Part shown: one piece after another, positions 1 to 64,000 of the stretch
Layout: each line of letters starts with the position of its first letter
Position numbering within the stretch: the first letter of the stretch is position 1
Assembly: GCA_958430865.1 (NCBI GenBank)
Contig: CAUDNR010001491.1
Span: 1 to 64,000, forward strand
Direction: 5' to 3'
Length of the DNA stretch: 64,000 nucleotides
Origin: Entrophospora sp. SA101
Lineage: Eukaryota; Glomeromycota; Glomeromycetes; Entrophosporales; Entrophosporaceae
Made by a program: the position numbers and the translations under genes
The notes under the pieces: generated by a model
Told to the model about the DNA's origin: nothing
Database searches by the model: none
What the model saw: the letters and a program-made list of their open reading frames with translations, nothing else

Positions 1-35
1 TTCAGTTGTTATTTTCGTTATTGTTCATAGTTTTG

Positions 36-227
36 TTAAGCGATTAATTTTTTACCAACTACGTAAATAGTTCCGGCGACAGCCAAGGAGATAGTAGTTC
101 CCACAACGACAAAAACAAATCCAGTGGTCAGATCTTCCCGGTAGAGGATTTCTCCGCGACGGACATTTAATAGGTTATCACGGCTATTTATAAAAGGTTT
201 TTTTTCTAAGTTTTCAATATTAGGCAT
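36..227 (-). CDS. small membrane protein (63 aa)
   Basis: Unrecognised 63-residue protein. The N-terminal half is polar; residues about 36-58 form one hydrophobic segment (FVFVVVGTTISLAVAGTIYV) ending in a short basic tail, so a single-pass tail-anchored or phage-coat-sized membrane peptide. It is the last gene of a tight minus-strand run of very short ORFs (36-1445) separated by only 1-10 bases, which suggests one transcript. Function unknown. Confidence 0.6.
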   Translation of the reverse strand: MPNIENLEKKPFINSRDNLLNVRRGEILYREDLTTGFVFVVVGTTISLAVAGTIYVVGKKLIA

Positions 228-229
228 GT

Positions 230-352
230 TTATTTTTTTTGATTTTTAAGTTCAGTCAAAATTTCAGTTAATAACTGGTTAGTTTTAACTTGATTCTGAT
301 TAAATTCTTTGATTTGATTGATTAAAGGAGTTAAGTCGGGTAGGAAGGACAT
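230..352 (-). CDS. small helical protein (40 aa)
   Basis: ATG at 352, TAA at 230. Encodes 40 residues rich in Q, N, L and K (starts MSFLPDLTPLINQIKEF) with a heptad-like pattern and no membrane segment. It fits exactly between the genes at 227 and 362, which supports it despite its length. Function unknown. Confidence 0.45.
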   Translation of the reverse strand: MSFLPDLTPLINQIKEFNQNQVKTNQLLTEILTELKNQKK

Positions 353-361
353 AATGGTTGG

Positions 362-796
362 TTAATAATTTTCTTGGTTTTCTGGTGGGTTATACTCAAT
401 TTGCTTTTGCTCTTTAGTGTGAGTTAGGCGCAGTGATTTAAATTGGTTGGTTAGGTTGGTTAAATGCTGGTTAGCATTACTTTGTATTTCCAGTAACTTT
501 GTTTCTAAAGCGATTAGTCGTTGACTTAAGGCTTGTTGATTGTTAACTACTACTTGCAAATTAGTTTGAATGTCGGCCATGGTGCCACTCATATGGGGAA
601 CTTTTTGTCCGGTAAACTGTTCAAAAGCAAAGGGAGCTAACGGGAGTAATTGACCGATAATGGTCAGGAGACTGGATTTTTGTTTTTGCTCGGTCGGGGT
701 TGAATTTTTTTGGTTAGCAAAACCACAATTGTCAGATTGCTTAGTGTCGGCTGACTGATTATTATTTTTTGGGTTGGTTTCTTCAAATAGGGGCAT
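362..796 (-). CDS. hypothetical protein with central hydrophobic patch and coiled coil
   Basis: 144 residues. The N-terminal 40 are polar and low complexity (N, Q, S, T, K); residues 42-62 are hydrophobic (SLLTIIGQLLPLAPFAFEQF); residues 70-125 are a Q/L/N-rich probable coiled coil. Part of the small-gene cluster 36-1445. No family recognised; size and context fit a small structural or regulatory protein of a mobile element. Confidence 0.6.
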   Translation of the reverse strand: MPLFEETNPKNNNQSADTKQSDNCGFANQKNSTPTEQKQKSSLLTIIGQLLPLAPFAFEQFTGQKVPHMSGTMADIQTNLQVVVNNQQALSQRLIALETKLLEIQSNANQHLTNLTNQFKSLRLTHTKEQKQIEYNPPENQENY

Positions 797-806
797 GAGT
801 GATTAA

Positions 807-983
807 TTATTTGGCAATTTGCACTAAGGTATTTAAACCAAAGGCCAGACCACCCAAAATGGGCAGATACTCGGTGAACTGATTAGCGTTTAATTGTTGG
901 CGATAGTAGTAAGCAATTAGACAAAGCAAGGCGACAATTAGGAACAGATATTCTTTTTTTCAATAGTGAGTGAGATTATTCAT
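807..983 (-). CDS. small membrane protein (58 aa)
   Basis: ATG at 983, TAA at 807, one UGA-Trp codon (HYWKKEYLF). A strong hydrophobic helix at residues 12-25 (LFLIVALLCLIAYYYR) is followed by a polar stretch and a second weak hydrophobic segment (LPILGGLAFGLNTLV). Two membrane passes are plausible. Packed between neighbours in the minus-strand cluster. Confidence 0.55.
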
Positions 984-985
984 AT

Positions 986-1153
986 TTATTGGTTAGTCAT
1001 TAATTGCAACAGGCCGCTCAAACCTAAGCAACAGTAGCCGAGTGGTCGCAGGAATTTAGTATCGGGGAGATTTTGTCCGGAACCAAAAAAGTAAAGAGCT
1101 AAGCAGAGAGCCGCCATAATCAGCAATAAGTAGCGTTTATTCCACTTGGGCAT
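986..1153 (-). CDS. small membrane protein (55 aa)
   Basis: ATG at 1153, TAA at 986. Residues 7-20 (RYLLLIMAALCLALYFFG) form a membrane helix and the C-terminus has a second hydrophobic patch with two Cys (GYCCLGLSGLL). Topology resembles the gene at 807-983, so the two may be distant paralogues. Two bases separate it from its neighbours. Confidence 0.55.
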   Translation of the reverse strand: MPKWNKRYLLLIMAALCLALYFFGSGQNLPDTKFLRPLGYCCLGLSGLLQLMTNQ

Positions 1154-1154
1154 C

Positions 1155-1445
1155 TTATTTTAGTCGGTACTTTTTAATGATTTGCTGGGCCAATGCTTGC
1201 TTTAATTTACTAAACATTTTAAAGTTCAGTGTGTAATAAACATAAGTTTTTTTATCTAAAGCACTTTTTTGTTTGTGCTCTTTTTTAGTAAACTTACCTA
1301 AATTACCGAAGCGAATGGTTTGGTGGTCTTTCATTTGCAAGAAAGTTGCGAATAAATCAGCGGTGACTAGTTGGTAAGCTCGTTTAGTTTCTACGGAAAG
1401 GGAACGGGTTAGGGTTTTAGTAACTGGTTTTTTGCGGGGGAACAT
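1155..1445 (-). CDS. HU/IHF-like DNA-binding protein
   Basis: 96 residues. The middle fits the HU/IHF beta-arm region: residues 40-55 (DHQTIRFGNLGKFTKKEH) match the family's 'vrfpGFGkFevreR' strand-turn, followed by a basic arm (KQKSALDKK) and a C-terminal helix (FKMFSKLKQAL). HU family proteins bend and coat DNA and are 90-100 residues, as here. Motif-based call; this is a divergent member. First gene of the minus-strand small-gene cluster, so possibly the DNA-packaging protein of a mobile element. Confidence 0.55.
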   Translation of the reverse strand: MFPRKKPVTKTLTRSLSVETKRAYQLVTADLFATFLQMKDHQTIRFGNLGKFTKKEHKQKSALDKKTYVYYTLNFKMFSKLKQALAQQIIKKYRLK

Positions 1446-1867
1446 ATTTAGTTAATTAAAGAATAATAATAGGTGGGGATTTTTTGTTTTTGTTTTTCTG
1501 GTTCGGAAATGGATAATCAATAATTAGTGCGTTGGGACAGTTATTCATCATTTCTCTATAAATCAGTTTTGGGATGGTTAGTTGGAGTATTTTTTAAATA
1601 ATTAAAAAATAGATATTTTTTATAGTTAATGGGTGAGTGAGAATTGCCAGAAATAAAAGCAAAAATAGAATGGTTAAGTAGAGTGGCTCAGTGAGAAAAA
1701 AAAGAGTCCAGTGAAAAAAACGGGACTAGAAATTAGACCTGGGGGTATTTTGGAGTTAATTTTTTAAGTAAAATTTTAATTGTTCAGGTTTGTTAAAATC
1801 TAAAATTATAATATAGATACTAGTAATTAAAGAACTTAACTTTTAATTACTACAAGAGGCAATTAAT
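1446..1867. other. divergent intergenic region
   Basis: About 420 bases between a minus-strand cluster and a plus-strand run, so promoters for both should lie here. A TATAAT hexamer near 1808 lies 60 bases before the start at 1868, without a well-spaced -35 box. A possible 31-residue minus ORF starting MMNNCPNALIIDYPF lies at the left end but has no other support. Confidence 0.35.
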
Positions 1868-2371
1868 ATGAACATGGACACATACACATTCCGTTTTAAT
1901 GTTGAGAAGTATACGAAGGAGGCACTAAAAAACTTACAAAAAAATCAACAAGACATGAATAACACGGTCAATGATTTTCAACAACAACAATTACGTTCCC
2001 AAATCAGGCAATTAGAAACTAATCCTACTCAAAACCAAGCCGAATTAGCGGCAAAAAAACAGCAACTAAAGGATTTAGAGAATAAACAAAAAGAATCAGA
2101 CCAGCAATTACCTTTAACTACTCAAATTACTATTTTAGAGAGGGAAATTAAAGAGTTAGAAGGTAAATCTAGAACCCAAGCAGAAGAAGCACTTTTGATT
2201 AGTAAAAAGAAGGAATTGGAGGAATTATTAAAGAAGCAGAGTGATTCTATTGGTAAGGAAAATAACTATGATAAAACTGCTTTAGTTATTGGTTGTGGAG
2301 TAATTGGAGTGCTTTTAGTTCTTAGTATCTTTATCTTTGCGAGAATTCGCAAAAAGAAAAATAAATATTAA
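1868..2371 (+). CDS. tail-anchored coiled-coil protein
   Basis: 167 residues. Residues 20-125 are a heptad-rich coiled coil (Q, K, E, L); residues 138-157 form a single membrane helix (ALVIGCGVIGVLLVLSIFIF) followed by a strongly basic tail RKKKNKY. This N-coil/C-anchor layout recurs at 16.6, 25.6, 29.1, 32.2, 55.3 and 58.6 kb. The soluble part should face the cytoplasm if the anchor inserts tail-first. ATG follows a purine-rich ACAAGAGG ribosome site. Partner unknown. Confidence 0.7.
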   Translation: MNMDTYTFRFNVEKYTKEALKNLQKNQQDMNNTVNDFQQQQLRSQIRQLETNPTQNQAELAAKKQQLKDLENKQKESDQQLPLTTQITILEREIKELEGKSRTQAEEALLISKKKELEELLKKQSDSIGKENNYDKTALVIGCGVIGVLLVLSIFIFARIRKKKNKY

Positions 2372-2377
2372 AAAAAT

Positions 2378-3313
2378 ATGATAGAACAAATAAAAGAAAA
2401 GGTAAAACAAAAAGCAGAAAAAAGAGCTAGAAGATGAGGAAAAACCTGAACTTCTTGGATAACCGGAAAAGAGTCAAAAGTAAATATAGAGTATTTCTCT
2501 CACTTCTCACCTTGATTCAACCCAAATTGTTTTTCAGTGATTGTTAGTGAAGGAGCAAGAGAAAAATACAGGCTTGGTCTGTGAATATACGAAGAAATTT
2601 CTAAGGGAGGGAGGGAGAAATTTAATGAAAAAAATATTTACTTTATAAAAGTCCTTACTGGATTTTCTATAGGGGAAACAAAAAGAAAATCCGATTCAAT
2701 GGAAAAGAAATTACTAGGTGATGAATATGAAGTGTATAAAAATCATCCTATTTTAGCCTTGCTTGAATGAGGGGATAAGCCAGTTTATTTTTCTGATATT
2801 ATAAAAAAAGCGAACGTAGAGAAAGAAAATATTCATAGAAACCCAGAATATTACATAAAAGAACATGATATTATTGGAGTCAGAATAAACAATACAACTA
2901 CTTACCACATAGCTGTTTATTTGGGAAATAAAGTAATAGCTCACATCAGAGGGCTTGATAATATTCCAAGCGAGCAATGAAAAGCACAACAAGACAGTTT
3001 AAGCTATTTTCTAAAAAATCGTGAAACTAAAGAAGTAATTCTGAATCGTCTTATCATACCATTTAAAAGACCGGAATTGATTCGGAAACATATCAGAAAA
3101 GCTGTTGCTAATAGATACGGAGAAGGGAAATATAATGTAATAAGTAACAATTGTGAGCATTTTGCTACATTATGTGTTGCTGGCATTAAATTTTGTTCAC
3201 AGGTTGAGAATCTCTTTAATTTCAATTTCAAACTAGATAAAAAGGAAATTAACGAAGAAACATTGAATAATGATAATTTTATAGCTCAGACTCAAATTGA
3301 AACAAACAACTAA
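2378..3313 (+). CDS. LRAT/NlpC-like NCEHF-domain protein
   Basis: 311 residues with several UGA-Trp codons (for example at 2435 and 2448). The C-terminal half carries the LRAT-type papain-fold signature: DIIGVR then YHIAVYLGN (catalytic His) and, 90 residues later, NNCEHFATLC (catalytic Cys). LRAT-like proteins transfer or cleave acyl groups on lipids or proteins. The N-terminal 130 residues are unassigned. It starts 6 bases after the tail-anchored gene, so probably co-transcribed. A second copy of the domain is fused to an LRR-TM protein at 40807-42495. The substrate is unknown; the domain assignment is by motif. Confidence 0.7.
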
Positions 3314-3355
3314 CAGTTTAAGGGTTTTAAATCAAAAAAAACAGAGAAAAACATT

Positions 3356-6300
3356 ATGGTAAGCGTCCAGCAATACTTGAATAAAAATTATCCAAAAGAA
3401 AATAGAGAAGAAGTAACTAAACTTGATATTAGCAATAAAAACTTAGAAGGAGAACTAGACTTAACAGACTTTGTAATTTTAGAGGAATTAGATTGCTCTA
3501 ATAATCAATTGACTAGTCTAAATATTGACAGCTGTCCTGATTTGGAAATGATTGCTTGTCATGATAACTTTTTATCTGTTCTTAACCTGAGCAATAACTT
3601 GAAATTGGAGATGCTAAATATTGGCAATAATAATTTTTCGGAACAGGACTTGTCCTTTTTAAGTCATTTAGTAAATTTGGAAATTATTGTAGTAGGAAAT
3701 AAAGATGAAAAAAAAATCCAACAAGGTATTTATAATCGATTTTTAGGTTCTTTTGAACATTTGAAAAGTCTAACTAAACTAGAGTGCTTAGATATTAAAA
3801 ATACTGACATAGAAAGCGGAATAGAGTACCTGCCAGAAAGTTTGGAAGAATTTGTTTGTTCGTCTAGGGAAAGACCAAATTCAAGAGTCAAAAGTATTCA
3901 CAATCTCTTTACTAATGATGAAGGAATTGTGGAAGTTGATGATTATGGAACAATAAAGGACTTTAAAGAGAAAATTAGAAAGATTAAAAAAGAAAGCTCT
4001 AAACTAGCAAACAAAAGCATAGCAAGCTGGCAAGAATATGGAGTTCCATTCCTAGATTTCACAGAAGAGTTAACTCAGGAGTGGATAGATAAAGGCTTTA
4101 GCAAGGAAAGTTGTAAAGAATGGTTAAATATTGGTATACAATCTGGCGATAGTGATTTTTGTGATTGGTTAAGGAACATTAAAAAGGTTAATGTTGAATG
4201 AGTGTTAAATTATGGCGGCAGTGAAAAATTGAGAGAAAAATTTAAAGAATATTTAGAAAAGATAAAGAAAGCGAAAAATCGAACTCAAGATTGGTTGGAT
4301 CAAAATTATCCTAAAAAACAAAGGTGAAGTGTTGAAAAATTAGATCTCAGTAATAAAAATTTAGAAGGTGACTTGGATCTAGTTGACTTCCGTAGTTTGC
4401 AGGAAATAAATATTACTGGTAACCCTCAATTAGGTAAGATAATAAACAAGAAAACATATACTACCATCAAAATAAAAGCCCAGGAATGGCTAGAAAAAAA
4501 CTATCCGACTAAAGAAGAGAAAAAAATTAACTCAGAACATAAAATAACTACCTTTACTCCTCTTAATGTTGAGGGAGAGTTAATAATTAATAACTTTTCT
4601 CAATTAGAAGAAGTAATAATTTTCAATCAAAATAATTTAACCAAATTCCAAATAAATAATTGTCCTAATTTAACTAAACTGACTTGTAGAGATGGATATG
4701 CTCTGACTTACTTCGAGACAAGAGATTGTCCGAGTTTAGAGAATATTTCTTGTTTTTATAGCCAGTTGACAAAGTTAAATTTTGATCGATTAGAAAAGCT
4801 TACAGAGCTAAATTTTTATGCTAACCGACTTACGGATTTAAATCTTCATGGTTTTCCTAATTTAAAAGTGCTTAGTTGCTCCGGAAACCTTCTAACTAAA
4901 CTTGATTTAAGCCAAAATAGCAAATTAGAGAAACTAGATATTAGAGATAACAATTTTTCTGCTCAAGACTTATCTTTCTTAGTTCACTTAGTTAATTTAG
5001 AGGTTCTCGGATTAGGTAATGACGATGAAGAAAGAATGCAACAAGGTGTTTATAACCGTTTTTATAGTTCCTTAGAACCATTACGGGATTTGAATAAATT
5101 AGAACTTCTACATATAAATAACACTAACATTGATAGCGGATTAGAATATTTATCAGAGAGTGTTAAAAGTATCTATTGCGATGGGGCGGAAGAAAATGTT
5201 GGTTGTCTGAAAATCTATGAGCAACTAAAGCCTTATGGAGATAATTATTTAGCCTGAAAAAGGTCAAAGGTGCTTGTTGAACAATCTAAAAAGAAAATTG
5301 ATCTTCTTTGAGGCATAAAAATAAAGAATCAATTAAAGCAAGAACACTACGATGAAGAGGAGTATAGTTCTACAATGTCTATAACAACAGATCCGACTTC
5401 CATTTTTTCCGATGAGGAAGAATTTCAAAAACAAAGGGACGAATATATTAAAGAATTAGAAAGTGGTTTGCAAGAAAGAGAAAAAGAAATTAATCTTCTC
5501 AAAATCGAGATTCAAGGATTGAAAGAAAGAGTAGAGAAAATTAGTTACTTAGAAGAAAGAATCAAAGAGTTAACCAAATTAATCAAAAAGCAAAAAGAAA
5601 AAATAGTTGATGCTTATTTATATTTTGCCCCTGCTAAAGAGTTATTTAGAGAGTTAATCATTGCTCATTTAGAATTAACCAAGCTTTGAAGGAAAAAAGA
5701 ACCAATTGTTAAGTTCCGTAAACGATATGATAAAATCCATGAGGAGTTAGAAAGCAAAATAAGTGAAAAAGACATGGAAGAAGTAGAAATTGTTCTAACT
5801 GTCTGTGAAGAATTAATAGTTTGAGAAGCAGAACTAGAAGAAAAAATTAGTGAAAAACAACTATTGCTAGAAGGCGAACAAATACAAAAAATAATAACTA
5901 TTACTGGCAATATTAGTGTTAACCAGGGACATGCGGTTTTTGGTAGCATTTTCGGCGATAACGCTAATCTCAACTATAACACTAGCAAGAAGTTAATAGA
6001 ATTACCCATAATAACTAACACTAAAAGAGAAAAAAGAAACAGTTGAGAAGAACAAGAGTTGACTAAAAAACCTAAAGCATCAGATTGAACTTCTCTCCAT
6101 CCCTCTTTTGCCTCTCAACTAATCCACCAATGACAATCTTATAGCTTCACTCCTCAGCAAACTAAAGAATGACTGGATATTGGGATGAAAATTACTGATG
6201 CTGACTTTTGTGCTTGACTAAGAGATATTAAAAATTACACTCCAGAACAAGTCCTTAATCATGACAACCAAGAGCAATTAAATCAAGAATATTTTCAGTG

Positions 6301-6358
6301 ATGACAACATCAACAACAAGACTTGTTACAATCCCAAATCCAAATCCCACCCAAATAA
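3356..6358 (+). CDS. large LRR / coiled-coil protein with FCAWLRD C-terminus
   Basis: One continuous 1000-residue frame once UGA is read as Trp; standard-code reading would break it into five pieces. Residues 1-110: N-terminal cap (QQYLNKNYP...) plus LRRs of the 'LeeLDCSnNqLtsLnidsCpnL' type. Residues 230-285: WIDKGF...FCDWLRN motif. Residues 300-630: a second NYP cap and a longer LRR array. Residues 675-780 and 800-840: coiled coil. Residues 845-880: short beta-rich repeat (ITGNISVNQGHAVFGSIFGDNANLNYN). Residues 905-1000: the module WTSLHPSF...FCAWLRDIK...EQVLNHDN. No signal peptide. LRRs bind proteins, so a host-facing interaction protein is likely. Duplication of the cap+LRR block is visible. 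A strong hairpin terminator follows. Confidence 0.75.
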
Positions 6359-6422
6359 AAAGGGGAGTTAATTCTCCCCTTAACTAATAAGCATTTACTA
6401 CTGAATATTTATTAGATATCTT
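6359..6422 (+). terminator. hairpin terminator, repeated module
   Basis: Inverted repeat GGGGAG-ttaatt-CTCCCC immediately after the TAA at 6358. The 40 bases that follow (TAATAAGCATTTACTACTGA then ATATTTATTAG) recur with few changes after the GTPase gene at 11512-11580, so the terminator belongs to a repeated 3' module. Confidence 0.7.
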
Positions 6423-6480
6423 TTCCTTGTGTAAATGTGTAAAATTAAGATATAAGACTTACAATATTATAGTAAATATC

Positions 6481-6999
6481 ATGGGCGCAATCAAGAATAA
6501 GCAAGTTTCAGTATTAGAAATATCCGAATTTTTTCTTTCTTTAGACCCGAAGAGAGAATATTTTGTCAAAGATAAAATGATAAAAGTGGAGGGGAATTCG
6601 GTGCCAACTGTTGGCAACCTTCGTCTTAATAAATTATTACAAATTACTCAAATGCTTTATGCGGCCAAAGAAGGAAGATATTTATTTCCGGAAAAGTTTT
6701 TAGCTTTTGAACATGGCGGAATAATTTATGATATTTACCATCAGTTTCATTTTCTGGTTGTTCCTCACAGATCCACCTCAACTAAGAATTTAAATTCTAA
6801 CTTAAAAACCTTTCTAACTAAAATTTTTGGCTACTTCAAAACTTATACTAATCAGCAATTAGAGGATTTTGTTCACGAAGACCCGGCTTGATTTACAACT
6901 TGGGATGATAAAAAGAGTAAAGAAATGCCCCAAAGTCAGGAAATGATTAACTATTATCAAAATTTTGCTTTACATATAGTTGAAAGTATAGAAAGTTAA
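6481..6999 (+). CDS. Panacea-domain (SocA/DUF4065-like) antitoxin
   Basis: 172 residues using the ATG at 6481; an upstream in-frame TTG at 6427 is possible but would add a Cys-rich leader. Residues 35-75 carry the Panacea hallmark: LRLNKLLQITQMLYAAKEG then FLAFEHGGIIYDIY, matching the family's 'LQKLLYfaq...AW.yGPVv..vY'. The Trp of the motif is replaced. Known Panacea proteins neutralise very diverse toxins encoded next door; here a toxin candidate starts 9 bases downstream. Pair assignment is inference from motif and gene order. Confidence 0.65.
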
Positions 7000-7008
7000 T
7001 AAAAAACG

Positions 7009-7476
7009 ATGAACAAAGGTAAGGAGCGACCAAGGTTAAACCAAATTATCTTCATAGATCTTGATTACAAAGACCAATGAGACATAATAAGAAGAGGAAG
7101 ACCCTGTATAATAACCAAAATAAAGGAAGAAGATAATCTTTTTCTTTTTCGTCTGTTGACAATTACTTCCCAAAATGAAGAAGAAATTAAAGAGGAAGAA
7201 AAACAATTTATCTCTCAGTATGAAATTCGTAAATTACCTGATTGCTTAAAAATTGATCCTTCTTTTGTTAGAATACATCGCCATGTGAACTTGAAAATAG
7301 CAAAAAGCAAATTGCCTAAACTTCTCTGTAATAAGTGTCCACAAGGATGTTTTAAATGACTTAAAGAGAAAAATCAGAACGAGTATAATTTTATTGTGAA
7401 AAAGCACGAAGATTATCGTAATGATAAGTTGAATGCCTCAAAATTACGTGAACCTATTGAAGTCGAGATAGATTAA
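7009..7476 (+). CDS. putative toxin partner, PemK/MazF-like N-terminus
   Basis: 155 residues with UGA-Trp codons at 7078 and 7357. Residues 11-50 resemble the start of PemK/MazF-type endoribonucleases: IIFIDLDYK then RRGRPCIITKI and LTITS, the 'RGRPaIV...piTs' beta strands. The rest is basic and Cys/His-containing (CNKCPQGC), not typical of MazF. It directly follows the Panacea gene, as in Panacea toxin-antitoxin pairs. If active it would cleave RNA in the cell and be held off by the upstream protein. The assignment is moderate; a non-toxic SH3-like fold is the main alternative. Confidence 0.45.
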
Positions 7477-7726
7477 GAAAAAAACTCACTCGCTTGATTC
7501 TTTTTAAAAAATTAGTAATATAAGTAACTTATTTTCTTAATAATTCATATTTTGGTTTAGTGCTTGTTTATAATCACATTAAATTGCCTATGGTCAGAAC
7601 GAGAGAAATAGCAAATTGGAATAATTATAAAAATCATTCACTGACTAATTTGTTATAATTGCTTAAAAGCGGAAGTGGTGATTGTAAACAGAATTTAAAC
7701 AATAATAACACAAATTTAATAAAAAT

Positions 7727-9160
7727 ATGGTAAACAATGTAAATGCACAAAACTATATAAACGAAAAATATCCAACAAGTGGCACATGCCAAAGAGATAA
7801 TGATCCAGAAAATAAAGGTAAAACCAGAAAAGGAATAACTCTGTTAGATATTAGAAAAGGCAAGGTTGGTAATGGAATTTTTAGTAAAAATAAAAATTTA
7901 ATAGAAGATTTAAAATTGGAAGGGTTTACTAACCTACGAAAGTTAATAATTTCTTCTCACCAAATAACTAGTTTGGATATTAGTGATTGTCCAAATTTAG
8001 AAGAATTAGATTGCCGTGGTAATGAACTTACTTATTTGAAAGTTGATGGCTGTTCTAATCTTAGAAAAATTGATTGCTCTAATAATCCTCTTCGAGAATT
8101 AGATTTAAGTACTTGTTCTAAATTAGAGGAAGCAAACATAAATGGATGTCCATCAAAACTCACTGAAGAAGGAGCAACAAAGTCTAATCTTACTTATGAT
8201 GCTGAGAAAGGAAAATTAGCCAAAGGTTCAGCCAAAAATAGTCCGCAAATAACTAAAGCCAAAGAAGATGACATTAGAAACATCCTAATAGTTGGCATGA
8301 CAGGTGGTGGCAAATCTACTTTAGCTAATGTCTTGTCTAATACTAATACTTTTGTAGAAAATAGTTCTAGCACTAGTGTCACGAAAAACTTCCAGACTAG
8401 TGATATTTTTGAGTGGCAAGGTAAAAAATATCGCATAATAGATAACATTGGTTTTGGAGATACTGCTAACATTTCTAATGAAGATATCTTATTTAAAATA
8501 GGAGAAGGAATTCATGCAACTAAAGAAGGAATAAACCAAATACTTTTTGTATTTAAAGGGAGGTTTTCGGAAGAACAAATAACAGCCTTTAATATGTTTA
8601 AAAATTTTATTGCCGATACTGGTATTACTAAGTTTACTACTTTGGTTAGAACTAATTTTGAAAATTTTGAAGATTCACAAAAATGCCAAGAGGATCGACA
8701 ATCTCTTCTTACCCAGACTTCGCAAACTGTTAGAGAAATTATTAGTTCTTGTAACAATGTCATATATGTAGACAATCCGCCAATACCAGTAATAAAAGAA
8801 AAGGACAATGAAAGAATAAGAGCAAAAAAGGAAGATAAGATAAAAGAAAGTAAGCAAAAGAGGGAACAATCAATAAAAGTAGTGCTAAACCACGTGGCTG
8901 AAAATTGTCCAGAAATCTACAAATTAAAAGAATGAAATAGTATAGTCTCTAAGGTAAATGAATACAATAAAAAGAAAGAAGAAATAGAAAAAAGTAATAT
9001 TTCAGTTTCGGAAAAAGAAAAAGAGATAAAGAAAATAGAAAGTGAAACTGCTAAAGAAATAAACGAAGGAATAAAAGTTAGTGTAGGAGTAGAAGTTCCT
9101 GGACTGCCAGTTGGATTGAATGCAGTAGTAGAATATACTAAGCAAACAATAAACTGATAA
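7727..9160 (+). CDS. LRR-AIG1/GIMAP-like GTPase fusion
   Basis: 477 residues. 1-60: NAQNYINEKYP cap. 60-145: LRRs (FTNLRKLIISSHQITSLDI and following). 183-330: GTPase with Walker A GMTGGGKSTLAN, switch/G3 DNIGFGDT, AIG1-type segment 'EGINQILFVFKGRFSEEQ' and G4-like TTLVRTNFENF. 330-420: basic helical stretch; 400-477 coiled coil ending in a hydrophobic beta-like patch. AIG1 GTPases are septin/TOC-related membrane-surface GTPases, mostly eukaryotic. A UGA-Trp at 8933 lengthens the protein by 74 residues over a standard-code reading. The neighbour 9253-11505 carries two more such domains. Confidence 0.75.
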
Positions 9161-9252
9161 GTTTTTACTAAACTGGAAAACATAATATTTTTGCCGTAGG
9201 GGAATTTTTAATTTCCTCACAGCCATCTTTAAAAGAAAATAACAATAAAACT

Positions 9253-11505
9253 ATGACTAAAATAATAATACTAATAGGAAAAACTGGCAGCGGAAAGTCT
9301 ACGCTTGCCAACGTAATAAGCGGAACTAATAAGTTTTGAGAAAGTGAGGCAAGCGTTAGCGGAACTAAGGAAATTCAAAAAGAGGAATTTATTGAGAATG
9401 ATATTAATTATGCAGTAATTGATACCGTAGGGATAGGTGATACCAAGTTAAAAAAAGAGGAGGTGCTAGACAAAATAGCAGAAGCGGTTTATTTAGCCCG
9501 GGAAGGAGTTAGCCAAATCCTTTTCGTTACTGATGGTCGATTCGACCAATACGAAATGGTTACTTTTAATTTACTAAGGACAATTATTTTTGATGAACAT
9601 GTTACTAAGCACACTACTATAGTAAGAACTAGATTCGAGGATTTTGAAGATGAAGAAGAATGTCAAGCGGATATTGAAAAAATGTTGACTGAAAAAGAAC
9701 TTTCTGAAATAGTCAATTCCTGTCAAGGAAGAATTGTTCATGTGAATAACTCTTCGCTAAGCAGTAAATATGGCAGAGAAGAAAGAGAAGAGTCCAGAAA
9801 GAGGATATTAGACAATTTGAGGAATAGTTGTCAAAAAAATCCTTATAAACCTTCAAAGTTACAAGAGTTGAGCAATGAAATTGCTACTGATTATTTCGAT
9901 TATCTTAAAAAAAAGCAGGAATTAAAAGAAGAATTGGAAAAGTTGAAGTTGAAAGAAGAAACTAATAAGGAATCAGTTACTAAAGAAGAAGAAAGTAAAG
10001 ATTGTGTAAATGTAGTAATTGGAATCGGAGAAAGAATAACACAATTAGAAGAGAAAAAAGAAAAATTAAAAAAAGAAATTCAAGAAAAAGAGAAAATTAT
10101 TCGACAAAAAGTATTAAAACATATCTTTAATAACTATTACGAGATTAATAACATTTTAGGAGGTGATTTTTTTATTAGTAGTATCATTGGAGATGATAAT
10201 GATTGGCGGGATATTAATGAGGAATTTGTTGACAAGGCAGTGATTTTGAAATGGCTAAGTCGAGGTTTTGATTATCAACAGGTGAAGAAATGATCCGATG
10301 CTTTGGGAAATAGTTTTAACCCAAAGGTCGATGCTGGTTTCTGTGCTTGACTACGAGATGACAAAAAATTAACTGTGGAAAAAATACAAGAGTTGAGCCA
10401 TGATGTTAAACAATTAAAAGGTAAATATGTAAATTGATTAGAAGAAGAAGTAGACATATTTGACAAGCACGGCCAACAACTAAGTCGGTGAAAAGAAACA
10501 CATAAGAAATCAATCCATAATCTTCTTTTAATCGGCTGAACAGGAAATGGTAAATCTACTCTAGCTAATGTCCTAACTAACAGGGGGGAACTTAAAAGAA
10601 AAAAAGTAACCAAAGAGTTTGAAGAAAAAAATAATAAATGTCACAAATGTAAGCGAAAATTTGTAGAGGGGAAAGATAAAGAAGGAAAACGCAATAAATG
10701 AATAGAAGCACTTGTGGATGATCAAGGGCCTTATTTTTTTCATGAAAAGTGTTTTAATTTTAAAGAAAGTTGTGGAACTACTAGCGAAACAAGAAGTTTT
10801 CAAGCAGAAGAGTTTACTTATGAAGGGGAAAACTATCGAATTGTTGACACAGTAGGAATCGGTGATACTAAATTATCTGAAAGGGAAGTTTTATTCAAAA
10901 TGGCTGAGGGAATTTATTTAGTGAAAGAAGGTATTAAGCAAGTTCTTTTTGTCGTAGGAAATAAGTTCACAAGTCAAGAAATAGAAATATTCAGGTTATT
11001 AAAAGATGTCATTCTAGAAAGTGGCATTACTGAATACACCACTATTGTGAAAACGAAATTTCCTAACTTTGAGGATCACGAGGATTGCGAAGAAGACCGA
11101 CAAACATTGCAAGAAGAAAACCAAGCAATATCCAAAATTTTGGAAAAAAGTGAGATAATTTATGTGGACAATCCGCCTTTGAAAGGAAATTCAGAGACAA
11201 TAGAGGCAAACAAAAAAACAAGAAAATCATCCCAAGGTGTATTGTTCAAACATTTAAAAAATAATTGTCAAGGTGTCTATAAGGGCAATTGGGATAAAAT
11301 ACAATTGAAGATTACCGATTACATCAAAGGGAAGAAACAATTAGGACATCAACTAGAAGTTAATAATATTAATAATAATGATGAACTAATTACTCGCTTA
11401 GAAGAAGTAAAAGATGCTAAAGATGGAGTTATCCAAAAAGTGGGAACAGAGTTAGAACATGCCATAGAAGTTTCCGAGGTGTTCAGTAAAGTATCTAAGA
11501 AATAA
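9253..11505 (+). CDS. tandem AIG1-like GTPase with zinc-ribbon insertion
   Basis: 750 residues, one frame with UGA-Trp. First G domain: residues 1-170, Walker A GKTGSGKSTLANVISG, G3 DTVGIGDT, G4-like TTIVRTRFEDF. Residues 200-300 are coiled coil. Residues about 345-400 carry the shared module GFCAWLRDDKKLTVE...WLEEEVD. Second G domain: residues 425-640, Walker A GWTGNGKSTLAN, then an insertion with CHKCKRKF...HEKC (zinc ribbon, residues 460-500), G3 DTVGIGDTKL, G4-like TTIVKTKFPNF. The C-terminus is helical. Two intact G domains in one chain suggest an intramolecular dimer, the activating arrangement known for AIG1 and septin GTPases. Terminator at 11512. Confidence 0.75.
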
Positions 11506-11511
11506 CTAAAA

Positions 11512-11580
11512 ATCAAGGGGAGTTTTTTGGACTCCCCTTATCTAACAAGCGTTTAGTGTTGAATATTTATCAGTTAAAAA
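11512..11580 (+). terminator. hairpin terminator, second copy of repeated 3' module
   Basis: AGGGGAGT-ttttttgg-ACTCCCCTT hairpin just after the TAA of the tandem GTPase. The bases that follow (CTAACAAGCGTTTAGTGTTG, then AATATTTATCAG) match the module after the LRR gene at 6359-6422, showing a shared or duplicated 3' end. Confidence 0.7.
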
Positions 11581-11679
11581 GTTCCTCTAATCCACCTCCG
11601 CAATAGTTGGACCAGTAGCACCTGAATTAGAGTGTGGGTTCATTCTCTGAATTAAAAAATAAATCTTATCTAACAGTAG

Positions 11680-11916
11680 GAGAGTATTTTTGCAGTAATC
11701 GCTCAATCTTCTTTAGTTAGCAGACAATTCATTCTTAATTGACCTAAGTAAAGAATGGCTTGTTCCACACTATTAATGGGAATTTCAACTATTTTTTCCA
11801 CTTCTTGGCTAAGGCTGGCTTGGTCTTTTTCTAATTCATAATTAGTTTTTTCTAAATAGTGAATTTTGCTGTTTATTTGCTTTTTTAATTCGGTTCAGGT
11901 TGTTAATATTTCTTGT
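11680..11916 (-). pseudogene. gene fragment, coiled-coil remnant
   Basis: An open minus-strand stretch of about 78 codons (…ELKKQINSKIHYLEKTNYEL…) ending TAG at 11680 with a UGA-Trp (TKEDWAIT). It has no ATG and is preceded in frame by TAA, so it looks like the 3' remnant of a larger coiled-coil gene. Sequence style matches the coiled-coil proteins nearby. It ends tail-to-tail with the GTPase terminator. Confidence 0.4.
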
Positions 11917-12099
11917 TATTAGAGAAAAATATACCAATCTTTAAAAACCTCTCTAAAACTAAGCATTTTTACTAATAAAACTTACTCTTCCAATAATTCT
12001 ATATTTTTTTAAAATTAACCAGCACTGCCACAATTCTTTTTTAAAAATTAATAACTTAACATTTTTGCTAAAATATAGTATATAGGTTTGGGTTTAGTT

Positions 12100-12460
12100 G
12101 GTATAAAAAAAATATAAGGAGAAGTTTAAAGTGCGTAATATTGGATTAACTCTTGAGTGAGGGTAATGAAGAGGGCAAAGAAACTTAATTTATAATTCAA
12201 CAATAGATTTTTATTCGCTCCATAAGTTCATTGCCCTCACTGAAAAATTAAATCTCCGGTTTACTTTTCTTAAAAATTAATCTTTAAAGGACAATAATTT
12301 AAAAAATAAGCCAAAATAATCCCCCCTTCTTAAAAATTAGAAAAAAAGATTTGTTATTAAATTTTTATCTTTCGACATCAAATTAAATTGTATTATAAAA
12401 AAGTCGAAAGAGACTAAAAAGTACGACCAACTCTTTTTATTATCTCTTTCAGTGAATGAT
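12100..12460 (+). other. gene-free structured region with possible leader peptide
   Basis: No gene over about 690 bases (11917-12603). It contains a long-range inverted repeat AGTGAGGGTAATGAA (near 12158) / TTCATTGCCCTCACT (near 12229), then TCTTTCGAC (12368) / GTCGAAAGA (12403), then GAAAGAGA / TCTCTTTC around 12407-12450. Just before the first arm, AAGGAG precedes a GTG-initiated 11-codon frame closed by TAA. RNA, replication or recombination roles are all possible. Confidence 0.4.
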
Positions 12461-12520
12461 AGAAACTGGCAAGAGTTGGCTATTTGAGATAACCAGTTTC
12501 TTACCACTCGCTCAAAGAAG
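12461..12520 (+). repeat. 60-bp palindromic element, copy 1
   Basis: Centre TGGCTATTTGAGATAACCA (7-bp arms, 5-bp core) within longer arms ACTGGCAAGAG / CTTACCACT. A related element lies in opposite orientation at 44588-44665 (centre TGGTTATTCGAAATAGCCA). Conservation of arms and core in two gene-free stretches suggests a recombination site, replication origin or structured RNA. Confidence 0.55.
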
Positions 12521-12603
12521 TAATATATTATTTATTTTAATGTTTTAGAAAGCACTTGCGAACTTTAACGGATTACTTAAAATACTAAATTAAAATAAAT
12601 AAT

Positions 12604-13317
12604 ATGGCTAGTCACATTCTACTTAAAGACACTATATATCGAATTGAAAAAAAACAGGTTCAAAAAGATATTAATTGATGCGAAAAGGAAAAATCAGACT
12701 TAGAAGAATTGCAGAAAGAGTGGGAAGAATTAGAGGTTTTAAGAAAAAAATATTTAGAGGGCAACACCTACTTAGGATGTGGTTCTTGTCATTCTAGACT
12801 TCATTTTAATGCTAAAAATAGTAATAATTGCTGGGATTGTTATTTGGAAATTATTAATAGGATAAGAATCAGAGAAAGAAATATTGGCAACATGAGTTTT
12901 GTTGAAAGAATGAATTTCAACGAAGCAAAAAGAGGATATTCCGAACCAAACGAAGAGGAAAAAAAGCAAATAGAGTTAAATAACCGCCTAAAAATTCTTC
13001 CACAAGAAATTGAAGAAAAGGAAACTAAAATTGAAGAATTAAAGAAAAAAATAGAAGAAAAAACTATCTGACAAAAGCAAATAAGTGAAGAAAAAGATTT
13101 TACTTGTATCAAATTTGTTGACACTAACATAAAGTTCATTCAGCATTCCAATGTTGAACCTAGATTTTTCAAATATAATAAAGCAGATGCATGAGAAAAA
13201 ATTTTAGATGAACTAAATGGCGATATTCAAGCCAAGTACCCACGAGCAATCTTCTTGGGTAAAAATCCGGAAGAAGGAAAGCAAAATTTTATTTATGAAT
13301 TAGAAAAAACCAGTTAA
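12604..13317 (+). CDS. zinc-ribbon coiled-coil protein
   Basis: 237 residues with UGA-Trp codons. Residues 1-55 and 115-160 are coiled coil; residues 58-80 hold CGSC...CWDC (one zinc ribbon, two CxxC knuckles). The C-terminal 70 residues form a compact domain (FTCIKFVDTNIKFIQHSN, FFKYNKADAWEKILDEL). No membrane helix. Function unknown; it is one of many CxxC-bearing small proteins in this window. Confidence 0.65.
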
Positions 13318-13355
13318 ATCATAAATGATAAATATCGATTAAAACTTTATAAGTA

Positions 13356-14105
13356 TTAAACGCTATCTTTATGCTGGTCTTTTCACTTTTTAAGGTCAAA
13401 ATCATATTCTCTAAGTTTATTTTCTATTTTTTTATTGCCTTCAAAATGGAAGCGAGTTATTGAAGCAGGAAGATATTCTAAGTCATCGTCGACGTTAGTA
13501 TTTCTTATGTTAAGAAGTACTAACTTTTTCAGTTTTTGTAAGGGTTTTAGAGACCCATAAAAAAGGTTGTATTGATAATTATCGAGTTGGATAATTTCTT
13601 GCCCACTTTTATTTTTGGTTAATCCGTGATTACCTATTAACAGTAATTCTAAATTGACAAAGCGAGAAACCCAATTTAAATCAGTAGGAGGAAGTCTATT
13701 ATCACATATTACTAAGGCTTGCAGCTTTTCGGGATTAGGAATAGTGTTTAGGAAATTTAAATCAGTGAACCGATTATCACAAACATCTAATCATTCTAAC
13801 TTTTTTAAATTAGATAAGTCCAATTTCTTTATTCTCTGATTATCATCACAATAAAGTTTACGAAGATTTTGACAATCGGATAAACCAAGGCTAGTTATTC
13901 GATTATGCCGACAATTGATAACTTCTAAATCTACAAATCCTTTTAGAGAAAGCGGTCCTTTTAGTCTGAGATTTTGCAGAAGTAATTCTGTTATTCCTTT
14001 TCTTTTTTGTAAAGGATATTTTTTGTCTAATCATTTTTGGGCATTACCTCATGATTTTTCCTTTTTTGAGAATATTTTTTTAAAAAAATTAGTAAATCAA
14101 TTCAT
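13356..14105 (-). CDS. LRR protein
   Basis: 249 residues. Residues 20-40 carry the cap (GNAQKWLDKKYPLQKRKGITEL) common to LRR proteins here, followed by about 7 LRRs of the 'LdlSnLkkLewLDVcdNrfT' type to residue 215 (YGSLKPLQKLKKLVLLNIRN, YLPAS). It ends in a charged tail without the FCAWLRD module, so simpler than its relatives. UGA-Trp codons at the cap and repeat 4. Likely a protein-binding scaffold. Confidence 0.7.
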
Positions 14106-14132
14106 ATTCTGTTTAATAATATAGGTTTTTGG

Positions 14133-14414
14133 TTAGAGCGATGGTCAATTTTTGTAGCATTGAAAGCATTTAGTGGTGCTGGTGGATATATTAACTTTAA
14201 AATCTGCAAAGACAAGTTTAACTCCCGCGTCAAGAGATTTTTTATAAATACAAACTGCATCTCCTTCATAAATTGGTTCGAGACAATCGATACAACTAGC
14301 AACAATCTTTCTTGTTTTTCTTTCAATCAAAACACATTCCTTACAAATTATTGAGCAATTAAGTCGAATTTCTTTTCCTTGTGGAATGTTTTCAAAGCAT
14401 TTGCTACACAGCAT
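14133..14414 (-). CDS. double zinc-ribbon protein
   Basis: 93 residues with four Cys pairs: CSKC, CKEC, CIDC and CFQC, spaced like two treble-clef or rubredoxin-like ribbons. The ATG at 14414 is preceded by AAGGAATTT. It lies upstream of the LRR gene 13356-14105 in the same direction with a 28-base gap. Function unknown; nucleic-acid or protein binding is plausible. Confidence 0.6.
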
Positions 14415-14573
14415 TTTAGTTTTTTGGGTTTTTATAAAGGAATTTTAATGAATTAAGGATATCATAATTAAATGCCCCCTACATTGAGATACTCTTTATC
14501 TCGACCATTATCATAAATTAGATTAAAATGGGTAGTAGTCGTTATGAATTTTAAAATCTAACTTACTAATTTT

Positions 14574-15074
14574 TTATTTTTTAAAGAATTGGAAAGAACA
14601 AGGAGAGGAAAAGTGGGGGGGTGTTGAATTCCATAATTTACTATAATCTTGATATAACTCTTCTGAACTGTTGTGAATATAAGAAGCGGTAGTGGTAATA
14701 TGACTATGACCTAATAATTTCTGAATAGTGGTCAATTGAGCTCCTTTATTATTTAAGAGAGTAGCGAAAGTTCTCCGAAAGGTATGAGGACTAACTACTT
14801 TTTTAATGCCTGATAAACGAGCTCTTTGCTGGATAAGTTGATTAATCAATATCCTTGATAATGGTTTGCCTCGAATAGTGGTAAAAAGATATTCAAAAGA
14901 AGAAAGGTTAGTTATTTTGCTTACTAAAAAAGGAGGTAAAAAAACATATCTAACCTTATTGCCTTTGCCTAATATTTTTAGTAGACCATTGGCATAATCA
15001 CTATGTCGAATATTAACTAATTCACTTACTCTTATTCCGGTGTAAAAAAAGAAGTCAATTATTAAATTACTCAA
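14574..15074 (-). pseudogene. tyrosine recombinase, catalytic (C-terminal) half
   Basis: 166 codons encoding a complete XerC/D-type catalytic domain: TGIRVSELVNIR (first Arg), GKGNKVRYVFL (Lys), SPHTFRRTFAT (HxxR), LGHSHITTTASYIH (His and nucleophilic Tyr). It has no core-binding domain: the frame opens inside an IS630-type end at 15062-15086. The missing N-terminal half is 8.3 kb away at 23316-23723 on the same strand. Removal of the intervening DNA with one TA would leave a one-base frame offset, so the gene was already broken or decayed afterwards. Not expected to work as a recombinase alone. Confidence 0.75.
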
Positions 15075-15086
15075 ATTAAATGTTAA
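15062..15086. repeat. IS630-type terminal inverted repeat (left end) with TA flank
   Basis: Starts TTAAATTACTCAAATTAAAT next to TA at 15060-15061. The inner 16 bases (CTCAAATTAAATGTTA) match the inverted copy at 23326-23350. The transposase stop codon TAA lies inside this repeat. Confidence 0.7.
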
Positions 15087-16107
15087 CTTTCTTTAATCCA
15101 TTTTTAACTACTTTTTTCTTTGACCTGTCTTTCTTGTCAAAATAATTTGAGCAGTGTCGAAAGTTTTCTGATAAATCTTGCTTATTCAACTCTTCAACAG
15201 CTTTCTCAATCGACAACTTCATCCCTTCATAATTTCTGGATCTTTGCCTTTCAGTATTTTTTCTAAGTGTATTAAAACATAATTCGGTAGGATTAAGCAT
15301 TGGAGCATAAGGAACAATATAACGAACCTCAATATTTTTCTTTGCCATTTGTTCTTTAACACTTGGCAACTTTGCTTCTTTTCTCTTTTTCGAAGCATGG
15401 TGAATTCTAGCATTATCCATTAAAAGAATATTCTTTTTATTTCCAATAGGATTAATCCCTTCCAAAAAATAATAAAATACTTTTCAATCAACACTTCCCC
15501 TAACTAGTTTTCAATAAACCACACCATTTTTCTTTAAATTGCTAACAGCAAATAAAAGTGTATAATGTTCTCCTTGATTACTGGGTTTTTTATTGATTGC
15601 TCTTAAACCCTTAAAAGCATAACCAAAGCGAGGGTCAAGATTAGGATAAAAAGAACACTCATCTAGGGCAATAAAGGGAGTTTCTAACAACAGAGGCTTA
15701 ATTTCTTCGTTAAATGCCTTGGCTTTCTCCTCATCTAACTGAGTATAATGAAAAGTAAGTTTTTTGTAGGTATAATTAAGTCTCTTTCTTAAAATATAAG
15801 AAATTTTTTTCTGTGTTATTTGCTGACCTATTTCCTTAGAAACTAAATCAGCTAATTCATTCTGAGTAATTGTGTTGTTCTTGGTAATACAAGATCTTAG
15901 AAGTTCAGGAATAATTCCATAATCTTTGGGTTTTCTTTTTCTTTTACGAAAGGGATCTTTTTCTTTCTTCCATCTGATTATAGTCTGCTGGCTTACTTTA
16001 AGAGCCTCAGCTAACTTTTTTTGGCTCGTGCCTCCTTTTTTAAATCTCATTATCTGCTCAGCAGAAAGTTTCGTCTTTTTTGTCATATTATATATTTTAG
16101 TATTCAT
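15076..16107 (-). CDS. IS630-family transposase
   Basis: 343 residues, intact if UGA at 15508 is Trp. N-terminal helix-turn-helix (TSQKKLAEALKVSQQTIIRW), linker, then the DDE catalytic core: first Asp in FIALDECSFYPN, second Asp in ILLMDNARIHHA, Glu in APMLNPTELCFNTL. This is the IS630/Tc1-mariner layout; such enzymes cut and paste at TA. An ATG at 16086 (MTKKTKL) is an alternative start. The stop codon sits within the terminal repeat, a feature shared with the copy beside the N gap. Confidence 0.85.
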
Positions 16108-16262
16108 TTGGTATACATTCTAATTATTAGTAAAAAATAAAGGTGGATAAGGTTCCTACTAAAAACTTATTTATATCTATGAACAAGGAAATAGTTGGCA
16201 AGGGCAAAGAAACTCGTAAAATAGGAGGTGTAGGATGAAAAATGAAAAGATACTGAATACAT

Positions 16263-16559
16263 ATGGAAAATAAAAACAAGCCTAAACCAGATTGAGTTCC
16301 CAAGCCCTTAAAGAAAAAATGTTTTCAGTGTAAGAGCAATATTCTTATTAGTTTTGTCATTCCTAAGAAAGATTATAGTTGAAAAAATAGTCTAGAATAC
16401 TGAACTGAGAATAAGGACAATAAGGATAAATACATTTGTAATAAATGCTTAATTGAGCTTTATAATGATAAACCCCGCTATTGAAGCACGATTACTAGTT
16501 TAAAGAAAAAACAAAGAATGAAAACCTATATTTACACGGGAGCAATCTTTTTGGAATAA
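16263..16559 (+). CDS. zinc-ribbon protein, paralogue of 23940-24278
   Basis: 98 residues with CFQC and CNKC pairs and the block 'SLEYWTENKDNKDKYICNKC'. The minus-strand gene at 23940-24278 has the same order (CFRC ... NWEYWTEKETNKKICDNC), so the two are paralogues. Several Trp are UGA codons. Function unknown. Confidence 0.6.
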
Positions 16560-16630
16560 TCAAATTGTAATCATACTCACCTTGCCCCCTTTATGTCGGA
16601 TTAAATTAAAATTATAAAAAATATGAATAT

Positions 16631-17630
16631 ATGGCACAAGTAAAAATCCTAGCAAAATTTGAAGGAAGACAAACAGAATATTTTGGAATGGCATTTGAAG
16701 CGACCTTTTTTAAGTTCGTTTCCCAAGAAAAAGATAATGGGGTTCCTAAGTATGAGATATTTATTATGGCTTCGGATCCGGCTCATCCAATAATAGAAGA
16801 AATCAACAAAAGCAGTGTAATCAGTCTTTACAATGAAGAATATTATAGAGAGAATTATTGTTGAGAAATATCCTTTGTAGATGATAATGGTTTGTTAAAA
16901 GATAAGGAAGCTAGAGAAAATATAAACAGTAAAAATAAGGCAAAAAGGTATTTTATGTCTGGTCAGGCTCCTCAGTCTCCTGGTAGCATTAAAATAGTCA
17001 ATAAGCTTTATGAGAGTAAATTAGAGGAATTAAAAAAACTAAATAACTTAATTCCAGGAGAGGAAAGTAAGTGAAGGAGTTTTATTCTTGAATTTCGCGG
17101 AAAACTAAGTCAATTAACTAATGAGGATGCTTCCAAATATCAGAAGGGTAAAGAGTTTATTGAGGAATTAGAAGCCGAATTAAACAAGAAAACTGGTAAA
17201 GGAAATGATGACAGCAGAGAGAGAGAGAGAGAGAGAGAGCAATTTACCTGACCTAAAACAGATCCAACAGTATTTTACTGCTAATAACATTTACCAAATA
17301 ACTCAGCAAGAAAACGGAAGTTTATTAATTACTTTTGATGCTGGTTCGGATGATAATTCTTCCCAAACTATTACTAATGAGGAGCAAGCAAACGAAACTG
17401 ATAATCAGAAAAAAAGTGCTTGACAGAAACTAAAACAATATCTAACTAAAAAAGGCAAAAGTTCTCTTAATAAGCAAGAGTTAGAGGCCTTGGTTAGTGG
17501 TTCACCAAGCCAAGAGAACAACAAACCTTTTAATTGAACTCCTTGGTTAATTGGCGGAGGAATTATTTTAGTCTTGGTAATAGGGATAATTGTTTACCTG
17601 CTAATGAGAAACAAAGAAAAAGAAGCCTAA
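16631..17630 (+). CDS. tail-anchored protein interrupted by an AG-repeat tract (out of frame)
   Basis: Two frames joined by an (AG)12 tract at 17216-17239. Upstream: ATG at 16631, about 195 codons of a soluble domain plus helix (MAQVKILAKFEGRQTEYFGM). Downstream: about 125 codons leading to a membrane helix (TPWLIGGGIILVLVIGIIVY) and basic tail. In this sequence the upstream frame runs through the tract and stops within 15 codons, so the membrane anchor is not made. One added AG unit, or two fewer, would join the frames. Layout otherwise matches the tail-anchored family. Annotated as one phase-variable gene by inference. Confidence 0.6.
17216..17239. repeat. (AG)12 tract inside coding sequence
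   Basis: Twenty-four bases of uninterrupted AG within the gene 16631-17630. The reading frames on its two sides differ, as expected for a slipped-strand phase-variation switch in the OFF state. Confidence 0.8.
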
Positions 17631-17663
17631 AAGCCTAATAAACTCCTTAAAATAAGGGGTATT

Positions 17664-19562
17664 ATGGCTACTCTTCAAGAAGCAATACAAAGGTTAGAAC
17701 ATGTGGAAAGATTATTAAAGGATCCTAGTTCTTTTTCCCAAGAGGAAATCAAGGAACAACCAAGCGATACATCTCTTATTAAGACCTTAAAAAAGAAAAT
17801 CCAAGGAGAAAAAGATATTAAATCGGTTGAAGCAGAAAGGGATAGTCGACCAAATATAACCTTAACTCAATGAAATGATTATAAGGACCGACCAACCCAA
17901 GCACAATTTAACAAAGAAGTTCAAGCGAAAATTAAAGTAGAAAGTGATTTAGTCCAAGAACAAAATAAAGTCAAACAGTTAGAAAAAGACAAAACCCAAC
18001 TAACTACTGGTCTAACTAATAAAAATAAAGAAATCAACACCATTCTTACCAAATGAAAAGCCAAGGATTTAACCGAATTAAGCACTAATATTCAAGCCCT
18101 CAAAAATGCCAGTGAAAATACTACCCTACAAGAAACAATCAAAAACCTAGAAACTGAAAGAGAGCAAAATCGAGCCGAGATAACTAAAAAAAATGACCGA
18201 ATTGCCCAATTAGGCAAATTATTAAAAGGAACAGCCACTATCTTTTCTAAACAACACAACTATATCGACCAATTAAAGACCCAATTAGAGCAAGAAGGTA
18301 AAACCCAAGTAACTAGTCAAGAAACAGTTAACCATTTACAAACTGATATCCAAAGATTAGATAATGAGAAAAAAGAACTAGATAACCGAGTTAAGGAATT
18401 AGAACAAGAAAGAGTTAAAGCCGAAAAAGAACGAGAAACTGAATTAACTAACTTAAAAGTTCAGTATGATAAATCTAAAGAGTTCATTGGTAGAACTTTA
18501 AGAAATAAAATTGAAAAGTTAAAGCAAGAATTACAAATTACTACGGAAGTATTAAATGAAAAAGCAAAAGGAGAAGAGGAATTAAAAGGAGTTGTTGGTA
18601 AATTATCAAACGAGAATGAAAAAATGAAAACAATTCTAGAAGAATTGGCTAAGGATACCAAAGAGATAGGAACCCAAACTGATTTAACAGCCGAACAAAT
18701 TACCCAAATGGAAAAAGATATTACTAAATACCAGACTGATATTCAGCAAGAACAGCAAAAAGTAAACTCTCTTACTAATCAAATAAACACTTTACAGGAA
18801 GAAATAAAGGGTTTACAAGGGCAAGTAAAGGATAAAGAAATGAATGAGTTAGAAAAGGAGTTAATGAACTATTGTAAAAAAACTGTCGAGTTGTTTGATT
18901 TTCAACTTGAAGAAGTCGATTACGATTGAATATACTATGAAGATTTATCAAAAATACTTCTAGATGATAAATGAAACCAACTAGGAGGAGAATACAAGGA
19001 TGTTTGGGCAAGACTAAAAGAATTAACCAGCGCTAAATGAACTATTAGACATCACATGAAGTTAGTTAACGAAGCACAACAAAGAACAAAAGATTTACAA
19101 ACTAAATACGACCTAGAAACTAAAACCAAGGCAGAATTATTGGAATATTTGAACTATTACAGAGGAATGATGGTTATTGATGTTAGGAAAGGAGAGGGTA
19201 TACTTAATTTTTTCTCTAAAATTAATGACCCACACGAAAAAATAGTCGAGGCACAAACTAATCTTGATAACTTTATGAAGCAACATACAAGACCAAATCC
19301 AATATTGTATATATACCTAGAAAATGATGACATCATTGATTTAGGTAATTGTAATTATCCAACACTTCGTGTATGAACTAATAATGCAGGGTCTAAATAC
19401 ACCAAAAGAGGACATAAAGCGGAGTTATGGATGAAGAGTGGAAATAAAGTATGAAAAGAAAATGTTGAATGCATTGTGGGAAACAATATCGAAACTAATA
19501 TGGTTGGAGTAAAACGAATTCTAGGAAGTTTTAGTCAATTAGGATTTAGGTTTGAATTTTAG
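17664..19562 (+). CDS. long coiled-coil protein with C-terminal globular domain
   Basis: 632 residues in one frame with UGA-Trp. Residues 60-420 are almost continuous heptad coiled coil (VNHLQTDIQRLDNEKKELD and similar); 'EIGTQTDLTAEQITQMEKDI' marks a mid-coil segment. Residues 430-500 (ELFDFQLEEVDYDWIYYEDL) and the last 130 residues, including PILYIYLENDDIIDLGNCNY, look globular. No membrane helix or signal peptide. It starts 33 bases after the previous gene. A structural or scaffold role is plausible; no family recognised. Confidence 0.65.
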
Positions 19563-19584
19563 TGCTTGTAAAATATTAAGTGAT

Positions 19585-21723
19585 TTATTTAGGAGGCTGT
19601 TCTATTTGGATTTGAAGTTGCTGATAATTTTGAAATTCTTGTCTTAATTCTGTTTCATTGCCTTGATTTAGAACTTGTTCAGCAGTTAGTTGTTTGGTAT
19701 CTCTTAGTCAAGCACAGAAGTTATAATCAGTAGGTTGTAAGCCAATATTAATTCATTCTTGGGTTTGGGAGCAGGTGAAGTTTAAGTTAGTTCAGGATTG
19801 GGTTAGTTTTGGGGTAAAGTTGGGGCGAATGTTGGTTCATTCTCTACTTTGATTATTATCTGCTACCGAAGTATTAGCAAATTTATCTAATAAATCAGCC
19901 ATATTAGGGATTTCTGAGGAACCAATTACTTCCTTGGATAATAATTTAGTAATCTGTTTGGTATCTATCATTTTGCTAGTTAGAGTAGCAGTAGGATGGA
20001 TTTGGTAAGGAGTGTTTTGGGAAAAAGTGTTGTATTCTTGTTCTATTTCTTGGTATCGAAGATAGAATTGAGTATCTTCTTTAACACATCCATTATCATA
20101 ATCAATCCAACCATCAATAATTCCCTCCACTTCCCCAGCAGTTGGTCTCTTTTCAGGCTCGGCATCCCAGCATTTTTTAATTAAATCTTTTAATAATTGA
20201 GGGATTTTTAATTCATTTATATTAGGCCGATAGCCTTGACAAATTTTTAAGGTTAATTCCATTTCATCCATTTTAGAATAAGGATAAGCATTAGTTAGTA
20301 ATTCATAAGCCACAATTCCAAAAGAATAAACATCACTTGCTTGGGTATAAGGTTTGCCCAATAAGACTTCTGGTGCTACATAAGGAAGAACCCCATAAAT
20401 TTTACCCTCTTGTTTTTGGTAATTAACTGGTTGACTGAGACCAAAGTCGGTAATATAACTATAAAAATCATTCAATATATTCCCACTATGGAAATCTCGA
20501 TGGATTAGGTTTTGTTCGTGAATATTATTTAATCCATTAACAATACCTCTTAACTTTCTAAGTTTGTCTCCTAAACTTAATTTAGGCTCATTTTCATAAT
20601 CTAATTTATCATAACTACTTTGTAAATATTGTCTTAAATTTCCTTCTTTCTTATATTCCATTACCATCATATAGTTTTTGGTTGTGGGGTTTTGAGAAAT
20701 GCCATAACATCAGATAATGTTATAACTAGTAAGCAAACTAGTATTAGTAATCTCACTCAAAAATTCCCAAGTAATATTTTGAGAATTAGTAAAGGTTTTG
20801 AGAACAATTGCCTTTCTCTTTCACTTAGCCTTATAAACCTTACTAAATCCCCCATCAGTAAGATGTTCTATATTAGTAAACTCTTCGTAAGGAATTCATT
20901 GTAATTTATCTTCATATTTTCTTGTTGGTTGCTTTTCAATAAACTTTTCAATTAATTCTTGCCCCTCTAACTTTTCTAAATCTTTTTTTCATTCTTTTTC
21001 AGCACAAGGTCGACATCATCTTTTGCTAGTATTAGGCTGAAAGCATTTAAGACAAGAACCGTGTTTATCATTTCTCAATCAAAGCTTTTTTAGATTAGGA
21101 TAAGAGATTAAAAAAGAAAAGTCATATTCAGGAGGGAAATTATTATATCTTAAATATAATTCTTCTAAATTAATAGAATTAATAGGAAGAGTAATGTCAG
21201 TTAGTAAATTACGAGAACAACTAATTACTTCTAACTTCTCACAATTAGTTAAATCAAGACTGGTTAATTTATTTCTTCAACATTTAAGTTCTTTAAGATT
21301 AGAAAAATCATTGAGGTTGAGTTTGCCTTCTAGGTATTGTTCACTAATATCTAACTCAGTTATTTCACTTCGGATTTTACTAAGGTTATTTATTCCTTTC
21401 TGATAACTTTCCTCTTTTTTCTCATTTCCTCTTATACAAGTTCCTTCCCTAGGATAATTTTGGTCTAGTCAAGTTTGAGCTAGAGAACAAGGGATTATTT
21501 GGGTTTCTCGTGTTTCGTATTCTTGCTTCTTTCCATTTCATTCCTTATAAGAACCTCCTTTTATCTCTAATTTACTCCTATCTACGGAAGTAGAAATATA
21601 TATTTTTTCTAATTCTTCATACTCACTACAATCTAACACTCCTTCTAATGGTTGGTTTAGGTATATTCTTTCTGTTTTCTTATCGGGATAATTCTTATCC
21701 AATCATTCTTGAGCGTTTACCAT
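19585..21723 (-). CDS. LRR protein fused to a eukaryote-type protein kinase
   Basis: 712 residues. 1-30 and 85-105: cap motifs (NAQEWLDKNYPDKK; TWLDQNYP). 110-220: LRRs. 225-245: CLKC...CRPC zinc ribbon. 290-560: kinase with Gly-loop GGFSKVYKAKW, VLK Lys, HRDFHSGNIL catalytic loop, DFG (ITDFGLS), APE (VAPEVLLGKPYTQASDVYSFG) and CWDAEPEKRPTAGE, all catalytic residues present. The wording of the catalytic core is typical of Glomeromycotina kinases as I recall them. 630-712: shared C-terminal module (QEWINIGLQPTDYNFCAWLR). Transfer from a fungal host is the likely origin of the kinase part. It would phosphorylate host or self proteins. Confidence 0.85.
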
Positions 21724-21851
21724 AATAATAATTTTAGAAATTAAACTTCAACTAAAATATCTTCATAATGCCTAAATGTTCTAAATGCCCTCAACAAGAA
21801 CAACCCCTACTAAAAGAACAATAAAATAACCCTATAAAAGTAGTTTCAAAT

Positions 21852-22304
21852 ATGAATAAAAAAGAGGAAGAAACCTTAACCGAAGACTTAAAAGAAGAAA
21901 AGCAAATGGAAAAACTAGAACCTTGAATAAAGGCTCTTTATAAACAGACTGAAAAGGATCCGAATAATCCTGGTGGTTGGAGTAAATGAAGTCTTAGACC
22001 AAGTAAAAAAGTAGTTGCTGATGCTGATTTCCCTAAAAACATTGAGACAACCCTTTTTATTGGAGGCAATAAAGCTATACCTCTTGATGGGGGAAATAGA
22101 CAGGAATATTTAGATAATTTGATAAAATTAGAGAGTGATAAAGACTGAGAAAAGTTTGGTTCGCTACTTTGTTTAACTGAGGAAGAAAAAAGATTTATCT
22201 TACTTTGTAATCAAGTTCTAGGTTTGGAATTAACTGGGGGAGGGCTTTTAAGGATGTCCTTGGCTGATAGACAGAGGCTTTATGACCGAATAAGTGGACT
22301 ATAA
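21852..22304 (+). CDS. hypothetical soluble protein
   Basis: 150 residues, acidic N-terminal helix then a compact domain (NIETTLFIGGNKAIPLDGGN, FGSLLCLTEEEKRFILLCN). UGA-Trp at three positions. No motif or family recognised. First of four consecutive plus-strand small genes leading to the recombinase remnant. Confidence 0.5.
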
Positions 22305-22330
22305 ACTGTTAAAATAGGGGGTATAAAGAT

Positions 22331-22696
22331 ATGTTAAGAAGAATAGAATGAATAGTAGGACATCATAATATGTATGAAGTTTGTTCCGGCTGTGATAAAC
22401 TACACTGAAGAGAAATAGCAGCTAAGCGCTATGATAACAAGCCCCAACCTATTTATTTAACCATAGTTATTTATAAAAGGGATATTGAGGGAGAAAGAAT
22501 TGTTCCTGAGTTCTATTGCCAGGACTGTGCTATTGCTAAGCATAAAGAAATGGGAACAGAATTAACTGGCTTTTCTGTTTTAGAAAATGGAATAGCTGCT
22601 TCAATGGAAAGGAGTGAGCAATGAAATTACCTTTGGAAACAAATTGAGGAAGAAAAGAAACTAAAATCAAGTAAAGAAATATGACAAAAGAAGTAA
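22331..22696 (+). CDS. zinc-ribbon protein
   Basis: 121 residues: CSGC at residues 19-22 and CQDC at about 66-69 make one two-knuckle zinc ribbon with a beta strand between (IYLTIVIYKRDIEGERIVPE). The 3' end overlaps the next gene by 16 bases, indicating translational coupling. Similar architecture to 22681-23010. Confidence 0.55.
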
Positions 22697-23010
22697 AATT
22701 AACCCTTGGATATGATGGACTTGATATGCCTTGTCAAGGCTGTTATGAGTTGGATTCCCAAATAACTAATTACCAAGCTGTTCGCTTAGTAGTTTTTGAA
22801 AAGGATAAGGAAGGAGTTTATTCTGGTCCTTATTTTTATTGTGGCTCTTGTTCTAATTCTGTCTTAGAAAAAATGAAAATAGAAGCATTTACTATCGGCT
22901 CACCACTAGAAAATGATTTCGTTAAAAATAGGAATATCTATAAATTAACAGGTGGGGAACTGCAAATATATAAGAATTGATTGCTAGTTAGGGGTAAGGA
23001 AAGGATATAA
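22681..23010 (+). CDS. zinc-ribbon protein
   Basis: 109 residues: CQGC at 18-21 and CGSC at about 59-62, with a beta strand between (AVRLVVFEKDKEGVYSGPYF). Same fold pattern as the overlapping upstream gene, so probably a tandem duplicate. UGA at 22978 is Trp and extends the tail. Function unknown. Confidence 0.6.
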
Positions 23011-23048
23011 AATTTAAAAAGCGGACAAGAATTTTAAAATATCTTATA

Positions 23049-23282
23049 ATGGAAAAGGTAAACGAAAAGGTTTGTTGCCTAAAAAAAGAAGAAGTATTAA
23101 ATAAGTTGTCTAGCCAAGGAACTTCCGTTATAGAAAGTGTTTCAGAATGAATAAAGTGAACCAAGTCTAAAAAGATTTGTCAGGAATGTAAAGAGTTTCG
23201 GGCTGATAGTCTTAATGCGATGAATAAGGAAACTACTGAGGCGAACAAAGATACTTATTTAAAAAAATATTTCGCAGTTTAA
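23049..23282 (+). CDS. small Cys-containing protein (77 aa)
   Basis: ATG at 23049, TAA at 23280, two UGA-Trp codons (SEWIKWTKS). Has CC near residue 9 and CQEC near residue 46. Lies just inside the right IS630-type end. Supported by reading-frame density and by the style of its neighbours; function unknown. Confidence 0.45.
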
Positions 23283-23315
23283 TAATGGGTAAGAATATGT
23301 GCCTTTAAAATTAGT

Positions 23316-23723
23316 TTATAAAAAATTAACATTTAATTTGAGTAGTGTAATATTTCTCTGGTAAACTCAATTATTTTCTTCAAATCGGGCTCTTTTCAAC
23401 TGTTCTAATTCTAGTTCAGTTAGAATAGGAAAATATTTTTGCTGAAATTTAGGAATTAATTTTAAAACTTTCTCTCACTTGACCTTGACTTTTTGATAAC
23501 GGCCATAAATAGTAAGTGCTTTTATTCCAGTATAAAGCGAACTAGGTTCATATTTGGTTAAATTATTTCTAACGTATTCCCTTAAATTAGAAGTAGTTAA
23601 GGGTTTTTCACCATAAAGACGAGCGGCCCGGGAATAATTATTAATGGTATTGGTGGCTAAATCTTTTTTTCTTAACCACTGACTATATTTGGCAAGATCA
23701 TTATTTTTCATTTTCTTGTTCAT
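23316..23723 (-). pseudogene. tyrosine recombinase, N-terminal (core-binding) half
   Basis: Encodes a SAM-like core-binding domain of phage/Xer integrases (NDLAKYSQWLRKKDLATNTI...LREYVRNNL...SLYTGIKALTIYGRY), then 'FPILTELELEQLKRARFEEN', the usual link to the catalytic domain. It runs into an IS630-type end at 23326-23350 and stops at 23316. The catalytic half lies at 14574-15074. The start overlaps the small gene 23701-23940. Confidence 0.75.
23326..23350. repeat. IS630-type terminal inverted repeat (right end) with TA flank
   Basis: Ends ...TTTGAGTAGTGTAA followed by TA at 23351-23352. Inverted match to 15062-15086 (CTCAAATTAAATGTTA shared). The two ends bound 8.3 kb that splits the recombinase gene. 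Confidence 0.7.
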
Positions 23724-23940
23724 TTAAATAGTTCATTATTTCCTTATTATAATGCTCGTGTAAGGTTTCTTTTCATTTTTTTAAACAATTATTTAAGCAC
23801 TCACTTTTTTTTAATGGTTCAACATTAGATTGATGAATTTCTAATAATTGGTAAATAGTTTGGCAGAGGGGACATTCTTTCCTAATTTCTTTTTGTAAAT
23901 GTTTTATTTTTTTCTTGTTCTTATATTCCTTAACAGGCAT
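23701..23940 (-). CDS. small CxxC protein (79 aa)
   Basis: ATG at 23940, TAA at 23701. CPLC at residues 25-28 and a later Cys pair (ECLNNC) suggest a zinc site. It overlaps the recombinase start by 23 bases and its own start touches the stop of 23940-24278, so three genes form one minus-strand unit. Confidence 0.5.
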
Positions 23941-24278
23941 TACGATATGTTTTGTCTACTTTTTTCTTGCTCATATACTATATTTATTATATTTTTATGT
24001 GATATCATTTGAGCGAGTTTGATGCGAGCAAGGTAATTTCTTAAGACTACCCGTCGTCCTAAGGCAGTGATACTTTTCCGATACTCTTCTTTACAATTTG
24101 AATACAAATCTTCTAAGCAATTATCACAAATTTTTTTATTAGTTTCTTTTTCCGTTCAATATTCTCAATTATTTTTTAAACTAAATCTGTTTCTTCATGG
24201 CACATATTTAATTAAAAATCATTTTCGACAACGAAAACAGTTAGCGGTTAATGGTTTTATTTCACTTGGTTTGGTCAT
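23940..24278 (-). CDS. zinc-ribbon protein, paralogue of 16263-16559
   Basis: 112 residues: CFRC and CDNC pairs around 'NNWEYWTEKETNKKICDNC', then a basic helical C-terminus (SITALGRRVVLRNYLARIKL). Two copies of this family now sit at either end of the transposon-like segment. UGA codes four of its Trp. Nucleic-acid binding is plausible. Confidence 0.6.
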
Positions 24279-24439
24279 TTAAAATTGGATAAAATTTTAT
24301 TATTTCTTTCTTTTTTCTTCTTGCAATAAGTAGTTTGGTGAGAAAAAAGGTTCGCGAACAAGAGTCAAAACTATATAAAATAATATCATATAGCACTTAC
24401 GGTTTTTAAAAATCTGATTTCTTTGTAAAAATAAAATGA

Positions 24440-24480
24440 TAATTTCTGAGGAAAGAATTCAAATTAAACTATTTTTTTGC
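24440..24480 (+). repeat. direct repeat of 54010-54047, beside the operon breakpoint
   Basis: TTTCTGAGGAAAGAATTCAA here and TTTCTGAGGATAAAATTCAA at 54 kb, both continuing AATTA then T-rich DNA and both 60-90 bases from the rplP 3'-end sequences. Marks both breakpoints of the split ribosomal operon. Confidence 0.6.
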
Positions 24481-24533
24481 TCTAAGATAAAAATTTATCA
24501 AAAGGAGATGAGCCAAGTGCCCTATTTAACGAG

Positions 24534-24938
24534 TTACTTTTCTACTACTTTACACTTGATGGGAAACTTATAACTAGCTTTTTTTAGAATTTCATAGGAA
24601 GCATCTTTGGGTAGTCCTTGAATTTCAAAGATAATCGTTCCAGTTTTTACTACAGCCACTCAACTTTCCACGGAACCTTTGCCCGAACCCATTCTTACTT
24701 CTAAGGGTTTTTTAGTTTTTCCTAAGTGGGGGAAAATTCTAATTCACATTTTGCCGTTTTTTTTGACAAAGGGACTAATTACTTTCCGTCCGGCTTCAAT
24801 TACTCGATTGCTAATGTAGGCTCCCTCTTGGGCTTGCAAACCGTAATCTCCGTAGTTAATTTCGCCGTTCCCTTTGACATGTCCTTCATACTTGACGATA
24901 TGAGAATAACGATATTTAGTTTTTTTCGGTATTAGCAT
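24534..24938 (-). CDS. rplP: 50S ribosomal protein L16
   Basis: 134 residues: MLIPKKTKYRYSHIVKYEGH, then GDYGLQAQEGAYISNRVIEA, MGSGKGSVESWVAVVKTG (conserved GKG loop), and C-terminus SYKFPIKCKVVEK. Length is normal for L16. UGA at 24741 is the conserved Trp. Binds 23S rRNA near the A site. Its start overlaps rpsC by 23 bases. L29 should follow but lies at 54.1 kb on the other strand. A 12-codon copy of the L16 tail sits there, so this end is a rearrangement breakpoint. Confidence 0.95.
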
Positions 24939-25590
24939 AATTTTTATTTCTTTTTTGTCAGATTTTTCCTTTGTAAATTAGCACTTTGATGCCGATTTTA
25001 CCGTAACTGGTAGTCACTTCTTTTCTTCCTTCTTTAATGTTGCTGTCTATGGAACTGAGTTTCATTTTTCCCTCCACGAATTTTTTGGTTTGAGCAATAT
25101 CCGATTCATCTAAACGACCACTAATTTCAATTTTAATCCCTTTATTTTCTCTTTCAAATGCTATATATTTCAGCAAAGTTTTAATTACTTGCCGGGAACG
25201 GGTTCGCTTTTTTAATTGACTGGCAATTCAATTAGCAATTGATTGAGCATGAGTGAAAATTTTTTTTACTTCAATTAGATTTATTTTAACCGCAATTTTA
25301 TCATCATTAATAATTTTGTAGAGGCCTTTCATTACCAAATTTAGTTTGTTATTATCCTCTCCTAGTACTAAACTGATTTCTGGTATATAAAGATAAATAA
25401 AAATATTGTTCTTGGTATATTCAATTTTTAACCGATCAGTATCAGGAAAGAGCGAATGAAGATAATCACGTATTGATTTATCTTTCCTTAACCAACTAAT
25501 TTGTTCTTGCTTTTTTTCAGCAAAAAAATAATTATTTCAATCTTGGTTATAACCTAACCGAATTGCATAAGGACTTGCTTTCTGTGCCAT
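24916..25590 (-). CDS. rpsC: 30S ribosomal protein S3
   Basis: 224 residues with UGA-Trp codons. N-terminal 'MAQKASPYAIRLGYNQDWNN', KH-like central region and the conserved C-terminal block GRLDESDIAQTKKFVEGKM with 'TSYGKIGIKVLIYKGKIW'. S3 shapes the mRNA entry tunnel. The start lies 2 bases after the stop of the inserted membrane gene 25593-26582, so the operon is translated as a packed unit. Ends overlapping rplP. Confidence 0.95.
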
Positions 25591-25592
25591 TA

Positions 25593-26582
25593 TTATTTAA
25601 TTTTAGGATTTTTTGATTTTCGTTTTACTACTACAATAGCAAATCCGATTAAAATAAGCAGTGAAAATCCGATAATTGAATAATTAACTACTTTGCTCTC
25701 AACTGAATTTTCAGTAGCAGAACTATTTTTTTGTTGACTTCTTAAATTTTGAATTTCTATTTTTAATCCTTCTATTTCGGATAAATTCTTATCTTCTTTG
25801 ATTAATTTTTGTAATTGCCGCTCTTTATTTTTGACTTGAGCCTGTAAATCATTGTCATTAGAACTTACCATTAAATTATTTTCCGAACCATCCTTTTTGT
25901 TTGTTAAATAAGTATTTTCATCAGTCAAATTTCAATATTTACGATAATCCTCTTGTCAACCTTTTTCTTTATTTTTTTGTCCTTCTCCTCTTTCTTCTTT
26001 ACAATCTTCGCAATATTTTTCTCCTGGATAAGCATATCCTCAGCAAGCCAACTTTTTTTTATTTCATTTTAAGTCTTCTAATAGTCATTTAACTGTTTGG
26101 GGATTACGAATGTGGTCCTTTTCCTGACACCTCCGCCAACCCCTTTTTTCGGCGGCGGATTTTCATTCTTTAAATTTTTTGCTGCGTTTGTTAATTATTT
26201 TGTATCAGTCGTTACTACATTCAGAAGAACAAAAAATACCATTCTGTTTAATTCTATGACCGTGGCAGCCTTTATTAACTTTTATATGACAAGGAGCGCC
26301 GCCATGGCAAAAACCTAAGGAAAGATTAAAGTTTTCTGGCTCCTTTCCATACTCTTCTTTAAGTAATTTTTTCCACTCTTCATGCTCTTTGAATTCTTTG
26401 GCAGTTAGTTCTCTATTGACAAATAATTTATCACAACGCCGACACCTTTTTTCTGTCTTATTTAGGCAATTATCACAAAAAATTCCCTTCTCTTGATAAT
26501 TTTCCATTTGGTTAAGTTCTCCTAACCAAAAATTTTTTTTACATTCATTACATTTTTGTTGTTGATTACATTTCATTGCCAT
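25593..26582 (-). CDS. zinc-ribbon/coiled-coil tail-anchored protein inserted in the S10 operon
   Basis: 329 residues, not a ribosomal protein. Residues 10-65: CNECKKNFW, CDNC, CRRC (zinc ribbons); 85-125: CHGGAPC, CSSEC; 150-200 another CxxC (CEDC). Residues 245-285: coiled coil. Residues 298-318: membrane helix (IIGFSLLILIGFAIVVV) and basic tail. It lies between rplV and rpsC, where no gene is expected, with 2 bases to rpsC and 36 to rplV, so it is co-transcribed. Same layout as 29102-30178 and 55338-56294. Function unknown; ribosome- or membrane-associated roles are guesses. Confidence 0.75.
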
Positions 26583-26617
26583 ATGGTTTTTGCTATGTGT
26601 TGAATTTTAATATGTAT

Positions 26618-26965
26618 TTATTTTAGTGTTTTCTCCTTTTTACTTAAATGCAAATTCACCAAACTATATCTTTTTCTAATACGATTAGTACGACCCTTAG
26701 CTCGGTATATTACTCTTTTTTGTATTCTCCCCCGGTTTACTTCGATTTTGCTAAGATAGAAATTGGCGGTCTCCTCTTGGCTTTTTTCTAAATTCTTGGC
26801 GGCTCCGGCTAATAGTTTGTGCAGTATTCGTCCGCCTTTTTTTGGTAAAAATTCTAAAATTTTTAAAGAATAATCCAACTCTTTTTTTCGGATTATTTCT
26901 GCTACCAGATTTAACTTTTGGGGTGAAATAGAAATTGCTGAACTTTTAATAATGATTGACTCCAT
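26618..26965 (-). CDS. rplV: 50S ribosomal protein L22
   Basis: 115 residues. Conserved 'SPQKLNLVAEIIRKK', core FLPKKGGRILHKLLAGAAKN and the hairpin loop/C-terminus VNRGRIQKRVIYRAKGRTNR. L22 lines the exit tunnel. Twenty-three bases downstream of rpsS and in the standard order; followed by an alien gene rather than rpsC directly. Confidence 0.95.
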   Translation of the reverse strand: MESIIIKSSAISISPQKLNLVAEIIRKKELDYSLKILEFLPKKGGRILHKLLAGAAKNLEKSQEETANFYLSKIEVNRGRIQKRVIYRAKGRTNRIRKRYSLVNLHLSKKEKTLK

Positions 26966-26988
26966 GAGAAATAAATATACTTAAGATT

Positions 26989-27258
26989 TTAGTGCTTTCC
27001 GGCTTTACCGTGCTGTCCAGACTGACGAGTGGGGGAAAATTCCCCAATTTTATGACCCACCATATCCTGGGTAACCTGTCGCTTAAAAAATATTTTCCCG
27101 TTATGAATAAGCAAAGTGTGACCAATCATTTCCGGACTAATTACTGAACCACGAGCCCATGTTTTAAAGGCCTTAGTTTTTCCTTCTTGGTTGGCTGTCT
27201 TTGCTTTTTTCAGCAATTTTTCATTAACATTTAATGGTTTTTTTAACGAACGAGACAT
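26989..27258 (-). CDS. rpsS: 30S ribosomal protein S19
   Basis: 89 residues: MSRSLKKP start, 'FKTWARGSVISPEMIGHTL' and the diagnostic VTQDMVGHKIGEFSPTR. Head protein near the A site. Separated from rplB by the inserted gene 27285-27921. Confidence 0.95.
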   Translation of the reverse strand: MSRSLKKPLNVNEKLLKKAKTANQEGKTKAFKTWARGSVISPEMIGHTLLIHNGKIFFKRQVTQDMVGHKIGEFSPTRQSGQHGKAGKH

Positions 27259-27284
27259 ATTATATTATTAATTTTAAACTTTGG

Positions 27285-27921
27285 TTATAAGCCAGCGAGG
27301 AAAAGATTTTTGAGGTCTTCATAATTTTCTACTTTGTGTAGCTTTTTAACTTTTGTTCGGATGGACAAAGGAACTTCATCACGATAATCAGAGGAATTAC
27401 TTTTAGGAATAACGATAGTGTCACAGCCTTTTTCGACGGCCGCACTGATTTTCCCTGCTATTCCCCCAATTGATTTTATTTTCCCTTCTTCATAGGTTGC
27501 TGGGTAATGTTTATTAACACACTCTTTCGAACAGAATGCATTATTTTCTTGAATTCAAGAGTGATATTTACCACAACAAGAACAGTTTCCAAATCTTTGC
27601 TGGCAACATTCCGAACAATTATAGACGTTTTCATTTCATCAATCATCATAACATTTTCAAGTGCAAAAAACTCATTGGGAATCCGGGTTAGTCGCATTAC
27701 CAAGATAATTTTTTTCTAATTTTCCGGTAATTTTATCATAGATAAAATGATACAATTGAGAGAGTTTTCTGCATTGGGTGCAAAGGTTAGTCTGTCATTG
27801 GTATTTTTTTGGGCTTGATTTCTTGTTGAGAAAATATCCAAGCAGCGACCACGAATAAGAGAACAACCGCTAATATAGTTCAGTAATTATTCTTTTTATT
27901 TTTGTTTATTTCCGCTTCCAC
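27285..27921 (-). CDS. TM + zinc-ribbon + Lon C-terminal-like protein (frameshifted)
   Basis: GTG start 8 bases after rplB. N-terminal membrane helix (TILAVVLLFVVAAWIF), then at a run of seven A the frame shifts; with one A fewer it continues into CTQC, CTWKC, CSECC, CSCC and CSKEC zinc ribbons and a C-terminal 65 residues that match the last part of the Lon proteolytic domain: SIGGIAGKISAAVEKGCDTI, VIPKSNSSDYRDEVPL, KKLHKVENYEDL. The catalytic Ser-Lys region of Lon is mostly absent (the Lys-bearing GKISAA is present, the Ser box is not). The frameshift may be a sequencing error, slippage or decay. It sits between rplB and rpsS. Confidence 0.65.
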
Positions 27922-27928
27922 TAATGTT

Positions 27929-28780
27929 TTATTTTTTACGACGATTAACGATATATTTATTGGATGGTTTATTTTTCTTGCGGGTTTTTTTACCTAAGGT
28001 TTTTTTTCCTCAGGGACTAAGCGGTGAGGGGTGACCAATACCGGCTTTTTGTTCGCCACCACCATGAGGATGGTCGCAAGGGTTCATAGCTGAGCCTCGT
28101 ACAGTCGGACGAATTCCTCGTCAACGGCTGCGACCAGCTTTCCCTAATTTGACCAAATTGGCTTCACTATTGCTTACTTTACCAATTGTAGCTCGGCAAG
28201 TTGCCAACACTTTTCGAACTTCCTTCGACATTAATTTTACTAAGACATATTTGTTGCCCTCCTCTTTACCAATTATCTCAGCATAAGTACCAGCACCGCG
28301 GATTAACTGCCCACCTTTTTGGGGTTTCAACTCCAAATTGTGAATAGGAATATTAACCGGAATATAAGACAGAGGCAAATTATTACCTATTTTTAAGGGA
28401 ATATTTTCGTTGCTTCCGCTTATTATTTGGTCATTAATTTTTAACCCCTCTGGAGTAATTATGAAAGTAAAACTGCCATCTCGGTAACTTATCAACGAGA
28501 TAAAAGAATTACGATTAGGGTCATACTCAATACTTTTTACTTTGCCTTCTACGTTGTCTTTTTCATAACGTTTGAAGTCAATAACTCGGTAAAATCGCTT
28601 GTGGCGACCTCCTTGATGACGCATGGTAATCTTCCCTTGATTATTCCGTCCTGATTGCGGCTGAATTAATTTAAGAAGTTGTCGGGGGGATTTTTGAGAA
28701 TTAGGAACTAATTTCTCCCGATAATCGATAAGAATAGTATTACGACTAGAATTGGCTAAGGGTTTGACTGTTTTCATCAT
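27929..28780 (-). CDS. rplB: 50S ribosomal protein L2
   Basis: 283 residues. Conserved blocks: [19 protein letters not shown], '[14 protein letters not shown]', [17 protein letters not shown], and the C-terminal [19 protein letters not shown] with SPWGKKTLGK. The RWRG and SPWG tryptophans are UGA, which fixes the genetic code. L2 is needed for subunit joining and peptidyl transfer. Between rplW and an inserted gene. Confidence 0.95.
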
Positions 28781-28786
28781 ATATTA

Positions 28787-29089
28787 TTAATTTTTTAATT
28801 CTTCTTCAAAAAAATTTGCTAACTTTTGTCCCGGCATTAGTTCAACAAAGGCTTTTTTTTTCAATTTGGTATAAATTCTAGTTGGTGATTTTTGTAAATA
28901 GCGAGTTTGTCGCAAAACGGGCTTGTGGCGACTAGTGCGAACTTTTTTTATTTTTACTTGAAACATTTTTTCTAATTCCTGCTTAATTTGAAATTTATTG
29001 GCTGAGGGCAGCACATAAAAAGCATAAATTTTATTTTTTTGGTAAAGTAATTGACCTTTTTCGGTTAAAAGTGGTTTTTGGATTAGCAT
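28787..29089 (-). CDS. rplW: 50S ribosomal protein L23
   Basis: 100 residues: MLIQKPLLTEKGQLLYQKN, 'YAFYVLPSANKFQIKQELEK', VKIKKVRTSRHKP and GQKLANFFEE. L23 sits at the tunnel exit and docks SRP and trigger factor. Six bases before rplB; preceded by the inserted gene 29102-30178 instead of rplD. Confidence 0.95.
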   Translation of the reverse strand: MLIQKPLLTEKGQLLYQKNKIYAFYVLPSANKFQIKQELEKMFQVKIKKVRTSRHKPVLRQTRYLQKSPTRIYTKLKKKAFVELMPGQKLANFFEEELKN

Positions 29090-29101
29090 ATTAATTAATT
29101 T

Positions 29102-30178
29102 TTATCGTTTGTTCTTTTTTTTACTAATCAAAATAACCCCTGAAATTAGGACAAAAACAGAAAATATTATTACTATCCCTAAAATCAACTCATTATTATT
29201 TTTGGCTGGTGTTATCCCTTCTTTTTGTTGGTTTAATTTTTGAAGTTCGGAGCGTAATCTCTCTATTTCCTTTTTGTCAATGCCTTGCGTTTTGGCTTCG
29301 ACCAATTTCTTAGCAATTTCTTCCCTTTTTGCTTCGTTATTATTTTCGCTTACTGACGAAAAAGCAGAAAGGTTATTATTATCACTTGATTTTTGGAAAT
29401 CCTTATCTAAATGACAATCGGAACAATCATGGTGACAAGCCTTCAATTCAAATTCTTTACGTATCCCGCTTGGTACTTCATTTTGGGTGGCAATTTGCTC
29501 GGCGGTTAAATTTTCAAATTTTCCACCCCACGCGACTTGTTTGGCATCTTTACTTCTAATTACTTCTCTCAATCTCTCGTCATAAGAAAGACCTTCCCAA
29601 TATTTCTGGGCTTGGGCTCGTATTTCTTTTAGTCTTGGTTTTCCTACTTCCTTGCCTCATTTACAACCTCATTTCTCCAAACATAATTTACCTTGACCAG
29701 GCGGAACTAATTTGATAAACCGACTTTGCCCTCTTTCCTCTTTTAACCATTCAGAATTTTTTATACCATCTTCTTCAAATCATTCAATGAGTTTTTTAAC
29801 CCTTTTTATACATTTTTCACACTTGGTTCAGCCTTGACCCAACTTATTCTTTCAGTCTTGATATTCCTTTTCTGCAATATCTTGGGAACATTTTTTCGAA
29901 CAAATAAACTTGACATCGTTGCTTATTCGCTCACAATTATAACTTACTCCACCATTACAATGAGGATAAGCAGGTTGTCCGCTCTGTGGGAATTTTATAT
30001 TAGCCACTGATTTACCACACCCTTTACAACTAGACTTACTTTTATAACAATCTCAGCAGTAGATTTTTCCATCTTTATCGCGAATGGGATAACTAGTAGT
30101 ATACTCATCTCTAAAACGATTTCAGTCTTGTTCTGCATTTTGTTGGCATTTAGCACATTTAATTATTTGGTTTGACAT
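29102..30178 (-). CDS. multi-zinc-ribbon tail-anchored protein inserted in the S10 operon
   Basis: 358 residues with UGA-Trp codons. Residues 8-130 hold CAKC, CWDC, CKGC, CSKKC and CEKC; residues 160-180 another CxxxxxxxC (KLCLEKWGCKW); 245-260 HHDCSDCH. Residues 285-320: coiled coil. Residues 328-348: membrane helix (LILGIVIIFSVFVLISGVIL), then KKKNKR. Lies between rplD and rplW. Same architecture as 25593-26582, so the family is multicopy within one operon. Function unknown. Confidence 0.75.
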
Positions 30179-30270
30179 AGTTTTATTAATATTATTTTTT
30201 TGCAGGTTCTCCTACTTAATTCATTTTAAATGTTTTTTTGAAAGCAGAGAATATCGCGATAAAAACAAAT

Positions 30271-30813
30271 TTACAAAATTTCAGCATTTACTTTTGAACA
30301 AAAAGAACTAATTTGCTCTATTGAAAATAAAACTTCACAGCGTCTGTCGACATTATTGCTATCTTTTTTTAGGTTATCTAAATATTTAAAATAATTCCCG
30401 CTTTTCTCTACAATTTCTTTGTATTTTCCTCAACTTAAATATGAATAAGAATGATTTTCTTTATGGTTACACACTGCTATAAAGGAATCATCTTTGTCAT
30501 ACTTAGAACTTTTAACCAGCAACTTATTCAATCATTTTCTAGCCATTTTGAAAGCGAGATTATATTCTTCATTCATCTCTCCATTTGGAGTTATCTCGCG
30601 CAAGTCTGGATTGTTAGAAAATCAGAAGGATTGCCTTGAATTGTCTACGTGCATTTTTTTAAATACAATAAGTGTTTTACTCAATCCACTGTACTCTTCC
30701 TACTCTTTTTCTTCCAATTTTTTTACTCTTCTGTCTAGGCGCCTTTGAGCCAAAACTACTATTATTCCACTCAAAGTTCCTGATATTGTTCCTGATATTA
30801 TTTGGTCTAACAT
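30271..30813 (-). CDS. membrane-anchored hypothetical protein with in-frame TAG
   Basis: 181 codons from ATG 30813 to TAA 30271 with a single in-frame TAG at 30700-30702. Residues 1-22 are a membrane helix (IISGTISGTLSGIIVVLAQR). After the TAG the frame stays open for 143 codons with natural composition and UGA-Trp (SFWFSNNP, ARKWLNKLL). Either a recent nonsense mutation or readthrough. Starts 13 bases after rplD, so part of the ribosomal transcript. Confidence 0.5.
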
Positions 30814-30826
30814 GTATTTGTAATTT

Positions 30827-31465
30827 TTAACTTAATCTTTTTTCTATTTCCGAAAAAGCTGACTGAGTAAAAATGAGATAACCGGGAGTTAATACTTGCG
30901 AGGTGTTAACTGACTTGCTATCACTAATATTTACATAAGGTAAGTTGCGAAACGAACAGATTATTTTGGCTTTGTTTTCTTCATTATCAGCTAAAACAAT
31001 GAGAGTTTTAGCTTCTTTGGTTGGTAAAACATCGAGCAATTTTTTGGCTTCTTTGGTTTTATAGTTTTCTAATGCCAGTTTATCAACAATTACTATTTCT
31101 TTATTTCTCATTTTTTCGCCCAAAAGCGATTGAAGGACTTTTTTTTTCAATTTTTTATTAATGTCTAGCGAATAATTTTCCTCGCTAGTTGGTCCAAAAA
31201 CTACCCCACCGCCACGAAATTGCGGATTACGAATCGAACCAGAACGGGCTCGTCCAGTTCCTTTTTGTCGTCATGGTTTAACTCCACCACCTGACACTTC
31301 ACCTTTCCTTTTGGTTTTTTTTGTTCCTTGCCGTTGATTAGCCAAATAATAACGATTAGCGAGGGAAATATTTCAGCGCGAAAGAGGAATTTCTCATACG
31401 TCCGAATTAAGCGAAAAATTATTCACCACTTCACCTTTATTATTAATGACAGCTACTTTTTCCAT
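30827..31465 (-). CDS. rplD: 50S ribosomal protein L4
   Basis: 212 residues. Conserved 'ANQRQGTKKTKRKGEVSGGG' and KPWRQKGTGRARSGS, FGPTSEENYSLDIN; C-terminal GYLIFTQSAFSEIEKRL. UGA-Trp at the KPW position. L4 binds 23S rRNA and in some bacteria represses its own operon. rplC and rpsJ, normally upstream, are missing; an M50-like remnant and tRNA-Ser lie there instead. Confidence 0.93.
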
Positions 31466-31522
31466 ATATTATTTATTTTAAATTATTTTCTTATTTGCTA
31501 AATTTTTCTGGCACAATCTAAT

Positions 31523-32029
31523 TTAACCTCGGCGAAATAGCAAGGAAAATATTCTTCTTACATCACAGTTAGGATTTAAAAGAGGAGAAAACAGAAAATT
31601 ATAAATGATAGTTAAAGTATTGTATTCCTTAACTAGGCGGAAAAATTTCTTTCAAAACTTATTTTCTATCTTGCTTTCGGGTCACCAGGCCAATAAGGCT
31701 AATAATAAATTCATTATCAATCCAGCCGAAGCTGAAATTAAATCTTTTTTTTAATTATTTATATAACTTCCATACCGAGTATAACCAAAGATAAGAGGTA
31801 TCTTACCAAGTTTAAATTTATATATTAAATTAAAAGAGAACCGCGAAGAACCACCAAAACCAAGCATTATATACTCAACCTTGTGGGAAAAGCAATTCCT
31901 TGCTATTGTATGTCCTAATTCATGGGGCAAAGTACAAAATAAGGTAATAAAAATTAAATGGCAAAGAGCAATACCTATTTTTTTACTGGTAGCATAACAT
32001 AAATTCCAACAGTAGTGAAAAAAATTCAT
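31523..32029 (-). pseudogene. M50-family (site-2-protease-like) membrane metallopeptidase, nonsense-interrupted
   Basis: 169 codons with one in-frame TAA at 31751-31753. Before it: membrane helix with the zinc motif 'FCTLPHELGHTIARNCFSH' (HExxH-type HELGH) and a Gly-rich strand. After it: ISASAGLIMNLLLALLAWWP, the second conserved helix of M50 proteases (GpxxN region), then a tail. The stop lies beside a run of eight A, so a small indel or base change is the likely cause. Intact relatives cleave membrane proteins. Located between tRNA-Ser and rplD. Confidence 0.6.
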
Positions 32030-32040
32030 AATTTTATGGA

Positions 32041-32124
32041 GGAGGCGAAGGGATTCGAACCCTTGAATACTTACGTATTAATAGTTTTCAAGACTATCTC
32101 CTTAAGCCGCTCGGACACACCTCC
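32041..32124 (-). tRNA. tRNA-Ser (anticodon UGA)
   Basis: Acceptor GGAGGTG pairs with CGCCTCC; anticodon stem-loop ATAGT-CTTGAAA-ACTAT gives UGA; long variable arm (ATACGTAAGTAT) as in class II tRNAs; T arm AAGGG-TTCGAAT-CCCTT. CCA is not encoded. Confidence 0.95.
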
Positions 32125-32217
32125 ACTTTAATAATTTTTACTTTTTTTCTGAAAACAAAGAACTAAAATATTAAAATAATAAATTGTATAATATATAATA
32201 AATAAAGAAATAAAATT

Positions 32218-32589
32218 ATGGACTACAAAAAATTATTAGAAAAGTTAAAAGAATACAAGGGAGATGGCTCGGACTATCTTCACACTACCTATGAATTAGG
32301 AAATAGTATGAACGGGGAAATTTATGAAGAAGAAGATATTTATCGCATTTATTCGCCCCCAACTAAAAAAACAAGCCCGCGAAATTATTTTTTTTGGGAA
32401 TAGTGAGGACGGTGGTTTTTGTGAGGTCGGCAGCAAAGATTTTGATAAGCATTGAAACTACAAAAAAGGAAATGGGGACCAACCGGATGAGTTTAAAATA
32501 GAAATTAACCCGAAAAAGGATAGAGAGGAAGCGGAAAAACGACACAAAGACAGAGAACAAGCAGAAAAGGATAGAAGCAAGAATGACGG

Positions 32590-32626
<37 letters not shown>

Positions 32627-33180
32627 AACCTACTATCCCTAACTCAAATGAACCCGAAAAGTGTGCTAATTGTGGAAAAAATATGATTTGGAAGGAAAAC
32701 GAATATAATCGCACGACTTATCTCCTAACAGGCAAAAATGGAGAGAAAGTAAAATTTTGTTCGTCAAACTGTATGTTGAAGAGTATGTCTAAACTGCCTA
32801 ACAAAAAAAACAACTCAAGCCAGGAAAATAATGACCAATCAAACGAACCCGATAAAAAAGATAATGCTGACAAGGAAATTGAAGCGGAAATTGCCAATTC
32901 CCAAAACGAATTACAAAATATAAAAAAGCAAATCGCTAATACAGACAGTCCCGCCAAAAAGAATGAATTAGAAAAAGAAATTAATGGCCTGGAAAATCAC
33001 ATAAAGGATTTAAAGAAGAAACGAAACCAAAAAAACTTCACAAAAACAACAGCCTCACCACAAGGAGGTCATGAAAAAGTTATTCTGATTGGAGTGGGCA
33101 TTTTCTCAGCAGTAATTTTAGCCACAATTTTGATAATTAGAAAAAAAAGAAAAACAATTTTTAAGCGGCAAAAACAATAA
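32218..33180 (+). CDS. zinc-ribbon tail-anchored protein with two frame breaks, one at an AG tract
   Basis: ATG at 32218. The first frame stops at 32401. A second frame (QAREIIFFGNSEDGGF) carries on from the C5/A7 stretch near 32355 up to an AG tract at 32592-32624. A third continues KPTIPNSNEPEKCANC to the stop at 33178. The C-terminal part has CANC/CSSNC zinc ribbon, coiled coil, a membrane helix (VILIGVGIFSAVILATILII) and basic tail. One AG unit fewer would join the second and third frames. Related in layout and wording (KKDREEAEKR) to 58575-59420. Either decayed or phase variable. Confidence 0.55.
32592..32624. repeat. AG dinucleotide tract (33 bases) inside coding sequence
   Basis: About 16 AG units within the gene 32218-33180, separating two reading frames. 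Length is in the range where slipped-strand changes are frequent. Confidence 0.8.
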
Positions 33181-33188
33181 TTATTAAA

Positions 33189-33731
33189 ATGCCTTATATC
33201 GGCAAAATGATATTTACGAAAAAAATAAAAAGTTTGGGGGAACTGGAAAAATTGAGTAAACTTTTAATTCCGTTTCTTCAACCTAATGTTTATTTAGTTT
33301 TACAAGGCGAATTGGGGGTCGGCAAAACCACCTTGACCCAATTGCTAGCCAAAAATCTGGAAATTAAAGAAAAAGTAACCTCGCCCACTTTTACTATTTG
33401 TCAAAGATATCAGATAAAAGATAATTATTATTTAAATCATTTCGACTTTTTTCGTCTCAATACTAATGACAATTTAGAAATTTTTCAAGAACAAGCAATT
33501 GACAATTTAAACATTATTGAATGACCCGAAAAAAACTCCCAATTTTGGCAAGATAAAAAATATATTCACTTAAAAATAACTAAGCAAAGTTCAGGAGTAA
33601 GGGTAATAACTTTCAACACTCCTTTTTTGACAAAAAGTTCGTTAAAAGCAGACATACTACTTTTCCTAAAATTATTTTCCGTTTTTTCAAATAAAATCAA
33701 AATCCAAGCAGTCTTTAAAATACTTTCTTAA
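33189..33731 (+). CDS. tsaE: tRNA threonylcarbamoyladenosine biosynthesis ATPase TsaE
   Basis: 180 codons with UGA-Trp at 33522. Walker A LQGELGVGKTTLTQLLAKNL, then TSPTFTICQRY and LNHFDFFRL, with NIIEWPEKN: the standard TsaE order. TsaE helps TsaB/TsaD make t6A37 on ANN-reading tRNAs. The C-terminal 35 residues after VRVITF are not typical and overlap the 3' end of the convergent IS transposase, so the original tail was probably replaced by an insertion. A start at 33207 (MIFTKK) is possible. Confidence 0.85.
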
Positions 33732-34934
33732 ATCCTGCTGATTAAGTATATTTATAATTTTACTAACTGCCGACCTTAATTCTTCCTCTGTTCTTGGTCT
33801 CTGTTTTCGAACATATTGCTTAATCACATTAAAAACTTCCTCTACTGGATTTAAATAAGGATTAGAAGCCACGATATATCTAGGTTCGATATTCTTTTTA
33901 GTTAATAATTCTTTAACCTTGATGGATTTATGAAAAGCAATATTATCCAATAAAAGATAATGTTTCCCCTCATTAGAAAGTTCAACCCTAGCAAGGAAAT
34001 TAGCAAAAACCTCAGCATTTACAGCATCTTTAATCAATTCTCAATGAATAACACCTCCTTTTTCTACATTTCTAATCAATAAAATTAGGGAATAATTAAC
34101 TCCATAACTGGGTTTGAAGTCAACAATTTTCTCTCCTTTCAAACCTCAACCTCTTTTAAGAGCTAGATTTAAAGGATGACCGCTTTCATCAGTGGCTAAA
34201 ATCTGCCTAGGAGGCAATTTATTTGCCCTTTCCATAAACTCAATAACTTCAGGCAAATTATATTTCTGTTTTGGGTGGCGATAAGGAATTACTTGGTAAG
34301 AATACTTAATCCTTTTCAATGTCAGATGAATAGTAGATTTACTTATTCTTAAACCTGTTTTTTGAAAAATATAATCTGATATTTCTATTAATGTTTTTGC
34401 TTTTCTAGTTTGAATAGAATGAATTAAATGATAAAGATGTATTCTACCAAATAGTCTTTTCCTCCCTGCCTTTTGGAGTGGTTTAGTAATCTTTGCTCTT
34501 CTGTATCGTAAGGTTCTATCAGTTTTTTTCTCTAATTTAGCAATTATTTTTCAAGGCACTCCTTCTCGTTTTATTCCTTCTATGAACTCAACATAGTCTC
34601 GATGTTTATATTTAATTGGTCTTTTAGCAAACTTGTCTAGTTTTTCAACTTCTTCCTCTAAACTTTCTTCCAATCAATCTATTTCCTCCTCCTTAAATTC
34701 TTCAATAAGATTAGTAAGGTCTTGTTCGAATGATTGGTAAAGTTTATATTTACCGCTTTTGTCTAGAGTAAGTATTAGTTTTCCGGGTAAGTTAGGGATA
34801 TAACCTACTCGATAATTGCTGATGAACCAATCTGTTTTTTCGGTTTCTATATCAAGGAAAGTATATCGCCAAAATTGTTTATTTTTGCTTTTCTCTGTCT
34901 TGACAATTTTAGCAATATATTCCACTATATTCAA
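33672..34934 (-). CDS. IS630-family transposase (second type)
   Basis: 420 residues in one frame with UGA-Trp. Middle: helix-turn-helix and 'RAKITKPLQKAGRKRLF'; catalytic core: first Asp ILATDESGHPLN, second Asp LLLDNIAFHKS, Glu in NPYLNPVEEVFNVI. N-terminal 100 residues (TFLDIETEKTDWFISNYRVG) are an extra domain not seen in the transposase at 15076-16107. Only about 25% alike by eye, so a different subgroup. It overlaps the end of tsaE. Confidence 0.8.
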
Positions 34935-34949
34935 TCTAAAACTTAAAAA

Positions 34950-35222
34950 TTACAGAACTTTACTGAAACTTTTAGCAGTTTCTTTTTTATATTCCCTCAT
35001 GTATTGTTTTGCTAATTCAGCATGTAAATGACCTTCAAGTAGATAGTTTATTCTTTTCTTTTTGTCAGGTTTCATTTCTCCTACTTTTAAATTCTTTATC
35101 ACATTAAATAAAGCAATTTTCTTCTCATTAGGTTTTTTATTACTTTCTAAAATCTTCTCTATCTTTTCAATAGTTTGAAGACTTAACTTCTTTTCTTTTT
35201 CGTTATTAACTCTCTTATTCAT
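34950..35222 (-). CDS. small helical protein upstream of the transposase
   Basis: 90 residues, highly charged and helical (KKLSLQTIEKIEKILESNKK), no Cys and no membrane segment. Fifteen bases before the transposase start on the same strand, so possibly an accessory gene of the element. Function unknown. Confidence 0.5.
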   Translation of the reverse strand: MNKRVNNEKEKKLSLQTIEKIEKILESNKKPNEKKIALFNVIKNLKVGEMKPDKKKRINYLLEGHLHAELAKQYMREYKKETAKSFSKVL

Positions 35223-35294
35223 AATATTGATTTATTATATAGTAATTTTACTTTTGTTCTCATTTTTATAAAATATATATATAGTTTTAATATC

Positions 35295-38200
35295 ATGTCA
35301 GTAAAAGGATGAAACTGCCCTCACTGTAATAAAATAATCGAAGAAGGAAGGGATTTTACTTGGGAGCAAAAGTGTTTTTGTGCTGGAGAAAATTGTATGA
35401 ATTGTGGTAAACCACATATCAAAGGTAATGTTTATTGCTCTTGTGGCGGAAATACTTATACTATTCATTCTCCAGATTGTTTAAGCAGGAACGAGCAAGA
35501 AAAAGAACAAAAAGCCCTTAAACCATTAGTCGATAAACATTTAGAAGTTTGTGATAGAGCCATTAAGTGCGATTATTGCCAGCAAAAATTTAAGTATGGT
35601 GAAGAGTGTAGTAAGACATCAAAAGGCAATAATTATCACCCAAGTTGTTGAGAAGAATTAAAAAATAAGAATAATAATGATACAGAGAGAGAGAGAGAGA
35701 GAGAGAGAGCAAAAATAAACTCTCGCAACACGGTCACTCTCGGGAAGTCAAATATCCCACCACAAGGATTTTTTAAATTAGATTTACAATTTTTCGCTGA
35801 TGGAGAGGATGACCCAAAGACAACTACTCAGAAAAAAAGGAGAAGTTTGGACTTGACTGAGGAAAATTGGCACGGAGAAATTGCCGAATTAAAAACACAA
35901 ATTAGTAATTTAGAGGAAAAAACAGCCGAGTTAGAAACAACAATTAAGACATTAGAAGCAGAAAAACAGGAATTAAGAATAACCGCACATGTAGCCGGCG
36001 AATATGGGACATTGTTAAGTAATGCAAATTTAGAATACCAAACCAAAATTGAAGAATTAAAAGCAGAAAATGAACAGTTAAAATCCGAGCAAGCCAGTTT
36101 AACTAGCAAACAAGACCAAAAAAATAGTAAATTACTAGAAAAAGAGCAAAAATTAATTGCCCGGTTAGAAGATGAAATTAGTCAGTTGCGGAATGGGAAT
36201 GAAGAAAAAAGTAAAGAATTAACCAAATTAAAAAGAGCAATGGCGGTGGCGGAGAGAAAAGCCCGCGAGGAAAGAGAAAATTTTTTCACCGAGCAAACCA
36301 AAAAAGCAGCGGAGCAAGCAAAAATTAAGCGAGAGCAAGAAGCCGAAGAAATTACCAGACTCAGAAAGGAATTAGAAAAATCAGAAATAGTTTTTAAGGA
36401 GATAGCGAACAAAAATAATGCTGAAATAGTAAGTTGGCGACACAAAAGCGAAGAACAAGAAGAAAAATTAGAAAAATTAACAGAAAAATATAACAAGTTA
36501 GTTCCTGACATTCACGAATTAGCCAAAAAAAACTGAAAACAAGCCGCGGAAATCGAAAAATTAAAAAGCGAGACAGTCATAACTCTTTCGGACACCGAAA
36601 CCGATAATGAGAACAATACTGTTAGTTGTGTTAAAAAATATGACAAAGCAGCCGTTAAAATTTTAAAAGATAGTTATGAAACCGTTAAAAGAAGAAACGC
36701 CGAGTTAGAGAGAGAAATAGCCAGTTCCCGCCGCAGTTCGCTGAGTTTTGACCGTCGATACTCGTTTAACCGCCAGAGTAGTATTAATAGTATTTCTTCC
36801 AGCGGAGAAAAAGAGAATTTGGGTGATTGGTGAAAAGGTAAGGACCCCGCGGCCAGCCCTACTGATAGTTATTTTTCAGACACAGCAAAACTCCAATCCC
36901 CAACTGGCTACGAAGACAATAAGAATAAGAATAAGAATAAGAATAAGAATAAGAATAAGAATAAGAATAAGAATAAGAATAAGACAATTGTGGTAAAAGC
37001 ACCAATCCCGCCAACCAGAAGAGATACTAACACTAGTGAAAGTTCCACCAGTTTATATCCTAACGATAAAAATGGTAATGGTAGTGAAGATGAAAGATTC
37101 CCTAGTTCGCCGTCGTTGATTGAAGAATATGATAATAGATTAAAAGCCAAAGATGAGGCGTTAAAAGACCTAGCACTCGAAAACTTTAATGAAAGAATGC
37201 TAAGTGGTAGACTAACCGAAATAAAAAAAGAACTTTCAAAACAACTAGCCGAAAGAGAGGAAGAAATCAAAAAATTAAAAGCAGAATTAGCCGCCCAGCG
37301 ACTTCCCGAAATTAACTTGGAAACAATTAGCGAAGAAGAAGGAGCTGACCGCCACCTACCAAAAGAAAACAACCCTACTACTCGGAGACGGGCTAATTCC
37401 ATAAAATCCTCCTCCTCTTCCTCCTCCTCCCCTCCTTTCCTTAGTTTTTCAAAACTTAAAACAGTACTTTCAGTTTCTCTTTCTAAAACGGGTAGCCAGG
37501 CTTCGAATGCTTCTACTAACTGACCCGGAAAGGAGGAAATGGAAAGAAACCTAGAATTACTTCTCGAAGAGGTTGAAAAATTAAAAAGCAACCGGCCGGT
37601 TTTTTCGGAGGGAGACTCGGAGGGAAACCAAGAATTAAAAATGGTGGAACAAGAAAAGGAAATCAGTGAATTAAAAAGCAAAATAGATGAATTAGAATTA
37701 ACAATTCAAGGTAAAGAAACTGAAATAACGAGAGTTAAGACGGAAATCTACGCAGAAACAAAAGAGGTTCAAATAACAAAAGAAGCGTTAGAGGAAGTTC
37801 AATTATCACTAGCCATCCTCCAAGAAAAATATGATGAATTGGAACAAGAAAAGAGAGATTATGAAGCAAATGCGGACAATTTAAATAAAAGTTTAAAGGA
37901 AGAAAGTGAACGGGCAAATGAACTTTCAGAAAGAAAAGAATATTTAGAAAATAAAGTGGAGAAACAGAATAGAGAAATTTATTCTTTGGAGAACAGTTTA
38001 TCAGCACGAGAGAAGGATTTAACAGCAGCAAAAGAGGAAATCAAGCAGGTCAAGAAGAAGATGGAGGAAGAACTTAAAATACAAGGAATGGGTCTCCAAG
38101 AGGGATTTGAAAGAAAGTTGGACGAACAAAAAGAAAAAACCCAAGTCCTGGAAACCAAAGTCCAAGTCGCCCACCAAGCCAAAAAGCAACTCGAGCAGGA

Positions 38201-39365
38201 ACTGGCCGAAACCAAAACGGAACTGGAACAACAAAAAGAGAAAACCGAACAAGCGGAAAAGAAATCCCTTATTAGCGAAAAAGAGAAAAAGAGTTGAGAA
38301 AAAAGTAGCGAACTCAATCAAAAACTAGTTAAAGAAAAAGAGTTAGCAATTATTAAACTTAATGAGAAAATAGCCGAAAACCAAGAAAATATTGCTGAGT
38401 TAAAAACGAAGTTAAGTAGTCGCCCAACTGCTGAAGAATTGGCCGAAGTTAAGAATAATTATCAGAGCCTACTTGATGACAATGAAAAGAAAAATGAGAG
38501 CATAAAGGAATTAGCGGAAGAATTAAAACAAAAAAAAGATGAATTGAGGGAACAAACCAAAAATCTTCGTCAATTAGAAAGAAAATTGCAGGCTACTAAT
38601 AATAATTCCTTAGCCGACCAAGCAACTATAAAAAAACTAAATAAGCAAGTTGAGGAATTAAAAGAAGAATACAAATCAGTATCTTCTGAATTAACAAACA
38701 CTAAGAATGCTTTATCAGAAGAACAACAAGAAAATTATTCGTTGCAAAATGAACTTTGGCAAAGCAAAGAGGAATTACGAAAGATTGCTGAATGAGAAAA
38801 ATTATTTCAAAACATTCAAAAAGGATATGACCAAATATTAACCGAGAACCAAAAAGACAAGAAAACTAAATTAGAAAATATAACCAAGAAAAGTCTGGCC
38901 GAAAAAGAAGCATTAACTACTGAAAAAAATGATTTAATGGTAGAGAATGCTCGACTTAATTTTGATTTGAACGCCGCTAATAGTGAAATTAATGATGCCA
39001 AATCTTATCTCAATAATATTTCCGACCTAACATCAATTAATTTAGAACCTTACAAAAACGCTTATCGTGATTTACCAAACGCTCAAACTACAATAAACAA
39101 CGCCCAAACTCACTTAGGGGTTATTGATTTAAATAATTTGCCAGATATGGGCGGGAAAAATCTCACGCAATTAGTTAATTATGCTCGTTCAAATTGTCAT
39201 GTTCCTACTCACACTGATTATAACCAAAGGCACAATGAAAGCCAAGAATATCAAAGAATAAACACTAAACTAAATGGTAAAATTTCTGATTCCGAACTAG
39301 ATATTACACTTCTCAAATTAAATGTCCTCATTTTCATAAATACTTTCCATCTCATCCACTCCTAA
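35295..39365 (+). CDS. giant zinc-finger coiled-coil protein, 3' end disrupted by an IS
   Basis: About 1340 codons in one frame from ATG 35295 with at least six UGA-Trp. Residues 5-125: CPHC, CFC, CMNCG, CSCGG, CDYC...C zinc ribbons. Residues about 130-140: an ER dipeptide run coded by (AG)13, in frame here. Then FFKLDLQFFADGEDD and about 1000 residues of coiled coil broken by a Ser/Asn-rich linker (residues 470-720) with an NK run from (AATAAG)11 and an S8 run. C-terminal globular part (LTQLVNYARSNC). At 39302 the frame enters an IS630 end and stops at 39365. Across the IS, with one TA kept, the frame would end in a short Lys-rich tail. Cytoskeletal or surface-tether role is a guess. Confidence 0.7.
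35684..35709. repeat. (AG)13 tract inside coding sequence
   Basis: Twenty-six bases of AG in the giant coiled-coil gene; frames on both sides agree here, i.e. the ON configuration. Confidence 0.8.
36918..36983. repeat. (AATAAG)11 hexanucleotide tract
   Basis: Eleven perfect AATAAG units encoding Asn-Lys repeats. Unit changes keep frame, so it varies linker length rather than switching expression. Confidence 0.8.
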
Positions 39366-39547
39366 CAACAACTCCCTGNNNNNNNNNNNNNNNNNNNNNN
39401 NNNNNNNNNNNNNNNNNNNNNNNNNNNNNNNNNNNNNNNNNNNNNNNNNNNNNNNNNNNNNNNNNNNNNNNNNNAAAATTTTTTTAGTTCCTTACTCTTT
39501 GGCATATTCACTTTTTAAAAATTGGACATTTAATGTGAGAAATGTAA
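39304..39547 (-). mobile_element. IS630-family element, interior lost in the assembly gap
   Basis: Left end 39304-39327 starts TTACACTTCTCAAATTAAAT, right end 39524-39547 reads inverted TTACATTTCTCACATTAAAT; both are flanked by TA (39302-39303 and 39548-39549). From the right end a minus-strand ATG at 39505 opens MPKSKELKKF into the gap; at the left end a minus-strand frame (GVDEMESIYENEDI) closes with TAA inside the repeat. So a transposase of about 1 kb is hidden by the 96 Ns. Confidence 0.75.
39379..39474. other. assembly gap (96 N)
   Basis: Run of 96 Ns inside an IS630-type element, i.e. a multicopy sequence that did not assemble. True length is unknown. Confidence 0.99.
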
Positions 39548-39622
39548 TACCAAAAAACCCAAGAAAAGGAAAACTAAATAAAAAACGCTTAGTAACTAAA
39601 TATTTTTAAAATTAATTAATCC

Positions 39623-40726
39623 ATGGAAAGCATTACGGTTATCCTAGCAATAATTATTTTTCTTTTACTAGTTTCTCTACTATACTGCTTATTTTTCCAC
39701 TTACCAAATAAGCAAAAAGAGAAAGATAATGAATTATCTCAAAAAATTTCACAAGACTTAAAGAATAATGAAGAATTAGTAAAGTCCTTGCTAGAAAATT
39801 TTAAGGGGGAGTTAGAAAAACAAAAGGAAAAAAATAATGCTTTGACCGAGAAGATTACACTTTCTCTTGACAAAAATGAATCATTAATAAAATTACGTTT
39901 AGAGAATTTAAGCACAGAGATGAAAAATAATGTAGCGCAGCCCTTGGAGAAAATTAATAGTATTCTTCTACACCCTTTTCAACGCGGAAAATTGGGAAAT
40001 TCACAATTAGACCAGCTATTATCCTTATATTTACCTAAGGATCACAAAGTTTATCAAATAGAATTCAGCCTCAAGAAAAAAAGAGCCAATGGTGATGGTC
40101 TAAGGGTAGACGCAATCGTTTTCGGTGTGGATGGTAAAAACAATATCGCTATTGATAGTAAATTTCCGCTCGAGAATTATCTCTTATCAGCAGATAGTAA
40201 ATTAACTAAAGAGCAAAGGGAAGAGTTCGAAAAAAAATTCAAGAATGACTTAAAGAACCACATTAAGAAAGTTGCCGAGTACATTTCGGAATTAGACAGC
40301 ACAAAACATGCTATTATGTTTGTTCCTTCAGAAGTTATTTTTGCAAAAATTAATGAGAATAATTTTTACGAAATTATTGAGTTAGCATTGGAAAAAAAAG
40401 TTACTATTTGTTCTCCTATACTTTTGGTTGTTATTATTGATCAAATACTTTGAGCAAATAAAACTTGGGAGCAATATAAAAATGTGGATAGAATAATTTT
40501 AGAATTGGATAAGTTTTGAGAAGACCTTGACCGATTTCAAGGAAGGTGAGAAAAGATAATCAAGTCAGCTAAGGATCATCAGGAGGCTATAAACAAATTA
40601 GACCTTACCACCAACAAACTAATCAAACATGGCGAAAAAATTAAAAAAGGAGAAAATAATTTACTAAAAGCAAAAACTGAAATGGCAGCAGTTTTGCAAG
40701 GAGAAAGCCGAGAAGAAGAATTATAA
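39623..40726 (+). CDS. rmuC: RmuC-family DNA recombination protein
   Basis: 367 residues. N-terminal membrane helix (TVILAIIIFLLLVSLLYCLF), coiled coil 35-100, then the RmuC nuclease-like domain: QRGKLGNSQLDQLLSLYL, 'GDGLRVDAIVFGVDGKNNIA' and IDSKFPLENYLLSAD, plus AIMFVPSEVIFA. RmuC limits inversions and other rearrangements at short inverted repeats in E. coli. UGA-Trp in the C-terminal helix bundle. Lies between the giant coiled-coil gene and an LRR-LRAT gene. Confidence 0.85.
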
Positions 40727-40806
40727 AATAAAGTCTGATGATTTAAGAATGACATGATCAGTTATTAGGAGAAAGAATAAAAAAAAGCAATAAATATTAA
40801 AAACAT

Positions 40807-42495
40807 ATGGTAAATGCCCAAGAATATATAAACGAAAATTATCCCTTAGAAAAACGAGCCAATATTACTGAATTAGATCTTAATAATAAAAATCTAGAGG
40901 GTTCTTTAGATCTAACTACTTTCATTAATCTTCGTAAATTGAATGTCTCCTTTAACAAGTTAAATGACATTGGATTATCTAATTCCGGTAACTTGGAAGA
41001 ATTTGATTGCTCCTACAATCAGTTCAATCGTCCCTATTCTCATAACCAATTTACTAATAAATGAGCACTTTCTTTAAAAAAACTTAATAATTCTTATAAC
41101 AGAATACCTAGTTTCGGATTTATTGGTTCGAATCTTACTCATTTAGACATTACTAGTAATAACTTAACTAAGTTGGATGTCCATGAGGCTAGCAATTTAA
41201 TTGAATTGAAATGTTCAGGTAATCCTATTACTAACTTAAGTTTGCCTTCTAATCCCAGTCCTAATTTTGTTGATTGTTCTATTTTGCCATCAATAAATAA
41301 TTCTACTTCTTTTAGTTTAATTGCTCCTATAGCGTTAGGGATCGTTGCGGTCGGAGTTGTCTCTGTTGGTGGAATAACTTACTATCTAATAATCCGAAAG
41401 AAAAGAGAAAAAATTAGAAAACAAATAAGTCAAGTAGCGGAAGAAAGCGGCCAAGAAACAAAGTCAGAAATAGCAGATTTAGTAGAATTATTAATAAAGG
41501 AAAAACTGGCAAAAAAAGGAGAAGTTTTGGAAAAAATAACTTTTCCTAAACCTTGATTTAATGAGGACTGCGCATTAGTCATCAGCAGGAAAGATGGAAT
41601 AATTGGAAATAGCGAATATAATTTATGGGTAGCAGTTTATGAACCTTCTTTTAGAAAAGTCAAGCAAGATATTAATTTAATAAAATTTGTAAAAAAGTTG
41701 CCGGTGATTAAAGAAAAGTTGGGTGAAATAATAAAATACTTCGGAGAAGCTTTGAATGGTGATCATCCTGCTGTAGAACTATATAATAATATCTATACTA
41801 CCGAACTGCCTTCCCTAAATCAAAACTATAAAAATGTATCAAAAAAAGAGATAGAAATACCTACTCAATTTGAGCCTGATGATTATATTAGACCTTATGA
41901 CATTATTAAAAGGAAAATAAAAGGCACTCTCGCTTACCATTATGCTATTTACTTAGGTAATAAGCAAGTAGTTCATATTTCTGGCAAAGAAGTAATAGGT
42001 AAAACTGATGGCTTTCATGCTCGAAAAGATAGCTGAGAAACATTTTTGAATGGAGCAAAAGAAATAGAGATCCATCATCCCTTTATTCCTTTCAAAAGAC
42101 CAGAACTGATTCAGGAACATATTGATATAGCAGAAAAAGTCAGATATGGCCAAGGTAAATACAAATTGTTTGGTAATAATTGCGAGCATTTTGCCACCAT
42201 GTGTGTCTATGGTTTGGGTATGTCGCAACAAGCCAAGAGTGTAACAGGAAAGGCTGATTATTTACTAAAAGTAATAGAAGAAAACAATAAACTTTTTGAA
42301 GAGTTAGAAAAAAACCACCTAAATAGTGAATCTGAATCTAATCAATCAATAGAAATCTATAATCAAAGAGAAAATGTCTTCCATAATAATAGCACTTCCT
42401 TACTTTCGAATTTAGAAGAAACAAATGATGATATTGAATTGGAGAATTTATCACTTCAAGCACAAATTGAAGTTAATTCCAATCAAAATAATTAA
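40807..42495 (+). CDS. LRR-TM-LRAT fusion protein
   Basis: 562 residues, one frame with UGA-Trp. 1-20: cap NAQEYINENYPLEKRA. 20-160: LRRs. 170-197: membrane helix (LIAPIALGIVAVGVVSVGGI) and basic stop-transfer. 200-330: helical linker. 355-480: LRAT/NlpC-type domain with DIIKRK, YHYAIYLGNK (His) and GNNCEHFATMCVYG (Cys). The helix would place the LRRs outside and the acyltransferase-like domain inside, or the reverse. The LRAT part is close to that of 2378-3313 (FIPFKRPELI shared). The 3' end overlaps the convergent gene at 42473. Confidence 0.75.
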
Positions 42496-42685
42496 AAATC
42501 CTTAACTTACTTCTTTCCTTATGAATGCTAAGAATATCTTGACAAACCATTTGCAAGTTTCGGAATAATTCGGTAATAAATACTTTACCATCTATTTCTG
42601 GACTAATGGCATTGGTAAACTTGATTTCTGGCTCATGTAAGCAATGAGTGATTAGGTCTTTAAAATCAAAAACGACTTGGAGCAT
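42473..42685 (-). CDS. small hypothetical protein (70 aa), possible Panacea partner
   Basis: 70 residues (LQVVFDFKDLITHCLHEPEI, MVCQDILSIHKERS). No family recognised. It directly follows the Panacea-like gene 42688-43166 on the same strand, where the toxin or partner gene of such pairs often lies; that is the only basis for a link. Confidence 0.4.
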   Translation of the reverse strand: MLQVVFDFKDLITHCLHEPEIKFTNAISPEIDGKVFITELFRNLQMVCQDILSIHKERSKLRIFNYFDWN

Positions 42686-42687
42686 TT

Positions 42688-43166
42688 AACTAGTAAGAGC
42701 AATAAATTTTGGCTGGCTCTAGGAAGATATGAGGAGTTATTTCTCCGTTGACTTGTTCGCGGGCTTGTTCTCAGGATTCGTCCTCGCTTCGGAAAAAGAA
42801 ATCTATATTACCTTGCTTTTTAGAAGTCTGATAATCTCGGTAAGTTTTAGTCAGATAAGACTTAATTGCTTTATCTTCTATATCTGCCACTGACTCAAAT
42901 AAACAATCCATCGTTCCATGTTCTTTAAAATGGTATTTCATTTGTCGATAAACTGATTCCAGCATAGGTCCGCCTTCTCAGGCTTGAAATTTTTCTTTGA
43001 AGAGGACTTTGCTTTCTTTTTTTAGGACTTCCCGGTAAGTGAGATAAATCATATCTTGCATTAGTCGGTAATCTTCAATGCCTTTTCCATAAAAATACTT
43101 CGCTACTGATAGAGGCTCAATATTTAGGTTTTTTAATTTTTGATTTGATAATGTGCGGGCTTTCAT
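42688..43166 (-). CDS. Panacea-domain (DUF4065-like) protein
   Basis: About 159 residues with UGA-Trp. Residues 18-75 carry YFYGKGIEDYRLMQDMIYLT then FKEKFQAWEGGPMLESVYRQ, a good match to the Panacea 'ii...LQKLLYyaq...f.AW.yGPV.p.vY'. Family members act as antitoxins or chaperone adaptors. This copy sits at the 3' end of the minus-strand element 42.5-53.5 kb, whereas the first (6481-6999) is beside a toxin candidate. End position near 42688 approximate. Confidence 0.6.
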
Positions 43167-43213
43167 GATAATATAAATATTATATAAGTCATTTTAACCT
43201 AAATGCCTTAGCA

Positions 43214-43480
43214 CTAGGCTTTAATTTGCTCTTTTTGTTCTTTTTCTAACTTCAATGCTTGCTGATATTGCTGAATTTCTAACTCTACTGTCTGAGTTTT
43301 TTTAGTCAATTTTTGGATTTTGTCTTGTAAGCGACTGAGATAGCAACTCCTTTTTTTAATGAGATAAGTAAATACGCCTTGCTTGGTGCGCAAATCTATT
43401 TGTGGTAAAGAAGAGCAGTTAGTGCAGCCTTGACAAGCATAGTTTTGGATTTTTATTTTTTCTAAATCGGGGTAGAGCAT
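43214..43480 (-). CDS. small zinc-binding coiled-coil protein
   Basis: 88 residues: CQGCTNC near residue 18 and a later Cys (KRSCYLS), then a coiled coil (LQDKIQKLTKKTQTVELEIQ) to the end. Fits the run of short Cys-bearing genes in this element. Function unknown. Confidence 0.55.
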   Translation of the reverse strand: MLYPDLEKIKIQNYACQGCTNCSSLPQIDLRTKQGVFTYLIKKRSCYLSRLQDKIQKLTKKTQTVELEIQQYQQALKLEKEQKEQIKA

Positions 43481-43519
43481 TTATTAATTGTTTTTTTTTA
43501 TATTAATGCTGATAAGTGG

Positions 43520-44005
43520 TTAATGGTGGTATTTTTTTAAATAAGTTAAACTGGGATGAGACTTTTTTTGCATTTTGGCTAATTGCTCTAATAATCAAAA
43601 TTCGTAAGTTTGGCGGATAAATCAATCGAGAACTGCCGTAATTAAACCATGAGTAGAATCATCATGTTTGCCCGCTTGCTTGGGGTCGTAATCAGCAATT
43701 AAACAATGAGCAATTTCATGGGCAATAGTGTTAGCCAGGTTAGGTAAACCATATTCGGGGTTGTTAGTGATATTAAATTGCTCCGTAATGAAAAGTGAGT
43801 TCAGATAAATTACTTTGGTGTAAATTTTCAAGTTCCCTACTTTATCATAAGTCAGATCAGTTTTGCCGTATCAATTATGGCTATAACAAAAACCGCCAAA
43901 CTTAATAACGGTGCAACGATAAGGCGGATAATCAAAAAGATAACTTAATGTTTGTTGAGCTTCCTGATAAACACCGTTGATAAACTGCTCAAAAAAGCTA
44001 TCCAT
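43520..44005 (-). CDS. SprT-like zinc metalloprotease
   Basis: 161 residues with UGA-Trp. The zinc motif ANTIAHEIAHCLIADYDP is the HExxH of SprT/Spartan-like proteases, followed by a third-ligand candidate HDDSTHG about 18 residues on, with 'KVIYLNSLFI' before it. Such proteins process DNA-protein crosslinks or act in phage and plasmid biology. Small size matches mobile-element SprT-like proteins. Confidence 0.7.
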
Positions 44006-44007
44006 TA

Positions 44008-44223
44008 TTACTTAGATTTCTTTTGGCTCTTTTCCGTTTCAGCAAATTCTTCTCGCCCACAAATAATAGTTTGACTGTGTTGACTGGGATCTACCTTGTG
44101 TTTTTTGGCTTTTTTGATAAAAGTAGCGAAGGCTTTTTTGGTTGCTTCATCCAATTCCAACTTGGCTTCACCTTGGAGCAGAGATTTATATTGTTGCTTA
44201 GTTGTTTTTGATTTAGTTACCAT
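44008..44223 (-). CDS. small basic protein (71 aa)
   Basis: 71 residues, Lys-rich (KKAFATFIKKAKKHKVDPSQ), two predicted helices, no Cys pair. Three bases upstream of the SprT-like gene, so co-translated. Function unknown. Confidence 0.5.
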   Translation of the reverse strand: MVTKSKTTKQQYKSLLQGEAKLELDEATKKAFATFIKKAKKHKVDPSQHSQTIICGREEFAETEKSQKKSK

Positions 44224-44300
44224 AATATTATATGATAAGTTTTAATACTTTTGCTGATTTGTTAATTAGTCTTTGTAAAAGTAAGCAGTGCCGGAAGCTT

Positions 44301-44489
44301 TTAACCATTTTCCTGTAATCACTTTTCTATTTTGGCTTGCTCTTTTTGGTAATCTTTGATTTGTTTCACTAGCTGTTCTAACTGTTTGTGGGTGAATTTA
44401 ACTTTGACACTAAGTTTATAGATTTGTAACTGGTAATGGCGAATTAGTTCTTTTTTACGGATAACTTCTTCTTTGGTAGGTTTAGTCAT
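44301..44489 (-). CDS. small helical protein (62 aa)
   Basis: ATG at 44489, TAA at 44301. All-helical, K/E/Q-rich (TKEEVIRKKELIRHYQLQIY), with UGA-Trp near the end. Its 3' end overlaps a possible 26-codon ORF starting at 44307. First gene after the structured gene-free region. Function unknown. Confidence 0.45.
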
Positions 44490-44587
44490 GAGGAGTTTTA
44501 AGAAAGCATTCTGAACTTAGAACTTTTGAGAAAAAATTACAAAAAATAATAGCAACTATCGCTAAACCTTAAAATATCATATATTAC

Positions 44588-44665
44588 TCTTTGAATAGAA
44601 CTGGTAAAGACTGGTTATTCGAAATAGCCAATTTCTACCAGTTAATCTACCAGTTCTTTTGAGAG
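44588..44665 (-). repeat. palindromic element, copy 2
   Basis: AACTGGTAAAGACTGGTTAT / ATAGCCAATTTCTACCAGTT arms around TCGAA: an imperfect 20-bp palindrome. Its reverse complement aligns with 12461-12520 over the centre and both arms. Confidence 0.55.
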
Positions 44666-45229
44666 AATAATATTAATAAAATTGGCTTTAATTAATAATC
44701 ATCTTTTCTCAATTTTTTATTAAAAGAGTGGAGGTTATTATTTCCGTTAGTGATGCATTATTGAGCATTAAAAAGACTATTTTTCCAAAATAAGTAGTTA
44801 CTAAAAGTGTTCTTTTTGCCTGGTAGTTATTTATTTTGGGGAAGTTTCACTGACTCTCTCCTAATACACGTGTATTCATGGGCATAACACAGAAAGCAAA
44901 ATATTGGAAAGTTAAGAAGTAGTGATTCATAACTGACTGCATCATCAACAAATTATACCTAAAAAGTTGATGGTGGGACCAATGAGAAACAGGTCCAACA
45001 ACTAACAAGAGGTTAACTCTTGAATAAGACTGGTATCAATTAGTCTCATTGAAGAATTAATTCATTTATATATTATATTTTAGGGTGTAGGGGATATACA
45101 CCTTTTAATTTATCATGCCCCAAGAAGACCCCCTATCCTCTTTTAGGCGGGGGATGGATAACTCAGGTTAGGTCGCTACTTTCATAGTGTTATAAATTGA
45201 TGTATGGGATAATTTAGTGTAAGTTTATG
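44666..45229. other. gene-free structured region
   Basis: No ORF with support. Contains a perfect 14-bp palindrome AATACACGTGTATT (44863-44876), hairpins CAAGAG-gttaa-CTCTTG and AGACT-...-AGTCT near 45010-45045, and CCCCC (45129) / GGGGG (45149). Candidate origin, structured RNA or regulatory region of the minus-strand element; the next genes leftwards start at 44489. Confidence 0.4.
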
Positions 45230-45568
45230 TTACTTTTTCAAAAACAAAGAAGTCCGTGGATGCTCTCCGGCATAGGGACGGATTTCTTTTTTAATTTTGG
45301 TAATTTCGGCTTGGTCGGCTAAGCACTCTAATTCGTAATCACGTTGTAAATCTAGTCAAAGTTCCGCCGAAGTGCCAAAATAAACACTTAATCTTAAAGC
45401 CGTGTCTATAGTAATTGGTCTTTTACCTTGACAGATTTCATTGATCCGCCGAAAAGAGATTTTGAGTTTTTGGGCTAATTGGCTCTGGCTAATACCACGT
45501 GGGATTAATAATTCCTCCTTTAGTATTTCGCCGGGATGGATGGGAGCCATTTTTTTCTTTTGGTTCAT
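45230..45568 (-). CDS. higA: HigA-type antitoxin (HTH)
   Basis: 112 residues. Canonical HigA start PIHPGEILKEELLIPRGISQ, then helix-turn-helix SQLAQKLKISFRRINEICQG and ITIDTALRLSVYFGTSAELW, the XRE-family antitoxin signature. UGA-Trp at the SAELW position. HigA binds and silences the HigB RNase and represses the operon. An internal start at MAPIHPG is equally good. Lies 39 bases downstream of higB, the usual HigBA order. Confidence 0.9.
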
Positions 45569-45607
45569 AAGTTTAAATAGGGTAGGTTGGTTTTTAAATT
45601 GATTTTT

Positions 45608-45907
45608 TTATAAATTGGCTTTTTGATAATGTTTTGTTAGATCAACTTCATAAGCGTGGTTGTCTTTGCCTCATTTAAAAATAATGCGGTATTGCTCATT
45701 AATTCGAATGCTACATCATCCTTTTCAATCACCTTTCATTTCTTCTAGATCATCGCGGAAGAAGTTTTTTAGTCCTTGCCAACTGTGTTCCCGATGGAGA
45801 ACTTTTAATTTATTCAATAGCCTTTTGGCAATATGTTTTATTTTTGGTAAAGATAGACGCTGGAAAAAGAAGTCAGCTAACTTTTTTCTTCTAAAATTTT
45901 TTATCAT
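45608..45907 (-). CDS. higB: HigB/RelE-family mRNA interferase toxin
   Basis: 99 residues with three UGA-Trp. Conserved 'KLADFFFQRLS' start, LNKLKVLHREHSWQGLKNF helices and the C-terminal strand SIRINEQYRIIFKW followed by VDLTKHY, the HigB pattern with catalytic basic residues near RINEQYR and a C-terminal His-Tyr. It cleaves translating mRNA at the ribosome and is neutralised by HigA just downstream. A complete pair, usually plasmid- or island-borne. Confidence 0.88.
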
Positions 45908-45974
45908 TTATTTTTTGGTTTATATAACGTTAAGCGTCCTATAACGCTATATGTTATATTTTAATTGTTTGTGA

Positions 45975-46271
45975 CTAATTTGATAACTCTTCCCATTCTT
46001 TTAATCTTCAACCCCGGGTTCTTTTTTCGTAAGTGAAGAGGTATTTTTTGTTGTGATAAGTTTGCTGTTCGAGAGTAGTTCAGATTTCTTTACTGACTAA
46101 GTTGGGGAAGGCATAGATTACTTCTTGGGTTTTTTTGGTGAAGAGGCTTTCGGAAGCAATTTCTAAGTAATAGAAGGGTTGGCCTTTATATTGGCTTTTG
46201 CTGGATACTTGGCCTAAGAAGCAGTAGTTGATGGTGCCAATTAGTTGGTGCAGTTTGCGGGGTTTAGTCAT
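45975..46271 (-). CDS. OB-fold-like small protein
   Basis: 98 residues. Beta-rich pattern with 'LIGTINYCFLGQVSSKSQYK' and GQPFYYLEIASESLFTKKTQ resembles single-strand DNA-binding OB folds and is similar in layout to 46709-46993. ATG overlaps the stop of the previous gene (ATGACTAA), so coupled translation. UGA-Trp twice in the tail. Possible accessory SSB of a mobile element. Confidence 0.5.
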
Positions 46272-46536
46272 CTTCGGTGCTGTGATAACTGTCAACTAAA
46301 GAGCAAAGGCCTTCTTCTAGGATTATGGGTTGGCCTCAGTCATCCAGTTGTTGACCTTTTTGGTCTTCTAAAAGTTGCAAAGTTTCTTTTAAGTCTGCGA
46401 CTAGACTATAAAGAGTATCAGCATCTCAAGTTTCCGGGTCATCCGAATTGATGACTTGGGCTTCGTTAATTTGGTTGAGGAGTTGGTGTAAAGTTTCTAA
46501 TTTTTTGCTGATTTGTTTGTGCAGTTTTTGGGACAT
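46264..46536 (-). CDS. small acidic helical protein (90 aa)
   Basis: ATG at 46536. Helical and acidic (DDPETWDADTLYSLVADLKE), with UGA-Trp twice. Overlaps the OB-fold-like gene by eight bases. No motif recognised. Confidence 0.5.
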
Positions 46537-46573
46537 AGTTTGTAAAATTCTTTATTCTTTAAGAAGAAAATAA

Positions 46574-46708
46574 TTAAAAATTATTTCTTTCTTGCTTTTG
46601 ATAGTCAATTAGGTGTTGTTGAGCTTGCGGACAGACATATTTTTGGGTGGGGTCTTCGCGGACTCGCTGGCAACCTCAACAGCCATTTTTATAAATTAGT
46701 TGGGGCAT
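46574..46708 (-). CDS. small zinc-knuckle protein (44 aa)
   Basis: ATG at 46708 overlaps the stop of the SSB-like gene. Contains CWGC and a single later Cys (YVCPQAQQ); UGA-Trp inside the knuckle. Too short to assign. Confidence 0.4.
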
Positions 46709-46993
46709 TTATACTATTTCAATTTTTTGGACTTTATAAAAAGTGCCTTGATTATTTTGGTTGGGAAGTTCTTGGTAAGTGATTAAAACTTGGCGATTAA
46801 TGAAGTTGTGGGGAGCATTAGTTAAAGTGGTTAAAGTTTCGGCTGGCAGACTGAAACTAAAGGCATAAAAATAACGAGTCGGCATTCCGGCTAAACTGAG
46901 GCGGAAGTAAGGATTGTTGTTTTTGTCGAATTTCGGTTCGATATCTAAGATAGTGGCTTTGATTTGTAATTCTTGGGGCATGTTAGAGGTCAA
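46709..46993 (-). CDS. single-stranded DNA-binding-like OB-fold protein
   Basis: 94 residues. Strand order fits an SSB-type OB fold: LQIKATILDIEPKFDKNNNP, YFRLSLAGMPTRYFYAFSFS, RQVLITYQELPNQNNQGTFY, KVQKIEIV. Shorter than chromosomal SSB and lacking its acidic tip, as in phage or plasmid SSBs. Neighbour 45975-46271 may be its relative. Confidence 0.55.
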   Translation of the reverse strand: MTSNMPQELQIKATILDIEPKFDKNNNPYFRLSLAGMPTRYFYAFSFSLPAETLTTLTNAPHNFINRQVLITYQELPNQNNQGTFYKVQKIEIV

Positions 46994-47198
46994 TATTTAT
47001 TTGCGGTTTCGGTCGTTGGCAGTGCTGGCAAGCCTTACCGGTAATGGTGCGGTCTTTTCAGTGCCAAAGGATGATTTGGTGCAGGGGTTTTAACTTTTTA
47101 CAGTTAGGACATTTGATTTTGAGAAGGTAAAGGGATGAAGAGGCCAGTAATAAGCCCAGGATTATTCCGAGCAGGAGGATGATTAGTAAAGTGAACAT
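46983..47198 (-). CDS. membrane zinc-ribbon protein (71 aa)
   Basis: N-terminal membrane helix (FTLLIILLLGIILGLLLASS) then CPNC and CQHC, a zinc ribbon. UGA-Trp between (LWHWKDRT). Overlaps the SSB-like start by 11 bases. Function unknown. Confidence 0.55.
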
Positions 47199-47263
47199 AG
47201 ATTTTAATTTATCATTTAATTCTTCTGTCATATTAATTCTTAATTTCTAAAATCCTCTTTCTT

Positions 47264-48109
47264 TAAATCACTCACTTCATTTTTGACTAATAAAACTCTT
47301 TTATCATGCTGACTTGCTATGGCGGGGTAGTAAGGGGCAATAACAGTAAAGTTCATCTTCTTACAATTATCACAACTATAATCTGTTTCCCCGCGGCATT
47401 TACCCATGTATTTTTTCATACAATCAGAGCAAGGTTTGACTAGAAAATGATTATTGCTTTCAATTATACTTTTACAGATGTTGGGATTATCATCAATAAA
47501 AACATCAAAATCCTTGGCAAAATATTTTATTCAATCACATTTTGTATTTGCTCCTGGTTGGATTTTCATTTCCTCTGAAAGTAATCGTAATTGAATATTT
47601 GCTGGCAAAGGTGCACCAACAGAAGCAAGTTTAGCAAGTTTAAAAAAAGTTTCTTTAAATACTTCATATTTTCTCTCATCACTAGTAGATAAGAATATTA
47701 ACTTTTCCACTTTATCCTCTTTGATTAATTTCAATAAATCCTCAGCTAAGGTTAAAAATGGTGCTTGTAAATAAAAATCGGGGGAACTTGCTACTTTTTT
47801 ATATTCTCTTTCTAATTCCTCATAGTTACCTCTAATTTTTAATTCAAAGCCATAAGGAGAATAATCAAACACAATTTCATTTTCTAATTTGCCTCCTCAA
47901 AATTCTTTAAAAAATTTAGAAAAGTTTATACAGTTGAAATTAAAACATTCTACTCCATTTTTTTTATGGAGCATCCTTTCTGAGGCTCTTGCTAAACAAA
48001 AAGGTTCAGTGGACTGGATTACCTCATCTCAGTCGCAAATTATTTTTAATTTCTTATTCGTGTTTTTATAGTAGTCGTAGAGACTGGTTATTATTTGTTT
48101 ATTTTCCAT
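47264..48109 (-). CDS. HAD-like hydrolase domain protein
   Basis: About 281 residues with UGA-Trp codons. HAD-type motifs: 'KLKIICDWDEVIQ' (motif I DxD), LIFLSTSDERKYEVF (motif II Ser/Thr) and DFDVFIDDNPNIC (motif IV). The C-terminus adds zinc pairs CSDC...C and CDNC. HAD proteins are phosphatases or nucleotidases; a nucleic-acid end-processing role would fit a mobile element. The exact 3' end is uncertain by about 25 bases. Confidence 0.55.
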
Positions 48110-48242
48110 AGATTTCTTTTCTTTTTTGCTGGTTCCTTTCCGTTCATGTTTGAATTTGGATAATTCAGCAAGCTGCTTTATTTAACTGTTCGTTTTGCTC
48201 TTGGAGCGAAAAGTTGTTTTTATTTTCTTTTTCTCGGTTCAT
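48099..48242 (-). CDS. small protein (47 aa)
   Basis: ATG at 48242, TAA at 48099, UGA-Trp twice (AACWIIQIQTWTERN). Start and stop overlap neighbours by a few bases, the packing typical of this cluster. Function unknown. Confidence 0.35.
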
Positions 48243-48472
48243 TATTTTTCTAGTCATTTTTTAGTATTTCAATTAGTTTCGCAGGGCGGACAAAATCCCT
48301 CAATGGTTAACTGCTCTGTGCTGTCTTTTTTACATTCTAAACAATACCTAATTCCCGCTAATTCTAATAAACTGCGGCGGGTAATTATCTAGTTGGCTAA
48401 TCTTTGTTTAACTTCTTTTAATAAATCACTGTCGGAAATATGTTTTAATTCTTTATTTAATGTCATAGTCAT
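48242..48472 (-). pseudogene. small zinc protein with in-frame TAG
   Basis: ATG at 48472 gives 27 residues to a TAG at 48389-48391; the same frame continues 48 codons with natural composition (ITRRSLLELAGIRYCLECKK, CPPCETNW) and a CLEC/CPPC zinc ribbon. Either two genes with a non-AUG second start or one gene with a nonsense change. Confidence 0.4.
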
Positions 48473-48492
48473 ATAATTTTCAAGTCATATTT

Positions 48493-49032
48493 TTAAATAT
48501 TATTTGGGTTTTCTAGTAATTTCCTGTCCGTGTCTCATTGGGCTAACTGTTGTAAATAACTTTCTTTAGCTTTTATTTGTGCTTGGTAATAAGTGTTCTT
48601 GGTATCTTCAGTTTGGCTGATATTTTGAGTCCGACCTAATAAATAACTGTCACTAAATCGTTCTTGGCCTAATTTATTCGCGCAAATCTTTAATATTTGG
48701 CTTTGTCTTATTTTATCCTTATATTGCTTAATTTCTTGGTGGGTTTTTGTGATTTCTGTGGCAATTCAGGCTTGACAATCACAATCGGAATAATCAACAT
48801 TTGCCGCATCTTGGTTTTTATATAATGGACTAGTGTAGCATTTGCAGCATAATGCCTTAGATACCATTAGGTTGGTTGTTTCTTCTAAAAAGCGGTTAAT
48901 TTTGTGGATACGATGCTTAATTAATGGTCGTTGACAATCATAACAAAAATAATTTTCTTGGTTCCGATAGCACCAAATTTTATCTTTATTAGTTTGGTAA
49001 TATGTTCGTGTTAATTCGGGTTTTGTTGCCAT
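48493..49032 (-). CDS. zinc-binding helical protein (179 aa)
   Basis: 179 residues. CYDC near 29, CCKC near 61 and CDCQAW near 85 make two zinc sites; the rest is coiled coil (EITKTHQEIKQYKDKIRQSQ). UGA-Trp at 48764 joins what a standard-code reading would split. Function unknown. Confidence 0.6.
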
Positions 49033-49036
49033 GGTT

Positions 49037-49234
49037 TTATTCTTCCATACAGTCCGCTCCGCCTAATTTAAAAAATAGGTCAGCGTTTTTGTTATCTTCC
49101 TTGTTGCTGCACTCCCGACAAATTCCCTTTTTGCTATATAAAATGTAGGCTTGTCGTTTCCAATATTCCGTTTTTTTCTTTTCTTCTGCTACTGCTTCAT
49201 TTTCTTGGCTGGTTTTACTTTCATTATTATTCAT
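49037..49234 (-). CDS. small CxxC protein (65 aa)
   Basis: 65 residues, charged coil then CRECSNKEDNK and a C-terminal Cys (GADCMEE), perhaps one zinc site. Four bases upstream of 48493-49032. Function unknown. Confidence 0.5.
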   Translation of the reverse strand: MNNNESKTSQENEAVAEEKKKTEYWKRQAYILYSKKGICRECSNKEDNKNADLFFKLGGADCMEE

Positions 49235-49262
49235 TAGTCTTAAAATTTCCTGCTTTTGGTTT

Positions 49263-49345
49263 TGGTAGCGGATAAGGGACTTGAACCCTTAAAATTCCTG
49301 CTAATCAGTGCGAAATTCAAAACCAATGGGGAGAATTACGGCTAT
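49263..49345 (-). tRNA. tRNA-like remnant (3' half only)
   Basis: Minus strand ends AAGGG-TTCAAGT-CCCTT (perfect T arm) then ATCCGCT-A-CCA (acceptor 3' strand, discriminator, encoded CCA). No matching AGCGGAT 5' strand, and the anticodon arm does not pair in any register I tried. Best read as the 3' half of a tRNA, as left by integration at a tRNA gene, or a highly divergent tRNA. Confidence 0.4.
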
Positions 49346-49346
49346 T

Positions 49347-49577
49347 TTAGTCATTATTTTTATTCTTTCTAAAAACTCAACAAATTCAGATAGTAAGAAC
49401 TAATAATAGTATTATTATAATTCCCCACGCTAAAAACGCGTCTCTTTTGTTTTCCTCATTAATTTTTTTAGAACAAGTTTCACAAAAATAACCACCATAG
49501 TATTTGCTTTCGTATTTAATTAAATCCTCTTTGGGATGCTTCTTTTCACATTTAGTGCATTTTCTTTTTTTAGTCAT
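49347..49577 (-). CDS. zinc-ribbon membrane protein (76 aa)
   Basis: CTKCEKKHP near the start and CETC near residue 34 form a zinc ribbon; residues 47-63 are a membrane helix (FLAWGIIIILLLVLTI). UGA-Trp codons extend the tail by 12 residues. Similar architecture to 46983-47198, reversed. Confidence 0.55.
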
Positions 49578-49733
49578 TATTCATTTTCTTTAGCATTTTC
49601 CTAAAATTTCTGCCCTTTTGGCGAGAGAGCAGAGGAACTCGTAATAAAAATAATACCCCATTATTCGCAGAGTTGGGGGCTCTATACTTAAATATGGTTA
49701 ATCTTTAATGACAATAAATACTTAGTCAACCAG

Positions 49734-50051
49734 AAGTGGGAGTTTGTTCCGTTGCTGAACGCACTCCCGTGTTAGTGGCATAATAAAGATGGTTTATACT
49801 TCCGAGCTGATAAACATTACTAGGCCCAAAGTCAAAATTGGGTTGCTAATGCTGGCGATTAGATAAATAACCGCACTCCAAACCATCCGCTAAAACATTA
49901 TGCTCGGAAGGTGAGTTTTCTTTATTTTATTTACAAGGCGCCTAGCAATTCTAAGGGTGGTTGCGAAATACCCCAGTAGCGAATATTTAATCTGCCTTGG
50001 TTGGTCAGTCTGAGACTCTCACCAACTAGACTGACCCATTTACTCCCACTT
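49734..50051. ncRNA. candidate structured RNA with closing stem and pseudoknot
   Basis: Gene-free and more GC-rich than its surroundings. AAGTGGGAGT (49734-49743) pairs with ACTCCCACTT (50042-50051), closing about 320 bases. Inside: GATGGTTT (49788) with AAACCATC (49880) and CTTCCGAGC (49799) with GCTCGGAAG (49902) interleave as a pseudoknot; CCCAA (49825)/TTGGG (49838); GGTCAGTCT (50003)/AGACTGACC (50027). No match to RNase P, tmRNA or SRP RNA landmarks that I can see. Strand undecided; neighbours are minus. Confidence 0.45.
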
Positions 50052-50219
50052 TAATCCGATTGTGAACTATAAAACTAAAATTCCTGACTTTTTAGGCGGG
50101 CGGGGAGTGATTGGAACCCAAAAGGATTATTCGCTCAAATTTCTCTTACAAGGGCCACAATAACCACCACGGAGAGTGAATACTTGTCTTTTACAGGCTT
50201 TTACTTTAATTCTCTTTTT

Positions 50220-50327
50220 TTATTCATCATTTTCTTCTTGGCATTCTAGGCAGTCCTTGCGACAACCGTGCAAGACTTGCATGATGGTACGGATATTTTG
50301 TTGTTCTAAATTTGGTTTCTTAGTCAT
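50220..50327 (-). CDS. small Cys-rich peptide (35 aa)
   Basis: ATG at 50327 overlaps the stop of the previous gene. Contains CRKDCLEC near the C-terminus (VLHGCRKDCLECQEENDE). Short but supported by coupling. Function unknown. Confidence 0.4.
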   Translation of the reverse strand: MTKKPNLEQQNIRTIMQVLHGCRKDCLECQEENDE

Positions 50328-50646
50328 AACATTCTAATGTTTCTCCTTGCTCGGTGGGATGCTTGGTTCCCAACAAAAGATTGCGGATTTCTTTAATGAT
50401 GGCTTTTTTATTGGCAAGTGGATAATTACTCTCTTCCAGTTCGTACAGGTTGGCTAAGGAACAAGACCAACAGAACTTTTTTTCTTCCCAGGTTGGGGTG
50501 CTGCCAATTCAGACTGGTTTTTCACTAATTACTGTTATTTCCTTATTAAGCGAGCATTTAAAACAAGTACCCCGCTGATTAGGCGGGGCGAGGGTCAGGG
50601 TAAGGAGCTGCTGATTAATGGTTAAAGTTCAAGTTTTATTCATCAT
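50320..50646 (-). CDS. zinc-ribbon protein (108 aa)
   Basis: Starts at ATG 50646, overlapping the end of the 929-residue gene by 11 bases. CFKC near 26 and CWSC near 59 with a strand pattern between (EITVISEKPVWIGSTP). UGA-Trp twice. Function unknown. Confidence 0.55.
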
Positions 50647-53425
50647 CTTTTTCAGCATCCTCAACAACATTTTCTGTTGGTTCTGCTTCACTGGGACCAT
50701 TTCATCATTTAGCAATATTTTTTCTAAATACCGCCGCTAAGAGGCCGCCGACTACTAATAGTGGCACCCAAACTGGTCATCAGTAATTGTTGTTTAATCA
50801 GGCAATAGCACCTTTTTCCTCAGTTGGAGTTGGGCTGGGATTATCCTCTTGCTCCTCACTTGGTTTAGTTAAAGCATTTTCGTTAATCTTGCCAATGGCA
50901 CACTCATAAAGGTATTCGCTGAACTTATCTTTTTCATCATCTTCCAATTTATCCTTACTGTCAATTTTCTGTTGGCCGCCTTTTTCTGACCAAGCAAACT
51001 TCAAATATCTTTCGTGCTTCTTGTTATCCGCCAACTTATTAAACTCTCACTGGTGGATAAGTAATATCACAGCCTGAGGGTCTTTTTCTTGAAATAAGTC
51101 GGTCAGAGTTTTTAATTTGGCATCTTGGCCGGTCAGGAAAGTTAGAAAGTCCGGGTTAATTTCTTTAAATTTATCCTGGTTATCAGCATCTTTTTCAAAT
51201 ACACAGACTTTTTTTAGTAAAGTTTCCAGGCTGGCCGTGTTGTTAAAGGCAGCTTGGCCGTCTTTTTTTGCTTTTCATTGGTCTATTTTGGTTTGGTCAA
51301 AGACTGCTTCTAATCCCGCTTCGTATTGTTTTACTATATTTTGTCAGTCTTGGATATTTTCTTCCGGAGTTTGGTTGTCGATGGCTGCTTGGAGTTTGGT
51401 TTTAATTTCCTGTTGTTTGGGCGTTAGTTTGACTAACTTTTCTAATTCCACTAAATTATCATGTCATCAGTTTAAATTAAGAATATCATAATGTTTTTTG
51501 CCTTCCGCATCAGGCTGATTGGCTTTAATAATCGCTATTCTTTGTTCGGTGGTTATATTCCTGTTTTCTTCTTCACTGCCACCAACTTTTCAACCGATAC
51601 TGTCTCAACTGGATTGGTGTCATTTGCTTATACAAGCCATAATTGTCTCATAACTTTCTTGTAAAGCGGTATTTTCATTAGGAACATCACTAGCTATTTC
51701 TGTGTCATTATTTTTTAAGAACCTAATATCGCTTAATAATCTGTGAACTTCATAGAGTTGCATTAAGGTTAGGCGGTTATCGTCAGTATCGCTGTTTTTT
51801 TTGAAACCTTTATATTCAGTAGGGCTAATTTTTCATTTATCTTTTAATTCGGCTCTTAGTTCATTTATTCGAGCAGTAATCTTAGTGTCGATTTCGGTTT
51901 CTTTAGCTTGGAGTGCTTTTTTAGTAGCCGCAACTTCTTCTTCGGCTTGTCTTAATTCATCACCACCAGTACCGACTCTTTTTAGTTCACTTTTCATCAA
52001 TGCTTTTAACTTATATAGTAAAGCTTGTTGTTTGTGAAAGTATTTCGGGAAGTCTAATAAAGTATAGTTGTGACCGCCATTAGCAAAACTACCAAAATTG
52101 TTTTCTTCAATTACTTGGCGATAATCATTATAAAAGGTAGTGTAAATATCAGTGTCAAAACTGCTAATTATTTTTTCTTTGCGGCCTTCATTGAGATTGT
52201 GATAGGTTTGGAAGGCATGACTATTCAATTTACTTCAACCACGTAGCCCTTCTTCAATTTCAAATTTAACCGCTTGGTCTTTTCACTCTTTTTTTGGGAT
52301 AGAGCCATAAAAACCAGTTTTCGTGTCACTGTTAGCAAAATTTTTATCTAGGTAGTTTTCATGACCTCAACTGTGTAATTTACCTGCCGTATAAGGTTCA
52401 TCTTGAGCCGGGATAAAGACTAATTCGGTTTGCTCGGGAATTTCCTTCAAAACTTTTGCTTTGACATCATCATGTTCTATTCAAGCGGAGTTTTTTTGCA
52501 AAAAGTCAATAAAATCAAAGTAAGCTTCAATACTGGTTTTATTAAAAAGAGTATCGATCATTCCCGTTTCATCTTCTTTGACAAAACCATGACCAAAACT
52601 GTATTCCTTGCGACCTGTTTCGGCATCAGTAAATTCTACCAAGTTTTGGGCGTGGTCTTGCAGGATTTTTAATTGACCTTGGATTGCCCCGGCATTAGCA
52701 CTAGTCGCGGTAAAAGTCAAAGCAGGCAGGCCAGTGGGCGGAGTATTAGTTAGGTTGGCAAATTCATCTTTGTCAATCTTTTTTATTTCCGCTAAGGTTC
52801 GTGTAATCAGCTTAATTAGTTCTTGTTCAGTTATTTTGATTGACTTTTGCTTATGACCACCACCAGTATAAAGATTTACTTCATAAAGGTTAGTTTTATA
52901 ATCTTGCGGAGTTGCTCCGCTGGGAGAAGTGGGAGTAAACTTTTGAGCATTATAATCACTAACTAGTTTAATTCAACCCTCAGTTCGGTAAGCATCAGCA
53001 CCTGAATTTCGCAAAAAATCTTGCTGCTGTTTAGTATAATTTTTACCAGTTTTGAGATTAGTTTTTCATTCGTTAATACTTGCTTCTAATTGATCATGTT
53101 GCAGGGCTAAATTAGCGTAAGTTTCGGTATAGCCCTCTTTACTCGCTAAGTCTTTTTTTTTGGTTACTAAATCACTTGCTAGGGCTTTTCTTTGGGCGAT
53201 TAAAAGTTCAACATCATTAACTTTTATTTTTTCTCCGGTCTTAGCCGTTACTTCTGCCCCATCTAAAGCAAAAGATTTTTGACCTAGTTTTTTGTCACCT
53301 TTTTGAAAAGTATGTTCGATTTCTTGACCCACTAAGCCAGCTACCTCTCGTTCTCAACTACCACCATGTTGGTCGGCATCGGCACTTCACTTATTATATT
53401 TTTTTTTATTTAATATATTTACCAT
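50636..53425 (-). CDS. large C-terminally membrane-anchored protein (929 aa)
   Basis: One frame of 930 codons from ATG 53425 (an upstream in-frame ATG lies at 53455) with many UGA-Trp; standard-code reading shatters it into small pieces. Residues 30-120: charged coils (GEKIKVNDVELLIAQRKAL). Then alpha-rich, mildly acidic domains with no Cys-zinc motifs. Residues about 855-875: Pro/Glu-rich linker (SEEQEDNPSPTPTEEKGAIA). Residues 880-903: membrane helix (WWPVWVPLLVVGGLLAAVF), then an acidic tail ending EKDDE. Largest protein of the minus-strand element and first gene of its unit; a surface or virion-like structural protein is one idea. No family recognised. Confidence 0.65.
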
Positions 53426-53455
53426 AAAATTTAATTCTTCTATTTTGTTATGCAT

Positions 53456-54093
53456 TTAATTCGGCAACCAACAGCACTAAAATGAACTAACCGCTTATTG
53501 ATTGCCTATTCAGAAATTAATCATGATTATTTTTGACATAAAGGGAAACACAACCTAAAATTAGTATATAGTTTGCTTAAAAAACTTTTTATATTTTTGT
53601 TTTTGAAATAAGACTATACTAAACCCTCTTTTTAGAGCCTAATTTGGATATATGGAGAGGATCATAACAGGGTGGGTTAGATTGTCCCAACCCTCATGTC
53701 TTAATTCCTAAGAATTAAAATTTTATCAACTTTTTCCAGATTTAAAAAAAACCGAAAAAAATTAGCAAAACTAATTCTTGGCAAAAAGCAGAGAACTCTA
53801 ATTCCTTACTTGGTGGGGAATTAGAATCCTCATTTAGAACCCTTGACCGGTACTAATAAATCCATTGTGATAAACCAATTCTTTAAGTTCGCGGCTCATA
53901 CCTTTACTCGTTTTCAGAGTTTTTATAGTTCTTATCCTCTAGCGATTTATCATGCGCTATTCTACACTTTACATTTTTGCTCGGTTGCAGGACTTTTTTA
54001 TTTTCAGATTAATTTCTGAGGATAAAATTCAAATTAGTAGTTTTTTATTTTTGGGTTTAAGAGTAAAATTAATAAATATATACATGTTGGGTT
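53456..54093. other. intergenic region between the element and the L29 operon
   Basis: About 640 bases with no gene. Inverted repeats GGGTTAGAT-tgtccc-AACCC region (53674-53695) and TCTAATTCC (53798) / GGAATTAGA (53819). Ends with the direct repeat TTTCTGAGGATAAAATTCAA (54010) shared with 24440. It should contain the promoter for the divergent 929-residue gene; no clear boxes seen. Confidence 0.4.
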
Positions 54094-54128
54094 AACATTC
54101 CCCATCAAGTGTAAAGTTATTGAAAAAA
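54094..54128 (+). pseudogene. relic of the rplP 3' end
   Basis: Reads TFPIKCKVIEKNG then TAA overlapping the rpmC start. It matches the last residues of rplP at 24534 (FPIKCKVVEK); CCCATCAAGTGTAAAGT is identical at both sites but in opposite orientation. Marks the ancestral rplP-rpmC junction. Confidence 0.8.
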
Positions 54129-54326
54129 ATGGATAAGCCAGAAAAAATCGAAAAAGTAAAAAAAAAATTATCAAAAGAGGAATTATTAGCTAAATATCGG
54201 GCAACCTTAATGGTTCTGCAAATGAAAAGTAAGATGGGGCAATTAGTTCAAACTCATCAGATAAAAGAGTTAAAAAAAGAAATTGCTCGGTTGCTGACTG
54301 CCGATAAGATAATAAAAAATAAATAA
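54129..54326 (+). CDS. rpmC: 50S ribosomal protein L29
   Basis: 65 residues from ATG 54129 (a TTG at 54120 would add three). Conserved 'LSKEELLAKYRATLMVLQMK' and IKELKKEIARLLTADK. Two-helix protein at the tunnel exit. It follows the rplP relic with the usual overlap, so the start is fixed by gene order. Confidence 0.9.
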   Translation: MDKPEKIEKVKKKLSKEELLAKYRATLMVLQMKSKMGQLVQTHQIKELKKEIARLLTADKIIKNK

Positions 54327-54329
54327 TAT

Positions 54330-54593
54330 ATGAATCAAGTATTCACGGGAACAGTAATTAGTTTAAAAAATGCCAAAACTGCGACAGTCGAACTAATTTT
54401 TAATAAATTACATCCAAAATATCACAAACCAATCAAAAGCAAAAAAAAAGTTCAGGCTCATAATGAGGAATATGAACTAGAATTAGGAGACAAAGTAGTA
54501 ATTAAAAGCAGTCGTCCTTACTCAACCACTAAAAGATTTTTGGTAATCAAAAAAGAAGAAAAATTAAACAAAGTAACTGCACTAACAATATAA
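54330..54593 (+). CDS. rpsQ: 30S ribosomal protein S17
   Basis: 87 residues: FTGTVISLKNAKTATVELI, HPKYHKPIKSKKKVQAHNEE, LGDKVVIKSSRPYSTTKRF, the OB-fold S17 signature. Binds 16S rRNA helix 11. Three bases after rpmC. Confidence 0.92.
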   Translation: MNQVFTGTVISLKNAKTATVELIFNKLHPKYHKPIKSKKKVQAHNEEYELELGDKVVIKSSRPYSTTKRFLVIKKEEKLNKVTALTI

Positions 54594-54617
54594 GAAGTAT
54601 AAATATAATTAATTAAT

Positions 54618-54989
54618 ATGTTACAAAACGAGTCAATTTTATCCGTGGCTGACAATTCCGGAGCCAAAAAAATATTAGTAATTCGCTGTTTGGGTGGTTC
54701 TAATCGGCGGTATAGCCGAGTTGGAGACCTAGTAAAAGCAACAGTGAAAAAAGCTGACCCGCACGCCAATATCAAAAAAAGTCAAATAGTGACAGCGGTA
54801 ATTGTGGCTACCAAAAGGCATTTCCGCCGACAAAATAATACTTGAATAAAGTTCAGTAAGAATTATGCCGTGTTAGTGAAAGAAGATGGCAAAGAACCAG
54901 TTGGAACCCGCATATTTGTCCCTTTATTAGCCGAATTTGACCAATGAGGATACAAAAAAATGTTTTCCTTAGCCCCCGAAATTTTATAA
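54618..54989 (+). CDS. rplN: 50S ribosomal protein L14
   Basis: 123 residues: [40 protein letters not shown], then after a UGA-Trp [20 protein letters not shown] and APEIL. Standard L14 length. Interface protein near intersubunit bridge B8. Confidence 0.95.
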
Positions 54990-54995
54990 AACATT

Positions 54996-55319
54996 ATGAC
55001 AAAAAGTAAAATGAAATTAAAAACTGGCGATAAAGTAAAGGTTATTACCGGCCAGCACCGGGGAATAATTGATTATATTTCTCGTCTAGACACAAAAGAA
55101 CAAACAGTTTATTTAAAAAAAGTTAGTCGCAAAAAATACGACAAATCTACTCCCGAAAATAAAAAAAAGAGTGAATTAAAGGAAATAATGACCCCGCTTC
55201 ATATTTCTAATGTGGCTTATTGATTAGAAGATAAAAAGAAAATTACCAAAATTGGTTTTCAGGAAAAAGAAGGCAAAAAGGTGCGAAAATCCCGAAAATA
55301 TAATATAGTAGTAAATTAA
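54996..55319 (+). CDS. rplX: 50S ribosomal protein L24
   Basis: 107 residues: MKLKTGDKVKVITGQHRGII (KOW motif), then VSRKKYDKSTPENKKK and MTPLHISNVAYWLEDKKK with UGA-Trp, RKSRKYN end. Initiates 50S assembly. Six bases after rplN; an alien gene follows. Confidence 0.92.
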
Positions 55320-55337
55320 TAAACATAAAAATATAAT

Positions 55338-56294
55338 ATGGTAAGAAAATGTGGGTTTTTTGATTGTAGTAATCCAATAGCAGAAAAAAAAACTAGTTGC
55401 CAAAGTTGCGAGGAAAGAAAAGAACAAAATATTTGTTCGGCTTGTCGACAACCAGAGCCAGAGGAGTCTGAAGTATTGAATTTTCACCTCTCATTTGTGA
55501 GAAAAAAATATCTATACGAGGCAGCTACCATAATGAGGGATAAATTGCCAGTTCAAATTCAAACTGAATTCGACCAATTATTACCCCAGTTAAAATTAAG
55601 TGCTAGTGAGCAAGAATTAATTACCAAAGTGGAAAAATTTCTTTCGGACTTTTTGGCGGAAAAAGGTGGCAAACAAGACCATGTTGATTGACTTTTATTT
55701 TGTTCGGTTTGTAATCCAGAATTTAATAACAAAGCAGAGGAAATTTTTGAGAAAAATCCGCAAAATAAAGCTCTAATAGAAAGTATAAACGAGAAAGGAA
55801 AAAAAATGAGCGAGTTTTTCACTGCCAAGAAACAAGGAATTAGCGAATGAGAAAAAATAGAGAAAGAAGTCGAAGAAAAAATTTATAAGCAAATCGCGAC
55901 TAATCCTGACCCTAATCAGAAACCAAATCAGAAAGACCAAAATCAACCGAACCAAGATAATAATAATTCGGCGAAAATTACCCAATTACAACAGGAAGTC
56001 AATAGTTTAAAACAAGAAATCCGCGACTTAAAAAAACCTGGCAACCCTTCTCCTGCTAATTCTGATACTTTGCGAGATAAAGAAAGAAAATTGCAAGAAA
56101 AGGAAAAAGAGTTGAAAAAATTATCAGGTGAAAAAAATACTCCTCCTTCGAACAATCAAACTAATAATAATTCTAATTTGCCTTTAATAATTGGAGGCAT
56201 TATTGGAGTAGCAGGAATAATTTGCTTAATTGTTGTTATCTTGCTAATTTCGCAAAAAAAAAAAAAAACAATAGTATATGCTTATAGTAAATAA
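55338..56294 (+). CDS. zinc-ribbon tail-anchored protein inserted in the spc operon
   Basis: 318 residues with UGA-Trp. Residues 5-40: CGFFDC, CQSC, CSAC; residues 120-130: CSVC. Residues 140-265: charged coiled coil with an Asn/Pro/Gln-rich linker (DPNQKPNQKDQNQPNQDNNN). Residues 285-305: membrane helix (LIIGGIIGVAGIICLIVVIL) then KKKK. Lies between rplX and rplE, overlapping rplE by 17 bases, so it is translated with the ribosomal genes. Same layout as 25593-26582 and 29102-30178. Confidence 0.75.
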
Positions 56295-56841
56295 CTGGTG
56301 AGAAACCAAAAGAAAAGAAATCAAAAAAACAGTGGGAGAAAAATTCCAACATTCTTCACCAATGCAAACTACTGACATTGAAAAAATAGTTCTCAATAGT
56401 GGGGTTAGTCAAGCGGTTAACAACAAACAGTCCTTAGAAAATACTGAAAAGGCTCTGGTACAAATTGCTCACGGGCAAAAACCATTACTCACTTCTGCCC
56501 GCAAATCCATTACTGGTTTCAAATTGCGGGAGGGAATGCTGATTGGTTGTAAAGTAACACTAAGAAAAAAACGGGCTTGGAACTTCCTTTTTGAACTAAT
56601 TAACATCAACTTTCCCTTGATTACTAATTTTCAAGGCTTTTCCAAGAAAAAATTCGACCAAAAAGGAAATTATAATTTGGGAGTAAACGACTTAAACATT
56701 TTTTCAACGGTTCCTTATGATTTAACTTTCAAAAATCAAGGAGTCCAAATTACAATTGTTTTCAAATCTTCTTCGGCTGAGGAAAATGGCTATTTTCTAA
56801 ACTTGCTAGGCTTTCCTTTTAAGGAGAAAGAAAAAAAATAA
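56278..56841 (+). CDS. rplE: 50S ribosomal protein L5
   Basis: 187 residues. Start at ATG 56278 chosen because it gives the usual L5 N-terminus; UGA-Trp at residue 8. Conserved 'MQTTDIEKIVLNSGVSQAVN', LTSARKSITGFKLREGMLIG, VTLRKKRAWNFLFELI and GVNDLNIFSTVPYDLTFKNQ. Binds 5S rRNA. rpsN, rpsH, rplF should follow; they do not. Confidence 0.95.
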
Positions 56842-56887
56842 TAAAAAGGATAAGCAAACTTAATACTTCTGGTTAAGAAACTATGTT

Positions 56888-57256
56888 ATGAAAGACAAAG
56901 CAGAAGAGAAGGAGATTATAAACAATTTACTAACAAGGAAAAAACATTGAGAGAGAAAACGAGATTTTTACCATAAATTATTTCATAAATACCAACGAAG
57001 AACTAATTTTTTCCTGTTTCTTCTTCTCTTTTCCTATTTATTTGTCCGCATCGTCGCACTTGAAAATAAAAATCGATGAACACTTATAACTTCTTCTGTG
57101 TTAATTGTAATTAACCTTGTTTTTTATGTTTATTTCTTAGGGTATTTTATGGATTACGATCGCAAATTAGAAAACTCTCTCCGGAAAATTAACCAAATTA
57201 ACGAACAATTAATAGAAATTATGGCGTCTTCCCTAATTACTAATTCAATAAGTTAG
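56888..57256 (+). CDS. two-helix membrane protein
   Basis: 122 residues. Basic N-terminus, helix 1 (FFLFLLLFSYLFVRIVAL), helix 2 (LITSSVLIVINLVFYVYFLG), then a short coil. UGA-Trp at two positions. Follows rplE by 46 bases and ends 17 bases inside the convergent aspS. Topology N-in, C-in. Function unknown. Confidence 0.6.
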
Positions 57257-58565
57257 GTGCCCCAGTCAAAGAGCAAGTTCCATCAATATTTTTCGGAAAA
57301 GCAATTAATTCTTTTAAACTATTAGTATTCAATATTACTGCCAATAAACGGTCAATCCCCAAACCAACTCCACCGTGCGGAGGAGCCGCAAATTCTAAGG
57401 CTTGCAAAAAATAACCAAAGTTTTTTTCTTGCTTGGCCTGGCTATATCCTAGTATTTCCAATACTTTTTCCTGTAATTCTCGCTGATAAATCCGAATACT
57501 GCCACTTAATAATTCTTCACCATTACAAACTAAGTCAAAGGCTTCACAGATTACTTGCTCCGGCTTAATTTTGTTAGTTAGTAAAGGTTGAATATACTTT
57601 TCTTGTGGGGTAGTAAAAGGATGACGAAAAGGCTCGTATTTTTTTGTTTCTTTATTATATTCGAAAAGTGGTCAATCAGTTATTCACAAGAAACTCAATT
57701 CTTGCTCATTTTTTGGGTTTTTTCGTAAATCAGGCTTATCAGTGCCATACTTTTTCATTACTTGGTGGCAAGTCAAAGTAGGAAAAGGAGTTTTTATTTG
57801 ATAACCAAAAACTTTTTTTAAAACATTTTTCAGCAATTTTTCAATAAATCGTTTAATTTCTGGAAAAGTAACAAAACTCATTTCTAACTCTAATTGAGAA
57901 AACTCAATTTGGCGATTACTGCGGGCGTCCTCATTCCGGAAACTCTTAGCAATTTGGTAATATTTGTCAAAACTACTCACCATTAATAACTGCTTAAATA
58001 TCTGGGCTGACTGTGGTAAAGTATAGTAACGGTTTTTGAGATTAGAGGGAACCAAAAAACAATTAGCCCCTTCGGGCGAACTTTGGGCTAAAATTGGTGT
58101 TTCAATGTCAACAAATTTTTGTTTATGAAGAAAATTCCTTATTTCATACAAAAATTGGTCTTTAATTAACAAAAGATTTTTGCTTTGGGGACGACGCAAA
58201 TCTAAATAACGGTAGCGGTAGCGAGTATCCTCATTAATATTAACTTCGTCCTTAATTTCAAACGGTAATTCCTTGCTCTGGTTGATTAGTTGCCACTGGC
58301 TTAATTCTAATTCTATTTCTTTGTCAGAACCAGTTTTTTTTTTCACTTGTCCGGATATTTTTAACAAATCTCCTCTTTTTTTGCCTTTTAATTCGGCAAT
58401 TAATTCCTGATTTTTAACTACTATTTGCAGATAACCACTACTATCTTGCCCAACCAGGAATAATAAATTACCTAGTTTGCGAATTTTGCTAATTCAGACA
58501 CAAAGAACAATATTTTTATTTAGTCTTTTGTGATTTAGTTGGGCGATTTTTAGGAAAGAGACCAT
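57240..58565 (-). CDS. aspS: aspartyl-tRNA synthetase, short form lacking the GAD insertion
   Basis: 441 residues. N-terminal OB anticodon-binding domain (1-105), motif 1 region (FLHKQKFVDIETPILAQSSP), motif 2 'SFRNEDARSNRQIEFSQLEL' , and motif 3 PPHGGVGLGIDRLLAVIL. Bacterial AspRS is about 580 residues because a GAD domain sits between motifs 2 and 3; here YGTDKPDLRKNPKNEQELSF leads straight to the ITDWPLFEYN strand, so that domain is gone. Charges tRNA-Asp (and perhaps tRNA-Asn). UGA at 57681 is Trp. Confidence 0.92.
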
Positions 58566-58574
58566 TTATAATTT

Positions 58575-59420
58575 TTATTTTTGAGAAAGTTTTTTCTTGT
58601 TTTTTATTATCAAGGCGATAAGCAAGCCAAAAACAATCAAAGTTATTCCGAGAAAAATAAAGAGACCTTTATTATCATTAGAAGAAATTTGGTTTGAGTA
58701 ATTATTTTTGTTTTCTAATTGGCTCTCTAATTTTTTTATCTCTTTTTCTAATTGGTTTTTCTTTTCCGAATTAATGGTGTTGGTAATTTCCTCTTTTAAC
58801 TTACTAATTTTGATTTTAATACCATTTTCCTTCTTTTCTGAATTTACCTGTTCGTTTTTCAAACTTAAACAATCCTCATGATAATGATTTTCCTCTAATC
58901 ACTTACCATTTTTATCCATGTTTGCTCGACCAATAAATTTATCTTCTCCCGAACTAATCGTCTTTTTGCAATAAGAACATATTATCTCTTTTCCTTTTGG
59001 ATTATTAACCCCAAAGCGATTATCATTTTCGGGCACTTCTCCTCTTTTTTTTCGTTCCTCATATTCTTTTTTATCAGCTTTTTTCCTGGCTTCGTCTTCT
59101 TCCCTGCGGCGTTGTTCTGCCTCTTTGTTTTTTTTTTTGTTTTCCTTTATTTTCTTTTTCTGTTCCGCAGTAAGTTCCCAATAAATAAATTTGGCCTGCC
59201 CTTCTTTATCTTCGTAAGAAAAGTTCTCACCATGGGCTCAGTAAAGATAAAGATTGCTGCTATCTATGTATTCGGATACTTTCTGAATAACTTTTTTTAA
59301 TGTTTCGGAGAGAATAGTATAAATTTCCTTTGAACTATTTTCTTCCCAAGAAAAATTATAGTCTACTCCTTGCTGACATTTTTTTATTTCTGCTAATATT
59401 TTTTTTCCTTTGTCTGCCAT
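58575..59420 (-). CDS. zinc-ribbon tail-anchored protein
   Basis: 281 residues with UGA-Trp. Residues 1-85: small folded N-terminal domain (DSSNLYLYWAHGENFSYEDK). 85-140: charged helix (KKADKKEYEERKKRGEVPEN). 145-180: CSYCKKTISSG...HYHEDC zinc site. 185-235: coiled coil. 245-265: membrane helix (LFIFLGITLIVFGLLIALII), then KNKKKL. Ten bases upstream of aspS. Related to 32218-33180 in domain order. Confidence 0.7.
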
Positions 59421-59470
59421 AAACTTATGTATTGTTTTTTCTAATATTTGCTAGGCTTATTATTAATATT

Positions 59471-60295
59471 TTAAGAAGAGTGTTTACTAGACAGAACTTC
59501 TACTTGGGCTTCTTGCTGATTTTCTTCTTCCATTATTTCTGTTCCTGTGTTTTTAGTTTGGGTGCCTACTTGTCGGGTTTTCTTTTCGCCGAGTTGCTCA
59601 GAAATTTCAGTTAGTACTTGTCAATATTCCTCCAACTCCTTTTCTAGTTTGTCAATTTTTTCCTCTTTTTCTTGTAACTGAACTTGGACATCAACATAAT
59701 TAGGGTCGTGGGCTTGTCGTCACTTAGTTATTTGAAAATTATAAGGTTTTAATGCATCAATAATAATTGAAGAGAATGCAGAACTATTTTTTTTATCATT
59801 ATAGCAACGGAGGCTTACTAAACTAGTAGGCAAATAGTCTAAACCACTATCAATATTAGTATTAGAAATGTCTAACTCTCGCAAATGAGACAAGTGTTGC
59901 AGAGGTTGCAAAGAACCAATAAAATTATTATGTTTTGTGTTAATATCACTACCAATTATTAATACTTCCAAGTTGACAAAATTACTAAACATTGATAAAT
60001 AACGTTGCGACAAGTTATTGTTAGAAATTCTTAAATAGGTTAGTTCAGTAGTACTGATAACATTTAAATTCAAGTCAGTCAGATTATTATGCGAACAGTC
60101 TAAACAACGAATTTTGCAAGAAGGTAATTTTAATTTAGCAATATTATTATTAGAACAATTTAATTCTTCTAAATTATAAAAAGTTGTTAAATCCAAATTT
60201 CCCTCTAAAAATTTATTTTGTAAATCTAACTTTTTTATAGCACTTCTTTGTTGGAGCGGATAGTGTTGATCGATATAATCTTGGGATTTAGGCAT
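59471..60295 (-). CDS. LRR protein with C-terminal coiled coil
   Basis: 274 residues. Cap SQDYIDQHYPLQQRSAIKKL, LRRs to residue 175 (LDLTTFYNLEELNCSNNNIA, LQPLQHLSHLRELDISNTNI), then WRQAHDPNYVDVQVQLQEKE coiled coil. No FCAWLRD module. UGA-Trp at 59717 adds the coil. Same family as 13356-14105. Confidence 0.7.
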
Positions 60296-60481
60296 AATAC
60301 TAATTTTATTAAAAATAAATTTTATGAGAAAGGAAATTTTTTTCTCTTTACATTTTTATAATTCGGAAGGTTATGCCAAAATTACGGAAAATTTATAACC
60401 AGAGAAGTGAAACTTAAGCAAAGAAGCAAAAAGTCTTCTATCCTTAAAAATAAAAATATATATTAAAGATATTTCAATAGA

Positions 60482-61306
60482 ATGCAGACTAAAAAAAATA
60501 ATTTTCGCTTATTAACTATTTCAGTTTTTCTTCACTTTTTTTCCTGTTTTTGTGCCATTTATTTCGATCTTTATAAACCTAATTGATGTTTAAGTGAAAT
60601 TAACTACTGATGATATTTCTTTTGCTGATGAAGTGCCCAAGCATCTTTAATTACTATCATTTACTTCATTTATCGATTATTCAAAAAGTCGTCGCCCAAT
60701 TATTTTGATAAAGTTTTTGATTTGATTGTGATTAATGCTAATGTTACCTCCATTGTTCTTTTTTCCATTGGCATGTTGCCGTTTTGTTGGGGAGGAAAAC
60801 CTTGAATAGCTGCACCAGGCAAGGGCAAGATTAGTGTGTTTTCATTAGTAATGGATAAAAGAATATTTTGATGATTTTATGCCATTATTTGGCATTATTT
60901 AGCTCCTGTTTTGGCAATTACTTATTTTGCTCGGCGGAAAGTTAGTTTAGCCGAAACTTATTACGAAAGAAAACAATTATTCCTTTATAGTTTTATCCAC
61001 CCTTTTCTTTATATAGTTTGTGTTTTCTATCGTCCGTTAATTGTAGGGTCAAAAAAGTATAAGTGCGGTAAGTGAGATTATCCTTATATTTTTTTTAAAT
61101 GAGTAGCGGAATACGGCAAGTCGAGTAATTTTATTTGGGGTTTACTGTTTCTTTTTTTTATTTTCTTTGCCCTAACTGTAGTTTGATTTACTACTTGGCT
61201 CGTTTGGTGGCGCGTTCATCATAAATTAAAAATAAGTCCGAACAATGATTTGGAGAAAAATAAACTTTTTAGCCGTGTCCCTCCTAGCAAAAAGCCAAAA
61301 AAATAA
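60482..61306 (+). CDS. polytopic membrane protein
   Basis: 274 residues with about ten UGA-Trp codons, so absent from a standard-code reading. About six hydrophobic segments: LLTISVFLHFFSCFCAIYF, ASLITIIYFIYR, LIVINANVTSIVLFSIGMLP, YAIIWHYLAPVLAITYF, LFLYSFIHPFLYIVCVFY, GLLFLFFIFFALTVVWF. Overall shape is like the Mollicutes DUF1600-type membrane proteins; tentative. A Lys/Pro-rich tail ends it. Confidence 0.6.
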
Positions 61307-61348
61307 TTCGTGGCGCGAGAAAAAAGATAATATCAGTAAAATTAAGTT

Positions 61349-62356
61349 ATGAAAGTAATAATTTGGTGATTGGCCTTAATGATTATTTTGCCACTTCTTT
61401 ATTTGTTTTGGTGAAAAAAAAGATGACGGTTACTATTTGGAATTATTATTTTGGTGGTTTTGGCAATTGGTTATCTTTTTCCAAGCGAATTTGCTTATTC
61501 ACTGTTAACCTCCGAAACCGACAAGGAAGACCCGTCGCAAAAGTTGGAAGAGGCTTTGAGGAATATTTCCGATACAAAGCCAAGTCCTTCTGACCCAGAA
61601 AAACTCAAATTAGAAAAGGAGATAGTCAAGACAAAGAAAGAAATTGAAAAATTGGTTGCAAAAAAAACGAGAGGAGAAAAGTTAAGTGAAAAAGAACAAG
61701 CTGAAATGAATTCAAAAGTCTGGCGATTACGATGGTGAATGAGGGAATGGATTAGAAAGTGAGGAAAAAAGAAAAATCCTCCAACTTTCTTATTTTGCGG
61801 GGAACGTTTTAATGAAGAACTGAGTAGAAAAGGAGAAAGATGAGGAAAAGATTGACGAAAGGTAGAGGTTTATAATATTATTGATTTTGGCGAAAAAGAG
61901 AACAACAAACCTGATTTGCTGAAAAAAAAATTACAAGAAATTTGCGAACAGAATGAAATCGATCTAGAACGCGGTCTTTCTCTGATTGTTTGGTTAAAAA
62001 ACATTGATAAAATTACTAATTCAGAACTAAAAGATGAATTATTGAAAATGGTTGACCCCGACAAAAAATCTAACTTGGGGGAATATCACAAAGAAAGAAA
62101 AGAAAAGAACAAGACTGAAAAAATAAAAAAGACTATTGATTTATCCCAGTTTACTTTGGTTGCTACTACTTCCACTACTAATCCACAACTGCCTAAGGAA
62201 TTACAAGCCAAACTAAAACATGTTGAGCCATTTTTTGATAAATATTTCTGAGTTTTATTTTTCTCCTCACTTGGAGCAGAAATTGTTATTTTTTTTCTAC
62301 TTATCAGAGCCAGAAAGAAAGAAAAAAAGAAAACCCTCAAACAATTTGATTATTAA
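61349..62356 (+). CDS. membrane protein containing a Lon-like AAA+ fragment
   Basis: 335 residues with UGA-Trp. Two N-terminal helices (VIIWWLALMIILPLLYLFWW; LLFGIIILVVLAIGYLF), coiled coil 70-130, then a region aligning with the Lon AAA+ core from Walker B to sensor 1: RGLSLIVWLKNIDKITNSEL, LLKMVDPDKKSNLGEYHKER, IDLSQFTLVATTSTTNPQLP. In Lon this reads 'vilLDEIDK...LLEvLDPEQN..F.DhYle..fDLS.v.FiaTaN'. Walker B acidic residues are replaced (VWLKNIDK) and there is no Walker A, so no ATPase activity is expected. A last helix and KKEKKK tail end it. Confidence 0.6.
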
Positions 62357-62363
62357 TAATTTT

Positions 62364-62439
62364 TGGTGCCTTGTGGAGGACTCGAACCTCCAACCCCCTG
62401 ATTAAGAGTCAGGTGCTCTAACCATTGAGCTAACAAGGC
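62364..62439 (-). tRNA. tRNA-Lys (anticodon CUU)
   Basis: Acceptor GCCTTGT pairs with ACAAGGC; anticodon arm CTGAC-TCTTAAT-CAGG region with CTT at 34-36; T arm GGAGG-TTCGAGT-CCTCC; CCA encoded. Confidence 0.93.
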
Positions 62440-62463
62440 TAAAATGAGTACTTATAATTAATT

Positions 62464-63225
62464 TTAAGTTTCTATAATTTCTAAATCTTGACTATCTTCC
62501 CCAAAAATACATTTGCCTTCTTTATTAATTCAATTTGGTGTGCCATAGCGAATAATAAAATTTTTCCCTATTTGTACTTTTCCTTGACTTAATAATTTTT
62601 TAGTTTGGGGATGATTTTTGCTAATAAACAGAACCGCAAAATCCTCTGGTGTTGTTTCATCAAAATACACAGTATTACTAAAAACAAAATTATTACCTTC
62701 ACCCTCACCGATATAAGCAAGTTTTTTTTCGCTTCTGCTTCCTGGGTTGGTTGGATTTAGGACTTTAATCATCACAGCAAAATTATCATTCTTTTCCGAA
62801 AAATAATAAACATGGTCCTGATTATGATATTTTTCAAATTGTTCAGGGAAGAAAGAAAAAGTATAATGATTACCTTTGTTAGTTAATTCCTTAATTAGTT
62901 TACCAGAATAAAGTGAGTTTTTTTATCAATCAAAATAGTTTTATTACTATTGTGAACTGCATAAATATAACTTTTGCCTAGTTCGGCAAAATAAGAACAA
63001 TTAAAAGTTAGTTTATTTTGGTCGGAAGGAAAAAGTGGGTCAGGAGAGGAATTTGGCTTCGGAGAATTATATCTTGGCGGTTGATTATCTTTTTGCTCGA
63101 CTGATTGGCTTTGATTTTTTCCTGATAATCTTCCTAACCAAAAACTCCCCATAATAAAGACTATGGCAAGGAGAATACTACCAATGATTACTGTTTTTTT
63201 TTTTTTTTTTTTGCGGAGCTGTCAT
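62464..63225 (-). CDS. membrane-anchored protein with two poly-A frame breaks
   Basis: ATG at 63225, then a 19-A run (63194-63212) inside the Lys-rich start, a membrane helix (TVIIGSILLAIVFIMGSFWL), a Pro/Ser/Asn linker, and a domain interrupted at seven A (62918-62924). Beyond that the frame continues (LYSGKLIKELTNKGNHYTFS; FENTTPEDFAVLF-like) to TAA 62464. Neither run leaves the frame open as given: 18 A (or 21) and 8 A would. Poly-A runs of this length are classic slipped-strand switches, or sequencing errors. Surface protein by topology. Confidence 0.5.
63194..63212. repeat. 19-base homopolymer at a gene start
   Basis: Nineteen T on the plus strand (A in the gene) within codons 5-11 of the protein starting at 63225. 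Confidence 0.8.
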
Positions 63226-63281
63226 GAATTTTCTATTATTATAAATTTATTAGAAGTTATTAAAACTTTTTTATAATTCCT

Positions 63282-64000
63282 ATGTTCCAACTTGTAACTA
63301 ATTTTCAACCAAAAGGAGACCAGCCCAGTGCTATTAGGAAGCTAGTTGCTGGCATTCGCCAAGGGCAAAAAGAACAAGTTTTATTAGGAGCAACCGGAAC
63401 CGGCAAAACTTTTACCATGGCTAATATTATTCAAGAAACCCAAAAATCCACTTTAATTTTGGCTCATAATAAAACACTGGCGATGCAAATTTATCAAGAA
63501 ATGCAAGGGTTTTTTCCTCATAATAAAGTTGAATATTACGTTTCTTATTTTGATTACTATCAACCGGAAGCCTATAAGCCGGCCAGTGATATTTATATTG
63601 GCAAAAAAGTTCAGCGGAATGCCGGTATTGCCAAAATGCGTTTAAAAACCTTAAACTCTTTGGTTACTGATAAGCAAGTAATTGTAGTAGCATCCGTAGC
63701 CGCTATTTATGGTTGTTTTGACCCCACCTCTTACCGGAAAGTAGTCATTCATTTAGAAAAAGGACAAAAAATAGACAATAATTTAGTTAAACATAAATTA
63801 CTCCTCCTCGGATATAAGGATAATAAAAAAATCAACCCTGGAAATTGTCAAGTCGAAGAAGATAGTATTTCTTTTATGTTGGGTTGAGAAGAAAATTATT
63901 ATTTTCAGTTGAGCACTGTTGAAAATAAGGTTAAAAAAATAGAAAAAAGGGATAAACAAACCGGCGAAAAAATAAGAGAATTAACCGAAATAGCCATTCC
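63282..64000 (+). CDS. uvrB: excinuclease ABC subunit B (5' part)
   Basis: First 240 codons; runs off the window. N-terminal 'FQPKGDQPSAIRKLVAGIRQ', Walker A LLGATGTGKTFTMANIIQ, and the UvrB beta-hairpin/motif YYVSYFDYYQPEAYKPASDI with ASVAAIYG. UGA at 63885 is Trp. UvrB is the damage-verifying helicase of nucleotide excision repair. Promoter region overlaps the divergent poly-A gene. Confidence 0.97.

What the first reader, a model, noticed from the sequence alone, without database searches (positions are those of the whole stretch)
3356..21723. Shared 'FCAWLRD' C-terminal module across otherwise unrelated proteins
The same pattern (W-x-dIG...D-x-x-FCaWLRDxK-x-T-x-E-x-VLN) ends the 1000-residue LRR protein (6190 region), appears inside it (4110-4200), sits mid-chain in the tandem GTPase (10310-10440) and ends the kinase (19690-19760). 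Most of these proteins and other LRR proteins also start with a NAQ-x-WL-x-x-NYP cap. A fixed N-cap and C-module around swapped centres looks like a modular effector system with a common sorting or binding tag. I do not recognise the module.
Basis: partly seen in the sequence, partly recalled or inferred. Interest (0 to 1): 0.85.

Follow-up and report, generated by a model that had tools for sequence, protein, structure and literature searches.

The report
Shared adaptor module of fungal endobacteria
Bacteria that live inside mycorrhizal fungi carry a small, undescribed helical protein module that they attach to many different signalling proteins, including a kinase of the type their fungal host makes, which suggests a common wiring kit for acting on, or within, the host cell.

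Summary
The contig belongs to a mollicute (TGA=W, bacterial ribosomal genes) inside the assembly of the mycorrhizal fungus Entrophospora sp. SA101. An ~75-residue module occurs four times in the window (leave-one-out E 6e-28 to 1e-14). Fetched loci of the same assembly hold 73 domains in 51 ORFs; the assembly holds at least four mollicute lineages. It also occurs in three named endobacterial records and in metagenomes. I found no recurrent Pfam, NCBIfam or PHROG match and no PDB relative. AlphaFold gives a six-helix domain without a significant fold match. It is fused N-terminally, C-terminally or internally to LRR, kinase, AIG1 GTPase, HET, LRAT and DnaJ domains. Module lineages follow position (N or C), not the fused centre, so centres have been swapped. 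Host-type relatives of the kinase and AIG1 centres are in the assembly; no module match on a recognisably fungal contig was seen. The 'NAQxWLxxNYP' cap is predicted to be an ordinary LRR capping helix. A separate C-terminal tail (QIEIPPK-like) also sits on proteins without module and is the better candidate sorting tag. Best reading: an endobacterium-specific adaptor module; partner and site of action are inferred.

The parts
3356..6358 (+). P0001, 1000 aa: LRR (cap variant VQQYLNKNYP), module, LRR, coiled coil, GHA motif, module, tail
4025..4252 (+). module copy 1 (internal, P0001 aa 224-299)
5888..5980 (+). 'GHA' motif, related stretches at 11 places of the assembly at E <= 1 (query included)
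6083..6301 (+). module copy 2 (C-terminal, P0001 aa 910-982)
6329..6355 (+). C-terminal tail QSQIQIPPK
9253..11505 (+). P0002, 750 aa: two AIG1-type GTPase domains with a module between them
10201..10437 (+). module copy 3 (internal, P0002 aa 317-395)
19585..21723 (-). P0003, 712 aa: LRR cap and LRR, cysteine ribbon C-x2-C...C-x2-C, kinase, module, tail
20119..21054 (-). host-type unit: cysteine ribbon plus kinase (aa 224-535), aligned to three host kinase genes in two pieces each
19624..19842 (-). module copy 4 (C-terminal, P0003 aa 628-700); structure model m6f0c66f76466
19588..19617 (-). C-terminal tail LQIQIEQPPK
21685..21717 (-). LRR capping helix NAQEWLDKNYP (not part of the module; helix modelled on P0001)
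2378..3313 (+). LRAT-domain protein without module, upstream neighbour; ends ...IAQTQIETNN
7727..9160 (+). LRR plus AIG1 protein without module (N-cap present)
40807..42495 (+). LRR plus LRAT protein without module; tail-like end LQAQIEVNSNQNN
59471..60295 (-). LRR protein without module; tail-like end EAQVEVLSSKHSS

Best explanation
The module is an undescribed, endobacterium-specific all-helical protein-protein interaction domain (adaptor) of about 75 residues. Mollicutes-related endobacteria (MRE) of mycorrhizal fungi have multiplied it and fused it to many signalling 'centres', two of which (a cysteine-ribbon kinase and AIG1 GTPases) have host-type relatives in the same assembly. Shown here: the module family, its predicted fold, its occurrence on bacterial (TGA=W) contigs of this assembly, its presence in other MRE records, and the swapping of centres relative to module lineages. 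Inferred: it works as a like-with-like or N-type-with-C-type adaptor that brings kinase, GTPase, HET, LRAT and LRR proteins of one endobacterium into shared complexes, and these proteins act in the fungal cytoplasm in which the bacteria live. The separate C-terminal tail is the likelier export or localisation signal.
For: 73 domains in 51 ORFs of fetched loci of the same assembly. Of 43 of these 51 ORFs scanned with Pfam: 12 LRR only (3 of them, L008, L017 and L077, below Pfam's cut-off), 4 kinase, 2 AIG1, 3 HET (one with ankyrin), 3 LRAT, 1 DnaJ, 18 without an informative domain. No family for the module: each of 41 copies scanned, no Pfam family matches more than 2, no NCBIfam family more than 2, no PHROG more than 4 of 41; single best hits E 2.9e-4, 0.005, 0.0018; PDB sequence profile search best E 0.07. 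Six-helix model, mean pLDDT 83.7, pTM 0.67. The module tree follows position, N versus C: 6 changes for 57 rows, shuffled mean 17.4, 0 of 1000 as low; it does not follow centre: 20 changes for 36 rows, the maximum possible, shuffled mean 18.4. Sister pairs join kinase with LRAT, LRR with kinase, and LRR with HET (supports 85, 91 and 86, none starred). Host-type centres: after 10 kinase matches on module-bearing contigs, 138 more at 42-51% identity, 2 of them with an in-frame TGA (148 of 2079 candidates scored). AIG1: the first 13 non-self matches (46-50%) have no in-frame TGA and lie on contigs without module match. The module shows no such set: 65 of 68 and 67 of 68 matches contain in-frame TGA, including all 52 with E <= 0.0054; the others lie on C1735, C923 and C893, which also carry TGA-bearing module or rpl2 matches. 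Three of three host kinase loci fetched (about 1.3 kb each) share the cysteine-ribbon plus kinase unit and show no module in that stretch. Other genomes: MRERC_7c006, MRECE_32c015, a Candidatus Moeniiplasma glomeromycotorum kinase.
Against: No binding, export or expression data exist in my calls for any of these proteins; adaptor function rests on architecture alone. The fold search did not link the module to a known adaptor fold. Some copies look like fragments or frameshifted pieces (C624, C792:57481-58897). 'Captured from the host' is supported for the kinase and, more weakly, for AIG1. For HET, 4 of 6 matches lie on module-bearing contigs and 2 (C864, C231; 44% over 67 residues, 2 TGA each) on others, C864 being a contig with a host-type kinase, so the origin of HET stays open. 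LRAT: 8 of 8 matches carry TGA. The module tree is weakly resolved (5 of 75 inner branches starred); 28 of 106 domains (27 short, 1 duplicate) were left out of it; several rows come from the same protein, two kinase labels (C458:11114, C1609) were given by eye from the linker, and metagenome fragments may inflate the N class (with own-assembly rows only the result holds: 4 changes for 35 rows, shuffled mean 11.8, 0 of 1000).
Confidence: 0.5

Rival explanations
1. The module is an export or sorting tag that sends all carriers to one place.
For: One domain on otherwise unrelated proteins; often at the very N-terminus or just before the C-terminus.
Against: Positions are spread evenly (N 16, C 15, internal 14 of 45 domains in complete ORFs) and arrays exist. 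A different, end-fixed element (the PPK tail) occurs both with and without the module.
Confidence: 0.15
2. The module recognises one fungal host molecule (target-binding domain), so each centre acts on the same host structure.
For: Conserved W, F, GF and D positions; arrays of helical units like solenoid ligand binders; some carriers bear host-type catalytic centres.
Against: No host ligand known; N-type and C-type lineages have diverged, which fits two roles or partners rather than one common ligand.
Confidence: 0.2
3. The proteins act inside the bacterium as conflict or anti-phage defence (LRR sensor, kinase, HET and GTPase effectors).
For: The P0003 kinase domain matches the PADLOC model mad6 at E 2.7e-58 and PD-T4-6 kinases at up to 1.1e-36; L041 likewise; LRR, HET and AIG1 are immune-type domains.
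Against: Those models match through the kinase domain. Of the ten proteins scanned the other eight gave none, one weak hit (P0002, E 3.6e-4) or a hit in the ankyrin part (L006). The kinase unit's closest non-MRE relatives found here are host-type kinases.
Confidence: 0.12
4. The module is a recombination-spread, weakly constrained repeat without a common function.
For: High copy number, broken copies, plastic genomes of MRE (PMC10507103 and PMC11423566, passages).
Against: The tryptophans and GF/WL positions stay conserved at a median identity of 36%, in an assembly with at least four lineages and in named MRE.
Confidence: 0.1

Closest known systems
Effector-associated domains (EADs) of bacterial conflict systems (PMC7159879, passages read)
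   Same: Small, non-enzymatic, mostly all-helical domains found in many proteins of one genome, fused to different effector and signalling domains; proposed there to bridge them by homotypic interaction
   Different: No recurrent Pfam match of the module; a link to MoxR-vWA or GAP1 core systems was not sought; found in intracellular mollicutes
Host-acquired kinase and LRR genes of Mollicutes-related endobacteria (PMC10507103, section 10 read and passages; HET genes mentioned in PMC10197012, passages)
   Same: Kinase, LRR and HET genes in MRE with fungal relatives are already in print
   Different: In the parts I read the module, the tail and the fusion architecture are not mentioned. Torres-Cortes 2015 and Naito 2015 could not be read
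Death-fold adaptors (recalled)
   Same: About 90 residues, six helices, at chain ends of immune-type proteins
   Different: Foldseek against PDB gave no match with E below 4
Legionella-type eukaryotic-like effectors (recalled)
   Same: Intracellular bacteria carrying host-type domains
   Different: I recall no injection machinery in mollicutes; secretion genes were not searched for here

Membership tests
Effector-associated domains (EAD) | small, non-enzymatic, mainly all-helical | tested here: met
   73-80 position profile, six-helix AlphaFold model; lack of enzymatic features judged by eye
Effector-associated domains (EAD) | several paralogues per genome fused to different effector or signalling domains | tested here: met
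   51 ORFs in an assembly with at least four lineages; contig C1178 alone carries it on P0001, P0002, P0003 and two more proteins (L005, L006) with LRR, GTPase, kinase and HET-ankyrin centres
Effector-associated domains (EAD) | sequence match to a described EAD family | tested here: inconclusive
   no recurrent Pfam or NCBIfam match for 41 copies; whether all EADs are in these libraries was not checked
Effector-associated domains (EAD) | a second copy fused to a MoxR-vWA or GAP1 core component | not tested
   the endobacterial genomes were not scanned for these cores
Death-fold superfamily | six-helix Greek-key bundle | tested here: inconclusive
   no such match listed by Foldseek or VIA-align; absence is no proof
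mTERF-like alpha solenoid | mTERF repeat fold | tested here: inconclusive
Host-type cysteine-ribbon kinase (centre of P0003) | C-x2-C ... C-x2-C ribbon followed by LQWIPY and kinase domain | tested here: met
   aa 221-535 aligns with three of three fetched host-type loci, 34-47% identity, in two separate frames each
Leucine-rich repeat proteins | LRR_4 profile above cut-off and LRR solenoid with N-cap | tested here: met
   P0001 76.4 bits, P0003 33.5 bits, cut-off 27; model of P0001 aa 1-195 pLDDT 86.2, listed PDB hits mostly LRR proteins, best E 1.6e-5
Amyloid signalling motif (GHA motif) | cross-beta aggregation and receptor-effector pairing | not testable with these tools
   resemblance recalled only; not compared with BASS profiles

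The most novel reading that the evidence does not exclude
MRE run a plug-in signalling network inside the fungal cytoplasm: a bacterial invention (N-type and C-type adaptor modules, a beta 'GHA' motif and a C-terminal QIEIPPK tag) is bolted onto signalling enzymes captured from the host, so that captured kinases and GTPases are rewired to bacterial LRR, HET and LRAT proteins. This would be the first recognised common tag set for effectors of a mollicute.
Probability: 0.3. Interest if true: 0.85.

Novelty: new variant of a known kind. Interest (0 to 1): 0.62.

Why it matters
How wall-less bacteria in mycorrhizal fungi act on their host is not known; [quoted passage not shown] A profile for this module and for the tail would list candidate host-acting proteins in any MRE genome, and it would help to separate endobacterial from fungal genes in mycorrhizal assemblies, where at least two module genes are deposited as fungal proteins that skip parts of the bacterial frame (P0026, P0027).
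Full report
WHAT THE WINDOW IS. The window is bases 1-64000 of a 99,236-base contig (C1178) in an assembly of 101 Mb and 2123 contigs. It reads with TGA=W: under table 4 it holds long ORFs that table 11 breaks. It carries bacterial ribosomal protein genes (L2, L14 and L5 above NCBIfam cut-offs; L23, L24 and L22 below them), and its GC is 32%. Two database proteins that overlap genes of this assembly but skip parts of the bacterial frame are named Entrophospora sp. SA101 (P0026, P0027; for P0027 the longest contig is 226,320 bases, the length of contig C792 here). That is a mycorrhizal fungus of Glomeromycotina (lineage; 'mycorrhizal' recalled). So this is a contig of a mollicute endobacterium (MRE) inside a fungal assembly. 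The L2 protein has four copies with in-frame TGA (99, 82, 66 and 64% identity), so at least four MRE lineages are in the assembly. Such contamination is known for Glomeromycotina assemblies (PMC10507103, section 10; PMC11423566, passages).

THE OBSERVATION. The four copies are real: 15 invariant columns in the alignment, leave-one-out E values from 6.4e-28 to 1.1e-14 with the best background at 0.009, and no fifth copy in six frames of the window. P0001 is LRR, module, LRR, coiled coil, GHA motif, module, tail. P0002 has two AIG1-type GTPase domains around a module. P0003 is LRR, cysteine ribbon, kinase, module, tail.

HOW WIDE IT IS. Two searches of the whole assembly with one module each gave 68 matches at E <= 1; 65 of 68 and 67 of 68 contain in-frame TGA, among them all 52 with E <= 0.0054. 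An iterated profile on the loci I could fetch finds 73 domains in 51 ORFs (72 in 50 after trimming to start codons). Outside this assembly the module occurs in MRERC_7c006 of Mycoplasmataceae bacterium RC_NB112A, in MRECE_32c015 of CE_OT135 (seven domains), in a protein kinase of Candidatus Moeniiplasma glomeromycotorum, and in metagenome proteins: 23 outside proteins with 34 domains in all, after leaving out the two SA101 records. No relative was found in the GTDB, plasmid or phage scans; those scans are weak tests where TGA is read as stop, and asked for one exact pattern.

WHAT IT IS FUSED TO. Of the 51 ORFs I scanned 43 with Pfam at E <= 0.01 (at E <= 1): LRR only 12 (3 of them below Pfam's cut-off), kinase 4, HET 3, LRAT 3, AIG1 2, DnaJ 1, nothing informative 18. 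Several ORFs are cut by the ends of the fetched stretch, so centres may have been missed. In 31 complete ORFs the 45 domains lie N-terminal (16), C-terminal (15) or internal (14).

CENTRES ARE SWAPPED. On a tree of 78 modules (28 of 106 left out as short or duplicate; 73 columns, quick search, 5 of 75 inner branches starred) the N and C labels are strongly clustered: 6 changes for 57 rows, shuffled mean 17.4, 0 of 1000 as low; own-assembly rows only: 4 changes for 35 rows, shuffled mean 11.8, 0 of 1000. The centre labels are not clustered: 20 changes for 36 rows, which is the maximum. Sister pairs join a kinase with an LRAT protein, an LRR protein with a kinase, and an LRR protein with a HET protein, with supports of 85, 91 and 86. 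Position-specific module types have thus been kept while the catalytic centre changed.

HOST-TYPE CENTRES, BACTERIAL MODULE. The P0003 kinase domain has 148 scored matches in the assembly (of 2079 candidates). The first ten lie on contigs that also carry the module; of the other 138, at 42-51% identity, two contain an in-frame TGA. Three of these loci that I fetched, about 1.3 kb each, have the same cysteine ribbon, linker and kinase, split between two open frames as by an intron, and align with P0003 from aa 221 to 535; none shows the module in that stretch. For AIG1 the first 13 non-self matches (46-50%) have no in-frame TGA and lie on contigs without module match; that these are fungal is inferred. 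For HET, 4 of 6 matches lie on module-bearing contigs; 2 of 6 (C864, C231; 44% over 67 residues, two TGA each) do not, and C864 also holds one of the host-type kinases, so a host relic or an insert is possible. LRAT has 8 of 8 matches with TGA, and 91 of 103 LRR matches lie on module-bearing contigs. That kinase and LRR genes of MRE have fungal relatives is in print (PMC10507103, section 10), and HET genes in endobacteria are mentioned in PMC10197012 (passages). For the module itself these searches showed no copy on a recognisably fungal contig.

STRUCTURE. With 21 sequences AlphaFold gives six helices (4-15, 21-29, 34-42, 47-58, 64-70, 73-91), mean pLDDT 83.7, pTM 0.67. Neither PDB nor BFVD holds a significant match. 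The conserved letters are W, F, W, GF, W-I, G-L, D, F/Y and W-L-R/K. The N-cap was modelled as part of P0001 aa 1-195: helix 4-11 at pLDDT about 95 followed by LRR strands, and the best PDB matches are LRR proteins (internalin A, E 1.6e-5). So the cap is predicted to be an ordinary LRR cap.

TAIL AND GHA MOTIF. Ten of 35 module ORFs have PPK or PSK within the last 12 residues, against 0 of 4 cap/LRR ORFs without module, 3 of 136 other ORFs and 3 of 2462 internal windows; the Q-x-Q-I-E core is in 9 of 35, 2 of 4, 5 of 136 and 40 of 2462 (patterns chosen after looking). DNA patterns for the tail give 8 and 12 matches with 0 in the reversed control; 4 of each set belong to one repeat on C2 and C785, and one of the 12 (C1724) is not at the end of an open frame. 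Among the rest are proteins without a module in the stretch read: a GHA-motif protein (L083), a coiled-coil protein (L084) and an LRAT protein (L086). Six of 23 outside proteins, including the Moeniiplasma kinase and MRERC_7c006, end in PPK or PPKS. The GHA motif (N-V-x-x-G-H-A-x-x-G...G-D-x-A-N) has 11 places in the assembly at E <= 1, the query included, and stands before the C-terminal module in a kinase (C1459) and in LRR proteins (P0001, C1773, C458, P0030). It looks like the short motifs of amyloid signalling, but that resemblance is recalled, not tested.

MECHANISM. The pattern (many copies of a small helical domain, fused to different effectors of one genome) is that of coupling adaptors such as the EADs (PMC7159879, passages). 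I therefore think the module couples MRE proteins to each other, with N-type and C-type forms as the two partners or two layers; probability about one half. The PPK tail is the better candidate for a localisation or export signal. Action in the fungal cytoplasm is inferred from the host-type centres and the bacteria's intracellular life. No call tests binding, export or effect.

LIMITS. Copy counts are lower bounds for the assembly as a whole and not counts per genome. Papers that first described MRE genomes (Torres-Cortes 2015, Naito 2015) were not held, so a mention of this module there cannot be excluded; the literature searches behind 'not seen in print' were made, of which I opened PMC10507103, PMC10197012, PMC11423566 and PMC12306442 in passages or single sections only.

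Noticed in passing
window 5888-5980; also C1459, C1773, C458, C743, L083, P0013, P0030: Recurrent 'GHA' motif (N-V-x-x-G-H-A-x-x-G...G-D-x-A-N), often before a C-terminal module; may be a beta or amyloid-type signalling motif.
   Followed up: partly
G000 assembly, L2 places C1178, C1669, C390, C893: At least four mollicute lineages co-reside in one fungal assembly (L2 64-99% identity).
   Followed up: yes
P0026, P0027 (nr, Entrophospora sp. SA101): Endobacterial module genes are deposited as fungal proteins that skip parts of the bacterial frame.
   Followed up: partly
L006:2440-6900 -, C1178 82439-86899: 1487-aa protein with four modules, a HET domain and ankyrin repeats, ending QIQIPSK.
   Followed up: partly
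C295:12518-15760 of G000: HET domain and module on a contig where the search reported an open frame of 3643 aa; not read to its end.
   Followed up: no
contigs C864 and C231 of G000 (20292-20492 and 21122-21322): HET-like matches with two TGA each on contigs without module match, one of them with a host-type kinase; host relic or endobacterial insert.
   Followed up: no
contigs C2 (3 places) and C785 of G000: A repeat family in which a short frame ends QIQIPPK-stop; probably chance, but the same letters as the endobacterial tail.
   Followed up: partly
L045, L054 (C37, C539 of G000): Small proteins that begin MRIYTKCPCCG and end with the module, no Pfam match.
   Followed up: no
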